Source of the DNA: Labrenzia sp. OB1
GTDB taxonomy: Bacteria > Pseudomonadota > Alphaproteobacteria > Rhizobiales > Stappiaceae
Length of the DNA stretch: 64,000 nucleotides
Reading direction: 5' to 3'
Assembly: GCF_001624695.1 (NCBI RefSeq)
Contig: NZ_JSEP01000008.1
Location: forward strand, 62,001-126,000
Below, one piece after another: positions 1-64,000 of the stretch. The first letter of the stretch is position 1, and each line of letters begins with the position of its first letter. Under the pieces are notes generated by a model. That model was not told the DNA's origin, ran no database searches, and saw nothing but the letters and a program-made list of their open reading frames with translations. Both the position numbers and the translations under genes were made by a program.

Positions 1-317
1 TGCGCCATGCGGACCAGGGCATCATAAATCGCGCTGTCACCGTGCGGGTGGTATTTACCCATGACGTCACCGACCACACGGGCCGATTTCCGGTAAGGCT
101 TGTTCCACTCGTAGCCGTTTTCATGCATCGAATAGAGGATGCGCCGGTGAACCGGTTTCAGGCCGTCGCGCACATCCGGAAGCGCGCGGGAAACGATTAC
201 GCTCATGGCGTAATCGAGGTAGCTGCGCTTCATTTCATCGACGATGGAAATCGGTTTGATATCGGACGGGAGACCGTCGGAGGGGGTGCTGTTGTCCTGG
301 TCAGCCAAGGAAGACAC
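1..317 (-). CDS. gyrA: DNA gyrase subunit A, N-terminal part (cut by window edge)
   Basis: Only the first about 105 codons are in the window; the gene runs off the left edge. GyrA is the breakage-reunion subunit of DNA gyrase, which introduces negative supercoils in the cytoplasm. The translated N-terminus has the hallmark GyrA start: an [18 protein letters not shown] stretch, then [19 protein letters not shown] and the quinolone-resistance-determining region [19 protein letters not shown]. At the classical E. coli Ser83 and Asp87 positions it reads Ser and Tyr around the [10 protein letters not shown] motif, where E. coli itself has GDSAVYD, so nothing suggests a resistance change. I place the start at a GTG at 317, directly after an in-frame stop at 318-320. 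A TTG at 308 is an alternative. No strong Shine-Dalgarno is visible. Confidence 0.95.
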
Positions 318-535
318 TCATTTCATTGTTATTGCTTGCTCTTTTATATCCGATTCAACGTGCCGCTCCAAATTTGGAGCGCTTTTCCGCCCAACTTATA
401 AGTCTTTTGAATCAATGCCCTACAAGGAGTATGCACAGGACGTGAAAATGTTTTTTGCCGCGTGGGTCGCTGCGCTCTGAAAACCCCTATAGAAAAGCAA
501 GAATCGCGCCTGAAAACCGGCCTTGGGGATACGAA

Positions 536-1174
536 ATGCTCGACTATTTCATCAATGCCTTCGCAACGCTTTTCGTCACCATAGACCCGGTCGGGCTTGC
601 GCCGATGTTCCTGGCCGTCACGGCTGGAATGAACCGCGCCGACAGGCAGCGTGTCGCAATCCGGGCGGTCTTGACTGCGGCTGCAATTCTTCTGGTCTTT
701 TACGCCACCGGTCAGACGGTTCTTACTGTTCTGGGGATCTCCGTCACCGCGTTCCGGGTGTCCGGGGGCATTCTGCTGTTCCTGATTGCGATCGAAATGA
801 TTTTTGGCAAACGGCAGGAACGCAAGGCAGAGACAGCCGAAAAGGCGGTGGAAACCACGGATGCGCATCGCCGCACGATCAATGAATTGGCGATCTTTCC
901 GCTCGCCATCCCGCTGATTTCCGGTCCGGCGGCGATTTCAGCGATCATTCTTCTGTCCGGCGAAGCCCCCGATACACTTGCCTATGCGGGCCTGGGCGGC
1001 GTCATCGCTGTCATTCTTGCCAGTTGCCTCGGTGCGTTCCTGCTGGCCGACAAGATCGAGCGGCTGCTGGGCGATACGGCTCAGCTGGTGATTACACGGC
1101 TTCTCGGGGTTCTCCTGGCCGCGCTTTCCGTCCAGTTTGTCGCCGACGGGGTCCTGGCGTTCATGGCCCGGTGA
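536..1174 (+). CDS. MarC family integral membrane protein
   Basis: A 212-residue hydrophobic protein of the MarC family (PF01914), inner-membrane proteins with about six transmembrane segments and no firmly established function. MarC was once linked to multidrug resistance, but that link did not hold up. The N-terminus LDYFINAFATLFVTIDPVGLAPMFLAVT carries the family's conserved DPVG motif. A second conserved half contains FPLAIPLISGPAAISAIILL. The open frame extends upstream to 455, but 536 fits the family start and has GGGGAT shortly upstream. Its length matches the family. It is read away from gyrA and converges on the next, minus-strand gene. Confidence 0.9.
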   Translation: MLDYFINAFATLFVTIDPVGLAPMFLAVTAGMNRADRQRVAIRAVLTAAAILLVFYATGQTVLTVLGISVTAFRVSGGILLFLIAIEMIFGKRQERKAETAEKAVETTDAHRRTINELAIFPLAIPLISGPAAISAIILLSGEAPDTLAYAGLGGVIAVILASCLGAFLLADKIERLLGDTAQLVITRLLGVLLAALSVQFVADGVLAFMAR

Positions 1175-1179
1175 CCAAA

Positions 1180-1205
1180 AGGCACCGCTCCGCCTCCAGG
1201 TGCCT
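1180..1205 (-). terminator. Terminator hairpin between convergent genes
   Basis: AGGCACC (1180-1186) pairs with GGTGCCT (1199-1205) around a 12-nt loop. On the minus strand the stem is followed by TTTTGG, so it fits best as the terminator of the small exported protein gene ending at 1225. It may also act on marC transcripts from the other side. Confidence 0.5.
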
Positions 1206-1224
1206 CCGAACAAGGGCCGTGCGC

Positions 1225-1593
1225 TTAGCGCAGCTTTAGCCTGAATTCCTGAGGAGACACACCGTGAACGCTATCGCGTGCCCGGATGATCACTTCGTCC
1301 AGACCTTCGGGCACTTGCACGCCTGACAGGGAGCGCGTGAAGGGTTGTTCGTCGACATGGGGGTGCAGGAGCACCCGTTCTCCCAATATGTCGCCGTCGG
1401 GAGTAACCACCTGCCACAGATCGGCATAGTGATCCCAGCCGGTGTCTGCATGTCTGAGGGTAACCGAGACGGTCCAGCCACTCCCCGACTTGTTTGCAGT
1501 CGCAGCGACAATTTCCACCTCGTCGGCGAAAGCCGGCAACCAGCTGAAAACGATCACCGGAAGCGCGAAAGTCAAAATGGCCTTGCGATACAT
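1225..1593 (-). CDS. Small exported protein of unknown function
   Basis: A 122-residue protein with a clear Sec signal peptide. There is a short basic start (MYRK), a hydrophobic core (AILTFALPVIVFSWLP) and an AFA-type cleavage site before about residue 24. The mature part, about 98 residues, reads like a compact beta-rich domain (EVEIVAATANKSG, WTVSVTLRHADTGWDHYADLWQVV, EVIIRARDSVHGV). It has no cysteines and no motif that I recognise. It resembles small periplasmic proteins often annotated only as hypothetical. It is monocistronic, converging with marC and divergent from the CDF transporter gene. Confidence 0.75.
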   Translation of the reverse strand: MYRKAILTFALPVIVFSWLPAFADEVEIVAATANKSGSGWTVSVTLRHADTGWDHYADLWQVVTPDGDILGERVLLHPHVDEQPFTRSLSGVQVPEGLDEVIIRARDSVHGVSPQEFRLKLR

Positions 1594-1732
1594 CTGAATT
1601 TCTTCCCCGATTTGTTGGCCTGCTGTGTGCCTGAGGAGTTTGCGAAGGATACCTGCTTGATCAAAGTCACGAATGCGTCATAGGCTTCGGCGCAACAGTT
1701 GCAATGAAACATTCAATTCTCGGGAGACGTTA

Positions 1733-2695
1733 ATGGCCGGACATGGGTCTAAGAAGGTGATCTACGCAGCACTTGTCGGCAATTCCCTGATTGCCGTCAC
1801 CAAATTCGCGGCGGCCGCCTATACCGGTTCGTCCGCGATGCTGTCGGAAGGCATTCACTCCCTTGTCGATACCGGCAACCAGGGACTGCTGCTCTACGGC
1901 TTGAAGAAATCGAAGCAACCCGCGGACCAGAGACATCCCTTCGGCTATGGAGCAGAGCTGTATTTCTGGTCTTTCGTCGTTGCAATCCTGATCTTTGCCG
2001 TCGGTTCGGGCGTCTCGATCTACGAGGGAATTCAGAAGGTTCTTCATCCACACCCGGTCTCCAGCCCCTATGTGGCGTATATCGTGCTCTCGCTGGCAAT
2101 GGCCTTCGAGGCGGTCGCCTGGTGGATCGCCTACAAGGAATTCGATCAGCTGCGCGGCAAGAAATCGATCATGGCTGCCGTGCGCGACAGCAAGGACCCG
2201 ACGGTCTTTACCGTGCTATTCGAGGACAGCGCCGCCATGCTCGGGCTTGTGGTGGCCTTTCTCGGGCTGTTGGGTGTGCAATATCTGGGTCTTGCCTGGC
2301 TGGACGGCGCCGCGTCGATCACCATCGGCATCATCCTTGCAGCCACAGCCGGCCTGCTGGCCTATGAGACAAAGGGTCTGCTGATCGGCGAAGGTGCCGC
2401 GCCAGAAGTTCTTGCGAAAATCGAGGCCATCATCGGCGCAACCCCGGCAATCAATAACCTCAATGAAATCCGCACGCTTCACAGAGGTCCGCAGGATGTT
2501 CTGCTGGCTCTCTCGGTGGATTTCATCGACGAAGTAACGGCGGGGACCGTCGAGGAAACCATCTATTCACTTGAACGGACGATCAAGATGGAAATGCCGG
2601 AGGTGACACGGCTGTTTATTGAGGTCCAGGCCAAGGAACATCACGAAGAAATGCTGGAAGAGGAAAAGGCGGCCATCGATCCCGCCAAGGAGTAA
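1733..2695 (+). CDS. Cation diffusion facilitator (CDF) family transporter
   Basis: A 320-residue inner-membrane metal/proton antiporter of the CDF family. The N-terminal half has the expected membrane segments, with the metal-site signature HSLVDTGNQ in TM2 (S-x-x-D/x-x-x-x type) and the HPFGYG loop (RHPFGYGAELYFWSF). It ends in a cytoplasmic domain of about 90 residues and an acidic, lysine-rich tail. The longer frame from 1673 is rejected because ATG 1733 has GGGAGA about 6 nt upstream and matches the usual CDF N-terminus. Substrates in the family include Zn, Fe, Mn and Cd. The sequence alone does not settle which one applies here, and no metal regulator is adjacent. Confidence 0.9.
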   Translation: MAGHGSKKVIYAALVGNSLIAVTKFAAAAYTGSSAMLSEGIHSLVDTGNQGLLLYGLKKSKQPADQRHPFGYGAELYFWSFVVAILIFAVGSGVSIYEGIQKVLHPHPVSSPYVAYIVLSLAMAFEAVAWWIAYKEFDQLRGKKSIMAAVRDSKDPTVFTVLFEDSAAMLGLVVAFLGLLGVQYLGLAWLDGAASITIGIILAATAGLLAYETKGLLIGEGAAPEVLAKIEAIIGATPAINNLNEIRTLHRGPQDVLLALSVDFIDEVTAGTVEETIYSLERTIKMEMPEVTRLFIEVQAKEHHEEMLEEEKAAIDPAKE

Positions 2696-2780
2696 CGCTC
2701 CCCGATACGCTGGCCTTTTACACTCGCGCTTGCGCTGGCTTGCCACCGCCGTCATTCTTCTTGGTTGGAGGTGACGCGTG

Positions 2781-3107
2781 ATGGACGAGACGACTGTACG
2801 AGCCGGCCTTTTGAAGCTTAAGGCCGAACTTGTGTCCCTGAGCCAGATTTCCGAGGAGGCCCGGGCAACCGTGACGCTCGATCAGCAGTCGGTGGGAAGG
2901 CTGTCCCGGATGGATGCCCTTCAGGGGCAGGCCATGGCGCAAGCGGCCGAGCGGCAGCGCCGCACCCACATCCAACGTATCGAGGGCGCCTTGCAACGGC
3001 TCGAAAATGGCGAATACGGCTGTTGTGTCGAATGTGGGGAAGTCATTGCCGAGAACCGCCTGAACGCCGACCCCGCTGCCGCGTTCTGCATCAATTGTGC
3101 CCGCTAG
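2781..3107 (+). CDS. TraR/DksA-type C4 zinc-finger protein
   Basis: A 108-residue protein with an alpha-helical coiled-coil N-terminal two-thirds and a C-terminal C4 zinc finger. The finger has CCVECG and, 18 residues later, CINCAR, as in DksA/TraR proteins that bind in the RNA polymerase secondary channel. It is shorter than classical DksA (about 150 residues). Conserved acidic tip residues of DksA are not obvious, so it may be a TraR-like or general small member. GGAGGT ends 8 nt before ATG 2781, and GTG 2778 is an alternative start. It overlaps the convergent next gene by 17 bp. Confidence 0.85.
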   Translation: MDETTVRAGLLKLKAELVSLSQISEEARATVTLDQQSVGRLSRMDALQGQAMAQAAERQRRTHIQRIEGALQRLENGEYGCCVECGEVIAENRLNADPAAAFCINCAR

Positions 3108-3639
3108 GAGGATTGGCGTTTCCGGGCGCATCGTCCACGTGATGCCGGAGCCCCCGCAGGAATGCCGCGATTTCGCGGGAAACCGCATCGATTTCGAAAC
3201 CCCGAAGGCTTTCTTCCGTCCAAGTGTCCTGAGGAGATAGGCGCTCTTCGAGGGAACGTGCGAAATTGCGTTCCTCAGTCGTCAGTGGAAAATTGCCCGC
3301 GGTCCTGAGAATGACAAGCTGCTCGTGTATCCGGCGCATGACCGACAGCGCCGCGCCCATCCTTACTGTCAACCCGGCATCGTCCCGCCAGCTTCTGCCG
3401 CCGAAGACCTCCTGGGTAACGCGCTGCCCTGCACCATAGCAGTCATAGGCGATACAGCCCTTGAAACCCAACTCCTGCCGCTCGGCAAAGACCCGGCATT
3501 GTCCACAATCATCGAGATTGACGCAGACTTCTCCGGCAGCCTTGTCGAGCGCGAAAGATTCAGATTTGTCGAAGGCAAAAACGACGCAACACAAAGCGGC
3601 ACAGTTCGAACAATCCGGCGTAAGCGCTTGTTTGATCAT
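3091..3639 (-). CDS. Cys-rich protein resembling the N-terminal domain of some pentapeptide-repeat proteins
   Basis: A 182-residue soluble protein. The first about 70 residues hold closely spaced cysteines: CSNCAALCCVVFAF, then CVNLDDCGQCRVF, GCIAYDCYGAGQ. The pattern C..C....CC...C..CGxC....GC..YDC.GAGQ.VTQ.xFGG is one I recall from the leading domain of bacterial pentapeptide-repeat proteins. Here no pentapeptide repeats follow and the rest is helical. The cysteine spacing suggests zinc or an Fe-S cluster, which is inference. It starts at ATG 3639. Its 3' end overlaps the zinc-finger gene by 17 bp in convergent orientation. Confidence 0.7.
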   Translation of the reverse strand: MIKQALTPDCSNCAALCCVVFAFDKSESFALDKAAGEVCVNLDDCGQCRVFAERQELGFKGCIAYDCYGAGQRVTQEVFGGRSWRDDAGLTVRMGAALSVMRRIHEQLVILRTAGNFPLTTEERNFARSLEERLSPQDTWTEESLRGFEIDAVSREIAAFLRGLRHHVDDAPGNANPPSGHN

Positions 3640-3747
3640 TTCTCAGCGTACATCCACAGTCTTTCCGCCACATAGCATTGGATCGCGGCGCGAGTCCAAT
3701 TCCTGTGTTCACCCATGAGAACGCCAGCGGAGGGAATGGTCGATAAG

Positions 3748-4800
3748 TCAGATCCGCTCGCCGTCCTTACTGTTGAACAGATGCGCCTGTTCCGTGTCCG
3801 GGAGGAGACGTATTTCGTCCCCGGGGTTCAAGGCATGCCGTTCGCGGAACACGGCAAGCACTTCCTGCCCGCCTATTTCGGCAAGGATCTGCGTTTCCGA
3901 GCCAGTGGGCTCAATGACCAGAACCCTGGCCGGAACGCCGGCGGCGTCGACCGTGAAATGCTCCGGGCGTATTCCGTAAGTCACTGATCCACCCGGATAG
4001 GCCTCACCCGCGACGGGCAGCGGCAGCCTGAGGCCCCCTTCGGTCACGAAAATCCCCGCCTGAATCCCGCCTTCGAAAAAATTCATAGCGGGCGAGCCGA
4101 TGAACCCGGCGACAAATCGGTTGGCCGGCTTGTCATAGAGCTCCAGCGGTGTACCGAGCTGCATGATTACCCCTTCCTGCATCACCACGATAATGTCGGC
4201 CATGGTCATGGCCTCGATCTGATCGTGGGTGACGTAGACGGTTGTGGTTTTCAGGCGCTGATGGAGTGCCTTGAGTTCTGTGCGCATCTGAACGCGCAGC
4301 TTGGCGTCAAGATTTGACAGAGGCTCGTCAAACAGGAAGACGGAGGCGTCGCGCACAATCGCGCGTCCCATTGCGACGCGTTGGCGCTGGCCGCCTGAAA
4401 GCGCTTTCGGATAACGATCCAGAAGAGGCATCAGCCCCAGGATCTCCGCTGCACGGTTTACACGTTCGTCCACCGTTGCCCGTTTTTCCTTCCGCAGACG
4501 GAGTGAGAACGCCATGTTCTCCTTCACTGTCAAATGCGGGTAGAGCGCGTAATTCTGAAACACCATTGCGATGTCGCGGTCTTTTGGCGGCATGTCGTTG
4601 ACGATCTTGTCGTCAATGAGGATTTCCCCCGAACTGATGTCTTCCAGTCCGGCGATCATGCGAAGCAATGTCGACTTGCCGCAGCCGGAGGGGCCGACCA
4701 GAACCACGAAGGCTCCGTCCGGAATGGCGAAGTCGATCCCGAAGATAACCGGGTGGGTGCCATATGCTTTCCAGATCGCCTTAATATCGATTGTCGCCAT
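3748..4800 (-). CDS. Sugar ABC transporter ATP-binding protein (MalK/UgpC type)
   Basis: A 350-residue ATPase that energises the sugar importer encoded just upstream on the same strand. Visible motifs are Walker A GPSGCGKST (about residues 36-44), Q-loop FQNYALYPH, signature LSGGQRQRVAMGRA, Walker B VFLFDEPLSNLDA and switch His YVTHD. The last about 110 residues form the MalK-type OB/TOBE regulatory region (YGIRPEHF). Length and motifs match the MalK/UgpC/MsmK group. It is the last gene of the four-gene operon. A gap of about 200 bp with a strong hairpin separates it from the binding-protein gene. Confidence 0.92.
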   Translation of the reverse strand: MATIDIKAIWKAYGTHPVIFGIDFAIPDGAFVVLVGPSGCGKSTLLRMIAGLEDISSGEILIDDKIVNDMPPKDRDIAMVFQNYALYPHLTVKENMAFSLRLRKEKRATVDERVNRAAEILGLMPLLDRYPKALSGGQRQRVAMGRAIVRDASVFLFDEPLSNLDAKLRVQMRTELKALHQRLKTTTVYVTHDQIEAMTMADIIVVMQEGVIMQLGTPLELYDKPANRFVAGFIGSPAMNFFEGGIQAGIFVTEGGLRLPLPVAGEAYPGGSVTYGIRPEHFTVDAAGVPARVLVIEPTGSETQILAEIGGQEVLAVFRERHALNPGDEIRLLPDTEQAHLFNSKDGERI

Positions 4801-4959
4801 TTTTTATCCCTTTTGGCCTCCCAGATCGCTTGTCGGGATTTGGTCCGGCGCAAAGAAAAAGTGTTCGCATGACGGCTTTGCGATCGCCGTATGAGCGAAT
4901 TCCATACCTGTTTGTTCCGGTGCCACGGTGCCGCGTGTGCGCATCTGCAAGCCGAAACA

Positions 4960-4984
4960 GCGGGCCGGACAGGGTCCGGCCCGC
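4960..4984 (-). terminator. Intercistronic hairpin after the sugar-binding protein gene
   Basis: GCGGGCCGGAC (4960-4970) and GTCCGGCCCGC (4974-4984) form a perfect 11-bp stem with a 3-nt loop, 18 bp after the binding-protein stop codon. On the minus strand it is followed by TGTTTCGG, a weak T-tract. It probably attenuates or protects the upstream message, so that binding protein exceeds ATPase. Confidence 0.6.
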
Positions 4985-5001
4985 ATGATCGTTGTCGCGG
5001 T

Positions 5002-6333
5002 CTATTTCATTTCGGCGCGGGCCTGTTCGACCTGGTCGGTCAGCAAGCGGGCTGCTTCGGCGACAGCCTTGGCCGGATCCTCGCCCTCATAGGCGATCTT
5101 CTGAACCGCGCGCGCGTAGAGGTTCGAGTTCCACACAACGCTGGTGAAGGGGTTCACCACACCGGTAGAGCGCAATTCGCATGTTTCGGTGTCGAGACCT
5201 CCGGCATGCAGGATTTCGCTGTAGCCGTCGACGGCGGCCGGATAGACCGTGTTGAACAGAAGGTCGCCATAGGAGGCCACGGTTGGGGCATCCGAACTGC
5301 GCAATGCTTCCATCGCCGCGGACGTCGCAGGCGGATAGAGAAGCGGGCTCATCCCTGTCAGATCGGCGGCATTTTTCGGTGTGAATATGTACTCGATCCA
5401 GTCCTTGCCCGTGTCGAGCGTCGGGGAATTCGCGAACAACGCGACATAGCGGCCGCCGGTCTGGGTGGCGCGCATCTTGTTGGCCGTGACCGGAGCGATG
5501 CCGATGTTCTTCACCATGTCCGGGTTCTGGCGCATCATCAGATCCAACGCATGCCAGTGAATAACCATGGCAGCACGGCCGGACCAGAAGGACTCCGGCG
5601 GCTCGTTGAATGCCCAGGCTGCGGCATCGGGAGCCGAAAACTTCAGCAGGTCGGCATAATGCGCGGCAGCTTCAACGGCTTTCGGATTATCCAGGATCAC
5701 ATTCAGCTCGCCGTCGAAGAAATCATGGCAGTTCTGCCAAAGCATTGTTCCGGCCATGATGGTCGTCATACGGTTTTCACCGCCGGCCAGTGCGATTCCG
5801 ATCACGTCGTCCGAATGCAGAGCCTCGGCCGCCGCACGCACTTCAGCCCAGGTCGATGGCGGCGCGATGCCGGCTGCCTCGAACAGGTCCTTGCGATAGA
5901 ACAGTTGCGGAGAAGTTGCCGCCTGATTGATCGCGTAGACATGGTCGTTGACGATCAGCAGGCGGTTGGTGAGGAAAGAGTCCCGTCCACCCAGTGCCTC
6001 CACAACGTCGTCCAGCGGGGCCAGAAGACCTTCAACCGCAAGACGGGCGGCTGTCCCAGGGTCAGAATGCACCACATCGAGCGGCGCGCCTGCCTGAACA
6101 TAGGTTGCGATACGCTGGTTGATGACGCCGGCGGGCGCACTTTCAAGGACGATATCGGTGCCGGGATTTGCTTCTATGAAACCCTTCACCCATTCACGCT
6201 GGATACGCACAACAGCCGGATCCGTTTCCTGGCTGAGATATCGTACGACTTCGATTCCTTGCGCGCTTGCTCCGCCGGCTGTCAGCCCCAGGCCGATAAG
6301 CGCGGTCGCGCAGATCTTTGATCCGAATTTCAT
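5002..6333 (-). CDS. Sugar ABC transporter substrate-binding protein (family 1)
   Basis: A 443-residue periplasmic binding protein. It has a signal peptide (MKFGSKICATALIGLGLTAGGASA, cleaved before about residue 26). The mature protein has typical cluster-B (MalE-like) features: VVRYLSQETDP start, GAPLDVVHSDPGTAARLAVEGLLAPLDD, and LFYRKDLFEAAGIAPPSTWAEV. The long upstream extension of the frame is ignored because ATG 6333 has AGGGAGG 7 nt upstream and begins the signal peptide. It lies between the two permease genes and the ATPase gene. The sugar it binds cannot be told from sequence. Confidence 0.92.
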   Translation of the reverse strand: MKFGSKICATALIGLGLTAGGASAQGIEVVRYLSQETDPAVVRIQREWVKGFIEANPGTDIVLESAPAGVINQRIATYVQAGAPLDVVHSDPGTAARLAVEGLLAPLDDVVEALGGRDSFLTNRLLIVNDHVYAINQAATSPQLFYRKDLFEAAGIAPPSTWAEVRAAAEALHSDDVIGIALAGGENRMTTIMAGTMLWQNCHDFFDGELNVILDNPKAVEAAAHYADLLKFSAPDAAAWAFNEPPESFWSGRAAMVIHWHALDLMMRQNPDMVKNIGIAPVTANKMRATQTGGRYVALFANSPTLDTGKDWIEYIFTPKNAADLTGMSPLLYPPATSAAMEALRSSDAPTVASYGDLLFNTVYPAAVDGYSEILHAGGLDTETCELRSTGVVNPFTSVVWNSNLYARAVQKIAYEGEDPAKAVAEAARLLTDQVEQARAEMK

Positions 6334-6538
6334 AGCTGTTCCTCCCTCAGATGGTGGGTCGACATACCCCTCACCCCAAAAAGTCATCGTTTTCCGCTCT
6401 TGTGTGTGTGCGTGATGACCGGATTGCGCGCACGGCGTTCGTTTTCTGTTTTGTTCCTTGCCCGATGGCTCCGGAGATACCCCCTCCCGAAGCAGCTCCC
6501 GGATTATTGGTTTTTTTGGCCTCAAATGGTGGTGCACC

Positions 6539-7432
6539 TCATCCCTTGACCGCCCCGGCTCCGATGCCTGACGCCATCTGGCGGGCCGCGAAGGCAAACA
6601 GGAAAAGTACGGGAACGGTCGCGACGACGCCGGCGGCATTGACGAGCCCCCAAGAGTAGACCGAGGTCTCCAGGATCAGCGAAGCGATACCGAGTGACAC
6701 CGTGCGCTTCGTCTCATCGCTGATCAGCACCAGCGAGTACAGCAACTCGTTCCACACAACGACGAATGTGAAGACGAACGAAGCAACGATTCCTGGCCAT
6801 GCCTGCGGTACGATGACTTTTCTGAATGCCTGGAAGCGCGTGCACCCGTCGATCATCGCCGCTTCTTCCAGGGCACGCGGGATGGCTTCGATGTAGGGCC
6901 GCAGAATCCAGAGCGAGAACGGCAGTGTTATCGTCAGATAGGTGATGCCGAGCGCCCAGAGACTGTTCAGCATGTTCAGATTGTACCAGATGCGAAAAAA
7001 CGGCAGCGCCAGCAAAATTGGTGGCAGCATGTAAATGAACAGGACGCCGAAAGCGAAGGCCCGCGCCGCGATGAATTCAAACCGCGTGATCGCGTAAACC
7101 GTGAACAGGCTGATCACGACACCTGCAAGGCACGATATTCCGGCCACAAGGAAGGTGTTCAAGAAATAAAGCGGGAAACTCGTGAATTCCCAAAGCTCGA
7201 CGTAATGCTCGAGTGTCGGCGCTTGCGCGAAGATCTTCGGCGGGCGCTGGAACAGTTCAACGTTGGGCTTGAAGCTTGAAGCCACCATCCAGAGCAGTGG
7301 AAGGAGCACGATCATCAGAACCGTCAGGGCTGCCAGCAGGAACAGCAGTTTTTCGAAGCGCTTCTTCATTGCCGCCCGGCGCGCGCGCGCGCTCACTACA
7401 AGAACCGGCATTTCTCTTGTCATGGCTGTCAT
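6539..7432 (-). CDS. Sugar ABC transporter permease (MalG type)
   Basis: A 297-residue inner-membrane permease with about six transmembrane segments. The conserved EAA loop that contacts the ATPase reads EEAAMIDGCTRFQAFRKVIVPQAWPGI. The N-terminal cytoplasmic stretch is basic (SARARRAAMKKRFEK) before TM1. Start ATG 7432 overlaps the stop of the upstream permease in an ATGA, so the two permeases are translationally coupled. The 205 bp that follow before the binding-protein gene contain no gene. Confidence 0.92.
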   Translation of the reverse strand: MTAMTREMPVLVVSARARRAAMKKRFEKLLFLLAALTVLMIVLLPLLWMVASSFKPNVELFQRPPKIFAQAPTLEHYVELWEFTSFPLYFLNTFLVAGISCLAGVVISLFTVYAITRFEFIAARAFAFGVLFIYMLPPILLALPFFRIWYNLNMLNSLWALGITYLTITLPFSLWILRPYIEAIPRALEEAAMIDGCTRFQAFRKVIVPQAWPGIVASFVFTFVVVWNELLYSLVLISDETKRTVSLGIASLILETSVYSWGLVNAAGVVATVPVLFLFAFAARQMASGIGAGAVKG

Positions 7433-8370
7433 TTGAACCGTTCCTGCGTGCGCTCATAAAGGCGCCAGTAAATTGCCGACATGATCAGGAGAACAAAGAA
7501 GACGATCACCGCCAGCGCCGCGCCGCGGCCGAGGCTGAATTCCCCGAAAACGAACCGGTAGATGTAGAGCGGCAGGGTTTCCGTTCTCCCGATCGGTCCA
7601 CCCTGGGTCAGAAGGAAAACAACCTCGAAATTATTGAAATTCCAGATGGTTCGCAGCATCCCCACCACCAGCATGATGGGCAGAAGGGACGGCAGGGTTA
7701 TCTTGTAGAATTGCTGCCATGCCGTCGCCCCGTCCACTGAAGCGGCCTCATAAAGCTGCCTGTCGATGGTTTGCAGTTGGGCAAGGAAGACGATCACCAT
7801 GAACGGAAAATTCTTCCAGGAATTCACGAAAATCACCCCGGCCATCGCCCAATCGAGCGACCCGAAGGGAGACGCCGGCATTGGAAGGCTGAGGGCGCGC
7901 ACCCAGTAGTTCAGAATGCCGGTCGCATCCGAGAACATGAACTTCCAGGTCATTGCGGCAACGACATAGGGGACGAGATAGGAAAACAGCATGACGCCGC
8001 GTATCGGCGAACGCAGCGGAAATTCCTTGTTGAGCAGAAGTGCGATGGGCAGGCCCATGGCCATTTGCAGCGCCAGCGATCCGAAGGTGAACACAAAAGT
8101 GTTCGAAACCGAACGGGTGAAGCCTTCATGGCTTACTACAGCGTTGAAATTCGCCAAACCGACAAAGGTCGATTCCGGGCTGTAGAGACTTTGCTGCTGA
8201 AAGGCGAGCGATATCACCTGAACGATCGGGTAAACGGTCAGCCCCAATACCAGAACGACAAGAGGCAGAAGCAGCAACAAGCCGATCTTTCGATCGGTTG
8301 TCATGGTTTTTCTGCGGTTGAACGGCGGCGGCACCGCGCGGCGTTTGGCCTCGGCAATCGATAAACCCAT
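7429..8370 (-). CDS. Sugar ABC transporter permease (MalF type)
   Basis: A 313-residue permease and the first gene of the sugar ABC operon. It has an N-terminal basic segment, TM1 GLLLLLPLVVLVLGLTVYPIVQVI, and an EAA loop YEAASVDGATAWQQFYKITLPSLLPI. The YPxxxxxxLSF-like element after TM1 is usual for the MalF/UgpA group. ATG 8370 is preceded by GGGAGAGG. The promoter should lie in the AT-rich stretch upstream, where an element shared with another ABC operon of this window is found. Confidence 0.92.
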   Translation of the reverse strand: MGLSIAEAKRRAVPPPFNRRKTMTTDRKIGLLLLLPLVVLVLGLTVYPIVQVISLAFQQQSLYSPESTFVGLANFNAVVSHEGFTRSVSNTFVFTFGSLALQMAMGLPIALLLNKEFPLRSPIRGVMLFSYLVPYVVAAMTWKFMFSDATGILNYWVRALSLPMPASPFGSLDWAMAGVIFVNSWKNFPFMVIVFLAQLQTIDRQLYEAASVDGATAWQQFYKITLPSLLPIMLVVGMLRTIWNFNNFEVVFLLTQGGPIGRTETLPLYIYRFVFGEFSLGRGAALAVIVFFVLLIMSAIYWRLYERTQERFK

Positions 8371-9140
8371 TTACAACGCCTCTCCCAAACGCCCGGCCCT
8401 CAATACGCCCGCCAGGGGACCGTCATCATGCGGCCCGATTTCAATTCGGCCGGTCACAACGAAGAGGCGTGGAGTTTTGCAAAACTGCAAAATTTCCGCG
8501 GCTCGAATTTGACAATGACGCCACCCGAATAGCCCGTCACCTGAGACCTACCCCCGAAACTGCGATATAGATCACTTAGATTTATACCAAATATTGTGTA
8601 CTCATCATACCAGTTTAGAGTAATTGCTGTTAGCGACGAGTGTCAAATGGAATTTCAATGAAAAATTCTGCTGTTCTTTGATTTTTTACCTATTGCAAAA
8701 ATCTTTTTGGCTGAATGGTCATATTTTTACGTAGTAATTTCTTTCCCTATTACATGTACTTAGCGAATATTTATGATCATCAGCGACCCTTCAGGAGAAT
8801 TATCCCGAGCCCCGTATAAATCAGGAAAAATTGTTGGAATCCGTCGCAATAATCAAAAAACTATAAGAATAGAATATAAGGCAGCCGGAAAAGCCTTGCG
8901 CGATCACAGAGTGCTGCAAGTCGTCGGTGCGATGGTGATCAATCGGTAGGGAGGTTCCGGGGGCGGGCCGACCGGTTTGCTGTCATCGTAAGTCAGATGA
9001 GCAGAATTCTCAGCGAAACGGCGCCTGCCGGAGAGCCCCCCTTCGGAGCCAAGGCTCGCGTTTCTGGAAAATGGGCACAGCGCCTGGGTGGCTGCACCGG
9101 ACTGTGCGCTGGCTGAAGAGATCGGCCTGCAATCAAAACA
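8371..9140. other. Long non-coding stretch, AT-rich in its middle
   Basis: About 770 bp without a convincing gene. Positions roughly 8520-8890 are strikingly AT-rich against a GC-rich background, with many stops in all frames. This is the upstream region of the sugar ABC operon, so it should hold its promoter. It also carries the 17-bp shared element at 8597-8613. The 8890-9140 part is GC-rich again. An 88-codon minus-strand frame there looks random and overlaps the guaA terminator. No integrase, transposase or repeat was recognised. Confidence 0.6.
8597..8613 (-). promoter_or_regulatory. Shared regulatory element, copy A (upstream of sugar ABC operon)
   Basis: TGTACTCATCATACCAG differs at only two positions from TGTACTTATTATACCAG at 48267-48283, upstream of the Opp-type ABC operon. 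Both copies lie 220-250 bp before the first gene and are read in the same relative orientation. Both have a second TATACCA nearby (8584-8590 here). On the minus strand the element contains TGGTATGAT, which also resembles an extended -10 box. It could be an operator, a promoter or both. Confidence 0.4.
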
Positions 9141-9168
9141 GACAGGCACAGATGCGTCTGTGCCTGTC
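9141..9168 (-). terminator. guaA: Rho-independent terminator of guaA
   Basis: GACAGGCACAGA (9141-9152) and TCTGTGCCTGTC (9157-9168) form a perfect 12-bp stem with a TGCG tetraloop. On the minus strand it is followed by TGTTTTGATT. It lies 15 bp after the guaA stop codon. Confidence 0.85.
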
Positions 9169-9183
9169 AAATTCGCCGGTTGT

Positions 9184-10755
9184 TTATTCCCACTCGATGG
9201 TGCCCGGGGGTTTGGAGGTTATGTCATAGGTCACCCGGTTGATCCCCTGCACCTCGTTGATGATGCGGGTCGCGGTTTCGCCGAGAAACTCGTGACTGAA
9301 GGGATAATAATCCGCAGTCATGCCATCCACTGACGTCACTGCCCGCAGAGCGCAGGCGTAGTCGTAGGTACGGCCGTCGCCCATCACGCCAACGGTGCGC
9401 ACCGGCAGAATTGCGACGAAGGCCTGCCAGATGTCGTCGTACAGATCATGCTTGCGGATCTGATCGATATAGACCGCATCCGCCTTGCGCAGGATCTCCA
9501 GCTTCTCGCGGGTGATTTCACCCGGACAGCGGATGGCAAGGCCCGGTCCGGGGAAAGGATGGCGTCCGATGAAATGATCCGGCAGGCCAAGTTCCCGGCC
9601 AAGCGCCCTCACCTCGTCCTTGAAAAGTTCACGCAGCGGCTCGACCAGCTTGAGGCCCATTTTTTCCGGCAGGCCGCCAACATTGTGGTGCGACTTGATG
9701 GTCACGGACGGTCCGCCGGAGAAGCTGACGCTTTCGATCACATCCGGATAAAGCGTTCCCTGGGCGAGAAATTCGGCGCCCTCGATAGCATTGGCGTGTT
9801 TCTGAAAAACATCGATGAACAGCCGTCCGATGATCTTGCGTTTGGTTTCCGGGTCGGATTCTCCATCCAGCTCCCCAAGGAACAGGTCCTTTTCATCCGC
9901 ATGGATCAGCGGAATGTTGTAGTGGTCCCGGAACATGGAGACGACTTCATCCGCCTCGTTCATACGCAGCATACCGTGGTCGACGAAAACGCAGGTGAGC
10001 TGATCGCCGATCGCCTCGTGTATCAGAACGGCTGCCACCGAACTGTCGACACCGCCTGAAAGCCCGCAGATGACCTTCTTGTCGCCGACCTGTTCGCGGA
10101 TTTTAGCGATGGCGTCTTCCCGGTAGGCGCCCATGGTCCAGTCGCCGGTGAAACCGGCCAGTTTGACGAAGTTCTCGTAAATTGTCTTGCCGTTGGGCGT
10201 GTGATGCACTTCCGGATGGAACTGAACCGCGTAGAAATGACGGCTGGTGTCGGCGGTTATGGCGAAAGGGGCGTTCGGCGACGTGCCGAAAACCTCAAAA
10301 CCCGGAGCAATCCGGCTCACATGGTCGCCGTGGCTCATCCAGACCTGCTCCCGGCCGTCGGAGAACCACCCCTTGAGAATATCAAGCGGCTGACCGGCCG
10401 GGGTCACAAAGGCGCGGCCGAATTCTGCCGTGCCGCCGCCGCCGGATATCTTTCCACCTTCGACCTGACCGCCGAGCTGCTGCATCATGACCTGCTGGCC
10501 GTAGCAGATTCCCAGAATGGGAACGCCAAGATCATAGACGGAAGCAGGCGGCCGCGGCGCATCATTTCGGGTGACTGTGTCGGGTCCACCAGAGAAAATC
10601 ACGGCCCTGGGCGCGAATTCGGTCAAAAACGCGTCGGTGACCTTCTGATAAGGATGTATCTCGCAATAGACATTCAGCTCGCGCAGGCGACGCGCGATCA
10701 GTTGGGTCACCTGAGAACCGAAATCGATGATGAGAAGACGTTCATGCTGGGTCAT
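9184..10755 (-). CDS. guaA: GMP synthase (glutamine-hydrolysing)
   Basis: A 523-residue cytoplasmic enzyme that aminates XMP to GMP using glutamine and ATP, the last step of GMP synthesis. The class I amidotransferase domain (about 1-200) has the nucleophile elbow GICYGQQ and the catalytic HPEVHH region ([10 protein letters not shown]). The ATP-pyrophosphatase domain has the P-loop SGGVDSS. The C-terminal dimerisation domain ends in KPPGTIEWE, the family's usual tail. Full length. guaB, the preceding step of the pathway, lies about 3 kb away on the same strand. A strong terminator follows. Confidence 0.98.
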
Positions 10756-11017
10756 GGCCAGCTTCTAACCGGTCTTTCCGTCAAATTGAACCTCAAATTC
10801 ACGCTGCTGCATGTCTCTCACAGCATTTTTTGAGCACTGCGGGCCAGTGCGTGGTTTGCCGTCGAATTGCCTGTCCGGCAAATAAATCGGCGGACAAGCT
10901 GTGCAAGATCGAATTTCGCTTTTGACCCGTGCGGCCACGCTCCCTAGGCTGAGCTTTGCCCTGCGTCTCATACCTTGGGACGAGACGGGAGCAGGTGCTC
11001 GAGGAACTGATTATCGA

Positions 11018-12247
11018 ATGACAGCAGCTGCCCGACACGCGTTTGAAGAAGCCCAGGCGCTGGAAAATGCCGGCGACCTCGACAAAGCCCTGGTTTCCTA
11101 CCTCAAGGCTCAGGAACTTTCGCCCCAGGACACGGAAATTGCCTACCGGACCGCAAGCGCGCTTCTGCAGGCAGGCTATCTGGAAGAAGCCCAATCGCAA
11201 TTGCGCCGGATCGTCTTCGCGGAACCCGAACACCTCGGCGCCCGCGCGAGCCTCGGCAATTGCCACCTTCTTCTCGGCGATATCCCCAATGCCAGACAGA
11301 ACTTCACGGAAGTTCTTGAGCTGGCACCCGATAACCGCAATGCGCTTTTCGGGCTGGCCAGTGTTCTGCTCAAGGACAACAAACCCGCCGAAGCCGAAGG
11401 TCACGCGAGACATCTGTTGAACCTGCTCCCGGACTCGGCACCTGTTTTGACGCTGTTTGCGGAAACGCAGGACAAGTCGGGACAGGCCTCGGCGGCGATC
11501 GCCGCCTACCGCAAGGCGCTCAAATCCGCACCCGATCATGTACCGGCTCTGCTGGGCCTGTCTGACACCCTGCTGCGCCGCAAGCGGTTCGATGAGGTCG
11601 TTGAGTTGTCCATCCGGGCAAACAGGCAGATACCGGCCGATCCGCTCCCCATGGAAATGCTGTCGGATGCGCTTTCGGGAAAAGGCGACCTTGAGGATGC
11701 CCGCGAGGCAGCGGAAGAAGCGCTCAGGCTCAGTCCTCGCTCCGTGGCGGTTCTGGTCCGGCTTAGTGTCCTGTCGCGCAAAATCGGACACCCTGTCACA
11801 GCGCTGAAACACGCTCTCACCGCACATGACCTGGACAAGTCGGCCCATGGACCGCTTAACGCACTGGGCGCGGCGCTTGCTGCCCTCAAATATTCCAATC
11901 AGGCGCGATCCGTCCTGACGGCGCTTTCTGCGGGTAAAGGGCTTGAGCCTGACATCAGGCTTGTTGTCGAGAGCCTGATCGAAAATGAGACAGCCCGGCT
12001 GGCCGATGAGGCCGCGCAGCGGACGGCAACACCTGCGGCACCCGACGCAGAGCCAGAGATGGCCAAGCCGACAGCTGCCTCGTCAAAGACCGGGAGCAAA
12101 ACCCCCGCTGCTCATGGTCTGCCCTCTCATGATCCCGGAACCATGACCCGGTCGACCAGAATTGTGGAACCGGTTGCCGAGGCGCCGGTCGGCGCGGATG
12201 ATCAGGTGCCGAATGTGCTCGGGCTTCAACGTCAGGACCGGTCTTAG
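11018..12247 (+). CDS. Tetratricopeptide-repeat protein
   Basis: A 409-residue protein made largely of TPR units. Successive helical pairs carry the A-x-x-x-x-x-A-L-x-P pattern (EEAQALENAGDLDKALVSY, ARASLGNCHLLLGDIPNA, SAAIAAYRKALKSAPDH). A low-complexity, Ala/Pro/Thr-rich tail of about 100 residues follows. There is no signal peptide from ATG 11018, so it is probably a cytoplasmic scaffold. The frame is open back to 10901, but GAGGA lies 12 nt before 11018 and the TPR homology begins there. No partner is suggested: its neighbours guaA and the methyltransferase gene are on the other strand. Confidence 0.8.
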   Translation: MTAAARHAFEEAQALENAGDLDKALVSYLKAQELSPQDTEIAYRTASALLQAGYLEEAQSQLRRIVFAEPEHLGARASLGNCHLLLGDIPNARQNFTEVLELAPDNRNALFGLASVLLKDNKPAEAEGHARHLLNLLPDSAPVLTLFAETQDKSGQASAAIAAYRKALKSAPDHVPALLGLSDTLLRRKRFDEVVELSIRANRQIPADPLPMEMLSDALSGKGDLEDAREAAEEALRLSPRSVAVLVRLSVLSRKIGHPVTALKHALTAHDLDKSAHGPLNALGAALAALKYSNQARSVLTALSAGKGLEPDIRLVVESLIENETARLADEAAQRTATPAAPDAEPEMAKPTAASSKTGSKTPAAHGLPSHDPGTMTRSTRIVEPVAEAPVGADDQVPNVLGLQRQDRS

Positions 12248-12270
12248 GCCCTGCCGTATCGCGGCTTCGG

Positions 12271-13563
12271 TCAGAGGCTGCGTTCAAAAATCGCCACGAA
12301 GAAACCATCCGTTCCCGTGGACGCCGGAGTCATCAAGAGGTCTCCGCGTTCGGTGACATAACGCGGCTCCGGTGTCTTTGGCAGGGCGGCTTTCCAGGCG
12401 TCCAGAGCCGACACCGTTTTGAAGTCGGGCGTGTTTTTCAGGAACCATTCAGCCTGATCCTCGTTCTCTGCCGGCAAAACGGAACAGGTTACGTAAACGA
12501 GGCGACCGCCCGGTTTTACATAACGGCTGGCATTTTCAAGAACGTGACGCTGATCCTCGATGCGGTCGGCCAGAGCCTTTTCGGTCAGACGCCATTTCGA
12601 ATCCGGCCTGCGGCGCCATACGCCGGTGCCTGTGCAGGGGGCATCCATGAAGACGAGATCCATCTGGCCCGTAAGGTCCTCCAGATTGGAACTGGCCGGA
12701 TCGCGTACCTGAATATTGCGGACGCCGGCCCGTTGCAGGCGTTCATGGATCGGGGCAAGGCGCAGCCTGTCGGCGTCATAGGCGTAGAGCTGACCCTTGT
12801 TCTGCATGGTGGCCGCAAGCGCGAGGGTCTTGCCACCGCCGCCGGCGCAGTAATCCAGAACCTGTTCGCCCGGTTTGGCCTGAGCAAGGATGGCGGCGAT
12901 CTGGCTGGCTTCGTCCTGAAGTTCGAACCAGCCCTTGCGATATCCTTCCTCGGCCTGAACATGCGGCACGCGGCCGGATCCGGGCTTGGCTTCAATGCGC
13001 ATGCCGACAGGTGACAGGGACGCCGGCAGGGCGCCCGTGTGCGCGAGGCGCTTGAGAAGCTTGTCGCGATCGGATTTCAGGGTGTTGGTCCTGAGATCGA
13101 CCGGCGCGCGCTGTGCAAGCGCCCTGCCCTCCTCGACAGCCTTTTCGCCGAAGACCGACTGAAAGCCAGGCCAGAGCCATTCGGGGACGTCAGCTTGCGC
13201 ATGCGCCGCCGGGTCGCCGTTTCCGGGAGCCGACAGTCTGCCTTGTTCTTCATCCGTGAGGGCTTCCGGCGCGTGCTGGTCCTGTGCCAACACTTCGGTG
13301 AGAACCGGAACGCCTTTTTCCCATGTGAGGGCGTAAGTCGCCAGGATGAGTGCGCGCGGCGAGCCCTCCTGGACGGCTTCCGCCAGAGACGCCTTGTTGC
13401 GCAAGGCGTCGAAGACGAGATTGCCGATGGCGGTTCTGTCGCCGGAACCGGCAAAGCGGTGTGCCGCTCCCCAGTCACGCAGGGCAATCTGAACCGGCCT
13501 GTGGCGGGTTTCAACCTCGGTTAAGACTTCAATTGCCGCCGCGAGGCGTCCGCCATCTTTCAT
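12271..13563 (-). CDS. RsmB/NOP-family RNA (cytosine-C5) methyltransferase
   Basis: A 430-residue SAM-dependent enzyme of the RsmB/Sun/NOP2 family, which methylates C5 of cytosine in rRNA. The N-terminal NusB-like helical part is followed by the methyltransferase core. Visible motifs are motif I VLDYCAGGGGKTLALA, motif IV MDAPCTGTGVWRRRPD (catalytic PC) and motif VI YVTCSVLPAENEDQ (second conserved Cys). RsmB acts on 16S C967 in E. coli, but alphaproteobacteria have several paralogues, so the exact target is uncertain. It lies 51 bp after guaB on the same strand and is probably co-transcribed with it. Confidence 0.9.
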   Translation of the reverse strand: MKDGGRLAAAIEVLTEVETRHRPVQIALRDWGAAHRFAGSGDRTAIGNLVFDALRNKASLAEAVQEGSPRALILATYALTWEKGVPVLTEVLAQDQHAPEALTDEEQGRLSAPGNGDPAAHAQADVPEWLWPGFQSVFGEKAVEEGRALAQRAPVDLRTNTLKSDRDKLLKRLAHTGALPASLSPVGMRIEAKPGSGRVPHVQAEEGYRKGWFELQDEASQIAAILAQAKPGEQVLDYCAGGGGKTLALAATMQNKGQLYAYDADRLRLAPIHERLQRAGVRNIQVRDPASSNLEDLTGQMDLVFMDAPCTGTGVWRRRPDSKWRLTEKALADRIEDQRHVLENASRYVKPGGRLVYVTCSVLPAENEDQAEWFLKNTPDFKTVSALDAWKAALPKTPEPRYVTERGDLLMTPASTGTDGFFVAIFERSL

Positions 13564-13614
13564 ATCGAATCCCTGGGGTTGGACCCCAATCGGTCCGCAC
13601 CGAATATAATGCTA

Positions 13615-15437
<1,823 letters not shown>

Positions 15438-16142
15438 TCAATCCTGTTCCAGATCACTGCCGCGGAACCCCTTGGCAATCACGTAAAGCTCCGGGCTTTC
15501 CTTGCGGCTGGCCGGTGGCTTGAGGTGCGAGACGGTCTTGAATTCCCGTTTGAGATCCAAAAGCAGCGAATTTTCGGTGCCACCACGGAAAACCTTCGCC
15601 AGAAAGGATCCTCCTGGCACAAGATTGCGGCGGGCAAAATCGATGGCGATTTCAAACAGATGAGTCGTGCGCAGATGATCCGTCTGCTTGTGCCCGGTCG
15701 TGGGTGCGGCCATGTCCGAGAGGACCACATCCGGTTTGCCGCCCAGGGCTTCCATCAGTGCCGCCGGTGCGTCGTCGTCGAGAAAGTCCTTTTTCAGAAA
15801 GGTGACACCGCGTACGTGATCCATGTCGAGATAATCAATACCGACAACCTTGGGCGCATCGATGCTCGATTGGACGCGATGAGCTGCCACCTGACACCAG
15901 CCGCCTGGCGCACAGCCGAGATCGACAACCCTGTATCCAGGTTTCAGCAGCTTGTGGCGGTCATCGATTTCGATGAGCTTGTAAGCTGCCCTCGACCTGT
16001 AGCCGTCAATTTTTGCCCGCCGTACATAGGGATCGTTCAACTGGCGCGACAGCCAGCGGGTGGACGATTCGCGACGGCCGGCCGATGTCTTCACCTTAAC
16101 GTGCAGCCCCCGGTCACCGGTGCCTTTTTTAGACCCGCTCAT
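15438..16142 (-). CDS. rlmE: 23S rRNA (uridine-2'-O)-methyltransferase RlmE (FtsJ)
   Basis: A 234-residue SAM-dependent methyltransferase that modifies U2552 in the A loop of 23S rRNA during late 50S assembly. It carries [17 protein letters not shown], motif [17 protein letters not shown], the catalytic-tetrad Asp in [14 protein letters not shown] and the Lys in [14 protein letters not shown]. It has the short basic N-terminus usual in alphaproteobacteria. Its start codon overlaps the stop codon of the upstream Ppx/GppA gene (ATGA at 16139-16142), so the two are translationally coupled. Confidence 0.96.
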
Positions 16143-17860
16143 GCTCTGTTCCTTTGACGGCCGCGATCCTGACGGTTGCCGGACCTCCTGTGGGTCCAGA
16201 CGCCGTCGGCCGACATCAATTCCGTTAAAATTCCCTCGCGCAATCCCCTGTCAGCAACGCGCAGCCGCGAGCAGCTCCAACGGCGGCGTATGGCTTCCAG
16301 GATGGCGCAGCCGGCCAAGACCAGATCGGCACGATCCGCGCCGATGCACGGGTTCTCGACGCGCGCCTCATAGGGCATATCGCGAAGCTGATCAATCATT
16401 CTGCCGACATCGCCGTCCTCGAGCCAGGTTCCGTCCACCCGGCGCCGGTCATAGCGCTTCAGTCCGAGATGCACGCCGGCAAGGGTCGTGACTGTTCCGG
16501 ACGTGCCGAGCATATGCACCTTCCCGGAGGAAATGGCCTCCGTCAGGCTGCTGGCGAGGCTGAAGGAAGCCAGGTGTTCGGCGGCATCCTCGACCATCGC
16601 TTCGAAGACATCCGGCGTGACATGCACTCCCCCGTGACGCTCGGCAAGATTGACCACGCCGACCGGCAGTGAAATCCAGGAGCGGATAAAGCGCGTCAGG
16701 GCGTAGCCGCGCGCACCGCAGCGATTGCGCAGGTCCAGCCAGACGATTTCCGAAGATCCGCCACCGATATCGAAAAGGATGACACCGTCCGCATCGTGAT
16801 CGACAAGCGACGCACAGCCGGCAACCGCCAGCCGGGCCTCCGTTTCCCGATTGACGACCTCCAGTGCGAGCCCTGTTTCGGATTGGACGCGCTCGATGAA
16901 TTCGGTCCCGTTTTCCGCCGCACGGCAAGCTTCCGTCGCAATCAGGCGTGAGCGGGAAACGCCCCTGTCCGCCAGCTTTCGATGACAATTCGCCAGCGCA
17001 TCGATTGCCCTGTCCATTGCGGCATCGCCGAGCCGTTTGTTGGACCCGACCCCCTCGCCCAGCCGGACAATGCGGGAATAGGCGTCCACGACCCGAAATC
17101 CGCGCTCCTCCGGCCGTGCGATCAGCAGCCTGCAGTTGTTGGTTCCAAGATCGAGGGCGGCATATAGAGAGCCGCGATGATGCCCGTTTCTGGCCCGTTC
17201 CCTGGTACCACTGCTCCAGTTTGTGCGGGGCTGTTTTTCCTGCGTTTTCGCCAGCCGAAGATCAGCGTCCCTTGCGGACGGCTCACGCACTGTATGTGCC
17301 GGATCACCGGCATGGGCAGGTTTTGCACGCGAAGATCCGCTGTCCGGAGTGGCGCGGGTCTCAGAGGACGCGCCCCCCGCTGCACCGTCCACGGATTGCC
17401 GTCTGCGCCGTCCACGCCGCCACGCCGCTTTTTTTCCTTTCAGGCTGGTCGCAGCATCGTTGCAAGGTGTCGTGTCCCGATCCTCAGCGCCGGAGAGCGG
17501 ATTCCGGTTGGCCGCGCCGTCGTGTCCACCCTGCCCCGGACTGCGTCCCCGGCGGCGTTTCTTGCGCCGTTTTCCGGGATTGGACGCGGTTGCGCCCTCC
17601 GCTGCAGGCTGCGCCGGCGGTTGGGAACTGGTTTCGACGGTTCCGGATACAGCTTTGGCCTGAACAGGTCCTGCCCTCTGGGGCGAACCCGTTGCGGCGG
17701 CATTTTCCTGCGCTGCCGCCTTGGCTTTGGAACCCTGGCCTGAGCGACGCTTGCGGCGCCGTCTGCCAGGTCCCTTGAACTCCTGCGGAGTTCCGCTGTT
17801 GCCGGACACGTCAGCGGTACGACGCCCGTTCTCGGGCGGTTCCTGACCTGACTGAGTCAC
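16139..17860 (-). CDS. Ppx/GppA-family phosphatase with a long basic N-terminal extension
   Basis: About 573 residues from GTG 17860. The C-terminal 320 residues form an ASKHA-fold exopolyphosphatase/pppGpp phosphatase domain: [15 protein letters not shown] (phosphate 1), [12 protein letters not shown], the catalytic EARLAVAG region, and [16 protein letters not shown] (phosphate 2). Family members degrade polyphosphate or convert pppGpp to ppGpp. The first about 220 residues are low-complexity and strongly basic, with [17 protein letters not shown] and RRGRRRR clusters, unlike the about 310-residue enzymes of other groups. GTG 17860 has AAAGG 6 nt upstream; ATG 17893, 17917 or 17968 are alternatives. 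It is coupled to rlmE by a 4-bp overlap. Confidence 0.88.
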
Positions 17861-18045
17861 TTTGTGCCTTTCAGGTCCCGGCGTGCCGGCCATAAACGGG
17901 GCGCTGCCGGGGACCATGTCTTTCGTTGACAAAACTGTAACAGGTTGGCCGCCGATGGAAAAGCACATAACAGCCGACGAAAGATCCTGACTTTTGCGAA
18001 ACTGGTCTGAGCGCAGCTATTTCACAAAAAAGTCGAAAGCGACCC

Positions 18046-18075
18046 TTGCAATCGTGAATATGATGGATGTATATG
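18046..18075 (+). promoter_or_regulatory. Possible promoter of the tRNA-Gln gene
   Basis: TTGCAA (18046-18051) and TATATG (18070-18075) are separated by 18 bp. They lie about 75 bp before the tRNA and on its strand. The match to the vegetative consensus is moderate. Confidence 0.3.
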
Positions 18076-18149
18076 CGGCACACTCGTTGCTGCAGAGGCT
18101 TCCAAGCCAGACAACTGCCGGAACAAGGTGCCCGGTTACCGGGCCGCGT

Positions 18150-18223
18150 TGGGGAATAGGTTAACGGTAGACCCACGGACTCTGACTCCGTTAGTCCTGG
18201 TTCGAATCCAGGTTCCCCAGCCA
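18150..18223 (+). tRNA. tRNA-Gln (anticodon CTG)
   Basis: A 74-nt tRNA with encoded CCA. The acceptor stem TGGGGAA (18150-18156) pairs with TTCCCCA (18213-18219), followed by discriminator G and CCA at 18221-18223. The anticodon stem ACGGA/TCCGT encloses loop CTCTGAC with anticodon CTG at 18182-18184, reading CAG. The T arm has the normal GGTTCGAATCC core. No integrase gene or repeated 3' end is found next to it. Confidence 0.97.
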
Positions 18224-18590
18224 ACTCATTTCCTAAAGACACTGATATATCAACGATAAGCGCAAGATTTTCCGATCTGTTGTCTCAATCGATTCCAACA
18301 CCTTTTCAATCAAAACCGGTCCCTGGACCGCTCATGGCATTTGACTGCTGTTTTCCTGGTTGATGTGTGATCGGCTGCCTCAAACTATCCGCTTCCCATC
18401 GTGTTCGTCACCCGGCGACTTGATTGCTCCTAAATTCTGCCGGTATCATACAGTCGTGAGGTACGTTCCTCAGTCCTGACGGACGTACCGCATGAAAAAT
18501 GTTCCGGCGACCCGCCGCGTATCCGAGGTAAGGTTGGGCTATGTTGATGAGGTTATCTCGTCCCGGGCCAAGGTTTCGAAAGGCAGCATC
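18224..18590. other. Gap between tRNA-Gln and the PPOX gene
   Basis: About 370 bp. Nothing coding was recognised apart from the frame of the next gene, which is open back to ATG 18492. No terminator with a clear T-tract is visible after the tRNA. Confidence 0.5.
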
Positions 18591-19241
18591 GTGAAGAAAT
18601 ACAAGGTTGATCCGGCAACTGTCATTTCGGATGAGCAATCGCTCCGAAGCCTGTTTCCGGCGATGTCTCCCCTCGCCGTGAAGAAGTGCCAGACCTCACT
18701 CGACGACCATGCGCAAGCCTTCATCAGGCGGTCGCCGTTCATATGCCTCGGCACCCAGAATGCGGACGGGAGAGCCGATGTCAGTCCGCGCGGCGACCCT
18801 GTCGGCTTTGTTCGTATTCTCGACCGGAACACGCTGGCGATACCGGACCGTCCCGGCAACAACCGCCTCGACAGTCTGGTCAATATTGTCGCCCACCCAA
18901 GCGTCGGACTGTTGTTCATCGTTCCGGGATTTGACGACACCCTGCGCGTCAATGGTGACGCCAGTCTGGTGAATGATCCCGAGTTGCTCAAGAGCATGAG
19001 CGTTCAGGACCGCGTTCCCAAACTAGCGATCGTGGTCGATGTAAAGGAGGTCTTCCTGCATTGCGCCAAGGCATTCCGGCGCTCTCACTTGTGGGATCCG
19101 GCTAGGTTTCAGAACCGAAGCGAAATGCCCTCGATCGCAAAGATCATTCTGGACCAGACGACAGGTGCTCCCGACGATGACGAGGAGATGCGCAGGATAG
19201 ATGACGATCTGGAAGCTCAATACAAGCGAACGCTTTACTGA
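18591..19241 (+). CDS. FMN-binding pyridoxamine-phosphate-oxidase-like protein (MSMEG_1061-like)
   Basis: About 216 residues from GTG 18591. The core FICLGTQNADGRADVSPRGDPVGFVRILDRNTLAIPDRPGNNR matches PPOX-fold split-barrel flavoproteins of the group often named MSMEG_1061 family. In these proteins the SPRGD and DRPGNNR segments contact FMN. Substrates of this group are mostly unknown. GTG 18591 has AAAGG about 8 nt upstream and gives the usual family length. ATG 18492 would add 33 unrelated residues. It is monocistronic, convergent with the outer-membrane protein gene. Confidence 0.8.
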   Translation: MKKYKVDPATVISDEQSLRSLFPAMSPLAVKKCQTSLDDHAQAFIRRSPFICLGTQNADGRADVSPRGDPVGFVRILDRNTLAIPDRPGNNRLDSLVNIVAHPSVGLLFIVPGFDDTLRVNGDASLVNDPELLKSMSVQDRVPKLAIVVDVKEVFLHCAKAFRRSHLWDPARFQNRSEMPSIAKIILDQTTGAPDDDEEMRRIDDDLEAQYKRTLY

Positions 19242-19329
19242 TGTTTTTAGAGGGGCACGGTGTGCCGAAGCTCGGGGACCGGCGGGTGCTCGGTTTTCGC
19301 GGAATGCGACAGAGCCGAGCCCCGGATGC

Positions 19330-20151
19330 TCAAAAAGTGGCGGCGATGCCGATGACGGGACCATGGGTGATGGTGTCATATGCGAAGCTTGAGGGGCCGG
19401 TCCGGCCGTTGTCGTAATCGACGCTCAGCACCTTGTATTGGAGGTGGGCCGACCAGATATCGTTGAAACGATAGCCTGCCCCGCCCTGGAGGTTCCAGGT
19501 GAAATCGGAAGCAATACCAAAGCCTCCGATATCGGCGCGGGCGTTCAGCGACCACTTGTCGGTCAGATCGTGTGACCCGCGCACACCGATCACCGGGTCC
19601 CACCAATCGTCTCCACGGGTGGTGGTGAAAGACCCGGCGATAGATCCTGTGACGTTGAGATCCAGTGAAATGTCCCAATACCGGCCGCCGGCATAGACAT
19701 CGACGTGGCTGTTCGCGGATTTGAATAGCCGGTAGGTCAGCATGGTCTCGGCGATCAACTGGCCGACGCCGACGCGTGCGCGCCCACCGGTCGCCAGAAT
19801 ATCCCGGGCACTTCCGAGCTTCATGTAAGCAACGTCGATAAAGGCACCGAAGCGCTCCCTGTAGAGGGCTTCCGCGTAGATCATTCCGCCGAAATGAAGG
19901 TTTTCGAGGATGTCACCCGTGCCGATATCGATGTCCGTGTTCGGCAGACGCCCAACCTGACTGGTGCCGGTAATGTTCGCACCGACAAAATAAGGGGCGA
20001 CGATGAACTGCCAGGCACGGTCGACCCGGACATTGACCTCATCGCCTGCTCCGGAAACATCCGCGGCCATTGCGGTACCGGCAGGCCAGGCAACGGCAGC
20101 CGCCATCGCGATGATCGGCAGTGACCACTTCTTGCGTCGCGGATTCAACAT
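19330..20151 (-). CDS. Outer-membrane beta-barrel protein
   Basis: A 273-residue protein with a signal peptide (MLNPRRKKWSLPIIAMAAAVAWPAGTAMA). The mature part alternates short amphipathic strands (FIVAPYFVGANITG, LHFGGMIYAEALYR, HVDVYAGGRYWDISLDLN, WSLNARADIGGFGIASDF) and ends in Phe, the usual C-terminal signature for BAM-assembled barrels. It resembles the alphaproteobacterial porin-like barrels of about 8-10 strands with a conserved GGRYWD motif. The role is unknown. The gene stands alone, with about 150 bp of promoter region upstream. Confidence 0.82.
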   Translation of the reverse strand: MLNPRRKKWSLPIIAMAAAVAWPAGTAMAADVSGAGDEVNVRVDRAWQFIVAPYFVGANITGTSQVGRLPNTDIDIGTGDILENLHFGGMIYAEALYRERFGAFIDVAYMKLGSARDILATGGRARVGVGQLIAETMLTYRLFKSANSHVDVYAGGRYWDISLDLNVTGSIAGSFTTTRGDDWWDPVIGVRGSHDLTDKWSLNARADIGGFGIASDFTWNLQGGAGYRFNDIWSAHLQYKVLSVDYDNGRTGPSSFAYDTITHGPVIGIAATF

Positions 20152-20308
20152 GCGCGCCCCTTTTTCCGGTTTGTCCTGGCCTGTCCTTTTCAGAGCACCT
20201 TGGCCTTCGTCCTTATCGCCCCGACTCGCGTAAAACCTTACAGGGCGACTGTATGCGTCCGGAACGCCGGGGAATATTCGGATTTTTTACAGCAGGAGCT
20301 TTTAGGAC

Positions 20309-20800
20309 TCAGTCTTTTCCCTTGGTTAGCGACTTGATCAACAGCGTCAGGATCGGGGTAAGCAGAGCTTGAATTGTTCCATCCAACGGATTGCGGGAAA
20401 AATTCACCAGACTGTTCTTCACCGCCAGCAATTCATCCCGGACGGCTTCAACCTCGTCCTGGATGTCCCCTGCCCTGGCCTCGAGGTCCTGCAAACCGCC
20501 GTCCCGGACTTCCCGGGCCAGATCAAGTTCGGGTCCGGTCGTCAAGCGCGAAGCCCACAGAACAAGAAGGGCCGCAATCAGGAAATCAGCAGCCGCGACA
20601 CCGAGCGCGGCATAGACCGGGCCCCAGTTTTCTTCCAGAGCGAAAAAACCGGCGACATTGAGCATTCCGAGACCGAAGATGCAGATCAGGCCGGCGAATG
20701 CCGTGGCTCCAATCCGTTTGGTGGCGACGCTGATCTTCGCTTCGATAATCAGAAGCTCCGCGCGCCAGATGATCCGCATTGTACGAACGAAACTGTCCAT
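20309..20800 (-). CDS. Phage-holin-family (YqjE-like) membrane protein
   Basis: A 163-residue protein with two transmembrane segments (AFAGLICIFGLGMLNVAGFFAL and YAALGVAAADFLIAALLVLWAS). They are flanked by an amphipathic N-terminus and a long charged C-terminal helix (LEARAGDIQDEVEAVRDELLAVKNSLVNF). This layout matches the putative holin-X/YqjE group, which are chromosomal envelope proteins and not lysis proteins. It lies 8 bp after the small YqjD/DUF883-like gene and is surely co-transcribed with it, as yqjD-yqjE are in E. coli. Confidence 0.75.
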   Translation of the reverse strand: MDSFVRTMRIIWRAELLIIEAKISVATKRIGATAFAGLICIFGLGMLNVAGFFALEENWGPVYAALGVAAADFLIAALLVLWASRLTTGPELDLAREVRDGGLQDLEARAGDIQDEVEAVRDELLAVKNSLVNFSRNPLDGTIQALLTPILTLLIKSLTKGKD

Positions 20801-20808
20801 AATACCCC

Positions 20809-21099
20809 CTATCGCCGAAGCAGGGCGCCGATCACGACGCCAAGTGCGAGCGCTCCCAGAACCGCGGTGACCGGGCGTTCCCTGATTTCCTCTCCCGCGT
20901 TTTCCATAAGTTCCGAAAGTTTGTGTGTGAGGTCCCCGAGTTCGTCCTTCCCGGGTATTTCATCCGGGTCAGGTTTCTGCGGAGTTTCTGAACTCTCGGC
21001 CGGCGTTTTTTTCGCGCGCTGCCGACGAGGCTTGCGCTTTGTCTCGGAGTCCGCCTTCAATTGTGAAATTTCGTTCCTCAGACCGGAAGCGCCGGGCAT
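20809..21099 (-). CDS. Small YqjD/DUF883-like membrane-anchored protein
   Basis: About 96 residues. A charged, Lys/Arg- and Pro-rich N-terminal half leads to a helix (DLTHKLSELMENAGEEIRERPV) and a C-terminal membrane anchor AVLGALALGVVIGALLRR. In E. coli the YqjD/ElaB/DUF883 group is ribosome- or stress-associated and inner-membrane bound. ATG 21099 has GAAGGA 8 nt upstream; the frame is open to 21117. First gene of a two-gene operon with the holin-family protein. Confidence 0.7.
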   Translation of the reverse strand: MPGASGLRNEISQLKADSETKRKPRRQRAKKTPAESSETPQKPDPDEIPGKDELGDLTHKLSELMENAGEEIRERPVTAVLGALALGVVIGALLRR

Positions 21100-21209
21100 G
21101 GACAGTATCCTTCGCAATCAGGTGTCGACATTAGCTTAGGGTTCCTGGCGAAAAAAGGCTAAACTTTAAATTGTTCCGGGTGTTCGAGCGCGAGGGGAGA
21201 GACTGCACG

Positions 21210-22409
21210 ATGGAGAATGAGCGCGTCATGCCGGACGAAAAACAGGAGGACAAGGCATACTTTCAGCTGTTCCTGATCGGCTTGCTCGCCCTGGCGACAG
21301 GCGCCGCCTTTCTGGGGCTGATCTGGGATTATCTGATCGCGCTTTTTCTGGCGGCCGTTTTCAGCGCCATGTCCGCCCCCTTGTATCGCCGGGTTTTCGA
21401 GCGCACCGGACACCGCAAGAGCGTTGCGGTCGCTATCACGCTTTTGCTTCTGTCGGTCGGTGTACTTTTGCCACTCGGCGCGGTGATAGTCCTGGGTGTG
21501 CAACAGGCGGCAGGCGTTGCCAAGACAACGTCGGCCTGGCTCGAGACAGTCGATATCGCAGCAATCGAAAAGACATTGCCGGGCTGGCTCCCCTTCGAGG
21601 TCGATGTTGCCGGGCTTGGAGCAACGGTCGCTCAGAAGATCGGGCAAGCGGCAGGACAGATAGCCGATTTTTTTGTGGTAGCCTTGTCCCAGGTGACCAA
21701 GGGCACCGTCACTTTCTTTCTGAATATCTTCATCATGCTCTATGCGATGCTGTTTTTCCTGCCGCAGACCTCAAACATGTTCCAACAGATGCTGATCCAT
21801 TCCGGACTGCCGTCTGAGGTGCAGAATACATTGGCCGACAGGGTTGTCTCCATCAGCCGCGCGACCATCAAGGGAACTTTCCTGATCGGTGTCGCCCAGG
21901 GGGTTCTTGGCGGAATCGGTTTCTGGATAGCCGGGCTGCCGGGCGCCGCATTCTGGGGATGCGTCATGGCGGTTTTTTCCGTTATCCCCGGCATCGGCCC
22001 GACGCTCGTTCTGATTCCGGGCATAATCGTTCTGGCGGCGAATGGACAACTGGTCGCGGCCGCCGGGCTTGCGATATGGACGGGTCTGGTGGTGACAACC
22101 GTCGACAATCTGCTGCGCCCTATTCTGGTTGGGCGCGACACGAGGATGCCCGACCTTCTTGTCCTGATCAGCACCTTTGGCGGACTTGCAACCTTCGGAG
22201 CTGTCGGACTGATTGTCGGTCCCGTGATCGCGGGTCTGTTCCTGACGGTATGGGCCGTGTTCGAACAGTCCCTCCGGTCAGGTGGATTTACCGAGGAGGC
22301 CAGTGTGAACCCTTCCATGCCTGACACCGGTCCACCGGAACAAACGCACCTTGCCCGGGAACTGGAAACTCTGCGCGCTGAATTGGAAGTCCTGAAAAAA
22401 CAGAGGTGA
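21210..22409 (+). CDS. AI-2E family transporter (YdiK/PerM-type permease)
   Basis: A 399-residue inner-membrane protein of the AI-2E transporter family, with about eight transmembrane segments and the family pattern. Near the C-terminus are FSVIPGIGPTLVLIPGIIVLAANGQ, VVTTVDNLLRPILVGRDTRMPDLLVLISTFGGL and FGAVGLIVGPVIAGLF. Members export autoinducer-2 or act as Na+/H+ antiporters; which applies here is open. The start at ATG 21210 is supported by GGGGAGAG upstream. A short charged coiled-coil tail ends the protein. Confidence 0.9.
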   Translation: MENERVMPDEKQEDKAYFQLFLIGLLALATGAAFLGLIWDYLIALFLAAVFSAMSAPLYRRVFERTGHRKSVAVAITLLLLSVGVLLPLGAVIVLGVQQAAGVAKTTSAWLETVDIAAIEKTLPGWLPFEVDVAGLGATVAQKIGQAAGQIADFFVVALSQVTKGTVTFFLNIFIMLYAMLFFLPQTSNMFQQMLIHSGLPSEVQNTLADRVVSISRATIKGTFLIGVAQGVLGGIGFWIAGLPGAAFWGCVMAVFSVIPGIGPTLVLIPGIIVLAANGQLVAAAGLAIWTGLVVTTVDNLLRPILVGRDTRMPDLLVLISTFGGLATFGAVGLIVGPVIAGLFLTVWAVFEQSLRSGGFTEEASVNPSMPDTGPPEQTHLARELETLRAELEVLKKQR

Positions 22410-22516
22410 CATTGTGCCGGACAGACAGGCCAGCAAAAAATTGACTCACGCCAGCCTGGGCAACCTAAGTCAACCTTGGGCAATCACCAATGTACGTCTG
22501 GCATGCAGGAGGTGGC

Positions 22517-24466
22517 ATGCATTGGTTTAGACGGGGCCTGGCGGTTCTCTTCGGGCTTGGTTGCGCAATGAACTCGACCGTCTCCGCAGAGCCCCCGCCT
22601 TCCTATGTCGGCTCCGCATCCTGCGGGACCTGCCATTCGGCTGAGTATAGCTCCTGGAAAACCAGTCATCATGCAGATGCCTGGCGACCGCCATCCGCCG
22701 AGAGCATCGCAGGTGACTTCGATGAAGCAGTCTTTGAACATGGCGGGAGAACGACACGTTTCTTTCGTGAAGGTGATCGTTTTTTTATCGAGACCGAGGA
22801 TTTCACTGACGGGCCAAAGGTGCTTGAGGTCAAAGGCGTCGGTGGCGTTGAGCCACTGCAACAGTATCTTGTCGAAACCGAGCCAGGAAAACTGCAGTCT
22901 TTCGACGTTGTCTGGGACAGTGAGAAAAAGAACTGGTTCCACCTTTATCCCGATCAGCTTCTTCCGCCGGACGACGGCTTTCACTGGTCCGGCCCCTACA
23001 AGACCTGGAATGCACGGTGCGCCGAGTGCCACGCGACTGATTTCCGGAAGAATTACGATGCCCGGACCCGGCGGTATAGCAGCACACAGGCCGAAACCGG
23101 TGTCGGCTGCGAGGCCTGCCACGGGCCTGGCGAAGCCCATGTCGAATGGGCGGCGAACAAAGACGCCGGATTGCAAAGTCCCTTTCCCGGAACAGATGAT
23201 CGGGGGCTTCTGCAGAGTTTCAGGGAAACAATTGCAGAGACCGAAATCCAGCAGTGCGCCGGCTGCCATTCAAGGCGCGAACCATTCGAGGACGGGAACC
23301 CCGCGCCCGGCACACCGTTTCACGACAGCTACCGGCTCGCGCTGCTGCGCGAAGGCCTTTATCACCCGGACGGCCAGATCCTGGACGAGGTCTATGTCTA
23401 CGGCTCCTTTCTCCAGTCGAAGATGTACGCCAAGGGTGTCCGGTGTTCTGACTGCCATGATCCGCACAGCGCCCGACTGAAGGCCGATGGGAATGCTGTT
23501 TGCACGCAGTGCCATTCAAGTGCGGGCAACCCTGCTTTCACCTCCCTTGCCAACAAGTCGTACGACGACCCCGCGCATCACTTCCATGAGCCGGACAGCG
23601 CGGGCGCGGCCTGTGTGTCCTGCCACATGATCGAGCGAACCTATATGGGTGTCGACGGCCGAAGGGATCATTCGTTCCGCGTGCCCCGCCCCGATGTCAG
23701 CGTGAAAATTGGCACGCCGAATGCCTGTAACGATTGTCATCAGGACAAGACGGCCGCCTGGGCAGCCGATATCCTGACAAACCGTTATCCCGGCAGCCGG
23801 CACAGAGGCCCGCATTTCGGGGAGGTTTTCTCTGCCGCAAGAGCAAACACGAACAGAGGCGGTGAAGACCTCCTCGATATTGCCCTTCACGATGCGTTTC
23901 CAGGCATCGTCCGTGCGTCTGCTCTCAACCTGCTTGGAACGCGCATCGGACCGGATCAGCGCGCTCTGGCCGCCGGTCTTCTAGCGGATTCGGATCCACT
24001 TGTTCGGGCCGCCGCCGTGCCATTCGCCGGGTTCGATACGGACGGAAACGGGATCGCCCTCCTGACAGTGGCTCTTGAGGATCCGGTCAAATCTGTTCGC
24101 ATCGCCGCAGCCCGCCAGGTGCTGCGGGTTCCGTTGGCCAACGCACCGGAGCGAAGCCGTTTGTCTGCACGGTCGGCTCAACGTGAATGGCAGGACTCTC
24201 TTGCTGCCAAACTGGATTTTCCGGAAACCCATATGGCGCTTGGCGGAACCGCATTGGTGTTGCGAAATTCAAGAGCCGCGATCCGCGCCTTTCAGGAGGC
24301 TACCGCCCTTGATCCGCAACTGGCCGAAGCCTGGATCATGCAGATTCGTCTGCGCATGGCAGCAGGCGATCTGGCGGGTGCGGAAGTTGCTCTTCAGAGA
24401 GCCTTGCAGAATATTCCCGACAACGCCGTGCTTCTTGATCTGAAGCGCCAGTTTACGTCAAGATAA
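22517..24466 (+). CDS. Exported octaheme c-type cytochrome with repeat-containing C-terminus
   Basis: A 649-residue protein with a signal peptide (MHWFRRGLAVLFGLGCAMNSTVSA) and eight CxxCH heme-attachment motifs at about residues 36, 168, 198, 247, 310, 329, 366 and 404. The N-terminal half resembles cytochrome c554/multiheme nitrite-reductase-like proteins. After about residue 420 the hemes stop. A HEAT-like part (LLADSDPLVRAAAVPF, ALEDPVKSVRIAAARQVL) and then TPR-like helices follow. ATG 22517 is chosen because AGGAGG lies 4 nt upstream; ATG 22490 lacks one. It is the first gene of the sulfatase/MoxR block. It should mature in the periplasm through the cytochrome c system; substrate and electron partner are unknown. 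Confidence 0.88.
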   Translation: MHWFRRGLAVLFGLGCAMNSTVSAEPPPSYVGSASCGTCHSAEYSSWKTSHHADAWRPPSAESIAGDFDEAVFEHGGRTTRFFREGDRFFIETEDFTDGPKVLEVKGVGGVEPLQQYLVETEPGKLQSFDVVWDSEKKNWFHLYPDQLLPPDDGFHWSGPYKTWNARCAECHATDFRKNYDARTRRYSSTQAETGVGCEACHGPGEAHVEWAANKDAGLQSPFPGTDDRGLLQSFRETIAETEIQQCAGCHSRREPFEDGNPAPGTPFHDSYRLALLREGLYHPDGQILDEVYVYGSFLQSKMYAKGVRCSDCHDPHSARLKADGNAVCTQCHSSAGNPAFTSLANKSYDDPAHHFHEPDSAGAACVSCHMIERTYMGVDGRRDHSFRVPRPDVSVKIGTPNACNDCHQDKTAAWAADILTNRYPGSRHRGPHFGEVFSAARANTNRGGEDLLDIALHDAFPGIVRASALNLLGTRIGPDQRALAAGLLADSDPLVRAAAVPFAGFDTDGNGIALLTVALEDPVKSVRIAAARQVLRVPLANAPERSRLSARSAQREWQDSLAAKLDFPETHMALGGTALVLRNSRAAIRAFQEATALDPQLAEAWIMQIRLRMAAGDLAGAEVALQRALQNIPDNAVLLDLKRQFTSR

Positions 24467-24481
24467 AAATATACCTAATAC

Positions 24482-24495
24482 ATTATACGTATAAT
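24482..24495. promoter_or_regulatory. Perfect 14-bp palindrome upstream of the arylsulfatase gene
   Basis: ATTATACGTATAAT is its own reverse complement. It lies in the AT-rich 188-bp gap between the cytochrome and sulfatase genes, 160 bp before the sulfatase start. It has the size and symmetry of a dimeric regulator's operator. Confidence 0.4.
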
Positions 24496-24654
24496 CTACA
24501 TAGCTATACTATACATCCAAAAAGAGAGAAAAATTCTTCAACAGCTTTTCCATTGACGAAGAGAAAATTCTAACTCTTGATGACTGTTAGGCCATGAGAA
24601 AACATGGTCCGCAAAAGATGCATTGATAATTTTTGCAATAAGGAGGATCACACT

Positions 24655-26223
24655 ATGTTTGCGGGAATGAGATCGTTTACCGGCAGATTGTCTGCCTGTG
24701 CGGCAGGGGTATTGCTTCTGGCAATAGCCACGCCTTCCTTTGCGCAAGAAGAGGAAAAGCCGAACATACTGGTCATCTGGGGGGATGACGTCGGTCAATC
24801 CAACATCTCGGCCTATACTTTCGGTCTGATGGGATACCGGACGGACAACATCGACCGGATTGCCAAAGAAGGCATGATGTTCACCGACTATTACGGCGAG
24901 CAGTCCTGCACCGCCGGCCGATCTTCCTACATCATGGGACAGAGCGTCTTCAGGACAGGCCTGTCCAAAGTCGGGCTGCCGGGCGCGGATCTTGGAATGC
25001 AGGTGGAAGATCCGACCATCGCCGGCCTGTTGAAACCACACGGCTACATGACCGGCCAGTTCGGCAAGAACCATCTTGGCGACAAGGATTCAATGCTCCC
25101 GACCAACCATGGGTTCGATGAATTCTTCGGCAACCTCTATCACCTGAACGCAGAGGAAGAGCCGGAAAACCCGGATTATCCGAAAGATCCGGCTTTTCGG
25201 GAAAAGTTTGGCCCCCGCGGCGTTATCAAATCATCTGCTGATGGGGCCATTGAAGACACCGGTCCCTTGACCAAGAAGCGGATGGAAACCGTTGATGATG
25301 AAACCGTGGCGGCCGCCATCGATTTCATCAAACGCGCCAACGATCAGGGCAAACCGTTCTACGTCTGGTGGAATGGCACACGGATGCATTTTCGCACCCA
25401 TATCAAGGACGAAGTGCGCGGCATTTCCGGACAGGACGAATACAGCGACGCCATGCTGGAGCATGATGGCCATGTCGGACAGTTGCTTGCGGTGCTCGAC
25501 GAACTCGGCATCGCGGACAACACAATCGTTCATTATTCGACCGACAACGGCCCGCACATGAACACATGGCCGGATGCGGCGTCCTCCCCGTTCTATGGTG
25601 AGAAGAACACCAACTGGGAAGGTGGCTGGCGTGTGCCGTCCATGGTTCGCTGGCCGGGCAAGGTCGAAGCCGGATCGATTTCCAACGAAATCATGCATCA
25701 CATGGACTGGTTGCCGACATATCTGGCAGCAGTTGGCGATCCGGACATCAAGGCGAAGCTTAAGGAAGGTGGCGTCCAGGCCATCGGCCGTGAGTACAAG
25801 GTCCATCTCGACGGCTATAATTTCCTGCCGGTGCTCACGGGTGAAGCCGAGGAAGGTCCGCGTCGGGAAATCTTCTATTTTGCCGATACAGGTGAACTGA
25901 CGGCTCTTCGGTATGACGACTGGAAGGCAATCTTCCTGGAGCAAAAGGAATTCGCGACACTGCGAGCCTGGATCGAGCCCTGGACCCTACTTCGTGTGCC
26001 GTTGATCACCAACTTGCGCCGGGATCCTTATGAGCGGGCCCATGTCACATCCAACACCTACTACGATTGGATGATCGACCGCGTCTTCTTCCTGGTGCCG
26101 GCTCAGCAATATGTCGCGAACTTCCTTGAGACCTTCCAGGAATTCCCGCCACGCCAGAAACCGGCCAGCTTCTCCATCGATCAGGTCATGGAAATGATGA
26201 CCCAATCAACCGGATCAAAGTAA
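24655..26223 (+). CDS. Exported arylsulfatase (type I, formylglycine)
   Basis: A 522-residue alkaline-phosphatase-superfamily sulfatase with a signal peptide ending in ATPSFAQ. It has metal-binding NILVIWGDDVGQSN (Asp44-Asp45). The active-site motif SCTAGR has Cys85, predicted to become formylglycine in C-x-A-x-R form. FGKNHLGD and HYSTDNGPHMNTWPD carry further metal ligands. It should hydrolyse sulfate esters in the periplasm. No formylglycine-generating enzyme is in the window, so maturation would depend on one elsewhere. ATG 24655 has AAGGAGG 8 nt upstream. It is followed by a very strong hairpin and then by the PafA-like gene. Confidence 0.93.
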   Translation: MFAGMRSFTGRLSACAAGVLLLAIATPSFAQEEEKPNILVIWGDDVGQSNISAYTFGLMGYRTDNIDRIAKEGMMFTDYYGEQSCTAGRSSYIMGQSVFRTGLSKVGLPGADLGMQVEDPTIAGLLKPHGYMTGQFGKNHLGDKDSMLPTNHGFDEFFGNLYHLNAEEEPENPDYPKDPAFREKFGPRGVIKSSADGAIEDTGPLTKKRMETVDDETVAAAIDFIKRANDQGKPFYVWWNGTRMHFRTHIKDEVRGISGQDEYSDAMLEHDGHVGQLLAVLDELGIADNTIVHYSTDNGPHMNTWPDAASSPFYGEKNTNWEGGWRVPSMVRWPGKVEAGSISNEIMHHMDWLPTYLAAVGDPDIKAKLKEGGVQAIGREYKVHLDGYNFLPVLTGEAEEGPRREIFYFADTGELTALRYDDWKAIFLEQKEFATLRAWIEPWTLLRVPLITNLRRDPYERAHVTSNTYYDWMIDRVFFLVPAQQYVANFLETFQEFPPRQKPASFSIDQVMEMMTQSTGSK

Positions 26224-26237
26224 AGGCTACGACATAT

Positions 26238-26273
26238 CCCAACCCGGGCGGAGGCTTAGCCGCCCGGGTTGGG
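26238..26273 (+). terminator. Strong intercistronic hairpin after the arylsulfatase gene
   Basis: CCCAACCCGGGCGG (26238-26251) and CCGCCCGGGTTGGG (26260-26273) form a perfect 14-bp GC-rich stem with an 8-nt loop, and no T-tract follows. It more likely stabilises the sulfatase message or partly blocks read-through than terminates fully. Confidence 0.6.
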
Positions 26274-26363
26274 CAAGCGGTATGTCCAGGCATGAAAAAG
26301 ACGCCCCAATTCAAGGGGTTTTCCAGTTACGGTCTTTTCACGGATCATCATGGAGAGGTTCAG

Positions 26364-28061
26364 ATGAAATCGCGGGTAAAGCAACTGTGCTTGGCATCCG
26401 GTGTCCTTCTGACCGGCTTCTGGTCCGAAGCGGTTATCGCGGAGACGCTGGCTCCGCGCCTGGTGTTGCAGATCACGGTGGACCAACTGCGTGCCGACCT
26501 GCTCTACCGGAACCGCGAGCAATTCGGTGAAGGCGGCTTTCGATATCTTCTGGAAAACGGCACTGTCTACTCCGACGCGCACCACCGGCATGCCAATACC
26601 GAGACGATTGTCGGTCATGCAACCCTTGCCACTGGAACGGATCCCGCCGTCCACGGCATGGTCGCCAACCTCTGGTTCGACCGCAAGACCGGCCGCCCCT
26701 ATTACAACGTTCAGGATGCGGATTACCCCTTGCTCAGCCAGGGCGGCGTGGATCAATCATCCGAGATCGACCCCACTCAACGGGCTGCAACCACGGACGG
26801 CCGTTCGCCCAATGCGATCCTGTCGTCCACGATCGCGGACGAGATTTCCATCGGCATAGCAGGAGGACCCAAGGTCTTCGGTGTTTCGGTGAAGGATCGC
26901 GGCGCTATTTCCATGGCCGGGCATAGCGGCAAGGCCTTCTGGTTTTCGAAAAGCGAAGGCCGCTTCATAACTTCCAGCTACTATATGGATCAGTACCCGG
27001 ATTGGGTGAGCGCCTGGAACGACAAAGGACTGACAGGCTCTTATGCAGATGGTGCCTGGGAGCTGTCCGGCGAAAAAACTTCCTATCGTTTCGGCGACGC
27101 CGACGACATGGAATGGGAGACCGATTTCCCCGGATTCGGCCGTGCGTTTCCGCATCCCTATGGTGCCGGTGACGGCAAATACTACACAACGCTCCTGACC
27201 CTCAGTCCCGCCGGGGATGAGTTGACGGCCGATTTCGCAAAAGCCCTGATTGACGCGGAGCAGATCGGCACGGACGATGTGACCGACTATCTTTCAGTCA
27301 GCTTTTCTTCAACGGATTATGTCGGTCATATCTTCGGGCCTTCCAGTCTGGAGACGGAAGACAATCTTCGCCGGCTCGACCGCACTCTTGCCGGTTTCCT
27401 CCAATACATAGACGAGACAATCGGCCTCGCGCGCACACTTGTGGTGTTGTCGGCCGATCATGGTGCCGCTGAAGTTCCGGGTTATCTGACCTCTTTGGGG
27501 ATCCCCGCGAGCTATTTCAATTTCGAGGATGTCGACAAAAGGCCTGCGATCGAAGCAATGAAGGCCGAGTTCGGTATCGCCGAGGAACTGGTGGAGAATT
27601 TTTCCCAGCCTTACGTCTATCTCAATCAGGCCGTGCTGGACGAGAAGGGGCTGGACAAGGCGACCGTTTCCCGCAGACTTGCCGATGAACTCCAGAAAAT
27701 GCCGGGCATTGCCTATGCGATTTCAAGCGAGGATCTTCGGTCGGGAAATGTTGCCAGGACAGCGGTCAGCGAGGCGGTCCTTGCCAATTTTCATCCGGAT
27801 CGGTCCGGCGATATCTACATCGTCTTCGAACCGCACTGGTTCGTTGGCGAATTCGATGGATTGACCGTCGCCGCGACCCACGGTTCACCCTGGTCCTACG
27901 ACACACATGTTCCCATCATCTTCGCAGGACCCGGAATCGTTTCGCAAAGGATCGCAAGGCGGGTGGAGACGGTCGATGTTGCCGCGACCATAGCCGCCTA
28001 TCTGAAGATCAAGCCGCCGAGCGGTTCGCGCGGCCAGGTGCTGACAGAAGCCCTTCCCTGA
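26364..28061 (+). CDS. PafA-like alkaline phosphatase/phosphodiesterase (NPP superfamily)
   Basis: A 565-residue exported enzyme. It has a signal peptide (MKSRVKQLCLASGVLLTGFWSEAVIA), metal ligand VDQLRAD (Asp40) and candidate Thr nucleophile in NTETIVGHATLATGT (about Thr81). Further metal ligands are in SADHGAAEVP and in SYDTHVPIIFAGPG. These are the features of the Pi-irrepressible, zinc-dependent PafA/type I phosphodiesterase group. The start is ATG 26364 with GGAGAGG 6 nt upstream. It follows the sulfatase in the same orientation. Both enzymes share the superfamily fold and would act side by side in the periplasm on sulfated and phosphorylated substrates. Confidence 0.9.
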   Translation: MKSRVKQLCLASGVLLTGFWSEAVIAETLAPRLVLQITVDQLRADLLYRNREQFGEGGFRYLLENGTVYSDAHHRHANTETIVGHATLATGTDPAVHGMVANLWFDRKTGRPYYNVQDADYPLLSQGGVDQSSEIDPTQRAATTDGRSPNAILSSTIADEISIGIAGGPKVFGVSVKDRGAISMAGHSGKAFWFSKSEGRFITSSYYMDQYPDWVSAWNDKGLTGSYADGAWELSGEKTSYRFGDADDMEWETDFPGFGRAFPHPYGAGDGKYYTTLLTLSPAGDELTADFAKALIDAEQIGTDDVTDYLSVSFSSTDYVGHIFGPSSLETEDNLRRLDRTLAGFLQYIDETIGLARTLVVLSADHGAAEVPGYLTSLGIPASYFNFEDVDKRPAIEAMKAEFGIAEELVENFSQPYVYLNQAVLDEKGLDKATVSRRLADELQKMPGIAYAISSEDLRSGNVARTAVSEAVLANFHPDRSGDIYIVFEPHWFVGEFDGLTVAATHGSPWSYDTHVPIIFAGPGIVSQRIARRVETVDVAATIAAYLKIKPPSGSRGQVLTEALP

Positions 28062-28094
28062 GACTGAATTTCCAGCCCATCGGATATCGCCCGC

Positions 28095-29096
28095 ATGACA
28101 GATACCCTCGATCAGGTTCTTGATCTGAAAGACCGGATGCAGCAGTCGATCATTGGCCAGGAGGGCGTCATCGACCGGCTGGTGATCGGCTTGCTTGCCA
28201 ATGGCAACCTTCTGGTCGAGGGCCTTCCGGGACTTGCCAAAACCCGCGCGATCAAGGCGCTGGCAAAGAACATCGACGCTCATTTCAGCCGGATCCAGTT
28301 CACTCCTGACCTGTTGCCGTCCGACGTGACCGGCACGGAAGTCTATCACCAGTCGGGCGGCACCGGTACGTTCCGCTTCGAAAAGGGTCCGATCTTCGCC
28401 AATATCGTGCTTGCCGACGAAATCAACCGTGCGCCGGCGAAAGTGCAGGCTGCCCTGCTTGAGGCCATGGAGGAGCGACAAGTCACGGTGTCGGGAACCA
28501 CTCATGAGATGGAGCCCCTGTTCATGGTCATGGCGACGCAAAATCCGGTCGAGCAGGAGGGAACCTATCCCCTGCCCGAAGCCCAGATGGACCGTTTCCT
28601 GATGCATGTGATGATCACATATCCGCCGGTGGAGGACGAAGTGAAGGTCATCCGTCTGGTGCGCGGCGAAGAACAGGCGGCGCTTGCGAAAACCAATGGT
28701 GGCGAAACCGCACCCGCGAAGGAACGCCCCGCGCCGATCTCCAGGGACATCGTATTCGCCGCCCGTGCGGAGATTGCCGCGTTGCATGTGTCCGAAGCGA
28801 TCGAGCGCTATATGGCCGATCTTGTTCAGGCGACCCGGACGCCTGAGCTTTATTCGGAGGATCTTGCCCGCTGGATTGAAATCGGCGTCAGTCCGCGCGC
28901 GTCTATCGCACTCGACAAATGCAGCCGGACCCATGCCTGGTTGAAGGGCCGTGATTACGTCGATCCCGTCGACGTCCGGGCAATCCTGAACGATGTCTTC
29001 CGGCACAGGCTCTCCCTCAGTTTCGAAGCGGATGGTGACGGCCTGTCCCCGGACAGGGTCATTGAAGACATCGCGGCGCAAGTCGCCCTGACCTGA
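28095..29096 (+). CDS. MoxR-family AAA+ ATPase
   Basis: A 333-residue ATPase with Walker A EGLPGLAKT (residues 42-50), Walker B IVLADEINRAPAKVQAALLEAMEE, sensor 1 VMATQNPVEQEGTYPLPEAQMDRF and an arginine-bearing lid (ISPRASIAL-like GVSPRASIALDKC). MoxR proteins act as chaperones together with vWA proteins to mature or activate metal-containing or envelope enzymes. It opens the MoxR-DUF58-DUF4381-vWA-vWA-BatD set, only 33 bp after the phosphatase gene. It is therefore read as part of the same block. Confidence 0.95.
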   Translation: MTDTLDQVLDLKDRMQQSIIGQEGVIDRLVIGLLANGNLLVEGLPGLAKTRAIKALAKNIDAHFSRIQFTPDLLPSDVTGTEVYHQSGGTGTFRFEKGPIFANIVLADEINRAPAKVQAALLEAMEERQVTVSGTTHEMEPLFMVMATQNPVEQEGTYPLPEAQMDRFLMHVMITYPPVEDEVKVIRLVRGEEQAALAKTNGGETAPAKERPAPISRDIVFAARAEIAALHVSEAIERYMADLVQATRTPELYSEDLARWIEIGVSPRASIALDKCSRTHAWLKGRDYVDPVDVRAILNDVFRHRLSLSFEADGDGLSPDRVIEDIAAQVALT

Positions 29097-29107
29097 AGGC
29101 ACGGAAG

Positions 29108-30112
29108 ATGCGAGATCACGCCGCCAGAACCCGTGTTGGCCTGACCGCCGGGCCGGATACCGTTCGTGCGGGCGAAGATCCACGCATCCACATCACCCGT
29201 TCCGGCTTGCGCGCGCTCGAGTTTCAGGGACGCAGTCTGCGTCTTTTGCCTAAACAGCCGGCCGCCAGTGTGTTGAACGGCAGGCACGCTTCCCGGTTTC
29301 GCGGCCGGGGACTGAACTTCGAGGAATTGCGCGAATACCTGCCGGGCGACGACCCCAGAACGATTGACTGGAAGGTGACGGCCCGCACCGGCTCTCCGCA
29401 TGTGCGGGTTTTTACCGAAGAACGCGACCGGCCCGTGCTGCTTCTGGTCGATCAGCGCATTTCGATGTTTTTCGGTACGCGCCACAACATGAAATCTGTC
29501 ACCGCAGCCGAAGCCGCTGCCCTGATCGCGTTCCGGGTTCTCGATCAGGGGGACCGTATCGGCGGAATTGTCTTTGGCGATGAGTCTGTGGGGGAACTGC
29601 GGCCAAGAAAGAGCCGTCAGGCCCTCGACCAGTTCCTGCTGGCCCTTGAGCGGGCGAACCACGCGCTTTCCGCAGATGCACCGACCGTGGACCCAGCCAT
29701 GCCGCTCAATCAACCACTCGCTTCCGCACTTCGGATCGCCAGGCGGAACCACCTCGTCGTTATCATCAGTGACTTCGACGAGATCGATGTACAGACGGAG
29801 AAAATGATCGGAACGCTGTCACGACACAACGACTTGATTCTGTGTCCCGTCACCGATCCGATCTCCCGCGATATTCCGGAAGGATTCAAACTGGTTGTTT
29901 CGGATGGAAACCTGCAGGCAGAGCTCGACACCTCAAGTCGTCAGACCGATCAGTCGCTCAGGATGTTCGTCAGCGAAAGGCTGAACAAGCTGCTTTCCTG
30001 GCAGCGGCGTTTCGGGCTTTCCGTTTTGCCGCTCGACACCGGGGAAGATACCCTTCCCCAGATCCTTCGCCTGACCGGTCATCGCGGCTCAATTCGGAAA
30101 AATCAGAGATGA
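29108..30112 (+). CDS. DUF58 domain protein
   Basis: A 334-residue protein with the DUF58 signature FEELREYLPGDDPRTIDWKVTART followed by a vWA-like Rossmann region (PVLLLVDQRISMFFGT, VVIISDFDEID). DUF58 proteins always accompany MoxR ATPases and link them to the vWA partners. It lies 11 bp after the moxR stop and overlaps the next gene by 4 bp. No signal peptide; cytoplasmic. Confidence 0.93.
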   Translation: MRDHAARTRVGLTAGPDTVRAGEDPRIHITRSGLRALEFQGRSLRLLPKQPAASVLNGRHASRFRGRGLNFEELREYLPGDDPRTIDWKVTARTGSPHVRVFTEERDRPVLLLVDQRISMFFGTRHNMKSVTAAEAAALIAFRVLDQGDRIGGIVFGDESVGELRPRKSRQALDQFLLALERANHALSADAPTVDPAMPLNQPLASALRIARRNHLVVIISDFDEIDVQTEKMIGTLSRHNDLILCPVTDPISRDIPEGFKLVVSDGNLQAELDTSSRQTDQSLRMFVSERLNKLLSWQRRFGLSVLPLDTGEDTLPQILRLTGHRGSIRKNQR

Positions 30113-30579
30113 AGGACGCTTGGGAAGGCTTAAATCTGGTTGATCTGTTGGATTTGCTTGACCCCGTACAAGAGCCTCCACCGATCTCCATGTTTCCACA
30201 GACCGCCGGCTGGATCTGGCTGGGGTTGGCCCTTCTGCTTGGTCTGGCAGCCCTTGTTTGGCAATTCCTGAGATACCGTCGGAAGAACGCCTATCGCCGT
30301 CAGGCCCTGCGCGAACTGCTGGACTGCCCGGACGATGCGGCCCATCTGGCAACGCTTGTGCGCCGGACTGCGCTGGCTGCCTTCCCGCGAGACGAAGTCG
30401 CGTCGTTGTGCGGCAAGAATTGGCTGACGTTTTTGGACCGCGCCTATGGCGGCAACGGGTTTTCGGCAGGCCCGGGGGAGCAGTTGGCGAGCGCGCCCTA
30501 TGCTGCAGGTCAAAAGGAAGCTTCCCTGAAAGCTCTCGTTCGCACCTGGATACGCAAACATCGCGGGCCCGGCGCATGA
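30109..30579 (+). CDS. DUF4381 single-span membrane protein
   Basis: A 156-residue protein with one transmembrane segment (TAGWIWLGLALLLGLAALVWQFLRYRRK), an N-terminal periplasmic stretch containing LLDLLDPVQEPPPISMFPQTAGW, and a cytoplasmic C-terminal helical part (RRQALRELLDC, LATLVRRTALAAFPRDEVASLCGKNWLTFLD). This matches DUF4381 proteins found between DUF58 and vWA genes in MoxR operons. ATGA overlaps at both ends tie it translationally to its neighbours. Confidence 0.88.
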   Translation: MKDAWEGLNLVDLLDLLDPVQEPPPISMFPQTAGWIWLGLALLLGLAALVWQFLRYRRKNAYRRQALRELLDCPDDAAHLATLVRRTALAAFPRDEVASLCGKNWLTFLDRAYGGNGFSAGPGEQLASAPYAAGQKEASLKALVRTWIRKHRGPGA

Positions 30580-31559
30580 TCGAACTCGCCTTCCCGCTCG
30601 TCCTGTTGCTGCTGCCGCTCCCGCTCGCGGTTTTCTACCTCTTGCCGCCGCACAGGAAACAGGTTCCGGGGACACGGTTTCCGTTTTTCCGCAAGATAGT
30701 TGTCGCCACCGGCCTCACCCCTTCCTCCGGATCGGTCATCTTTCGCCGTTCGATCTTGCAGATGATATCGGCCGCGGCAATCTGGGGTCTGCTTGTTGTA
30801 GCCCTGGCACAGCCCGAAAAGGTCGGCGATGCAATTGTGGTCGAAAAATCCGCCCGCGACATCATGCTGGCCATCGACTTGTCCGGTTCAATGGACCAAC
30901 GGGACTTTCCCGCGCTTGACGGTAGCCGTACCCAACGGCTGGAAGCGGTGAAGGCCGTGGTGGGAAAATTCATTTCAACCCGCGAGGATGATCGGGTTGC
31001 TCTCATCGTTTTTGGAACCAGAGCTTTTGTGCAGGCCCCCTTCACCGAGGACCTTGAATCGTTGCGGGCGCTGCTGGACCAGACCGAAGTCGGCATGGCC
31101 GGCCCTCATACCGCGCTCGGCGATGCGATAGGTCTTGCTATTGTGACCTTTCAGGCCAGCGAAATAGAAGAACGTCTCCTGATCGTGCTGAGTGACGGCG
31201 GCGATACCGGCAGCCGGATGACGCCGGTGAACGCGGCGTCCATCGCCTCGCGGTACGGCATCGATATTCTGACCATTGGTGTCGGTGACCCTGAAGGGAG
31301 CGGCGATCAGAGGCTCGACGAGAAGACGCTTGAAGCCATTGCCGCCTCAGCCGGTGGAACCTATCAGTTTGCCGGCAGCGAGCAGGCCCTTGCGCAGATC
31401 TACACGAGAGTCGCGGAACAGCTTCCGCGCGAGGTCGAAACACAAAGCTACCGGCCCAGGCAGTCTCTCAGTCATATTTTGCTGGCGGCGGCTGCGCTGC
31501 TCGGGTTTCTGACTGTCGCCTTTCTTCAGATCTCGACATATCGGCGGAGGGAAGCATGA
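30576..31559 (+). CDS. vWA-domain membrane protein (BatA type)
   Basis: A 327-residue BatA-like protein with two N-terminal transmembrane segments, a vWA domain and a C-terminal transmembrane segment (HILLAAAALLGFLTVAFLQI). The MIDAS metal site is intact: IMLAIDLSGSMDQ has the DxSxS motif at residues 101-105, and the later TALGDAIG and LSDGGDTG elements are present. It faces the periplasm in Bat systems and works with the MoxR ATPase. The start at ATG 30576 overlaps the previous stop; the longer open frame is ignored. Confidence 0.93.
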   Translation: MIELAFPLVLLLLPLPLAVFYLLPPHRKQVPGTRFPFFRKIVVATGLTPSSGSVIFRRSILQMISAAAIWGLLVVALAQPEKVGDAIVVEKSARDIMLAIDLSGSMDQRDFPALDGSRTQRLEAVKAVVGKFISTREDDRVALIVFGTRAFVQAPFTEDLESLRALLDQTEVGMAGPHTALGDAIGLAIVTFQASEIEERLLIVLSDGGDTGSRMTPVNAASIASRYGIDILTIGVGDPEGSGDQRLDEKTLEAIAASAGGTYQFAGSEQALAQIYTRVAEQLPREVETQSYRPRQSLSHILLAAAALLGFLTVAFLQISTYRRREA

Positions 31560-33094
31560 TGCCGGACCAGCTTCCCGATGCCCTGACGCTTTTTCATTTC
31601 ATCCGTCCCTGGTGGCTGGCCGGACTGCCCTTCATTGCCGCGCTATGGTGGACCGTTCGCCGCTTCGGGAAAACAAGGGAGACGTTGCCGGCCGGTATCG
31701 CGCCTCATCTCGCAGATGCCTTGAGTGTGGGCGCCGAGCCGGGAGCGCGCCTGCTTCCCATTGACGGTGTCAGCGCCGCGATCATACTGATGCTGCTGGG
31801 GTCAGCAGGCCCGACGTGGTCGCGTCTGCCCGATCCGCTGGTCGCGGACACTGCGCCTCTGGTCGTGGCGCTGAAGGTCACCGGCAGCATGATGCAATCG
31901 GATATTCCACCCAACCGGCTTGAACGCGCCAAACAGAAGATAACCGATCTTCTTGAACGCCGTTCCGGCGCCAAAACCGCGCTGATCGCCTATGCAGGGA
32001 CGACCCATCAGGTTGTGCCCCTGACGGAAGATCCGGCCGTTCTCAAGCCGTTTCTTGAAGGTCTGTCTCCCGATATCATGCCGCGAAACGGTGAAGCCGC
32101 CTCGCCCGCCCTGCTCATGGCCAATGATATTCTCGGCAAACAGGACACCCCTGGCTCGATCCTGATTGTACTGGACCGATTGACGGATGCCGACGGATCC
32201 TTGTTCGCGGAACAATCGAAAGATGGCGGCGCTCCGGTGGTTTTCTGGCAAATCGGGTGTGATGAGGCCGCTCGCTCCGCATTGGAAGCGGTCCCCACGG
32301 CCGCCCTTGTCGACCTGACGGTCGACAGTTCCGACGTCAGTCAGGTCATCCGCCGGATCGAGGTTTCCTATCAGGATGCTCTGTCCAGGGACGACCGGCA
32401 AAACTGGAAGGATCAGGGTTGGGTTTTCGCGGTACCGGCGGCTTTGATCGCGCTGTTGTGGTTCCGGCGCGGCTGGACAATGCAGTGGTCAGTCTGGCTC
32501 ATCGCCGCCATGATCGCGTGTTCTCACGGCAGTGCGCGTGCCGATGGATGGCGGGATTGGTTCCTGACACCGGATCAGCAAGGACGTCTGGCGTTTGAAG
32601 CCAGGGATTTCGAAAAGGCGGCGAGCCTGTTCGAGGATCCCGAATGGAAAGCCTATGTGCTCTACCGCGCAGGGCGCTATGAAACCTCGGCCGAGCTGTA
32701 TGCCTGGCAGGAAAGTTCCAATGCCGCCATGGGCGAAGGCCTGTCGCTCATCCGCTCGCGCAAGTACCGGGAAGCGATTGCCGCCTTCGAAAAGGCCGTC
32801 GAAAGAGACCCGGACAATGCCGCGGCTCAGCACAACCTGGAGCTTGCGAAAGATATTCTCTACTACATCGAGACAACGCGCGAGCAATCGGATACCGGCG
32901 AAGAAAGCGGCATAGGCGCCGACGACGTCGTGTTCGACAATGATGCAGGGCGCGGTACGAAGAGCGAGACGCAACAATCAACCGGCGAGATTGTCCCTGA
33001 AACCGCGGAAGCCTGGATGCGAACCGTGGACACGCGCACCGGCGATTTCATGAAGTCCCGTTTCGCTCTGGAAGCCGCCAGGAGCCCCCGATGA
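31556..33094 (+). CDS. vWA-TPR fusion membrane protein (BatB/BatC type)
   Basis: A 512-residue protein. It has two N-terminal membrane segments (WWLAGLPFIAALWWTV; SAAIILMLLGSAGPTW), a vWA-like domain, two further segments at about 285-330, and a periplasmic part with TPR helices (ARDFEKAASLFEDPEWKAYVLYRAGRYETSAEL; YREAIAAFEKAVERDPDNAAAQHNLELAKDIL). This combines BatB and BatC in one chain. The MIDAS motif is degenerate: the position of the first Asp of DxSxS is Lys (LKVTGSM at 106-112). The domain probably does not bind metal in the normal way. 4-bp overlaps on both sides. Confidence 0.9.
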   Translation: MMPDQLPDALTLFHFIRPWWLAGLPFIAALWWTVRRFGKTRETLPAGIAPHLADALSVGAEPGARLLPIDGVSAAIILMLLGSAGPTWSRLPDPLVADTAPLVVALKVTGSMMQSDIPPNRLERAKQKITDLLERRSGAKTALIAYAGTTHQVVPLTEDPAVLKPFLEGLSPDIMPRNGEAASPALLMANDILGKQDTPGSILIVLDRLTDADGSLFAEQSKDGGAPVVFWQIGCDEAARSALEAVPTAALVDLTVDSSDVSQVIRRIEVSYQDALSRDDRQNWKDQGWVFAVPAALIALLWFRRGWTMQWSVWLIAAMIACSHGSARADGWRDWFLTPDQQGRLAFEARDFEKAASLFEDPEWKAYVLYRAGRYETSAELYAWQESSNAAMGEGLSLIRSRKYREAIAAFEKAVERDPDNAAAQHNLELAKDILYYIETTREQSDTGEESGIGADDVVFDNDAGRGTKSETQQSTGEIVPETAEAWMRTVDTRTGDFMKSRFALEAARSPR

Positions 33095-34401
33095 GACGGC
33101 TGCTTGTCTTCACGCTACCGCTGTTTTTCCTGATTTTCGCCCATGCACAGGCCCAGGAACAGGCCAAGACGCCCGTCGAGCCGATTGTCAGAACGGATCT
33201 GAACGAGACGCGCACGATACCCGGTCAGGCATTGGTTCTCCGGATTACCGTTCTTGTGCCGACATGGCTTCCCGAACCGGCCGTCTTTCCGACTTTCGAA
33301 GTGCCGAATGTCATCGTGCGTGTGCCTTCGCGTGGAACCGGGCCGACGAGTGAAACCGTGGATGGGGAAACCTGGTCCGGCGTGACGCGGGCCTATCACA
33401 TCTCACCGATGCTTCCCGGGCGGTTCAGAATCCCGGAAGACACGCTGACGGTCACTTATGCGGCCCCACAGACGCGCGAAGCTGTTCGTGTGGAGGTGCA
33501 AACGCCTGCCTTCGAAATCTCCGGTGTCGTTCCGTCTGAGGCGCAGGATCTGTCCCCCTTCATCGCCGCCCGCTCCCTTACGCTTGAGCGAACTGTCGAG
33601 GGCGATCCTTCGAGCCTTGCCGAAGGGGACGCGCTTGTCCTGAAGACGGTCGCCAGGGTCTCCGGCGTATCTCCGATGTTCCTGCCTCCGTTGGCGCCCA
33701 TCGCGGGTCAGGATGGCCTGGCGGACTACGCACAAAGCCCTGTCATGGAGGAAACCGAAGATCGCGGCGTCATCAGCGGCAGCAGAAGCGAGGTCGTGAC
33801 ACTCATGGCGGAGTTTGCCGGAAGTTATACGATCCCGGCAGCGTCTCTGGAATGGTACAATCTGGACAGCGGCAAGGTTGAGATGGTCACGCTGCCCGAA
33901 ATCGAACTCACTGTATCAGGCGGGCCGATTACGAACTTGCAATCTCCGGACGACAGCAACACCGGTTTCTGGAAATCGACCGACGTCTTGTTGAGCGTCC
34001 TGGCCCTCGTCGTTCTGGTTTTCTTTTTCCTCCGGCGGTTCTTGCGATCGGCCAGGTTTCTTGAATTCCGCGACCGGATCAAGAGTTCCGAGCCTTATGC
34101 TTACCGGCAATTCAAGCGCGATCTGGGCTCCAGAGATTTCAACCGCGCAATGCTTTCTGCCGTCACATGGAAGCGCCGTGTTGACAGTCTTTACCCGAAT
34201 GTCGACTGGCAGGAATTCAACGTAGCCATGACCCGGCTCGGTTCCGGGTTCTTCGGTCCCGACACGACGGAACGCACGCGTGACAGGATTGCACATTGGC
34301 AAGCACTCGCCCTGGCAGCGAGAGCCGTCAGACTTAGGACTGCGAGGGCTGCTCAATCCGGACACCGGAACAAGCTTCCCCCGATGAACCCCGTTGCGTA
34401 G
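33091..34401 (+). CDS. BatD-family exported/membrane protein
   Basis: A 436-residue protein with a signal peptide (MRRLLVFTLPLFFLIFAHAQAQ), a large beta-sandwich periplasmic part typical of BatD, and one transmembrane segment (DVLLSVLALVVLVFFFLRRFL). A cytoplasmic helical tail of about 120 residues follows. It is the last gene of the MoxR/Bat block and overlaps the vWA-TPR gene by 4 bp. In Bat systems BatD sits in the membrane with BatA/B. Its biochemical role is not established. Confidence 0.88.
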   Translation: MRRLLVFTLPLFFLIFAHAQAQEQAKTPVEPIVRTDLNETRTIPGQALVLRITVLVPTWLPEPAVFPTFEVPNVIVRVPSRGTGPTSETVDGETWSGVTRAYHISPMLPGRFRIPEDTLTVTYAAPQTREAVRVEVQTPAFEISGVVPSEAQDLSPFIAARSLTLERTVEGDPSSLAEGDALVLKTVARVSGVSPMFLPPLAPIAGQDGLADYAQSPVMEETEDRGVISGSRSEVVTLMAEFAGSYTIPAASLEWYNLDSGKVEMVTLPEIELTVSGGPITNLQSPDDSNTGFWKSTDVLLSVLALVVLVFFFLRRFLRSARFLEFRDRIKSSEPYAYRQFKRDLGSRDFNRAMLSAVTWKRRVDSLYPNVDWQEFNVAMTRLGSGFFGPDTTERTRDRIAHWQALALAARAVRLRTARAAQSGHRNKLPPMNPVA

Positions 34402-34536
34402 AGTATCTACCTTCGAAAAACAGCGGACTCTCACCATGTCTTCCCGCGGCTGGGGGGAGCAAGTCCCGTCAAACATGCGGCATCAAATACAGCCCCTTAC
34501 GGCGCGCCCGCTCTGCCGTCCTTCTTGAGAAACCCG

Positions 34537-35283
34537 TCAACGCAACAGGAACGACAGCGTCAGGACGAGACCGATACCCGCGACGCCATAGCGGACCACG
34601 GGTTCAGGTAGTCGCCGGGTCACGCTTGCGCCGACATATCCTCCGACGACACCGCCCACGAGAACGCAGACGGCCGCCACCCAGTCGACCAGACCCGAAA
34701 ACATCATCGGAACAACCGCGACGGACTGGATAGCCGCCGCGAAGAGGTTCTTGGCACCATTCACATGGCTGACACCCATCCCGGAGGAAACCGACAGAAC
34801 AGCCAGAAGCATGAAGCCCAGACCGGCGCCGAAAAAACCGCCATAAAAGCCGAAAATCGCCAGCAATACCGCGACAGCTGTCTCAAGCCGTTCGCCGGGG
34901 AAAGCACGGCGCATCAGCACGGTCGTCCTGGGCCCCAGCACGATGGCGACCACAGCGATAATGAGCAGGAACGGCACGACCCTGACGAAGGCTTCGTTAC
35001 TGGAATTCACCATGACGAGCGAGCCGAGCAAGGCACCGGCGAGCGCCGGGATCATCTGGCGCCAGAGGCGTTTCATCTCGCCTGCAAGTTCGCGGCGATA
35101 AACCCAGATTGCCGGCAGCTGGGCCGGCCAGAGCGCAACGCCCTGTGTGACATTCGCTGCAATCGGCGGCAATCCGGTCGCCAGAAGAAGCGGAAAGACG
35201 AAAAGCTTGGCGCCGCCCGCTGCTGCGTTGACAGCTCCTCCCACAAGACCCGCGATCAAAAACAGAAAGACCGACCCCGTCAT
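34537..35283 (-). CDS. TauE/SafE-family permease
   Basis: A 248-residue inner-membrane protein with about seven to eight hydrophobic segments and the TauE/SafE (DUF81) pattern. The N-terminus is FLFLIAGLVGGAVNAAAGGAKLFVFPLLLA with its glycine-rich motif, and there is a second related half (GFYGGFFGAGLGFMLLAVL). Family members export sulfite, sulfoacetate or other organic anions. Its start overlaps the stop of the GntR gene by 4 bp. It is therefore expressed with that regulator and belongs to the TTT locus. Confidence 0.88.
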   Translation of the reverse strand: MTGSVFLFLIAGLVGGAVNAAAGGAKLFVFPLLLATGLPPIAANVTQGVALWPAQLPAIWVYRRELAGEMKRLWRQMIPALAGALLGSLVMVNSSNEAFVRVVPFLLIIAVVAIVLGPRTTVLMRRAFPGERLETAVAVLLAIFGFYGGFFGAGLGFMLLAVLSVSSGMGVSHVNGAKNLFAAAIQSVAVVPMMFSGLVDWVAAVCVLVGGVVGGYVGASVTRRLPEPVVRYGVAGIGLVLTLSFLLR

Positions 35284-36008
35284 CTGTTGTCCTGTTCACC
35301 GTCGCCGGCGGGGTCCCGGCTGGCGGCAAGCGCCGACGCGGTCAGCGCGAAATGTTCCTCGATCAGACGGCAGGCAAGATCGGCGTTTCGGGCCAGCGTG
35401 GCATCAACGATTGCGGCATGTTCCGCGGTCAGGTCGCGGGCACCTATTTTCTGATAGACGGAGGCCCGGCGGTAACGCTCGCACAGATCGTGCAGACCGC
35501 CACGCAGCTTGAGCAGCCAGGCGGATCCGCAGGCAGAAACCAATGCCAAGTGCAATCCGGAATTCGCGCGCTCCCAACTGTCCGGCACATGTCCCTGCGC
35601 CTTCATCAGCGCGGCATCCTCCTTTGCCATGATATAGCCCGCGGCGACGACCCGGGCCTCCCAGACGTCGTCCCCCTGTTCGATAGAAAGCCTGAGCGCC
35701 TCCTTCTCGATCACGGTGCGCGCAAGGTTAAGGTCCTTGAATTCGGCCGGATCGAGCGGGGCGACAGTGAACCCGCGATTGCCCTCGCTGACAACCAGCC
35801 CGTCCTGGGCGAGTTTCTGCATTGCCTCGCGCAGTGGTGTCGGTCCGATCTGGTAGATCGACTTGAGTTTTTCGATCCTCAAGCGTTCGCCGGGAGCCCG
35901 CACGGACGTGATGATATCGCGTCTCAGCCGTCCGTAAGCGGTGTCCGCGAGTGTCGCTCCCTCAGACGCGCCCTGGCCGCGTGCTTCTGTATAACTTTCT
36001 GTTTTCAT
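35280..36008 (-). CDS. GntR-family transcriptional regulator (FCD subgroup)
   Basis: A 242-residue regulator. The winged-helix domain (TLADTAYGRLRRDIITSVRAPGERLRIEKLKSIYQIGPTPLREAMQKLAQDGLV) is followed by an all-helical FCD ligand-binding domain (LNLARTVIEKEALRLSI, HLALVSACGSAWLLKLRGGLHDLCERYRR, LTAEHAAIVDATLARNADLACRLIEEHF). FCD members usually sense carboxylic or sugar acids. It is divergent from the FAH/TTT genes with 90 bp between. It most likely controls both directions through a palindrome in that gap. Confidence 0.92.
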   Translation of the reverse strand: MKTESYTEARGQGASEGATLADTAYGRLRRDIITSVRAPGERLRIEKLKSIYQIGPTPLREAMQKLAQDGLVVSEGNRGFTVAPLDPAEFKDLNLARTVIEKEALRLSIEQGDDVWEARVVAAGYIMAKEDAALMKAQGHVPDSWERANSGLHLALVSACGSAWLLKLRGGLHDLCERYRRASVYQKIGARDLTAEHAAIVDATLARNADLACRLIEEHFALTASALAASRDPAGDGEQDNR

Positions 36009-36068
36009 TTGTCTATCACGGTTTCCGGCACTTTGATTGACACTCAGGACTTTCTATGATCTTAATTA

Positions 36069-36078
36069 TTATCGATAA
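36069..36078. promoter_or_regulatory. Palindrome in the gntR/FAH divergent gap (operator candidate)
   Basis: TTATCGATAA is a perfect 10-bp inverted repeat. It is set in an AT-rich stretch 60 bp upstream of the GntR start and 21 bp upstream of the FAH start. It is the only clear symmetric site in this short divergent promoter region. Confidence 0.35.
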
Positions 36079-36098
36079 AATCTAACAATGTCGAGAAA

Positions 36099-36968
36099 AT
36101 GAAACTCATTACCTTTAATACCGGCCAGACCCTTGCCGCCGGCTATATTGACGGCGGCGAAGCGGTGATATGCGCTGAGGACGAGGCCGCACGGCGCGCC
36201 GTTCTGAATGTAATTTCGGGCGGAAAAAATGCGGTTGCGGATTGGGCATCCAGTGGCGGAAGACACTTGCCGCTGAGCGAGGTTCACCTGCTTGCGCCGA
36301 TCCCCGAGCCGTTGCGCGACATCTTTTGCGTTGGCAAGAACTATTACGCCCATGCGGCGGAGTTCCATTCCAGCGGCTTCGATTCCAGTGCGAAGGAAGC
36401 AGTGCCGTCCCACCCGGTCATTTTCACCAAGGCGACGACGAGTGTTTGCGCTCCGGGAGATGTCGTTCAGGCGTCGCTCGATCATACGGACAGCACCGAC
36501 TACGAAGGCGAGCTTGGCGTGGTGATCGGCAAGCGCTGCTTTCAGGTTTCCAGGGAAGAAGCACTCGATCACGTGTTCGGCTATGTGGCCGTGAACGACG
36601 TTACTTCGCGGATACTGCAGAAGAACCATAATCAGTGGGTCATCGGCAAGGGCATCGACACGTTTTGTCCGATGGGACCGTGGATTGCCACTGCGGACGA
36701 GATCGGTGACGTGGGTTCGCTCGAGCTTGTCACCCTTATCAACGGCGAGGAACGGCAGCGGGCGAAGGTCGCCGACCTGATCTTCGACATCCCGACTCTC
36801 ATTGAAACCATAAGCCGAACCATGACGCTTCTGCCGGGCGACATCATCGCCACCGGCACGCCCGTCGGAGTGGGAATCGGCTTCGATCCGCCGAAATACC
36901 TGAAGAGTGGCGACACGATGCGCGTCACTATCACTGGGCTTGGAACGCTCGAGAATACGATCGGCTGA
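36099..36968 (+). CDS. Fumarylacetoacetate hydrolase (FAH) family protein
   Basis: A 289-residue enzyme of the FAH superfamily. The C-terminal catalytic domain has the metal triad STDYEGELGVVIGK (two Glu) and VNDVTSRIL (Asp), plus the GKGIDTFCPMGPWI and GDIIATGTPVGVG motifs. Members hydrolyse or decarboxylate acylpyruvates and related 2-oxo acids. The N-terminal about 70 residues are the variable cap. It is the first gene of the TTT operon, so the substrate is probably derived from the imported (di/tri)carboxylate. The exact reaction cannot be read from sequence. Confidence 0.88.
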   Translation: MKLITFNTGQTLAAGYIDGGEAVICAEDEAARRAVLNVISGGKNAVADWASSGGRHLPLSEVHLLAPIPEPLRDIFCVGKNYYAHAAEFHSSGFDSSAKEAVPSHPVIFTKATTSVCAPGDVVQASLDHTDSTDYEGELGVVIGKRCFQVSREEALDHVFGYVAVNDVTSRILQKNHNQWVIGKGIDTFCPMGPWIATADEIGDVGSLELVTLINGEERQRAKVADLIFDIPTLIETISRTMTLLPGDIIATGTPVGVGIGFDPPKYLKSGDTMRVTITGLGTLENTIG

Positions 36969-37003
36969 GCCAGAACTGCATCTGCCAAGGGAGGAATAAC
37001 ATC

Positions 37004-38077
37004 ATGTTAAATCGGAGGCTATCAGTTGCGGCCGCCATCGTCCTGGGGAGCACCCTGGCCGTAGGGGCCCAGGACGGACTGTTCTCCGGCAAGACCATCG
37101 AGGTGGTCGTGCCGTTCGGCGAAGGCGGCGCGACATTCGTGTCGGCCAAATTCCTGGAGCCTTATCTCGAAAAGCATCTGCCCGGGAACCCTGACCTCGA
37201 TGTGGTGTCACGCCCGGGCGGCGGGTCGATTCTCGGTGCCAACTGGTTCGAGCAGAACGCAAAATCCGATGGCACGACAATCCTGTTCACCACGTCGTCT
37301 ACAGCGAACCCGTTCGTTCTCGGTCAGAAAGGTGTCGAGTACAAGCTCGCCGACTACCGTGTCGCCTACAGCCATCCCTTCAGTGCCGTTGCCTATGTGT
37401 CGCCAACTACAGGTGTCACCAACGCAGCCGGCATCAGGGATTCAAGCGTGCCGCTTATCTACGGCGGGATCGCTGCCGCGGCCTCGGACCTTCCCGGTCT
37501 TCTGTCGTTCGAGGTGCTCGATGTCGATGTGAAGTCCGTTCTCGGGTTCAACGGCCGCGGTCCGGTCCGGCTGGCCTTCGAACAGGGCGAACTGAACATC
37601 GATTACCAGTTCACGCCTGTCTATCTGACACAGGTCGTTCCCTCCGTTGCCGAAGGCCGCGCGGTCCCGCTTTGGACAGGTGGCGCAATGGAGGACGGCG
37701 TTCTGAAGGCGCGCGATCCGATCGCCCCGGAACTGCCCTCAGTCTATGAAGTCTATGAGGAACTCAACGGCAAGGCGCCGTCGGGCATCGAATGGGACGC
37801 CTTCCAGGGCATTGCCTCGGTGACCTATGCCTACGGCCTGACCGGCTACATGCATCCGGACACTCCGCAGGAGGTTCTCGACGCCTTCGCAGAAGCGGTC
37901 GCCGCGATCAACGCGGATCCGGAATTCCAGGAGGAAAGCCAGAAGGTGACCAACGGCGCGCGGCTCAATGCCGGCCCGGACACAGAATCGGCGGTCAAGG
38001 CCGCGCTGTCTCCGAGCACCGAGGTAAAGGATTATCTGCGCAACCTTCTTTCGAGCAAATTCGGGGTCACCTTCTGA
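37004..38077 (+). CDS. TTT-family substrate-binding protein (TctC/Bug-like)
   Basis: A 357-residue periplasmic binding protein with a signal peptide (MLNRRLSVAAAIVLGSTLAVGAQ). It has the Bug/TctC hallmarks: FSGKTIEVVVPFGEGGATFVSAKFL near the mature N-terminus, VVSRPGGGSILGANWF, and a two-lobe layout. This group captures carboxylates and hands them to TctA/TctB. GGAGG lies before ATG 37004. The sequence is longer and more divergent than common Bug proteins (about 320). A strong hairpin follows the stop codon. Confidence 0.87.
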   Translation: MLNRRLSVAAAIVLGSTLAVGAQDGLFSGKTIEVVVPFGEGGATFVSAKFLEPYLEKHLPGNPDLDVVSRPGGGSILGANWFEQNAKSDGTTILFTTSSTANPFVLGQKGVEYKLADYRVAYSHPFSAVAYVSPTTGVTNAAGIRDSSVPLIYGGIAAAASDLPGLLSFEVLDVDVKSVLGFNGRGPVRLAFEQGELNIDYQFTPVYLTQVVPSVAEGRAVPLWTGGAMEDGVLKARDPIAPELPSVYEVYEELNGKAPSGIEWDAFQGIASVTYAYGLTGYMHPDTPQEVLDAFAEAVAAINADPEFQEESQKVTNGARLNAGPDTESAVKAALSPSTEVKDYLRNLLSSKFGVTF

Positions 38078-38087
38078 TCCGTACCGC

Positions 38088-38118
38088 TGCCCGGGCCATG
38101 ACTGACATGGCCCGGGCA
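38088..38118 (+). terminator. Intercistronic hairpin after the TctC-like gene
   Basis: TGCCCGGGCCATG (38088-38100) and CATGGCCCGGGCA (38106-38118) form a perfect 13-bp stem with a 5-nt loop, followed by AGTTTCCTTTTCCC. It probably acts as a partial terminator or stabiliser so that the binding protein is made in excess of the permease. Confidence 0.65.
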
Positions 38119-38143
38119 AGTTTCCTTTTCCCGGGACCTTTTC

Positions 38144-40078
38144 ATGATCGAAAACGCGGTTATGGCGCTTGACGCGCTCTTCGACCCTATCCGTCTGGCA
38201 GCGTTGTTCACGGGCATGATTGTCGGAATGGTCTTCGGAATGCTTCCCGGTCTCGGCGGCGTCGCTGCGGTGTCGATCCTTCTGCCCTTCATCTATTATC
38301 TCGCCCCCTATTCCGGTCTCGCCATGCTTCTGGGCGCGGTCTCGGTCGTCTACACCTCGGACACGATAACCTCCGTCCTTATCGGCGCGCCGGGCTCTCC
38401 CGCCTCCGCCCCGACCGCAATCGAAGGCCATGCGCTCGCCAAACAGGGACAGGCCTCGCGGGCGCTCGGCGTCGGGTTCCTTGCCTCCATGGTCGGCGGG
38501 CTCACAGGCGCGGCGATCCTCTTTGTCGCTATCCCCATAGCCGGACCGATCGTGCTGATGCTTTCGACGCCCGAACTCTTCATGTTCGCGCTCGTCGGCC
38601 TGTATTATGCCGCTTCGATGATTGGCAAGGATCTCGCCAAGGGGCTGGCCGCTGCCTGTCTCGGGGTTCTCCTGGGGGTCGTCGGCCCGGCCCAGGCGGC
38701 CGCCGATTTCCGCTACACATTCGATCAGGTCTATCTGCTCGACGGATTTTCACTGACCATCGTCGCGCTTGGCCTTTTCGGCGTCGCCGAAGTGATCTCG
38801 ATGCTCGCCGCGGGCGGGGGAATCAGTCATGAACGGGTAAAAGTCGATCACTGGGGCGAAGGTTTCCGGGACTTCTGGAAGGCCAAGTGGCTGGTCTTGC
38901 GTGCGGCGGTGATCGGTGTCTTCGGAGGGTTCGTGCCGGCCGTCGGGGCGTCAGCGTCCACATGGGTGGCCTATGGGCATGCCATTCATTCAACAAAAGA
39001 CAAATCGCGCTTCGGCAAGGGCGAGATCCGAGGCATCGCCGCGTCGGAAGGCGCCAACAACGCCACAGTGATTTCCGACCTGGTGCCCACTCTTCTCTTC
39101 AGCGTGCCGGGAGGACCGGCGGCTGCCATATTCCTCGGAGCCCTGTTTTCGTTCGGCTATTATCCCGGGCCGCGCATGATCACCCAGAACCCGGACCTGA
39201 TGTTCCTGATCGTCTGGTCGGTGGCCCTGACGTCCGTGGTGGGCGCCGGATTGTGCTTTGCCATCACCCCTGCCCTAGCGCGCCTCACACGCATACCATT
39301 TGCGATCATCGCAGCCCCGCTCGTGCTGATCATGGTGATCGGCGCTTATCAGTCCACCTCGACGATGGGCGATATCTTCATGCTGTTCCTTCTGGGCGGT
39401 CTGGGCTGGCTGATGAAACACGGGGGCTGGCCCCGCGCGCCCGCTCTTGTCGGCTTCGTGCTCTCCGGGCCGATGGAACAGTATTTCTGGCTGACCAACC
39501 AGATCTACGGCTGGTCCTGGCTCACGCGACCCGGCGTGCTCATCATCGGTTCGGTCATCGTCATTCCCATGTTTCTCTCGTTCGTGCGCCGGCTGAGAGC
39601 CAGGGGGCGGAAAGCCGAGCCCGCGCCTGAAAATGCCCTCCCGACGCTGAATGCACCCAGCCATGGCATTGCGCTGGTTCTGGCCGCCATCGTTTCGGTG
39701 ATGTTCGCCTATGCGCTGTGGGAGACCTTCTCTTTCAATCCGGCCTCGCGCCTGATGCCGGGTCTGGCAATCCTGCCCGGACTGCCGCTCGCCCTCTATC
39801 TGCTCGTGCGCGGTCTCCGTGGCTATCGCAATGACTTCAGCCGCGATGCGAATGAGCTCTGGGTCCTGGTCGCGCTGTTCGTTTACGCCGTGGCTGTCTG
39901 GGCCTTCGGCCTCAGCATCCCGACCGTCGCCCTGATTGCGTGGATGCTTCTGGTGAAGGCGCGCATGCGGATCTGGACCGGCCTGATTTACGGCACGGCC
40001 GTCTTCGCCGTGATCCGGCTGCTTTTCGACCTCCTGCGAGGCGACGCGCCCGTCGGAGCCCTCATTCCCTTTAGCTGA
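38144..40078 (+). CDS. TTT permease: TctA fused to a TctB-like C-terminal domain
   Basis: A 644-residue membrane protein. Residues 1 to about 500 are a TctA large subunit: GMLPGLGGVAAVSILLPF, the APGSPASAPTAIEGHALAKQGQA loop and FVPAVGASASTWVAYGHA. TctA normally ends near 500. Here a charged linker (RARGRKAEPAPENALP) leads to about 140 more residues with four hydrophobic segments and the TctB-like FNPASRLMPGLAILPGLPLALYLLVRGL. No separate tctB gene exists in the locus, which supports a genuine fusion. It is transported-substrate specific through the adjacent binding protein. Confidence 0.88.
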   Translation: MIENAVMALDALFDPIRLAALFTGMIVGMVFGMLPGLGGVAAVSILLPFIYYLAPYSGLAMLLGAVSVVYTSDTITSVLIGAPGSPASAPTAIEGHALAKQGQASRALGVGFLASMVGGLTGAAILFVAIPIAGPIVLMLSTPELFMFALVGLYYAASMIGKDLAKGLAAACLGVLLGVVGPAQAAADFRYTFDQVYLLDGFSLTIVALGLFGVAEVISMLAAGGGISHERVKVDHWGEGFRDFWKAKWLVLRAAVIGVFGGFVPAVGASASTWVAYGHAIHSTKDKSRFGKGEIRGIAASEGANNATVISDLVPTLLFSVPGGPAAAIFLGALFSFGYYPGPRMITQNPDLMFLIVWSVALTSVVGAGLCFAITPALARLTRIPFAIIAAPLVLIMVIGAYQSTSTMGDIFMLFLLGGLGWLMKHGGWPRAPALVGFVLSGPMEQYFWLTNQIYGWSWLTRPGVLIIGSVIVIPMFLSFVRRLRARGRKAEPAPENALPTLNAPSHGIALVLAAIVSVMFAYALWETFSFNPASRLMPGLAILPGLPLALYLLVRGLRGYRNDFSRDANELWVLVALFVYAVAVWAFGLSIPTVALIAWMLLVKARMRIWTGLIYGTAVFAVIRLLFDLLRGDAPVGALIPFS

Positions 40079-40092
40079 CGGAAGGATCTTCC

Positions 40093-40620
40093 ATGTCCGA
40101 CATGATCGACGCAGACATCATCGAACCGAGCATAGACCCGCAAACACGCAAGATCGGTGTCCGCCATGTCAAGGCAACCAACGCCGCTGGCACACGCACC
40201 AAGATCCAGGTCAGGGATTTCGATGCGGCCTACACCGACGAGCCCGCCTCGCTTGGGGGGACCAACTCCGCGCCGAGCCCGCTCGAAACCGTGCTGATCG
40301 CTCTGGTCGGCTGTGACGGTGTCATCATCAACGGCGTCGCCAAGGCGATGAGTTTTGACTATTCCGGCGTTGATTTTGCCTGCGAAAGCCAGATCGATGT
40401 GCGCGGACCGAAAGGCGTGCCGGGCATCCGCCCCTATTTCGAAAGCGGCAAACTCGACATCACCGTCTATTCCAACGAGCCTGACGAGCGGTTTCGCAAG
40501 CTTTGCAAGAATGTCGAATTCCGCTGTCCGGTCATGAACCTGTTCGCCGCGGCCAAGGTCGACATGACTGTGACCTGGACGCAAAAGCCAGCAGCGGATT
40601 ACAACGGAAACGTCGACTAA
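40093..40620 (+). CDS. OsmC-family protein
   Basis: A 175-residue OsmC/Ohr-fold protein with the two redox cysteines in the expected contexts (LIALVGCDGVII and VEFRCPVMNLF). OsmC proteins reduce organic or fatty-acid hydroperoxides, but several act on other thiol-reactive compounds. It follows the TctA-TctB gene by 15 bp and closes the operon. This makes a link to the imported compound (detoxification of a by-product) plausible. Cytoplasmic. Confidence 0.9.
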   Translation: MSDMIDADIIEPSIDPQTRKIGVRHVKATNAAGTRTKIQVRDFDAAYTDEPASLGGTNSAPSPLETVLIALVGCDGVIINGVAKAMSFDYSGVDFACESQIDVRGPKGVPGIRPYFESGKLDITVYSNEPDERFRKLCKNVEFRCPVMNLFAAAKVDMTVTWTQKPAADYNGNVD

Positions 40621-40653
40621 CCTTGAGGATTTCCCGCGGTTCCCGGTAAACGG

Positions 40654-40726
40654 CCGCGCCTCAGGCGCGGTTGAAGCGCTGAGCATTTTTTCGCAGCACC
40701 GGGAAGGCCACGCCGGCGGCCTTCCC
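40654..40726. terminator. Two hairpins between convergent OsmC and glycoside-hydrolase genes
   Basis: Stem 1: CCGCGCC (40654-40660) with GGCGCGG (40664-40670). A run of six T follows about 20 nt later on the plus strand. Stem 2: GGGAAGGCC (40701-40709) with GGCCTTCCC (40718-40726). They lie between convergent stop codons at 40620 and 40747 and probably end both transcripts. Confidence 0.5.
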
Positions 40727-40746
40727 CTAGTTTCATATAGGGCCGG

Positions 40747-42270
40747 TTACCGGCGACGACGCACACGCACGCACAGATAGGGATTTCCCGGCAATTCCAC
40801 ACCAAAGGCGGCGTCGGGTTTACCTCCGCGTGTGATGGCGCCGTGGCGGGTGGCCACGGGCACGGGCGCCGGAACCTTTTTGCCTGGCGTGATCGTCATG
40901 TTCCAGCCATCGATGATATCGATCTCATAGTCGCCATCTTCCATCGGCAATCCGGTGGACAGGACGACAGGCCGGTGCTCGCCGAGATAGATGTAGGTAA
41001 GGTCACCTTCCTTCGACGAGGCGACGAGCCGGTGAGACCGGAAACCGGGGATCTCGTCTACCGGGGTCAGGCCCTCGCTGACGTCCTCTTCGATGATCTT
41101 GCGCAAAAAGGCGATGCGTTCCGGGCTCTGGCCGCGCAGCTCTCCACCCTTGGCCCACCACAAGAGGTCCTGGGGGTGCACATAGGTTTCGCCGTGTCCG
41201 GCATAGCCGCCTTTCAGAACGGTCATCCAGAAGCGGTGAACCATGGTCTCTGCCGTGATGTTGCCCCAGAACTGCAGAATATTGCCTTCATAGTGCATCT
41301 CGTCATTGAGCACAGGCTTGCCATATTGAGCCCGCCATTCCGGTGTCTGCGACACATCGGAATGCTGGATGCTGACGTGGCTGACCCAGGGTTTTCTGTG
41401 ATCGTAGCAAAGGTCCGGATTGCCCTGGTGAATCGACTTCGGGTGCAGATACGGGTCGGTTTCCTCGATGATCTGGAAGAACCGGTCCCAGCGGTCCATC
41501 GGCTTCACATCGAGCATGAAGTCGTATTCGTTGGCCAATGACCACCAGACATTACGATACGCGGCGATGCGGGCGACGAGATATTGCAGGTAGCGATAGT
41601 CCTGCTCCTCCGTCCACATGCAGTGATCCCAGCGGTCATAGGGATGGAAGATGATGACATCCGCCTCGATATTCATCTCGGCCAGACGCGCGATCTGGTT
41701 CTCGAAATGCCGGAACGCCGCGAAGTTCGGACGATCCGGGTCGTATTTGCCGTCAGCACGCACTTCATAAACATCGTGCAGCGGCTCATTCTGGTTGTAG
41801 GGATAGGACTTCGGCATGACGCACATGCGCAGCTTGTTGAATGCTCTCGTATCCTCCAGCGACTTGAAGGTCTGTTCCTGCATTTCCAGCGGTTGATGGG
41901 TCCAGGCGTAACAGGTTGTCGTAAAGGGGAAATACGGCGTTCCGTCCGCATAGGCGAAATGGAACCTGTTGCGCACATGGACCGGGCCGCGAACCCCTTC
42001 GCGCGGCTCTGTCGCGGTGAAGCTTGCCGTCTGACCGTTGAGCGCGGCGGTGTCCGACTCGGTCGTCAGCGTCCAGTCGCCGGGATGATCCGGGCTGAAA
42101 CGCACCTTGAAGACGCCGTCGCCATCGTAGAAACCGGGAACCCTGATCTTGCGGTTGTTCAGGGCGAATACGCCCCAGAACTCGGTGTCGAGATAAGGAT
42201 TGCCGGGTATGTCGGCCTTAATCTCGTGTTCGAAAATATCGTATTGTGCGATCGTGGTTGCGCTGGACAT
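40747..42270 (-). CDS. Cytoplasmic glycoside hydrolase, DUF5060 plus apiosidase-like (DUF4038/DUF5605-type) barrel
   Basis: A 507-residue protein without signal peptide. Residues 1-90 are a DUF5060-type beta domain (KADIPGNPYLDTEFWGVFALNN, GDGVFKVRFSPDHPGDWTL). Residues about 100-410 form a clan GH-A TIM barrel: FAYADGTPYFPFTTTCYAW, NKLRMCVMPKSYPYN, acid/base Glu248 in WSLANEYD and probable nucleophile Glu324 in PVLNDEMHYEG. A small beta domain ends the chain. DUF4038 includes apiosidases (GH140), but the exact family is open. It is the last gene of the Opp-type ABC operon and would hydrolyse the imported glycoside in the cytoplasm. Confidence 0.85.
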   Translation of the reverse strand: MSSATTIAQYDIFEHEIKADIPGNPYLDTEFWGVFALNNRKIRVPGFYDGDGVFKVRFSPDHPGDWTLTTESDTAALNGQTASFTATEPREGVRGPVHVRNRFHFAYADGTPYFPFTTTCYAWTHQPLEMQEQTFKSLEDTRAFNKLRMCVMPKSYPYNQNEPLHDVYEVRADGKYDPDRPNFAAFRHFENQIARLAEMNIEADVIIFHPYDRWDHCMWTEEQDYRYLQYLVARIAAYRNVWWSLANEYDFMLDVKPMDRWDRFFQIIEETDPYLHPKSIHQGNPDLCYDHRKPWVSHVSIQHSDVSQTPEWRAQYGKPVLNDEMHYEGNILQFWGNITAETMVHRFWMTVLKGGYAGHGETYVHPQDLLWWAKGGELRGQSPERIAFLRKIIEEDVSEGLTPVDEIPGFRSHRLVASSKEGDLTYIYLGEHRPVVLSTGLPMEDGDYEIDIIDGWNMTITPGKKVPAPVPVATRHGAITRGGKPDAAFGVELPGNPYLCVRVRRRR

Positions 42271-42325
42271 GAAACGTCCCTCCCTTGGCGTATTGATGTT
42301 GATTGTCCGAGGCTCTTTCGGGCCG

Positions 42326-43159
42326 TCAGTTCAAGGTGGCCGGCGCGACGTTGCGAGGACGCCAGCGCTGACGAGTGGTGGGAATGGAATTGAGAAGAAG
42401 GCGGGTGTATTCGTGCTGCGGATCGGACATGACAGCCTGTGCCTTGCCGAACTCGACAACCTGCCCCTTCTTCATCACGGCGATGAAGTCGCTGATGTAG
42501 TAGGCGGTCGCCAGATCGTGGGTGATGTACAGGAAACTGCGGCCCTCCTCGTCGCGCAGTTTCCTGAACAGATTGATGATGATCATACGGCGCGATGCGT
42601 CGATCATGCTCACCGGTTCGTCGGCCACGATAAGGCTGGGTTCGGGGATCAGGGCCCGTGCGACGGAAATCCGCTGCAGTTCTCCTCCCGAGAACTGGTT
42701 CGTGTATTTGCCGACCACGTCATTGTATTCCAGACCGACCGACGACAGCGCATGGGCAACCGCATCCCTGGCGTCTGGCGCCGAGAGCCCTGCGACGCGA
42801 ATGGCGGTCTCGTGAAGATAGGCATCGACATTCCGGTAGCGGCTGAATGCCTCGAATGGGTTTTGAAAGATCGGCTGGATCGACTTCAGAAACTCCCGCC
42901 GCGAAGGCCGAGAGCCCGCGCCGGCGACTTCCTTGTCGTAGACGACGGCAGAGCCGGACGTCGGCACTTCCAGCCGCAGAAGGGTCTTGGCCAGTGTCGT
43001 CTTGCCGCTTCCGGACTCGCCGACGACAGCGATGATCACCGGCCGGTCGCTTTCAACAGTGATATTGACGTTGTCCAGCGCCTGAATTCTCTTCGCCCGG
43101 AAGAAGCTGCCAAGGCGGTAGACCTTGTTCAGACCGACTGTCTTGAGGATCACTGCCAT
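42326..43159 (-). CDS. Oligosaccharide/oligopeptide ABC transporter ATP-binding protein (OppF/DppF type)
   Basis: A 277-residue ATPase with Walker A VGESGSGKTTLAKT, Q-loop IQPIFQNPFEAFSRYRN, signature FSGGELQRISVARA, Walker B LIVADEPVSMIDAS and switch YITHD. The pattern is that of the second ATPase of Opp/Dpp importers. ATG 43159 overlaps the end of the OppD-type gene by 10 bp. The longer open frame upstream is rejected because ATPase homology begins at MAVILKTVGLNKVYRL. It is followed after 55 bp by the glycoside-hydrolase gene. Confidence 0.92.
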   Translation of the reverse strand: MAVILKTVGLNKVYRLGSFFRAKRIQALDNVNITVESDRPVIIAVVGESGSGKTTLAKTLLRLEVPTSGSAVVYDKEVAGAGSRPSRREFLKSIQPIFQNPFEAFSRYRNVDAYLHETAIRVAGLSAPDARDAVAHALSSVGLEYNDVVGKYTNQFSGGELQRISVARALIPEPSLIVADEPVSMIDASRRMIIINLFRKLRDEEGRSFLYITHDLATAYYISDFIAVMKKGQVVEFGKAQAVMSDPQHEYTRLLLNSIPTTRQRWRPRNVAPATLN

Positions 43160-44130
43160 CCGGCGCCTCCTGTATCGGGAAGATCTGCACCTGCGAAGTG
43201 ACAGGCTGCGAAGTGGCCCGGCTTGTGTTCTACAAGCGGTGGCTCCTGGCTCCGGCAAAGGCCGGTGGCCAGCGGACAGCGTTCGGCGAACCGGCAGCCT
43301 TGCAGGTCCCCCCACAGACTGGGTGGACTGCCCGGAATACCGTGCCGGGCACGATCTTCTCCGATGGTGGGAAGCGATCCGATGAGCATTTTTGTATAGG
43401 GATGCAGCGGCTCGTCGAAAACGCTGTCTGAATCGCCATATTCGGCTGCTTTGGCGGCATACATGATGAGCATCTTGTGGGTCACCTGATAGTGCACCCC
43501 CATGTCGTGCGACACGATCAGGATCGTATTGCCCATCTGTTCCTGCAGTTCCATCAGCAGAAGCAGGATTTCCTTCTGAACCACAACATCCAGCGCGGTT
43601 GTCGGTTCATCGGCAATGATCAGGTTGGGCTGGAAGAAAGTGGCAAGGGCGATCATCATCCGTTGCCGCATGCCACCGGAGAGCTGGTGCGGAAAGGAAT
43701 CGAGCGCTTCCACCGGCAGGCCGAGTTTGCCGATATACTCCCTCACCTGCTCCAGAACCCGTTTCTTGTTCGGGTCGGTGCCGGGAAAATCAATGAATTG
43801 TTCTCGGATTCTGATGACCGGGTTCATCGAGTTCATTGAGCTCTGCGGGATGTAGGACAGCGTCCTGAACCATTCGTTGCGGACGTTTTCACTCGTCACC
43901 GGTTCGCCGTTTCTGTCGTTGAACCCGTATTCTATCGTCCCCGAAGACAGTGACATCGGTGAGAGAATGTCACCGTAGATCGCCCGCATGAGCGTCGACT
44001 TTCCGCAGCCGGATTCACCGGCGATGCCGACGATGCAGCCATCAGGTATTTCCAGATTCACCCCGTCCACGGCATTGATGCTGCCGCGTTCGGTCCGGTA
44101 GCTGACCACGATGTCATTCAGTTCAATCAT
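43150..44130 (-). CDS. ABC transporter ATP-binding protein (OppD/DppD type)
   Basis: A 326-residue ATPase with Walker A GESGCGKSTLMRA, signature LSGGMRQRMMIALA, Walker B LIIADEPTTALDVV and switch VSHDMGVHYQ. The C-terminal extension of Opp/Dpp ATPases, with its cysteine pattern (QGCRFAERCPLATGLCRSQEPPL), could hold a 4Fe-4S or metal site as seen in some DppD/F proteins. Its start overlaps the permease stop (ATGA at 44127-44130). Confidence 0.93.
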   Translation of the reverse strand: MIELNDIVVSYRTERGSINAVDGVNLEIPDGCIVGIAGESGCGKSTLMRAIYGDILSPMSLSSGTIEYGFNDRNGEPVTSENVRNEWFRTLSYIPQSSMNSMNPVIRIREQFIDFPGTDPNKKRVLEQVREYIGKLGLPVEALDSFPHQLSGGMRQRMMIALATFFQPNLIIADEPTTALDVVVQKEILLLLMELQEQMGNTILIVSHDMGVHYQVTHKMLIMYAAKAAEYGDSDSVFDEPLHPYTKMLIGSLPTIGEDRARHGIPGSPPSLWGDLQGCRFAERCPLATGLCRSQEPPLVEHKPGHFAACHFAGADLPDTGGAGWQ

Positions 44131-45032
44131 TGCACACCACGCTTGGTTGCGAATGCGGCGTTGAAGCCGGTCGACGTCAGAAAGAGCCCCAGGAACAAGG
44201 TCACCGTTGCCACAATCGGGGCAATCATCCAGGCGTAATGACCGGTAAAGAGCGCGTTGAAATTCAGCGCCCAGAATATGACCGATCCAAGCGTCGGAAC
44301 CTCGACCTTCGACAGGCCGATCACCGCCAGGGCGGCTTCCGTGTTGATCGCGAAGAGAATGACATTGATGAAGCCGACCAGAATGTAGGCGGAGACATAG
44401 GGAAAGACTTCCCTGAGAATAATCTGCGGCGTGTTGGCGCCCGAGAACCGCGCCATGTTTATGAATTCACGCTCCCGCAGCGACAGCGCCATGGATCTTA
44501 CGGTCCTGGCATCCCAGGCCCAGCCGAAGATGATGATGATGAAGCCTACGGCGAGAAACGAGGTGTTGCCGCGGATCAACGCCCCCAGAATGATCAGGAC
44601 AGGCAACAGCGGTATGGTGATGATCGTATCGACAATGAGCATCACAAACCGCTCAAAATTGCCGCCGACGAAACCGGCGCTGAGGCCGACAGTCGTTGCA
44701 ATCACCGTGACCCCGACCGCGACAACGATGCCAAGGATCAGGGAGTTGCGGATGGAATAGACCAGATACCAGAAGATATCCTGGCCGAGCGCCGTGGTTC
44801 CAAGCAGATGATCGAACGAAGGTGGCAGGTTTCGCGTGTAGGAGCCCTGAAAGGAGGGATCGACCGGTGCGAACACCGGCAAAATCATGCTGCCGCCCCC
44901 CATGACGAGCAGGATCGTCAGGCCGATGATCAAACGGGGCGTGAGCAACCAGAGGATCGACTCCCTGCGACGCTCCGAGGACCGCGCCGCGGGCACCGGA
45001 ATTGAAGTTGCGGTTTCGCCGATTTCTGCCAT
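44127..45032 (-). CDS. ABC transporter permease (OppC/DppC type)
   Basis: A 301-residue permease with a cytoplasmic N-terminus, a first membrane span (LIIGLTILLVMGGGSMILPVF), and the DppC-type LLGTTALGQDIFWYLVYSIRNSL motif. The EAA-like loop is REREFINMARFSGANTPQIILREVFPYVSAYIL. It directly follows the OppB-type gene with no gap and overlaps the OppD-type gene by 4 bp. Confidence 0.93.
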   Translation of the reverse strand: MAEIGETATSIPVPAARSSERRRESILWLLTPRLIIGLTILLVMGGGSMILPVFAPVDPSFQGSYTRNLPPSFDHLLGTTALGQDIFWYLVYSIRNSLILGIVVAVGVTVIATTVGLSAGFVGGNFERFVMLIVDTIITIPLLPVLIILGALIRGNTSFLAVGFIIIIFGWAWDARTVRSMALSLREREFINMARFSGANTPQIILREVFPYVSAYILVGFINVILFAINTEAALAVIGLSKVEVPTLGSVIFWALNFNALFTGHYAWMIAPIVATVTLFLGLFLTSTGFNAAFATKRGVQ

Positions 45033-46034
45033 CTATTTATGCCGGATTCTTGGGTCGAGAAGAGGATACGCCAGGTCGATCAGGAGACCTGCCGTGGCGA
45101 CCGCAATGATCGAGACGGTTATTGCGCCATAAAGAACGTTGTAGTCTCCGCCGCTTGCGGCCTGGCGCATGATCAATCCGATGCCTGGATAGGAGAAAAT
45201 GATTTCTGTCAGCAGCGCACCGTTGAAGATGACACCCAGGGACAAGGCCAGGGCGGTCACTTGCGGCAACAGCGCATTGCGGAAAACATACCGGATCATC
45301 CGGGTCCGGTGCGTGGTTCCCTTGAGGCGCGCGAAAGTGACGTAAGGCTCTTCGCTGGTCGCAATCGCCAGCGCCTTCATGCTGAGGATGTTCCATCCGA
45401 AACCGGCAAGGACGAGCGCCAGGCCCGGCAGCAGTGAATTGAACAGGATCGTGCCGGCCTTATCGAGCGTCAATGCGCCGACCGGGAAAGTCGCGGACAG
45501 TGGAAAGATCGGAAAGATATAGGCGAAGATCATCAAGACCGAGATCGCCAGGATGTAATACGGGATCGGGTACAGAAGAATACCCACGAACTCCAGGATC
45601 GAGGCGGCCCGTTTCTTGTAGAAATACCCGGCCACCAGTCCCACCGTGTTTCCCAGGCACCAGGCGATGACCGTCGCGGTCATGAGCAGGCCCATCGTCC
45701 ATGGCAGCGCTTCGGCCAGCATGGAGGAAACGGGATGCGGAAAATACGTGTAGGACGGTCCGAAATCGAAATCGATCACGACCCGCTTCATGTAGGCCAG
45801 ATATTGCTCGAAGACACTGCCCTGAAGGCCATAGAGCTCTTCCAGGCTCTTGCGCAACTCGGCGAGGCCTTCCGGAGCAATCGTCGCACTGGCACGGCTC
45901 TGAAGTTCGCCAATATATCCGTCGATCGGATTGACGGGCATAAAGCGTGGAAGAGCGAAGGTGATGGACAGCCCGATAAAGAGAACAGCGAAATATAGCG
46001 CTATCCGTTTGGCGATGAACGTTACGACGCCCAC
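45033..46034 (-). CDS. ABC transporter permease (OppB/DppB type)
   Basis: About 333 residues from GTG 46034, which has GGGAG 8 nt upstream; TTG 46049 is an alternative. The start FIAKRIALYFAVLFIGLSITFALPRFMPVNPID is typical of OppB/DppB. Further features are the large periplasmic loop before TM2 and an EAA loop (ALAIATSEEPYVTFARLKGTTHRTRMIRYVFRNALLPQVTAL). It is second in the operon, separated from the binding-protein gene by a hairpin. Confidence 0.92.
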   Translation of the reverse strand: MGVVTFIAKRIALYFAVLFIGLSITFALPRFMPVNPIDGYIGELQSRASATIAPEGLAELRKSLEELYGLQGSVFEQYLAYMKRVVIDFDFGPSYTYFPHPVSSMLAEALPWTMGLLMTATVIAWCLGNTVGLVAGYFYKKRAASILEFVGILLYPIPYYILAISVLMIFAYIFPIFPLSATFPVGALTLDKAGTILFNSLLPGLALVLAGFGWNILSMKALAIATSEEPYVTFARLKGTTHRTRMIRYVFRNALLPQVTALALSLGVIFNGALLTEIIFSYPGIGLIMRQAASGGDYNVLYGAITVSIIAVATAGLLIDLAYPLLDPRIRHK

Positions 46035-46068
46035 GGCGTGCTCCCGCAAAATATGAGATGGACGGTCA

Positions 46069-46093
46069 ACGAGGCGGCGTCAGGCCGCCTCGT
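46069..46093 (-). terminator. Intercistronic hairpin after the Opp-type binding-protein gene
   Basis: ACGAGGCGGC (46069-46078) and GCCGCCTCGT (46084-46093) form a perfect 10-bp stem with a 5-nt loop, 20 bp after the binding-protein stop on the minus strand. No T-tract follows on that strand, so message stabilisation or partial attenuation is more likely than full termination. Confidence 0.55.
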
Positions 46094-46113
46094 CTTTCGA
46101 CACCTGGCCGTGA

Positions 46114-48021
46114 TTACTTGCCTGACGGCTCGATGTTCACGACGGTTTTCTTGAAGGAACTCCACCATGAGTAGGGCAGCGCATAGAAGTTGTCCGCCTT
46201 GGTGTAGTTGGTCCAGTAGGTGCTGTTCGTCGGGATGGTTGTCGGAATGCTCATGAGCGGGAGCATGTACATCTCCTCGACCACGATTTTCTGAATGTCC
46301 CGTCCGAGTTTTGCCATCTTCGGATCGTTCGTCGGCACGGTCGCACCAGTGGCCACCAGATCGTAGATCCGCGGGTCGGTGATCCGAACATAGTTGCCGT
46401 CCAGTCGTTGGTCGGCGTCGGTGGAATCCGCCGGAAGGACGAATTCGGGAGACCACTGCCGCCAGTTGTTGCGCCAGTTGGCGTTGAAGACACACTGCTG
46501 GTTCCAGGCGATCGTCATCTGGAAACGTGCATTGGTCCGCATGTAGGTGTTGAACTCACCGTTATCGACCTGGCGCGCATTGATGTTGAACCCGGCCTGC
46601 CGCCAGCTGTCGGCAATCGAGAAACCGAGCCGCTGCAGGATCTTGTTCCAGTCCGCCGGATAGACGAACTCAAGCACCATCGGCGATCCGTCGGGAAGCG
46701 CATAGAACCCGTCGCTGCCCCTTTCAATGCCGACTGAGGCCAGCAGTTTTTCAGCCTCCGCCGGATCGTGCTTCCACCAGCCGAAGCCGAAGGAATCCAC
46801 AATGCCGTCGCCTTCAGGCAGCTTCTCGGGATCGACGCCCTGCTCGGCCAGAACCTTCACAAGTTTCTGGTTGAAGGACGTGTCGAAGGGCTTGTAGCCG
46901 TCATCCAGAGTGAGGTTCTTCAGGAAATCCCGCATCGGTTCGTGAAAGATCGGCCGCGTCACCGGAGTATCGGCAACGGGCAGAGCCGTCGACTTGAACT
47001 GACCGTTGAGAGCGCTGATGCCGACCTGCTGGAGGTCCAGCGACAGAGCAAGCGCCCAGCGAAGTTCCTTCATGTCATAAGGCGACTTTTGCAGGTTGAA
47101 ATAAACACCCCAGCCGCATGCGTCGTTCATGTCATGGAAAGGAAACACCGGTGCGAAAGTTTCGATAGCCGGGTTACGCCTCTGGGCAGCCTCAATGGTA
47201 TCGGGGCTCATGAAGGTGTCGATGTCGTACTGGTTCTGGACGAATGCGAGACTGCGGGTCTCTTCCGTTCCAAAGTCCTTGTAAAGGATGTATTTCGGTG
47301 TCGGCTCGACGAGATTTCCCCAGCCTGAACGCTCCCAGTCGTCACGCTTTTCCCAGAGCTGCCAGAAGCCGTTCGGGTCGTACTCCTTGACCGTGTAGGG
47401 ACCAAGCAGAACGGGTTTTTCATTGTTGTAAGTGACGATCTCGTCGCCGAGCGGAGCCAGAACATGCTCCGGCAGCCAGACGATATGAGACCCCCAGGTG
47501 TAGACCCCCATACGGGTCAGAAAGTCATATGAAGGCTTCTGAGTCTCGACTTCGAACGTGTAGTCGTCGATTTTCTTCCAGTCCTTCAGGAAGGTGACAT
47601 AGTTGGTGACATTGGTCAGCTTGTCGCGATACTTGAAGGCAGTGTCTATCGAAAAGATAATGTCGTCGGTCGTGAATTCCTCGCCGTCGCTCCAATGGAC
47701 GCCTTCGCGGATCTTGATACGAAATTTGGTGTGATCGTCGTTCAGGACTTCCGGAAAACCATCGGCCAGTTCCGGGTAGGATTCACCCGTCGAGGTGTCC
47801 ATTTCCCAGAGATAGCTCCAGCCTAATTCGCGAAACCCGCGCCAGTGAGCATACCTGTTCAGCGGGTTCATTTGCGTGGCATTGGACGAGCGGCCATCGA
47901 ATGTCTGTACGATGAGCGTTTCGTTTCTCGGCGTACCGACATCTGTCATCTGTGCCGCCGCAGCTGTAGCCCACAGGACTCCCGCCGCGGACGCCAAGAG
48001 TATTTGGCGAAACGGATTCAT
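46114..48021 (-). CDS. ABC transporter substrate-binding protein (SBP family 5, OppA-like)
   Basis: A 635-residue periplasmic binding protein with a signal peptide (MNPFRQILLASAAGVLWATAAAAQ). It has the family-5 layout: YLWEMDTSTGESYPELADGFPE, IREGVHWSDGEEFTTDDIIFSID, and the WALALSLDLQQV segment. The group binds peptides, but also many oligosaccharides, for example in plant-cell-wall-degrading bacteria. With a glycoside hydrolase in the same operon, a saccharide ligand is more likely here. First gene of the five-gene transporter operon. Confidence 0.92.
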   Translation of the reverse strand: MNPFRQILLASAAGVLWATAAAAQMTDVGTPRNETLIVQTFDGRSSNATQMNPLNRYAHWRGFRELGWSYLWEMDTSTGESYPELADGFPEVLNDDHTKFRIKIREGVHWSDGEEFTTDDIIFSIDTAFKYRDKLTNVTNYVTFLKDWKKIDDYTFEVETQKPSYDFLTRMGVYTWGSHIVWLPEHVLAPLGDEIVTYNNEKPVLLGPYTVKEYDPNGFWQLWEKRDDWERSGWGNLVEPTPKYILYKDFGTEETRSLAFVQNQYDIDTFMSPDTIEAAQRRNPAIETFAPVFPFHDMNDACGWGVYFNLQKSPYDMKELRWALALSLDLQQVGISALNGQFKSTALPVADTPVTRPIFHEPMRDFLKNLTLDDGYKPFDTSFNQKLVKVLAEQGVDPEKLPEGDGIVDSFGFGWWKHDPAEAEKLLASVGIERGSDGFYALPDGSPMVLEFVYPADWNKILQRLGFSIADSWRQAGFNINARQVDNGEFNTYMRTNARFQMTIAWNQQCVFNANWRNNWRQWSPEFVLPADSTDADQRLDGNYVRITDPRIYDLVATGATVPTNDPKMAKLGRDIQKIVVEEMYMLPLMSIPTTIPTNSTYWTNYTKADNFYALPYSWWSSFKKTVVNIEPSGK

Positions 48022-48229
48022 TAACTTCCTCCCATTTTGCTTGCTTTATGCGCTAGCTAGAAACATTTGCCGTATTAAACCGGACCTCATCGAAGCACTC
48101 CTCAATGCTCAACAATATCCGCAAACACTTCTTGTTTTTAATTTCTTGTTTGCTGGCAAATATTTACATTCATTCGCATTTTCCAATCTGGCTGTACCCT
48201 TCCCCCTCTCCTGTTTGTTAATTTTGTAT

Positions 48230-48241
48230 TTGGTATACCAA
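48230..48241. promoter_or_regulatory. TTGGTATACCAA operator candidate
   Basis: A perfect 12-bp inverted repeat in the divergent region, 208 bp upstream of the binding-protein start and 144 bp upstream of the reductase start. T-N-GTAT-AC-N-A palindromes are a common operator type for FCD-subgroup GntR regulators. The FCD-GntR in this window (35280-36008) or one elsewhere could bind it. Confidence 0.45.
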
Positions 48242-48266
48242 TATTACAAGTTATGATAATATCATA

Positions 48267-48283
48267 TGTACTTATTATACCAG
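48267..48283 (-). promoter_or_regulatory. Shared regulatory element, copy B (upstream of Opp-type ABC operon)
   Basis: TGTACTTATTATACCAG matches 15 of 17 bases of the copy at 8597-8613 in front of the sugar ABC operon. On the minus strand it reads CTGGTATAATAAGTACA, which includes a TGnTATAAT extended -10-like string, so promoter function is possible too. Confidence 0.4.
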
Positions 48284-48385
48284 TAGTCAATACGAGGGGA
48301 AAGCGTTTAGACATGACGTCGTGCGTTTTCCGGACCCCACCTCCGCAAAGCCAGGTTTGCGGCATCTTCAGGAAACAGGAAATTC

Positions 48386-49354
48386 ATGGAATACAAGCAT
48401 TTGGGCCGCACCGGCCTCACAGTCAGCCGCCTTTGTCTCGGCACGATGAACTTCACATGGACGACGGAAAAACCGGACGCCTTCAAGCTCATGGATGCGG
48501 CGCATGCACACGGAATCAACTTTTTTGACACTGCCAATCGCTATGGCCGCCCGGCCTGGGGCGATACCGAGTCCCTTATAGGCGAATGGTTTTCTCTAGG
48601 CGGTGCACGCCGCCATAAAACCGTCCTTGCAACCAAACTGTACGGTCTGATGGGCGACTGGCCGAATGACGGCAAGCTTTCCGCCCTGAATATCCGCAGG
48701 GCTCTCGATGCCAGCCTCAAACGCCTCAAGACCGACTACATCGACCTGTATCAGTTCCACCACATCGACCGCGACACTCCATGGGACGAGATCTGGCGGG
48801 CGATGGAGGTCGCGGTTCAGCAGGGCAAGATCCTTTATGCCGGCAGTTCAAACTTCGCGGGATGGCATATCGCCAAGGCGCAGGGTGTCGCCCGTTCGCG
48901 GAATTTCATGGGGCTGGTGTCAGAGCAGTCCATCTACAATCTGATCGAAAGAAACCTTGAACTGGAGGTGCTTCCGGCCTGCCAGGACTTCGGTCTTGGC
49001 GTCATTCCCTGGTCGCCCCTGCACGGGGGATTGCTGGGCGGCGTCCTGCGAAAACAGAACCAGGGCATCCGCCGGCTGGAGGGCCGCGCGGCCGAGACGC
49101 TCGAAGCGCTTCGCCCCCGGATCGAGCGATATGAGGCTTTCTGCGACGAACTGGGTCATGAACCCGGCGATGTTGCCCTTGCCTGGCTCCTGCATCAGCC
49201 GGGCGTCACGGGTCCGATCATCGGACCGAGAACGTCCGAACAACTGGAGGCTTCTGTCCGTGCTCTGGATCTGACTCTTGACGCAACGGCCCTGTCCCGC
49301 CTCGACGAGATCTTTCCAGGACGCAAGACCGCACCGGAAGATTATGCCTGGTAA
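48386..49354 (+). CDS. Aldo/keto reductase (YajO/Tas-like)
   Basis: A 322-residue NADPH-dependent reductase with the AKR barrel. Catalytic-tetrad contexts are NFFDTANRYGR (Asp, Tyr), VLATKLYG (Lys) and DLYQFHHIDRDTPWDEIWRAME (His). The GWHIAKAQGVARSRNF, SEQSIYNLIERNLELEVLPAC and GVTGPIIGPRTSEQLEASV segments bind cofactor. It resembles the L-glyceraldehyde-3-phosphate-reductase/YajO branch, but the substrate is unknown. It is followed after 62 bp by a second AKR gene and is divergent from the Opp-type operon. Confidence 0.9.
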   Translation: MEYKHLGRTGLTVSRLCLGTMNFTWTTEKPDAFKLMDAAHAHGINFFDTANRYGRPAWGDTESLIGEWFSLGGARRHKTVLATKLYGLMGDWPNDGKLSALNIRRALDASLKRLKTDYIDLYQFHHIDRDTPWDEIWRAMEVAVQQGKILYAGSSNFAGWHIAKAQGVARSRNFMGLVSEQSIYNLIERNLELEVLPACQDFGLGVIPWSPLHGGLLGGVLRKQNQGIRRLEGRAAETLEALRPRIERYEAFCDELGHEPGDVALAWLLHQPGVTGPIIGPRTSEQLEASVRALDLTLDATALSRLDEIFPGRKTAPEDYAW

Positions 49355-49416
49355 CACATCCGACATGCGAGAGCCGAGAGGTCGAGCGCTGTCCACTAAA
49401 CCGAACGAGGGATAAG

Positions 49417-50250
49417 ATGAGCACACTCAACAATATCAACGACCGCGTCGAGTTGAACAACGGAACGCGGATGCCGTGGCTGGGACTCGGGGTCTTTCAG
49501 ATGTCGGATGACGAGGCACGCCAGGCGTGCCTTCACGCTCTCGACGCCGGCTATCGCAGCCTCGACACTGCCGCAGTCTACAAGAATGAAACCGGTGTCG
49601 GCCAGGCTCTTCGCGAGACGGCATTTTCGCGCGACGAGCTTTTCGTGACCACGAAACTGTGGAACGACGATCAGCGTGCACGACGGGCCTCAAGCGCCTT
49701 TCAGGAAAGCCTCGACCGCCTCGGAACCGACTATGTCGACCTTTATCTCGTGCATTGGCCCGTTCGCGAACACATTGCCGAAACATGGAAAGCCATGGAG
49801 GACATCTACTCGAGCGGCCGCGCCAAAGCGATCGGGGTAAGCAACTTTCTTCCTCATCATCTTGAGAAACTTCTGGCGGTCGCCGATGTCGTTCCCACGG
49901 TCAATCAGGTCGAATTCCATCCCTATCTGGTTCAGCCGGACCTGCTCGGCTTCTGCAAGGACCACAAGATTGTCGTGGAAGCCTGGAGTCCCCTGATGCA
50001 GGGACAGGTCGCCAGCGAAAAGACATTCGCGGCCCTTGGAGAGAAATACGGCAAAACCCCTGCCCAGATCGTCCTGCGCTGGGACCTGCAGCATGGTCTC
50101 GTGACCATCCCCAAGTCCGTCCGCGCCAGCCGCATTCAGGAAAATGCCGGCATCTTCGATTTCGAGCTTTCCGAAGCGGACATGAGTGTCCTGGACGCAC
50201 TCGATCAGACAAGACGCTTCGGGCCGGATCCCGATACGTTCGGCTTTTAG
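49417..50250 (+). CDS. Aldo/keto reductase (2,5-diketo-D-gluconate-reductase-like)
   Basis: A 277-residue AKR of the DKG reductase/AKR5 type. It has ALDAGYRSLDTAAVYKNETGVGQAL (Asp, Tyr), LFVTTKLW (Lys) and VDLYLVHWPV (His). GVSNFLPHHLEKLL, NQVEFHPYL, VEAWSPLMQGQ and the NADPH-binding IPKSVRASRIQENAGIFDF also match. It belongs to a different AKR subfamily from the preceding gene, so the two probably reduce or oxidise different intermediates. It converges on the kinase gene. Confidence 0.92.
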   Translation: MSTLNNINDRVELNNGTRMPWLGLGVFQMSDDEARQACLHALDAGYRSLDTAAVYKNETGVGQALRETAFSRDELFVTTKLWNDDQRARRASSAFQESLDRLGTDYVDLYLVHWPVREHIAETWKAMEDIYSSGRAKAIGVSNFLPHHLEKLLAVADVVPTVNQVEFHPYLVQPDLLGFCKDHKIVVEAWSPLMQGQVASEKTFAALGEKYGKTPAQIVLRWDLQHGLVTIPKSVRASRIQENAGIFDFELSEADMSVLDALDQTRRFGPDPDTFGF

Positions 50251-50322
50251 GGAACTGCCGGGTCAATGTTCCGTGTTTGCCGGACTGAAGGCGATATTCC
50301 CTGAAAATATCCGATCTCTCGG

Positions 50323-50346
50323 CCTCCAGCCGGCTGCGGCTGGAGG
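50323..50346. terminator. Bidirectional hairpin between convergent AKR and kinase genes
   Basis: CCTCCAGCC (50323-50331) pairs with GGCTGGAGG (50338-50346) around a 6-nt loop. TCTTT follows on the plus strand. It lies between stop codons at 50250 and 50356. Confidence 0.55.
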
Positions 50347-50355
50347 TCTTTCACG

Positions 50356-51642
50356 TCAGGATCCGCGAACGAAAGCATCGAAAACATCCGGGGACCCAAC
50401 CTGCCCGCCCTTGAACATCACGCGCAGACCGTCCCGTTGCGCGATGCGGGAACGGGCTCGGCAAACGGCGACGCCCTTTCCCAGTCTTCTGTCGAATTCC
50501 AGGCTTTCCAGATCTATGTTCTGCGCAATGATGCTGGATGTGTCGCCGCCTGCAATCCCGAGAACCTGCAAGGCCACCCGGGACAAGACACGTGACACCA
50601 CTTCGGCAAGACGTGACGACAGGTCCTTGGCGGAAAGCCCATATTCCTCCTCAGGGAGAAGGTGGGTCAGCATGTGCCTGCCTTCCCGGATGCTTTTACA
50701 GCATTCCTCCACGAGCGCGGCGAAAAGCGTCTCGTCTTCAAGGTCTTTTGCAGTCACGGCACGTTTCCTGAAAGACACGGCGGTCGCAACCTGCTCGGCC
50801 GTGACGGACGAACGGCTTCCGGCGACAATCAGACAGGGTGTGCCCGGGCGGTCCGCCGGAGCCGGTTGCGCACTCCCACCCTGAGTATGCCTAGCGGTTG
50901 CCAGCGCTTCTGCAACGCTGCTCGCTCCGACCAGCAGCAGCGGAGTTCCGATGCCTGCTGTTATGTCGGTGAGCACCCTGCCGACGATCTCCAGGTGATG
51001 CTGGTCCGTCGCATCGAAGAGAAAGCGTTTTTGCCCGGACTGAACGGCCTCCTGCAGAAGCGAGGCCAGGGCTTTCTCACCCATGGCAAGTTGATTCAAA
51101 CAGACGAGTTGAAGACCATCAAGGCCTTGCTCACCAAGATGCAGGCGCAGGTCCGCCTCCGCCATTGGTGTGATCGGATGGCGTTTCATCACCGGATGCC
51201 GGTCGATGCGATAAGTTTCGCCGTCGCCTCCCCGGGCGAACAGAGTTCCAAAAGAACAGTAGCGGCCGAGGCTCGGCTGACCGCCGATGACTGCAGTCAC
51301 AGCCGGCTGCAGATGCCGTTCAAGCGCGCCGACCGCGACCCCGATGTTTCCTGTATGCACCGCGGAATCGAAGGTGGAGCAGACCTTGTAGTGGACAATG
51401 CGCGGCCGAAACGCCGCGACTTGCGGGGCAAGCATATCGATCTGGCGGATTATCACCTCTGGCGGCAAGGCCCTCAGATCCGTCGCGATGCCGAGTGCTT
51501 CAAGGCTCCCGCTGCTTACGGTTTCAGCAGTCGGAGTTTGGAGATAGAGCTGGGCTCGCCACCCCCGTTCGGCAAGCGTGGCGAGCGTATCGGAAGCACC
51601 GGTAAAATCATCACCGATAAAGACGTAGGGCACCGGCACCAC
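50356..51642 (-). CDS. DUF1537 acid-sugar kinase, 3-oxo-isoapionate-kinase-like
   Basis: A 428-residue kinase of the four-carbon acid sugar kinase (DUF1537) family. The N-terminal domain has FIGDDFTGASDT and the VIGGQPSLGRYCSFGTLFA and YRIDRHPVMKRHPITPM segments. These I associate with the members that sit next to RuBisCO-like proteins (OiaK type). The C-terminal nucleotide-binding domain has IVAGSRSSVTAEQV and LGIAGGDTSSII (ATP-binding GGDT). It starts at GTG 51642, just after the RuBisCO-like gene, whose end supplies a GGAGGG Shine-Dalgarno. It should phosphorylate the acid sugar that the RuBisCO-like protein then cleaves. Confidence 0.87.
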   Translation of the reverse strand: MVPVPYVFIGDDFTGASDTLATLAERGWRAQLYLQTPTAETVSSGSLEALGIATDLRALPPEVIIRQIDMLAPQVAAFRPRIVHYKVCSTFDSAVHTGNIGVAVGALERHLQPAVTAVIGGQPSLGRYCSFGTLFARGGDGETYRIDRHPVMKRHPITPMAEADLRLHLGEQGLDGLQLVCLNQLAMGEKALASLLQEAVQSGQKRFLFDATDQHHLEIVGRVLTDITAGIGTPLLLVGASSVAEALATARHTQGGSAQPAPADRPGTPCLIVAGSRSSVTAEQVATAVSFRKRAVTAKDLEDETLFAALVEECCKSIREGRHMLTHLLPEEEYGLSAKDLSSRLAEVVSRVLSRVALQVLGIAGGDTSSIIAQNIDLESLEFDRRLGKGVAVCRARSRIAQRDGLRVMFKGGQVGSPDVFDAFVRGS

Positions 51643-51644
51643 CC

Positions 51645-52922
51645 TTAACGCCCTCCGTAAAACGCGAGCGCGGCAGCAAGCTCTGGAGACTCTTTTGTGG
51701 CCCGGTCCAGCTCAATGCCCTCGGCAGTCGCCTCATAGGCCTGACGCAGGCTTGCAACGCCCGCCGCGGGACCTTCGGGATGCGCCAGGATGCCGCCACC
51801 GGCAAGAAACATGAAATCGGCCGATCCGGCGGCTTTCATGGTCGCGGGCAATGTGCCTGCCCATTGACCGGAAGAGTAGACCGGCATGACCAGATCCGAA
51901 GTGTCCCTTGCATCAACCGCAACCGGCTGCAGGCAACGCCGCCCTGCCGTCACCACTTCGTCGTCGGAATCGGAGAACTTTCCGCCGATCCCGTGGACAT
52001 GCAAATGGTCGATCCCTGCAAGACGGTAGAGCGCCAGGTAGGCTTCGACACCGATCCCGAGCAGCGGGTGGCGCGACAGGGCGCCATATCCGTTCCGGTG
52101 CGCGTGTATGGCCAAAGGGGTGGATTTGCGCAGGGACTGCATTGCCGACAGTCCGCACCAGTTGAGACTGGCCATCACGCAGTCACCGCCTTCCTGTGCC
52201 ACAAGGTCCGCGTGACGGCGGATGGCGTCGGTTTCGTCCGTGACGTTGAACGCCATCAGCACATTGCGGCCGGTGCGTTCGCGGTAGGCCCTGATGACGG
52301 CCATCACGGCCGGAACCCGTTCTGCGAGCGGCGCATGGTCCGGATTGGCGCAGATTTCATCATCCTTGATGAAATCCACACCGGCTTCGCACATCATGGA
52401 GACCAGATCGGCGATCTCGGAGGGAGAAAGCCCTACATTCGGTTTGACGATTGTTCCGAAGAGCGGCCGATCCTTCACATTCAGGCTTTTGCGTGTGCCC
52501 TCGACACCGAGTTTCGGCATCTCGAAACGGGCTCTGTAGGACGCAGGCAGGGTCACTTCGACAAGACGAAGACCGGACACTTCGCCAAGATCATAAAGAT
52601 TGCCCGCGACAGTAGAGGCCAGCGTCGGCAGATTGGCGCCGATATTGGCGGTCGGATAGGCAATTTTGATCTTCGCCCGGCGCCATGGGCCGGTATATCC
52701 CTTGCGCTCCATGTAGGAACTCGGGAGACTTGCCTCGCCGGCAGGCTCCAGTTCCTCGACCGACACCACCTGGGCTGCGGCCCGCAAGCGCAGTTCGTCG
52801 GTTTCCCCCGCGACCCGGACGAAGGTCCCGCAACTTTGCTCGCCCGCCATGATGCCCGCGACGGATTCCGGATCGAGCGGAGTTTCTATCAGATAGTCTG
52901 CTGTTATGGTTTCTCGGGTCAT
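51645..52922 (-). CDS. RuBisCO-like protein (RLP), OiaX/OiaT-like
   Basis: A 425-residue form IV RuBisCO large-subunit homologue. Active-site features are kept: GTIVKPNVG (Lys160), the carbamylation/metal site DFIKDDE (Lys186, Asp188, Glu189), IHAHR (His276-Arg277), HVHGIGGKF (His311, Lys316), YSSGQWAG and AGGGILAH. Because a DUF1537 kinase follows immediately, the best match is an enzyme acting on 3-oxo-isoapionate 4-phosphate. It could be either the decarboxylase (OiaX) or the transcarboxylase/hydrolase (OiaT); these cannot be told apart by eye. No small subunit is present. It lies between the VOC gene and the kinase gene. Confidence 0.88.
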   Translation of the reverse strand: MTRETITADYLIETPLDPESVAGIMAGEQSCGTFVRVAGETDELRLRAAAQVVSVEELEPAGEASLPSSYMERKGYTGPWRRAKIKIAYPTANIGANLPTLASTVAGNLYDLGEVSGLRLVEVTLPASYRARFEMPKLGVEGTRKSLNVKDRPLFGTIVKPNVGLSPSEIADLVSMMCEAGVDFIKDDEICANPDHAPLAERVPAVMAVIRAYRERTGRNVLMAFNVTDETDAIRRHADLVAQEGGDCVMASLNWCGLSAMQSLRKSTPLAIHAHRNGYGALSRHPLLGIGVEAYLALYRLAGIDHLHVHGIGGKFSDSDDEVVTAGRRCLQPVAVDARDTSDLVMPVYSSGQWAGTLPATMKAAGSADFMFLAGGGILAHPEGPAAGVASLRQAYEATAEGIELDRATKESPELAAALAFYGGR

Positions 52923-52929
52923 TCAGGCC

Positions 52930-53469
52930 TCAAAAAGTGGACAGGTCCGGAAACGGACGGACGGGATCGGAACCGTCCCAACCGCTGGACGCTTCCCGGA
53001 TCAGATCGAACAGGCGGCCCTTGGGTCCGACAACCTCGGACAGTTCGATCACGGTCCCCGGATGGGCTTGCCGGTCGAAATAGACGAAGCGTCCGTTCTC
53101 GCCGACCTTGCCGCTCATCTTCTGCCTGAAACCGTCGGCTTCCATCTTTGCAAGGTCGCCGTCGTAGTTCTGGGTCCAGAATGCGACATGCTGAAGACCC
53201 AGGTGCCCGGCCAGTTTGAAATCCCTGTACATCGACGGCGCATCGTTGCGCGTCTGGATGAGTTCCACCTGCACGGGGCCACTGTTGGCGAGCGCGACCG
53301 AGTTGTGCACCTCATAGGCCTTGCCGTCATAGAGATAGTCTTCAATCGGGACTTTGGGATTGTAGTACCATGGGCCGACGCCCATGATATCGTACCAGTG
53401 GGCCATCGCGGCCTCAATGTCGTCAACCACATAGCCAAGCTGACGGATCGGTCCCAGGAACCTGCTCAT
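52930..53469 (-). CDS. VOC (glyoxalase/bleomycin-resistance fold) protein
   Basis: A 179-residue protein with two beta-alpha-beta-beta-beta modules: RQLGYVVDDIEAAMAHWYDIMGVGPWYY and LGLQHVAFWTQNYDGDLAKMEADGFRQ. Possible metal ligands are Glu in QVELIQ, His in LQHVAFW and Glu in VIELSE; the first position is Gln or absent (RQLGYV). It resembles Glyoxalase_4/methylmalonyl-CoA-epimerase-like members. It lies 7 bp upstream of the RuBisCO-like gene and 8 bp after dctM, so it is part of the operon. It may epimerise, isomerise or open a sugar-acid intermediate. Confidence 0.82.
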   Translation of the reverse strand: MSRFLGPIRQLGYVVDDIEAAMAHWYDIMGVGPWYYNPKVPIEDYLYDGKAYEVHNSVALANSGPVQVELIQTRNDAPSMYRDFKLAGHLGLQHVAFWTQNYDGDLAKMEADGFRQKMSGKVGENGRFVYFDRQAHPGTVIELSEVVGPKGRLFDLIREASSGWDGSDPVRPFPDLSTF

Positions 53470-53477
53470 CTTTGTAC

Positions 53478-54755
53478 CTATTGCATGAAGAGTTTTGGAA
53501 GCATCGTCGAGACGGCCGGAACGGCGGAAACGACGAGCAGTGACAGAAGAAGCGGAATGAAGAACGGCAGCACGCCGCGGATGACCGAATGGACGGGCAT
53601 CTTTGCAACGATCGCCACCATGTAGAGGCTCATGCCGATGGGCGGCGTCAGCAGACCGATCATCAGATTGAGCACGAAGACGATGCCGAGCTGAAGCGGG
53701 TCGACGCCGGCCGCATGCATCGCGGGTGCGACGATCGGGGCGATGATCAAGATGGCTGCGATGGATTCCAGCACCATTCCGACGACAAGCAGCAGCACGT
53801 TCAGCAAAAGCAGCAGGACGAAAGGATCATCCGACAGACCCAGCAGGAAAGCGCCCGCCTTTGCAGGCACCTGATCCAGCGTGAGGACCCAGGCGAAAAG
53901 CGCCGCCGTGGAGACAATGAAGAGTACGCCCGCCGTCGCCTCTGCCGTTTCCTTCAGGCTCTCAAGGACCGCCCGTGGGGTCAGCGTTCTGTAGACGCAA
54001 AATCCGATAAAGAGAGCATAGGCCACAGTCACCCCGGCAACTTCGGTCGGGCCGAAATAACCGCTGATCAGACCACCGATCAGAAGAATGGGTGCCAGTA
54101 GCGCCGGTATGGAGACAAGCGCCTTTCGGGCTACCGCCCGCAAGGACGGGCTGACCGTATCCCTGGGCAGGTCGTAGATCCGGGCGACGATGGCGACCTG
54201 GATCATGAGGAAAATGGTGATCAGGACAGCCGGAACGATGCCGGCGATCAGCAACTGCACAGCCGAAACATTGGCGACGCTGGCATAGATGATGATCGGG
54301 ATCGACGGCGGGAAAATCGGACCGATTGTGGCTGCCGCTATGGTGATCCCGGCCGCAAAATTCTTCTTGTAGCCTTGCGCCGTCATCTGATCGATCTGGA
54401 TCTTGCCGAGCGCACCGATATCGGCGAGCGCCGCACCGGACACACCGGAAAAGATCAGGCTGACGAGAATGGAAACCTGTGCGACCGCGCCGCGGAACCT
54501 GCCGACGAGCAGACGCACCAGATCGAATATATGCGTGGTCACCCCCATCGCATTCAGCAGGCTCGCCGCAAGAATGAACAACGGAACCGCCAGCAGCGGC
54601 GTGGTGTCGAGGGAATTGACGGCACGCTGAGCCAGGACGTTGATCGGCAATCCGAACGCAACGATCACCACTGACGAGGCAAGACCGAGAGCCACAGCTA
54701 TCGGCACTCCGATGAGCAGACAGAAAATGAACAGAAGAACGAGAACAAGGCTCAT
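53478..54755 (-). CDS. TRAP transporter large permease (DctM type)
   Basis: A 425-residue membrane protein with about 12 hydrophobic segments of the DctM/TRAP-large family. It contains LVSLIFSGVSGAALADIGALGKIQIDQM, AAATIGPIFPPSIPIIIYA and VFVLNLMIGLLTPPIGMSLYMV. It transports an organic acid or acid sugar with a Na+ gradient, together with the DctQ and DctP proteins encoded just upstream. Its start overlaps the dctQ stop (ATGA at 54752-54755). Confidence 0.94.
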   Translation of the reverse strand: MSLVLVLLFIFCLLIGVPIAVALGLASSVVIVAFGLPINVLAQRAVNSLDTTPLLAVPLFILAASLLNAMGVTTHIFDLVRLLVGRFRGAVAQVSILVSLIFSGVSGAALADIGALGKIQIDQMTAQGYKKNFAAGITIAAATIGPIFPPSIPIIIYASVANVSAVQLLIAGIVPAVLITIFLMIQVAIVARIYDLPRDTVSPSLRAVARKALVSIPALLAPILLIGGLISGYFGPTEVAGVTVAYALFIGFCVYRTLTPRAVLESLKETAEATAGVLFIVSTAALFAWVLTLDQVPAKAGAFLLGLSDDPFVLLLLLNVLLLVVGMVLESIAAILIIAPIVAPAMHAAGVDPLQLGIVFVLNLMIGLLTPPIGMSLYMVAIVAKMPVHSVIRGVLPFFIPLLLSLLVVSAVPAVSTMLPKLFMQ

Positions 54756-55267
54756 GGTTTTTGGCTGTTTTCCCCGTCCGGTGAGTTGCCGCTGAGAAGC
54801 TCGGCAAGTCGAACGGCGGATATCATCAGGAGGAGCGCGAAGCCGATCAGGGCCGGTGCGTAGAACACCCAGTTCGGCAGACCCAGCGACGGGGTGGAGA
54901 ATTTCCAGGCCCGCGACAGAAAGGACTGAAAGCCGACGAGGGTGATGATTGCGAACGCCAGGACGGCGAATTCGCTGAGGCAGTTAAGGTAGCGGCCCAG
55001 TTTTTCTGGAAGGCTCGTCGGCACGATGTCGACGGCCACATGGCGACCCTGCAGGGCCAGAACCGGCACGCCCAGGAACACGAGCGAGACACCGCAGAAA
55101 CGGGCCAGTTCATCCGCCCAGGGCATCCCAATATCAAGCATGTTGCGACCGGCAACCTGTGCGACGATCAGAATGGCCATGAGTGCCAGAAGGAATACGG
55201 AAACGGTCCGGCAAAGACGTGCGGAGAGCATCAAGGCCTTTCGGCTGACTGAAAGAATGCTGCTCAT
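54752..55267 (-). CDS. TRAP transporter small permease (DctQ type)
   Basis: A 171-residue four-span membrane protein with the DctQ signature WADELARFCGVSLVFLGVPVLALQGRHVAVDI. ATG 55267 is chosen because the longer open frame upstream (to 55405) overlaps the binding-protein gene and is not DctQ-like. It lies 31 bp after dctP and overlaps dctM by 4 bp. Confidence 0.9.
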   Translation of the reverse strand: MSSILSVSRKALMLSARLCRTVSVFLLALMAILIVAQVAGRNMLDIGMPWADELARFCGVSLVFLGVPVLALQGRHVAVDIVPTSLPEKLGRYLNCLSEFAVLAFAIITLVGFQSFLSRAWKFSTPSLGLPNWVFYAPALIGFALLLMISAVRLAELLSGNSPDGENSQKP

Positions 55268-55298
55268 GACCGCCTGCTCTTTTCCGGACCGTCTGGTC

Positions 55299-56333
55299 TT
55301 ACTTGATCGCTCTGATCTTGTCGTAGAGCGCACCGTATTTTTCGCCGAAGCGCTCATCGACAAGTTTTTGCACCGATTCCCGGAAGGCCTCGACCTGGAG
55401 CCCATCGTCCGGTCCGATCACGGTCATGCCAAGATCACGCAGCGCCTGCGTGTCCTTTTCCTCATTTTCCTCGATCGCCTTTGTCGCGCGCTCGCGGATT
55501 TCACTGGCGGCGGCAGTGATGGCTGCCTTTTGTTCATCGGACAGTCTCTGCCATGAGTCCTCGTTCATGACGACGACTTCGGCGTTGGACATGTGCCCGG
55601 TCTGCATCAGGTGAGACTGCACTTCGTAAAGCTTGACATTGAGAACCACGTTGACCGGGTTCTCCTGGCCAGCGACCACACCGGTTGCCAAGGCTGTCGG
55701 CACTTCGGACCAGTCGACGGGAACAGCTGCCGCGCCCAGGCCCTCGACGGCCGTGGTGTAGATCGGAAACGGTACGGCGCGGATTTTTTCACCGGCGAGA
55801 TCTTCAGGAGACCGAACGGCCTTGTTGGCGGTCAGGTTCCGGCGCCCGAAATAATGGGCATAGATCACCCGGATGTTCGCGGCTTCGATCAGCCCCTCGT
55901 TCAGTTCCTGCATGACCGGCGAGTTAACGTCCATGACCTTCATGAGGTGGTCGACGTCGCGGTAGAGGTAGGGCGTGTCGAGTGCCGCAAACGGCTCATA
56001 CAGGGATCCGATACCGCCGGCCGTGTTGTGGGAAAAGTCAATCGTTCCCAACGATACGGCTTCCGCCAGCTCCTTCAGCTTTCCAAGCTGGGAGGAAGGA
56101 AACACCTGCACTTCGATGTCACCGCCTGAATGTTTTCCGACGGCTTCGGCGAACCAGTCTGCCTGCGCACCAGCGACACTTGCCGGCTCGTTGTTGTGGG
56201 CATAACGCAGCGAAGTCGACTGTGCCGACGCCAGACTCGGCAGCATTACAGAAGCCGAAGCAGCCATGCAGAGCGCAAGCGCCGACCTGCGGGTCATACG
56301 GCCGGTGCAGTGAGCCAGGATATTACGTTTCAT
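55299..56333 (-). CDS. TRAP transporter substrate-binding protein (DctP type)
   Basis: A 344-residue periplasmic binding protein with a twin-basic-like, Sec-type signal peptide (RMTRRSALALCMAASASVMLPSLASAQ). The DctP layout is present: LRYAHNNEPASVAGAQADWFAEAV, IEVQVFPSSQLGKLKELAEAV, and the carboxylate-binding Arg region GEKIRAVPFPIYTTAVEGLGAAAVPVDWSEVPTAL. The conserved Arg implies a carboxylate group on the ligand, in keeping with an acid sugar. ATG 56333 has GGGAGG 5 nt upstream; ATG 56336 is also possible. First gene of the six-gene TRAP/VOC/RLP/kinase operon. Confidence 0.92.
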   Translation of the reverse strand: MKRNILAHCTGRMTRRSALALCMAASASVMLPSLASAQSTSLRYAHNNEPASVAGAQADWFAEAVGKHSGGDIEVQVFPSSQLGKLKELAEAVSLGTIDFSHNTAGGIGSLYEPFAALDTPYLYRDVDHLMKVMDVNSPVMQELNEGLIEAANIRVIYAHYFGRRNLTANKAVRSPEDLAGEKIRAVPFPIYTTAVEGLGAAAVPVDWSEVPTALATGVVAGQENPVNVVLNVKLYEVQSHLMQTGHMSNAEVVVMNEDSWQRLSDEQKAAITAAASEIRERATKAIEENEEKDTQALRDLGMTVIGPDDGLQVEAFRESVQKLVDERFGEKYGALYDKIRAIK

Positions 56334-56493
56334 CATTTCCTCCCTTGATGTTTTTTGATGGGTCTTCTCTGGCTGCTCAAACTCCTCACAGCAGAAAAAC
56401 CGATGACTTGACTTGAGGCTAGGAAACCGCATGCTTCTGGTCAAACAAGATTTTTTGAGGTTTATTGAGGTGTCTTCAAAACTGCCCGGCAAA

Positions 56494-57555
56494 ATGCGCG
56501 CGCCTTCGGAACGGGTGCCTCTCATGAACGACGTCGCGGAAATGGCCAATGTTTCGCTTGCGACCGTCGACCGGGTCCTGAACCGGCGCAAGGGCGTCAG
56601 GTCGCGCACCGTCGAACGGGTGCTTCGGGCCGCGCTTGACCTCGGCTACATGGACGCGGCGGAACTCGAACGCCTGCAGAATCCGCGCCCGCCGAATATC
56701 GCCTTCCTGATCCCCATGGGAGGCAATCCCTATTTCCGGCTTCTGGGAGAAAAGCTGAAAGAAATAGCGCAGACGACGTCCCGCGATCAGACGCAGGTAC
56801 GCTGCTTTTTCATCGAGAGTTTCAACGCCGCCGCTCTGGCCGCCGCGGTCCGCCATCATGCGAAATGGGCCGACGGCATCGCCTTCATGGCCATCGACCA
56901 TCCGCTGGTGCGCGAAGCGGTCGAGGAACTCGGAGCAGCGGGATGCAGGATCGTGACGATCGTTTCCGACCTGCAGCATCCCGCACGTGAAGCCTATATC
57001 GGTCTTGACAATCAGACGGCTGGACGCACGGCGGCCTATCTGCTCGGACGCTTCTGCCGATCCGACACGGGCAGTGTCGCTCTTGTCGCGGGAAGCCGGA
57101 ATTACCGGGCGCATGCCGAGCGGGAAATGGGCTTTCTGGGATTGCTGGAAGAAGAATATCCGAACCTTCGCATTGTCGGCATTCGCGAAGGACGTGACGA
57201 TCGCGACCGGAATTACCGCCATACGATCTCTCTTCTGGAGCAGAACCCGGATCTGGTGGGGATCTACAATGTCGGCGGCTCTTCCGATGGTATCGCCAGG
57301 GCACTGAGAGAAAAGGAAAAGTCCCAGGAAGTCATCTTCATAGGACATGGACTTACGCCCGACACGCGCAGATTGCTTATCGAAGGGTCGATGGACGCGG
57401 TCATCAATTCCGATCCCGACGCCATCATCGAAGCGGTTCTCAGGTTGCTGGGCAAACCGAAAGACGAAAACCCCGCAGGGCCTGCCTCCGTCAAGATGGA
57501 AACCATCTTCCGCGAGAACATCCCGCAGTTCAGCCGGCCCAGGGATCAGTCATGA
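56494..57555 (+). CDS. LacI-family transcriptional regulator
   Basis: About 353 residues from ATG 56494. The helix-turn-helix and hinge are near the start: LMNDVAEMANVSLATVDRVLNRRKGVRSRTVERVLRAALDLGYM. A periplasmic-binding-protein-like effector domain follows (NIAFLIPMGGNPYFRLLGEKLKEIA, AYIGLDNQTAGRTAAYLLGRF, VGIYNVGGSSDGIARAL). GTG 56470 or ATG 56413 are alternative starts. None has a strong Shine-Dalgarno. It is divergent from dctP and probably controls the acid-sugar operon in response to its substrate or an intermediate. Confidence 0.92.
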   Translation: MRAPSERVPLMNDVAEMANVSLATVDRVLNRRKGVRSRTVERVLRAALDLGYMDAAELERLQNPRPPNIAFLIPMGGNPYFRLLGEKLKEIAQTTSRDQTQVRCFFIESFNAAALAAAVRHHAKWADGIAFMAIDHPLVREAVEELGAAGCRIVTIVSDLQHPAREAYIGLDNQTAGRTAAYLLGRFCRSDTGSVALVAGSRNYRAHAEREMGFLGLLEEEYPNLRIVGIREGRDDRDRNYRHTISLLEQNPDLVGIYNVGGSSDGIARALREKEKSQEVIFIGHGLTPDTRRLLIEGSMDAVINSDPDAIIEAVLRLLGKPKDENPAGPASVKMETIFRENIPQFSRPRDQS

Positions 57556-57763
57556 GGTGAACCGGGCCGGCCGTAGTCCTCGACAATCACCGGCGGGAGT
57601 TCACTACTGGGCATGTTGTGCTTTTGCTTCCCTCCAGACCTTCGAAAACCTTCCGCAGGTGGACGGAGATGATGATCACGACGTGTCTCAGCAAGCCATG
57701 ATGGATTCCGGTCGTTCTGCCTACATGATTGGCCTGCAGAACAGTCGCCAGAAAGAAACCCAC

Positions 57764-60700
57764 TCATGCATCCTCGACGTCCTGCCGCTCGGCCTCATCC
57801 CACACTTCGCGAATCCGCACCACCTCACTGCTGTGGCCACTGCGCTTGGCCATAGTGAGTGACGACATCAGCAGCCTTTTCGCTGAAGCCACCCTGCGCC
57901 GTGCCAGAAGCACGCGCGAATAGTCTGTCATGATCCTGTTAAGTCGCAGGGTCATGTCGTTTCTACGCGCTATGGCCATCGCCTTGGTCATTAACCGGCC
58001 CGAACTCGAATGGTCCCCGGCGTTGTAAAGCATCATTCCCTGGGCATGCAATGTGTCGACCAGCAGCGAATCCAGTCCCATGACCTCGGCATAGCGTTGC
58101 GCCTCCCGCAGCTTGACCCGGTCAGATAGCACCCGCTCCCAGGGTTGTTCCAAGTGACGCTGAGACACCCAGACTTCGCTGACCAGTATGAGGTGGCGAA
58201 CATCCTCATGCCCGCCCTTTTCGGAATAGTCCCGTGCCCTGGCCAGATAGGACCAGGCTTCGTCCGCGTCATCCGGCGCGACCAGCAGAGCCAGATGGCG
58301 CAGAAAGATTGCCAGGGCACGATCTTCCTGATCGTTCGAAAGCGCCCGAGCGACCTTCAGCAATTCGAATTTTGCCTCGCGCCGTCGGCCCTGTAGCAGG
58401 GCGATAAGCCCGAGATATCCCTTTGCCAGATGCGCCACTCTCCTTGTTCCGTTGTCTTCGGTCGAAAGAATGGCCTTCAGGCGCGCCTCGGCACTGGCAA
58501 GCCGTCCCCGCTCGTATTGAATGATCGCCAGGTTGAGCGAGAGCATGTTGTGCATGCGTCCGCCGTCCAATTGCCCCTCGATTTCGCGATTGATGAAGAT
58601 CGCTTGCCGTGCATGGCCAATCGCCTCGATGAGGGCGCCCTGCACGAGGCAGGTCACGGCGACCTCGTTATAGAGCCAGACAATCTCGTCGATATAAAGC
58701 GCATTGACCCGATACTTGTCCGGATCGGCATCGTATTTCCGCAGCGCCTCTTTCCCGGCATTCTTTTCTTGCTCTCCTTTCTTTCCCTGTTCGAGTTTCC
58801 TTTCCTGCTCGGTTTTCAGATCCATGGCGTCGCTTCTGGGCTGGTCATGCACAGCCCAGGCCTTGCGAAGAATCCAGCGCAGGCGGACACGGTAGGTCTC
58901 GAAGTGCCCGCGTTTGCGGATGAAATCTCTGCCGGTCATGTCCTCGTCGAAACGGGACACCGCAGCGATGGAAAAGCAGGTGCGCGCCAGGGAAAGTCCG
59001 GCCCGGAGCGCCTGCACCCGGGTAATCACGTCGTCAGTGTTGAAAATCGGCGCGTTGCGCGCAGCATCCTTGTGGCGGATATCCGGATATTGGCTAAGCC
59101 CAAGCAACAGCCGCCGAAGGAACAGGTAGCCTTCCGAAGACAGCCGCACCACCCTCGATGGCATCGATGCATAGAGCGTCGGCGAAAAACTGTTTGCCGA
59201 AACCGGTGGGGCCGTCAGGTGACCGAGGCCATGGAAACAATAGCCCTGGATCTGGCGATGGAGAGCATATCGAAATTCGCGCTCCGCGGCCCAGCCGTCG
59301 AAAGCCTGCCGAAGCGGCTCGTAGACTTCCACCGGCATCCGGTCGCCGGCGTTCTCCGAAACTTCATGCAAGCGTGCGAGCTTGTTCAACCGGACAAGCT
59401 TCGGATGCGGTTTCAATCGAAACACCAGGCCGCGCTCGCTCATGGCAGCCAGGGCCATTGCAACCATGCGCCGCCGGCTGAGATTGGGAACAAATTGCAC
59501 CTTGTTGAAATAGTCGCGAATGTCCGGCAACCGGACCAGCACGTTGGGACTGACCGGACAGCCCAGAACCGCGATATTGCGCAAAAGCAATGTGTGCAAT
59601 TCCCAGTCATTGTCCGGGTCGCCAATGATGGACGTTCGTCGGCAGATCGCCATCACCGTATCCAGGACCACATCCTCCTTTGCATTGGCACTGGTATTGC
59701 GCAGATCCGAAACAATCTTTTCCAGCATCTCGTTGACGATCTCGCCGCCCCGTACGAAAGAGCGGTTCGAAAAGACCAGATGTTCGGCAGCGGCGAGCAA
59801 AATGGTCAGACAGAACCTGTTGCCCGAAAGCAGGCTGGTGAGGTCCTGCCAGTCACGGCTGTCCTCGGAGCCATCGTCTGGAACGAACTCCCCAAAGAGC
59901 CAATTTTTGAACTGTTGAAACGTGTGCTGAGTGACCGGCTGGTCGAAGTCAAAGTCGCTTTTGGTACCTGTTTTGGCCGCGAAGTCCTCGAACGCCTCCC
60001 GTGCCGCCTCAGCCACACCGATGTGAAAGTCTCTTCGCGTCCTGAGGTATTCCGTATTCACTTCCGGCGGAAAATCCCTGTCCCAGAGCCCCTGCCGGTC
60101 CTCGCGAAGTTTATCGGCCAGGCCCTTGATCGTTTTGTCCAACTCTTTGGATTTCTCATTGGTAAACGGGTCGTCTTGCGAATCCGCAGCCGTTTCCCGC
60201 TGGCGGAGTTTTCTCGCCAGCAAAAGCGCGATGGCCAGGGTCGAAAAATTGTCGACCAGAAACCTCGGAGGGTCTATGTCCCTGGCAAAATGGACGTAAG
60301 TGAGATATTTTTTTGGGCGGGTCTCTCCGTTGGAGGCCTCATCGCCTGTAGTCGGGGTTTTTCCAGTTTTCTCATCCGGCTTTTCGATCCAGTCGACCTT
60401 GCCGACCTCAGCTCTCTTGCGGATGGCATAACGAATGTCTTCAGCAAGTTCAGGTGAAGCGCTCGTTCCGCGCGGATAGGTGTCACCGCCTTTCAGGAAG
60501 CCGCCCATCTTGCCGAGATCGCCGATCGCAATCAGGTCAAACGGCAGGTCCTCCTGTTCCTCGGCCCCTAGAAACCTTAGGTAGTCGGCGATTTCACAGT
60601 TCTTGGGCTGTTTCCTGTCATCGAAGAGCAATTCGACGGCGTTTATGCAGATGAGCAGTCGCGGATTTCCGGAAACAAGGAAAATATTGCGGCCCTGCGC

Positions 60701-63700
60701 TTCCTCCGCGGCTTCCTTGAAGGCCCGCATCAATTGCTTGAATTTTTCGGTTCTGGGCAGTCCGGAAATCTTGTTCCGCAGCCTTTCCGTTTCCTGCGCG
60801 ACGCCCGTCACATTCGGATCTTCTTCCTTGCCTTGCCACAGAACCTCCAAGGCCGCCGTGTCTTCGCGCAGAAGGTCCCTGAGACGTTGGAACCGTTCTG
60901 CGTCATTGGGTCCTTTGCCGGGCCACAAAGTTCGCCTTTTAAGAATGCCGAGCAGGTCTTTGCCAAACCGGTTCCGCAAATGCTTGTGTTTCTTGAGTTC
61001 TGACCCGAAACTCTCCAAGAGCTCGTACTTTTTATCCAATGGCCTGTCGGGGCCGCCCCCGTTGCCGGCCCCGCCTGCAAACTCTTCAAAACCCGTCCAG
61101 CTTTGCTCCTCGTTCGGCTGTTGGCTCAAGAAAGTCTGAAAAGCGAACCAGACCTCGCTCTTCTCGTGCCTCTGCCGGGTCAGAAACTCCTCGAAAGTTA
61201 CTCTGGCAAATTTTTTGTTGTGAGGGTTAGCAGCCACCTTCAATTGCGCGACCGCGCGGGTCAGATGTTCGTTGAGCATGTCGAACACTGATGCCACTTC
61301 GGTGGCGAAGCTCAGGTTTATGAAGATGCTAGATGTAAATGCAGGAAGGTTTTGCGAGGGCTTCGACTTGCCGGGCTCGCCATTTTCAGGCGGAATTTCC
61401 TGCTGGTCTGTTCCATGCGCCGCGCGAATGTAACTCGAAAGGCCCAGACGGGTGGCCAGGGTTGAGAAGAAAACCCCCTTGCCCTGCCCCCGATCAGCCG
61501 CGACGGCATAAATGACACGGCCGTTTTCTGTCCGGGGGGCATGGTCGGACTGGGCTACGTCATAGATGAATTTGTCGAAGACACGTACGCCTGTCTGAAA
61601 TTCAGGAGGATAGGCCGTTTCGTCCTGATGATCGACGTTGTAGTCCGGTGCCGTGAGGAAATTGCAGCGCCGCATGTCGGTGATGATGCTTTCAACTCTG
61701 TGGCGGATCACGCGTTGAGGCAGCCTGATCTCCTGACGGCGCTCCCCTTCACTCACGAGCGTTTCGCGGGCAATGCCGTTGTTGCAAACGACTTCCTTAA
61801 ACGCCTCCGTGAGGGGGATTTTCTCATCGGTGATTTCTTCGAACTGGGATTCCCGCACAGGCGGGATCGTCTGCCAGTCCTTCCACCAGGCATGCCATTC
61901 CTTTTCCAGTCCCTCCAAAGACGCGTTCAGGCTGCTGGTCAGGAACGCTCCCTTCAGTCCGTTCAGCGCTTCCTTGTAGGCGTTCAGGCTGCGAAGCGCC
62001 TCGCAATAATCGGAATACTCTTGTTTTTTCACGGCCTGGCGCATCAGGGCTGAAAGTATCTGGCAATAGAATTTCGTAAATTCCGTCCCGTCGATCTTCT
62101 GATGACGGTGAGAACTGCCTTTCATCAGGCTTTGGTGCCGACGATTGGTGAAATGGCAATTCTGGATCTCAAATTGATCCACCAGTTCGTCATGTGTCAC
62201 GAGAGTCTCACCGTCGGCGACCCCCTGAAACGCCTCGTCGGAAAAATCGAAGTTTTTCTTGTACTTTGGAGTGTCTGGATCGCAGTTTACGATCCTTGCC
62301 AAGAGGAATTTCAGCACAAAGACGTCCTTGGATTTGCCCTCACTTGATTTCGGCACGACCAGTTCCTTGCCGAGCTTCCCCATCTTGTCCCGAAGGGTTT
62401 TGAGTTCCAGCAGCGGCTCGTACCCCAGCGCTTTGTATTTTTGCTCGATCTCCTTGTTTGATTTTTTATCCTTTGCTTCCGGGGTTGCTTTCTGATGCTC
62501 CCGACTTTCGTCCTCCGCCCCCTCGTTTGCGATTTCTTTTAATTTTTTGAGCCTTCCTTCGGCTGCCTCTTCGAGGATCCCAATCAACTTCATGATCTCA
62601 TGCAACCAGTCGATGGACTGATGACGAACGATCCTCACCTCTCCGCCATCAACTTCTCTGACCGGAACCTCTCCCCCACCGAAGAACATCGTGTGGGCGC
62701 CGTACCGCAGATAGAGACCCGCCGCCATTTTCGTCCGGCTGTCGAAATCCTTGTCCGCAGGAAGCAGCACGATCGAGCGGTAGCCGACGGACCGGTCCTG
62801 ATCCGACATGAACTGGCGGAGCGGGCGCAACACATCCGCTTCCTCCATTCCGAGCCCAAGGAAAAGAATTGGCGTCGCCGCGAACGCCATGAGAATGCTT
62901 TCGTCCACCACCGACCTATCGGGGTCGTTGCGGAGATAGAGATCCATGTAGTCGCGTTCGGTCGCAACGATGCTGTCATTTCGCGTCGCCCGCCCGTGAA
63001 GGTGAAAGATGGAAACGTCCGCCCCGGTTCCTCCGGCGGAAAAGGCAAGCAGATCCGTCGCAGTCTTTCCCGCAAAGGTCTGGTCCCGCATCAGACCACC
63101 GAGACCATTTGTCCGGAAACGCTTTGGGTCGTCTGACGGAACGTCCTTGGGATCCAGCAATGCCTTGTGCGGGTCGAAGTGACGATACCCCTTGTCCTGA
63201 TAAAGACGTTCGATTTCAAAGTCGTAATTGGTTGTCAGATACCGCCGGATACGAAGACCCTCGCTGATTTTTTCGAGGGGATCGAAACGTCGGGCCATGA
63301 TCGACCTGCGCGACTGGAAATCCTCCGACGTCGGCAAGCCAAGATCGTCCGGTTTTTGTCTGTCACGGTCCTCCCCTGCATGGAAAAATGCCCCCGGGCT
63401 CTCAAGAAGTCTGTAGACAACCGGCAGCAGAAACCGCGAGGTGGGTGTCAGATAGATGCGATTGCTGTCGAGCAAGGCGGAACGGTTATCGTCCAAATAG
63501 TTTTCATAGAAATTGTCTATGATTTCCAGAAGACCGTGCCAGTTCTTCGGGATCTTGTCTTTGTCCTTCACTTCCTTAATCAACGTTTGGAGGCGAGCAA
63601 TCTTGAACGGGGTCAGGACCTTGTAGCGGTCGGGGCTTTGCCTTATTCCATCGATGTTTCTTTTGAGATTGCTGTTTTTCGTGAAGGAAATGTCTTCGCG

Positions 63701-64000
63701 CAGGAGGGTGAGAATTTTTTCATCAGCCTCCGACTCCTTACGGCCGCTCCCCTTTTCGAATTCGAATGCGTGCTTCAGGAGTTCTTCGGCATGGGCGCAT
63801 TCATCGACAAGCAGGTTCTTGGCCAGTTCATCGAATTCGAGAGAGGCTTCGGCGCGGCCGGCCTTGTCGTAATATTCTTTGAGGCTCTCAATGTAGGTCG
63901 CAAGCCTAGTGTCTTCGGCAGGGTCTTTTATAAAATACTTCCCTCTGATTTTCAGAAATTTAAAAAACACTTCCAGCTGATCGACCGATGCGCCTTCCGC
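57764..64000 (-). CDS. Giant SIR2-like / P-loop (STAND-like) / TPR protein, putative antiphage NADase sensor (5' end outside window)
   Basis: The visible frame spans 2,078 codons and is open to the right edge. The first in-window start codon is GTG 63970, but the frame continues upstream without a stop. Counting from 63970, residues 240-430 are SIR2-like: YLTTNYDFEIERLY (TNYD 247-250), FHLHG (catalytic-His context, 323-326) and ILFLGLGMEEADVLRPLRQF. The N-terminal GAGxS motif is not in view; the edge residues (EGASVDQLEVFFKF) look like the segment just after it. A helical linker leads to a P-loop AADRGQGKGVFFSTLATRLGL (about 824-844), a strand IFINLSF and a distal LLICINAVELLFDD strand (about 1105-1118). 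From about 1600 the protein is TPR-like (NLAIIQYERGRLASAEARL, GYLGLIALLQGRRREAKFEL). This is the SIR2-STAND (Avs5-like) plan: sensor C-terminus, NTPase switch, NAD-depleting effector. No recombinase or partner gene is visible. Confidence 0.85.
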   Translation of the reverse strand, partial: AEGASVDQLEVFFKFLKIRGKYFIKDPAEDTRLATYIESLKEYYDKAGRAEASLEFDELAKNLLVDECAHAEELLKHAFEFEKGSGRKESEADEKILTLLREDISFTKNSNLKRNIDGIRQSPDRYKVLTPFKIARLQTLIKEVKDKDKIPKNWHGLLEIIDNFYENYLDDNRSALLDSNRIYLTPTSRFLLPVVYRLLESPGAFFHAGEDRDRQKPDDLGLPTSEDFQSRRSIMARRFDPLEKISEGLRIRRYLTTNYDFEIERLYQDKGYRHFDPHKALLDPKDVPSDDPKRFRTNGLGGLMRDQTFAGKTATDLLAFSAGGTGADVSIFHLHGRATRNDSIVATERDYMDLYLRNDPDRSVVDESILMAFAATPILFLGLGMEEADVLRPLRQFMSDQDRSVGYRSIVLLPADKDFDSRTKMAAGLYLRYGAHTMFFGGGEVPVREVDGGEVRIVRHQSIDWLHEIMKLIGILEEAAEGRLKKLKEIANEGAEDESREHQKATPEAKDKKSNKEIEQKYKALGYEPLLELKTLRDKMGKLGKELVVPKSSEGKSKDVFVLKFLLARIVNCDPDTPKYKKNFDFSDEAFQGVADGETLVTHDELVDQFEIQNCHFTNRRHQSLMKGSSHRHQKIDGTEFTKFYCQILSALMRQAVKKQEYSDYCEALRSLNAYKEALNGLKGAFLTSSLNASLEGLEKEWHAWWKDWQTIPPVRESQFEEITDEKIPLTEAFKEVVCNNGIARETLVSEGERRQEIRLPQRVIRHRVESIITDMRRCNFLTAPDYNVDHQDETAYPPEFQTGVRVFDKFIYDVAQSDHAPRTENGRVIYAVAADRGQGKGVFFSTLATRLGLSSYIRAAHGTDQQEIPPENGEPGKSKPSQNLPAFTSSIFINLSFATEVASVFDMLNEHLTRAVAQLKVAANPHNKKFARVTFEEFLTRQRHEKSEVWFAFQTFLSQQPNEEQSWTGFEEFAGGAGNGGGPDRPLDKKYELLESFGSELKKHKHLRNRFGKDLLGILKRRTLWPGKGPNDAERFQRLRDLLREDTAALEVLWQGKEEDPNVTGVAQETERLRNKISGLPRTEKFKQLMRAFKEAAEEAQGRNIFLVSGNPRLLICINAVELLFDDRKQPKNCEIADYLRFLGAEEQEDLPFDLIAIGDLGKMGGFLKGGDTYPRGTSASPELAEDIRYAIRKRAEVGKVDWIEKPDEKTGKTPTTGDEASNGETRPKKYLTYVHFARDIDPPRFLVDNFSTLAIALLLARKLRQRETAADSQDDPFTNEKSKELDKTIKGLADKLREDRQGLWDRDFPPEVNTEYLRTRRDFHIGVAEAAREAFEDFAAKTGTKSDFDFDQPVTQHTFQQFKNWLFGEFVPDDGSEDSRDWQDLTSLLSGNRFCLTILLAAAEHLVFSNRSFVRGGEIVNEMLEKIVSDLRNTSANAKEDVVLDTVMAICRRTSIIGDPDNDWELHTLLLRNIAVLGCPVSPNVLVRLPDIRDYFNKVQFVPNLSRRRMVAMALAAMSERGLVFRLKPHPKLVRLNKLARLHEVSENAGDRMPVEVYEPLRQAFDGWAAEREFRYALHRQIQGYCFHGLGHLTAPPVSANSFSPTLYASMPSRVVRLSSEGYLFLRRLLLGLSQYPDIRHKDAARNAPIFNTDDVITRVQALRAGLSLARTCFSIAAVSRFDEDMTGRDFIRKRGHFETYRVRLRWILRKAWAVHDQPRSDAMDLKTEQERKLEQGKKGEQEKNAGKEALRKYDADPDKYRVNALYIDEIVWLYNEVAVTCLVQGALIEAIGHARQAIFINREIEGQLDGGRMHNMLSLNLAIIQYERGRLASAEARLKAILSTEDNGTRRVAHLAKGYLGLIALLQGRRREAKFELLKVARALSNDQEDRALAIFLRHLALLVAPDDADEAWSYLARARDYSEKGGHEDVRHLILVSEVWVSQRHLEQPWERVLSDRVKLREAQRYAEVMGLDSLLVDTLHAQGMMLYNAGDHSSSGRLMTKAMAIARRNDMTLRLNRIMTDYSRVLLARRRVASAKRLLMSSLTMAKRSGHSSEVVRIREVWDEAERQDVEDA

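Follow-up and report, generated by a model that had tools for sequence, protein, structure and literature searches.

A VOC-fold protein in the operon of a RuBisCO-like protein is a probable substitute for an oxidoisomerase

The window analyzed here, a stretch of 64,000 nucleotides from Labrenzia sp. OB1, contains an operon in which a VOC protein, a RuBisCO-like protein (RLP) and a DUF1537 kinase are encoded next to each other. This set is a real and widespread variant of RLP sugar-acid pathways, undescribed as far as our literature searches go. Judged from gene content across many loci, the VOC protein is probably a functional substitute for the oxidoisomerase or dehydrogenase step. We propose, with a probability of roughly 0.4, that the cassette works as a self-contained operon for the breakdown of a single organic acid taken up by the cell: the VOC protein would isomerize the acid, and the kinase and the RLP would follow.

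The first-pass annotation named no VOC enzyme as a standard part of RLP pathways, and a clade whose pathway already includes the VOC protein would have refuted its idea. Our searches agree with it. In a body of literature that does not include the field's two central papers, they returned none that links an RLP with a protein of the VOC or glyoxalase fold.

Operon layout

On the minus strand the genes follow each other in the order DctP, DctQ and DctM of a TRAP transporter, VOC protein, RLP and DUF1537 kinase, and a LacI-family gene diverges from them (Table 1). The genes are tightly packed: 7 nt separate VOC and RLP genes, and the kinase starts 2 nt past the RLP stop. The LacI gene is listed from a TTG, and its real start is probably further inside. 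Two aldo/keto reductase genes (48386-50250) lie on the opposite strand and outside the operon.

Table 1. Features of the cassette, in window coordinates
Feature	Position	Strand	Remarks
DUF1537 (four-carbon acid sugar) kinase	50356..51642	-	GTG start; SBD_N 167 bits, NBD_C 69.8 bits
RuBisCO-like protein (RLP), 425 aa	51645..52922	-	PF00016 220.5 bits
VOC protein, methylmalonyl-CoA-epimerase-like fold, 179 aa	52930..53469	-	Glyoxalase_4 PF13669 78.0 bits
TRAP large permease DctM	53478..54755	-	PF06808 361.9 bits
TRAP small permease DctQ	54752..55306	-	PF04290 95.8 bits; start codon tentative, listed ORF to 55405
TRAP solute-binding protein DctP	55299..56339	-	PF03480 209.3 bits
Proposed operator, direct repeat CATCA-AAAAA-CATCA	56346..56360	-	TGATG-N5-TGATG on the opposite strand
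LacI-family regulator, divergent	56413..57555	+	LacI 42.7 bits, Peripla_BP_4 132.6 bits

The RLP and the kinase

The RLP belongs to the RuBisCO superfamily by its matches to RuBisCO_large (220.5 bits, cut-off 30.1) and RuBisCO_large_N (38.8 bits, cut-off 20.7). Solved RLPs and RuBisCOs can be aligned to it along its whole length, and 3nwr (608 bits) is the closest of them. That structure was deposited only as "a rubisco-like protein", and a literature search found no publication on it.

The catalytic residues had been described as intact, and an alignment to the Pyrococcus RuBisCO 2cwx upholds this. Kept are the KP Lys (K160), the carbamylation Lys and metal ligands (K186, D188, E189), and the HxHR motif (H273, H275, R276) together with H308. 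The loop-6 Lys K315, S351 and the GGG at 375-377 match as well. On these positions the RLP looks catalytically competent. The second Lys of the KPK motif is an Asn (N162), so the protein is not a bona fide RuBisCO. The same Asn occurs throughout the VOC clade of RLPs (95 rows, see below).

Nor, by NCBIfam, is the protein OiaX, the 3-oxo-isoapionate-4-phosphate decarboxylase. It scores 408.7 bits against NF042437, where the cut-off is 700. As a control, the second RLP of the same genome reaches 786.9 bits and is OiaX by this model; the two proteins are 40% identical. The kinase likewise stays below the cut-offs of OiaK (NF042436, 238.8 bits, cut-off 700) and of OtnK, the 3-oxo-tetronate kinase (157.4 bits, cut-off 350).

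A constant three-gene set

The first-pass annotation placed the VOC protein in the operon of the RLP and proposed a survey of how often the two are neighbors; absence of the VOC gene from orthologous loci would have spoken against a pathway variant. The survey confirms the placement. Our 80 named loci come from a collection of species genomes and are the best 80 of at least 556 relatives, with RLPs 57-74% identical to that of the window. By tblastn the VOC gene lies directly upstream of the RLP gene in 76 of them, at a gap of 0-316 nt (median 20), which makes it a fixed member of the operon. Two of the four misses are contigs that end at the RLP (L109, L129). The other two, L124 and L127, are MAGs with the RLP and kinase of the clade and no VOC gene nearby. 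A DUF1537 kinase gene follows within 600 nt downstream of the RLP in all 80 loci. The same tblastn-based test found an ApnO-like gene, PdxA2 or an aldolase in none of the 80.

Transporters vary while VOC protein, RLP and kinase stay constant. Nine of the 80 loci (L076, L081, L083, L096, L103, L111-L114) carry a four-gene ABC transporter, by eye of the polar-amino-acid type, instead of TRAP. Others have one of two TRAP types, and most of the 80 have a divergent LacI gene.

Other collections give the same picture. RLP matches occur in 366 plasmid records. Among the 60 listed, the VOC gene is found at adjacent coordinates in all 18 with an RLP of at least 56% identity. A VOC protein of at least 60% occurs in 20 plasmid records, and none of the other 42 (RLP at most 51%) is one of these. 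In a sample of 297 genomes of the order, a VOC gene adjoins all 11 RLPs of at least 61% and a single one at 53% (genome G194). In a sample of 398 genomes of the phylum, which overlaps with the first (our own genome, G194 and others), it adjoins all seven RLPs of at least 57% and the same one at 53%. G194 apart, neither sample has a VOC gene beside an RLP of 44-52%; the phylum sample holds 13 such RLPs. Adjacency of VOC and RLP is certainly far beyond chance.

The VOC gene probably takes the place of ApnO-like genes

We read 29 loci with RLPs of 44-51% identity. None has a VOC gene; most carry an ApnO-like PGDH_C protein and others an SDR. The ApnO-like proteins combine PGDH_C (PF16896) with a weak KARI_N match, a domain make-up fitting isomeroreductase-type chemistry. 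We take the PGDH_C protein of RLP loci to be ApnO, as reportedly described by Carter et al. 2018.

For a count of neighbors within 6 kb we used 126 distinct RLPs, which remained of 134 RLP rows and the window row after removal of identical rows. Two sit at contig ends, 92 have a VOC gene and 32 do not. Among the 92, 88 have no redox neighbor, four have an SDR and none has an ApnO-like gene. Among the 32, 19 have an ApnO-like gene, six an SDR and seven neither. Two of these seven are short loci (L001, L021) whose wider versions, L156 and L043, do contain ApnO-like genes. The other five are L124, L127, L149, L150 and L154, and in the genome of L154 an ApnO-like gene, interrupted by one in-frame stop, lies about 5.4 kb away. 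VOC and ApnO-like genes are thus mutually exclusive at these loci. The window cassette, too, has no ApnO-like gene beside its RLP and kinase, and it does not belong to the apionate pathway with ApnO.

The exclusion follows the phylogeny of the RLPs. On the RLP tree the VOC label changes four times, compared to a mean of 28.6 when labels are shuffled. A single VOC clade of 95 rows (SH-aLRT 99) includes two VOC-less MAG rows. The tree was built quickly and carries no bootstrap values, and several end branches are long (L001, L050, L152, L003). This clade bears out the earlier idea that the VOC protein defines a pathway variant.

G194 is the informative exception. Its RLP (L038) is nested in the ApnO-type clade, with SH-aLRT of 77, 98 and 100 on successive branches, and hence its VOC gene is an independent gain. 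The VOC gene adjoins the RLP gene, and no ApnO-like gene occurs anywhere in the genome. The G194 RLP has the residue of the ApnO clade at each of the 16 columns that mark the clades, and therefore it stayed unchanged when the VOC gene arrived. This speaks against reading the RLP columns that separate VOC and ApnO types as a sign of an altered reaction. The G194 kinase is 51% identical to that of an ApnO-type locus (L040) and 32% to the window kinase. Thus a VOC protein can precede an ApnO-type kinase and RLP where ApnO is missing.

We also searched ten genomes with an RLP-VOC pair for ApnO-like genes. Seven have none, and the three that do (our own genome, G146 and G245) also carry a second RLP. 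Conversely, G206 and G744 contain a lone LacI-TRAP-VOC module and an ApnO-type RLP elsewhere. It is mainly for the exclusion with ApnO-like genes, for G194 and for G206 and G744 that we read the VOC protein as a probable stand-in for the oxidoisomerase. The first-pass annotation had suggested an epimerase, isomerase or lactone-opening step; comparison across loci favors a replacement of the oxidoisomerase or dehydrogenase step.

VOC orthologs in PdxA2-type operons

VOC orthologs of 69-73% identity also occur beside PdxA2 and not beside an RLP (Azospirillum thermophilum, G119, G084). The A. thermophilum locus, a PdxA2/DUF1537 tetronate-type operon, joins LacI, TRAP and VOC to PdxA2, a DUF1537 kinase, DeoR and a DeoC/LacD-type aldolase. 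It shares LacI-TRAP-VOC and a DUF1537 kinase with the window cassette but has no RLP, and its kinase is 34% identical to ours. G084 has the same TRAP/LacI pattern with PdxA2, DUF1537 kinase, DeoR and aldolase; G119 has PdxA2 alone. VOC proteins of 57-60% with a different TRAP transporter accompany a kinase, DeoR and an aldolase in L029, L030, L031 and L034. L032 and L033 are similar by cruder gene calling, and in L032 VOC gene and PdxA2 are hidden under an opposite-strand ORF. PdxA2 near a VOC gene was confirmed in G266, G027 and G239.

Since these orthologs serve RLP-less PdxA2 operons, the VOC protein goes with the transporter and the substrate, not with RLP chemistry. It can be seen to track transporter and regulator, with two alternative downstream routes behind it.

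A putative operator

The exact repeat TGATG-N5-TGATG lies between LacI and transporter in 66 of 82 upstream stretches, where 0.08 are expected. If one mismatch is allowed, the count is 74 of 82, where 0.9 are expected. Expectations were calculated from the remaining sequence of these loci, and the 82 stretches include two from upstream of PdxA2. The repeat is found at RLP loci, at the promoters of the TRAP genes in L046, L028 and L027 (PdxA2 type), at the G194 locus and at the G744 module. It was not found in the stretches upstream of PdxA2 in L046 and L028, and hence we do not place the PdxA2 genes in the regulon.

The window repeat lies immediately upstream of the ribosome-binding site of dctP and is the sole exact TGATG-N5-TGATG in the window. 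A refined pattern has a single match in the 6.0 Mb genome. Hence the regulon seems to be the cassette alone, and no further regulated enzyme is evident. We infer that the LacI regulator binds TGATG-N5-TGATG as its operator.

Substrate clues

The nearest solved relatives of the window DctP are 4p47, 4nq8, 4p9k/4pak and 4pdh, whose ligands we take to be D-erythronate and pantoate. R167, R187 and N227 are invariant in DctP and match, by spacing only, the carboxylate set Arg152/Arg173/Asn213 of 4P47 given in the available text of PMC11668362. That text also reports close homologs of 4p47 with bound pantoate or erythronate. As it backs these ligands for the entries in general only, we dropped the deduction of a substrate from the window DctP (PMC11668362).

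The fused-TRAP DctP strongly matches 4oan (461 and 438 bits). Acetolactate is presumably the ligand modeled in 4oan. The available text of PMC5812351 lists 2-acetolactate among TRAP ligands and leaves the entry unnamed. The gene of 4oan itself adjoins an acyl-CoA-ligase-like gene and no VOC gene, so this clue carries little weight. A benzilic rearrangement of 2,3-diketogulonate, an idea that reportedly goes back to work on ascorbate, was dropped because the RLP cassette lacks an oxidant that would prepare the decarboxylation; a literature search found no paper on it.

Proposed pathway and alternatives

Our proposal builds on the operon and its co-conservation, the mutual exclusion with ApnO-like genes, the intact metal-ligand and catalytic positions and the single putative operator. 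The transporter, which is TRAP in the window and at other loci a second TRAP type or an ABC transporter of four genes, would import an acid. As 88 of the 92 rows with a VOC gene show no recognized redox enzyme, this acid would already be at the keto level. In the VOC protein a bound metal would chelate neighboring oxygens, and an NAD-free isomerization would yield a 3-oxo acid. This product would be equivalent to the output of the NAD-dependent, ApnO-like oxidoisomerase in apionate-type RLP pathways; that VOC and ApnO-like proteins yield the same or an equivalent product is what we infer. The DUF1537 kinase would then phosphorylate the 3-oxo acid. The RLP would break a C-C bond of the phosphorylated acid by the later RuBisCO half-reactions, either in a decarboxylation or in a transcarboxylation/hydrolysis that gives 3-phosphoglycerate and glycolate. 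The latter pair needs no further pathway enzymes, which fits the absence of downstream enzymes. The exact isomerization (a ketol rearrangement, or an enediol isomerization from 2-oxo to 3-oxo) and the substrate are a guess.

Several observations argue against this proposal. The closest fold to that of the VOC protein belongs to methylmalonyl-CoA epimerase, which catalyzes a 1,1-proton transfer and is not an isomerase. L124 and L127 have no VOC gene, some VOC-less loci have neither an ApnO-like gene nor an SDR, and there are the PdxA2-linked orthologs. PdxA2 oxidizes a hydroxyl, and a 3-oxo acid would offer none. Hence the product may differ at these loci, or the model is incomplete; they are its weakest point.

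A bolder version has the VOC protein as a stand-alone, NAD-independent and metal-dependent ketol (acyloin) isomerase for one widespread keto acid, which serves either kinase and RLP or kinase, PdxA2 and aldolase. We consider this a long shot worth stating. If true, the protein would be a new type of enzyme, which in effect does the isomerase part of the work of an ApnO/KARI-type isomeroreductase but is built on the scaffold of an epimerase.

The fold itself suggests an epimerase. The model of the VOC protein has a pLDDT of 91.8. Its nearest fold among the matches listed is 3gm5, a putative methylmalonyl-CoA epimerase, with a Z of 17.0 and an rmsd of 2.0 across 138 residues; true methylmalonyl-CoA epimerases come next at Z 12-13. 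An alignment to the methylmalonyl-CoA epimerase of the same genome predicts Q10, E69, H94 and E142 as metal-ligand positions. All four are invariant in 16 homologs, the window protein counted among them, and again in another set, made up of 16 sequences from loci with an RLP. With these four predicted positions and the paired beta-alpha-beta-beta-beta fold the protein belongs to the VOC superfamily. More distant homologs (43-53%) are located in unrelated degradation neighborhoods.

An enzyme of the methylmalonyl-CoA-epimerase type would invert a stereocenter next to the carbonyl of the keto acid or its phosphate and give kinase and RLP the correct isomer. The shared fold and three of the four metal ligands (E69, H94, E142) point this way, but the first ligand His is replaced by Gln, the C-terminus is extended and identity to the epimerase of the same genome is 26%. 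The score against TIGR03081 is 21 bits (cut-off 114.95), and the protein is not a member of that family. An accessory epimerase, moreover, would not produce mutual exclusion with ApnO-like and SDR genes. All in all we regard an epimerase as unlikely.

An enediol-type 2-oxo/3-oxo acid isomerase, doing the job of OtnI with another fold on a linear and not a branched keto-aldonate, seems improbable to a similar degree. Glyoxalase-type chemistry, an intramolecular redox isomerization via an enediolate, is of this kind. The kinase score against the 3-oxo-tetronate kinase (157.4 bits) is in favor, but it also stays under its cut-off of 350. Among the DctP relatives is 4p47, whose close homologs bind pantoate or erythronate according to the available text of PMC11668362. 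Yet the closest families of both RLP and kinase, OiaX and OiaK, act on branched acids.

It is very unlikely that the VOC protein is a mere passenger of the operon which detoxifies carbonyls as a glyoxalase or resistance protein. Pfam Glyoxalase_4 includes such proteins, and the neighborhoods of the distant homologs would suit one, but the fixed position, the independent recruitment in G194 and the exclusivity with ApnO-like and SDR genes would not. Least of all do we expect an O2-dependent dioxygenase that cleaves the imported compound and leaves a fragment to the RLP: HPPD and hydroxymandelate synthase are among the fold neighbors (Z 10-12), but the metal site of extradiol and HPPD-like dioxygenases is a 2-His-1-carboxylate facial triad, from which Q/E/H/E differs.

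Relation to known RLP pathways

Carter et al. 2018 reportedly described the OiaX/OiaK branch of D-apiose and D-apionate catabolism. As in the window, RLP and DUF1537 kinase form an adjoining pair there; unlike it, the window cassette has VOC and TRAP genes instead of an ApnO-like gene. The OiaX locus of our own genome encodes two ApnO-like proteins, a sugar-type ABC transporter, an OiaK-like kinase, OiaX, a transaldolase, an RpiB-like protein and DAK-like proteins (several names come from sequence alone). It looks like a canonical apiose locus. Because the true OiaX of the genome sits in an apiose-type locus of its own, the window cassette is a separate system.

The products of OiaT are said to be 3-phosphoglycerate and glycolate. 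Two RLPs carry out decarboxylation and transcarboxylation/hydrolysis of 3-oxo-isoapionate 4-phosphate, according to the available text of PMC6302742. The D-hamamelose RLP (Kim et al. 2018, as cited in the available text of PMC8914248) belongs to a branched-sugar pathway that ends in 3-phosphoglycerate and glycolate, products that would fit the cassette. The window cassette has neither dehydrogenases nor a lactonase. The hamamelose pathway of Kim et al. 2018 reportedly includes both and differs in this respect. SDR-type RLP clusters such as L048 look nearer to it.

Significance

RLPs show how RuBisCO chemistry is reused, and to our knowledge few RLP reactions have been worked out. Here a large clade of RLPs, spread over Alpha-, Beta- and Gammaproteobacteria, shares one constant set of three enzymes and has almost no redox enzyme beside it. 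Thus the pathway is open to a direct test, for which the three purified enzymes and a binding protein would suffice. If true, the replacement of an oxidoisomerase by a VOC-fold protein would add a reaction class to the VOC superfamily.

Variants and relatives of the cassette

Not every VOC-containing cassette has the same gene content. The cassette of Roseinatronobacter sp. S2 (locus L047) looks decayed; its TRAP genes are split, and the VOC match spans just 46% of the protein. Four other VOC cassettes (loci L008, L075, L108 and L116) carry an extra SDR at the operon head. These SDRs are 76-77% alike and may generate the cassette substrate by oxidizing a hydroxy acid.

RLPs of 47-51% identity also occur on seven plasmid records (H59, H74, H76-H78, H80 and H81). 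Judged by name, the hosts look like halophilic archaea. The Labrenzia sp. OB1 genome itself encodes a second RLP (locus L156, G000:C1:128000-147900), a true OiaX according to NCBIfam. Its locus is of the apiose type, with two ApnO-like genes, an OiaK-like kinase, a transaldolase, kinase-like genes and a sugar-type ABC transporter.

Surroundings of the cassette

For the flanking ABC importer set and aldo/keto reductase genes, we found no connection to the cassette. The large adjoining ORF has weak SIR2-type matches at residues ~315-390 (PADLOC PDC-S25, E 4.5e-6; ThsA, 0.009) and may be a large defence NTPase.

Features in and around the cassette
Feature	Window position	Strand	Remark
ABC importer set, apparently oligopeptide-type (by eye)	43150-48021	-	cassette flank
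Aldo/keto reductase genes (2)	48386-50250	+	cassette flank
Direct repeat TGATG-N5-TGATG	56346-56360		conservation upstream of cassettes in distant bacteria
2068-aa ORF	57764-63970	-	adjoins cassette; weak SIR2-type defence model matches

The direct repeat has a 10-bp period, is not a palindrome, and is apparently the target of a LacI-type regulator. If true, this would be unusual: a LacI-type regulator acting on a direct repeat of 10-bp period instead of a palindrome.
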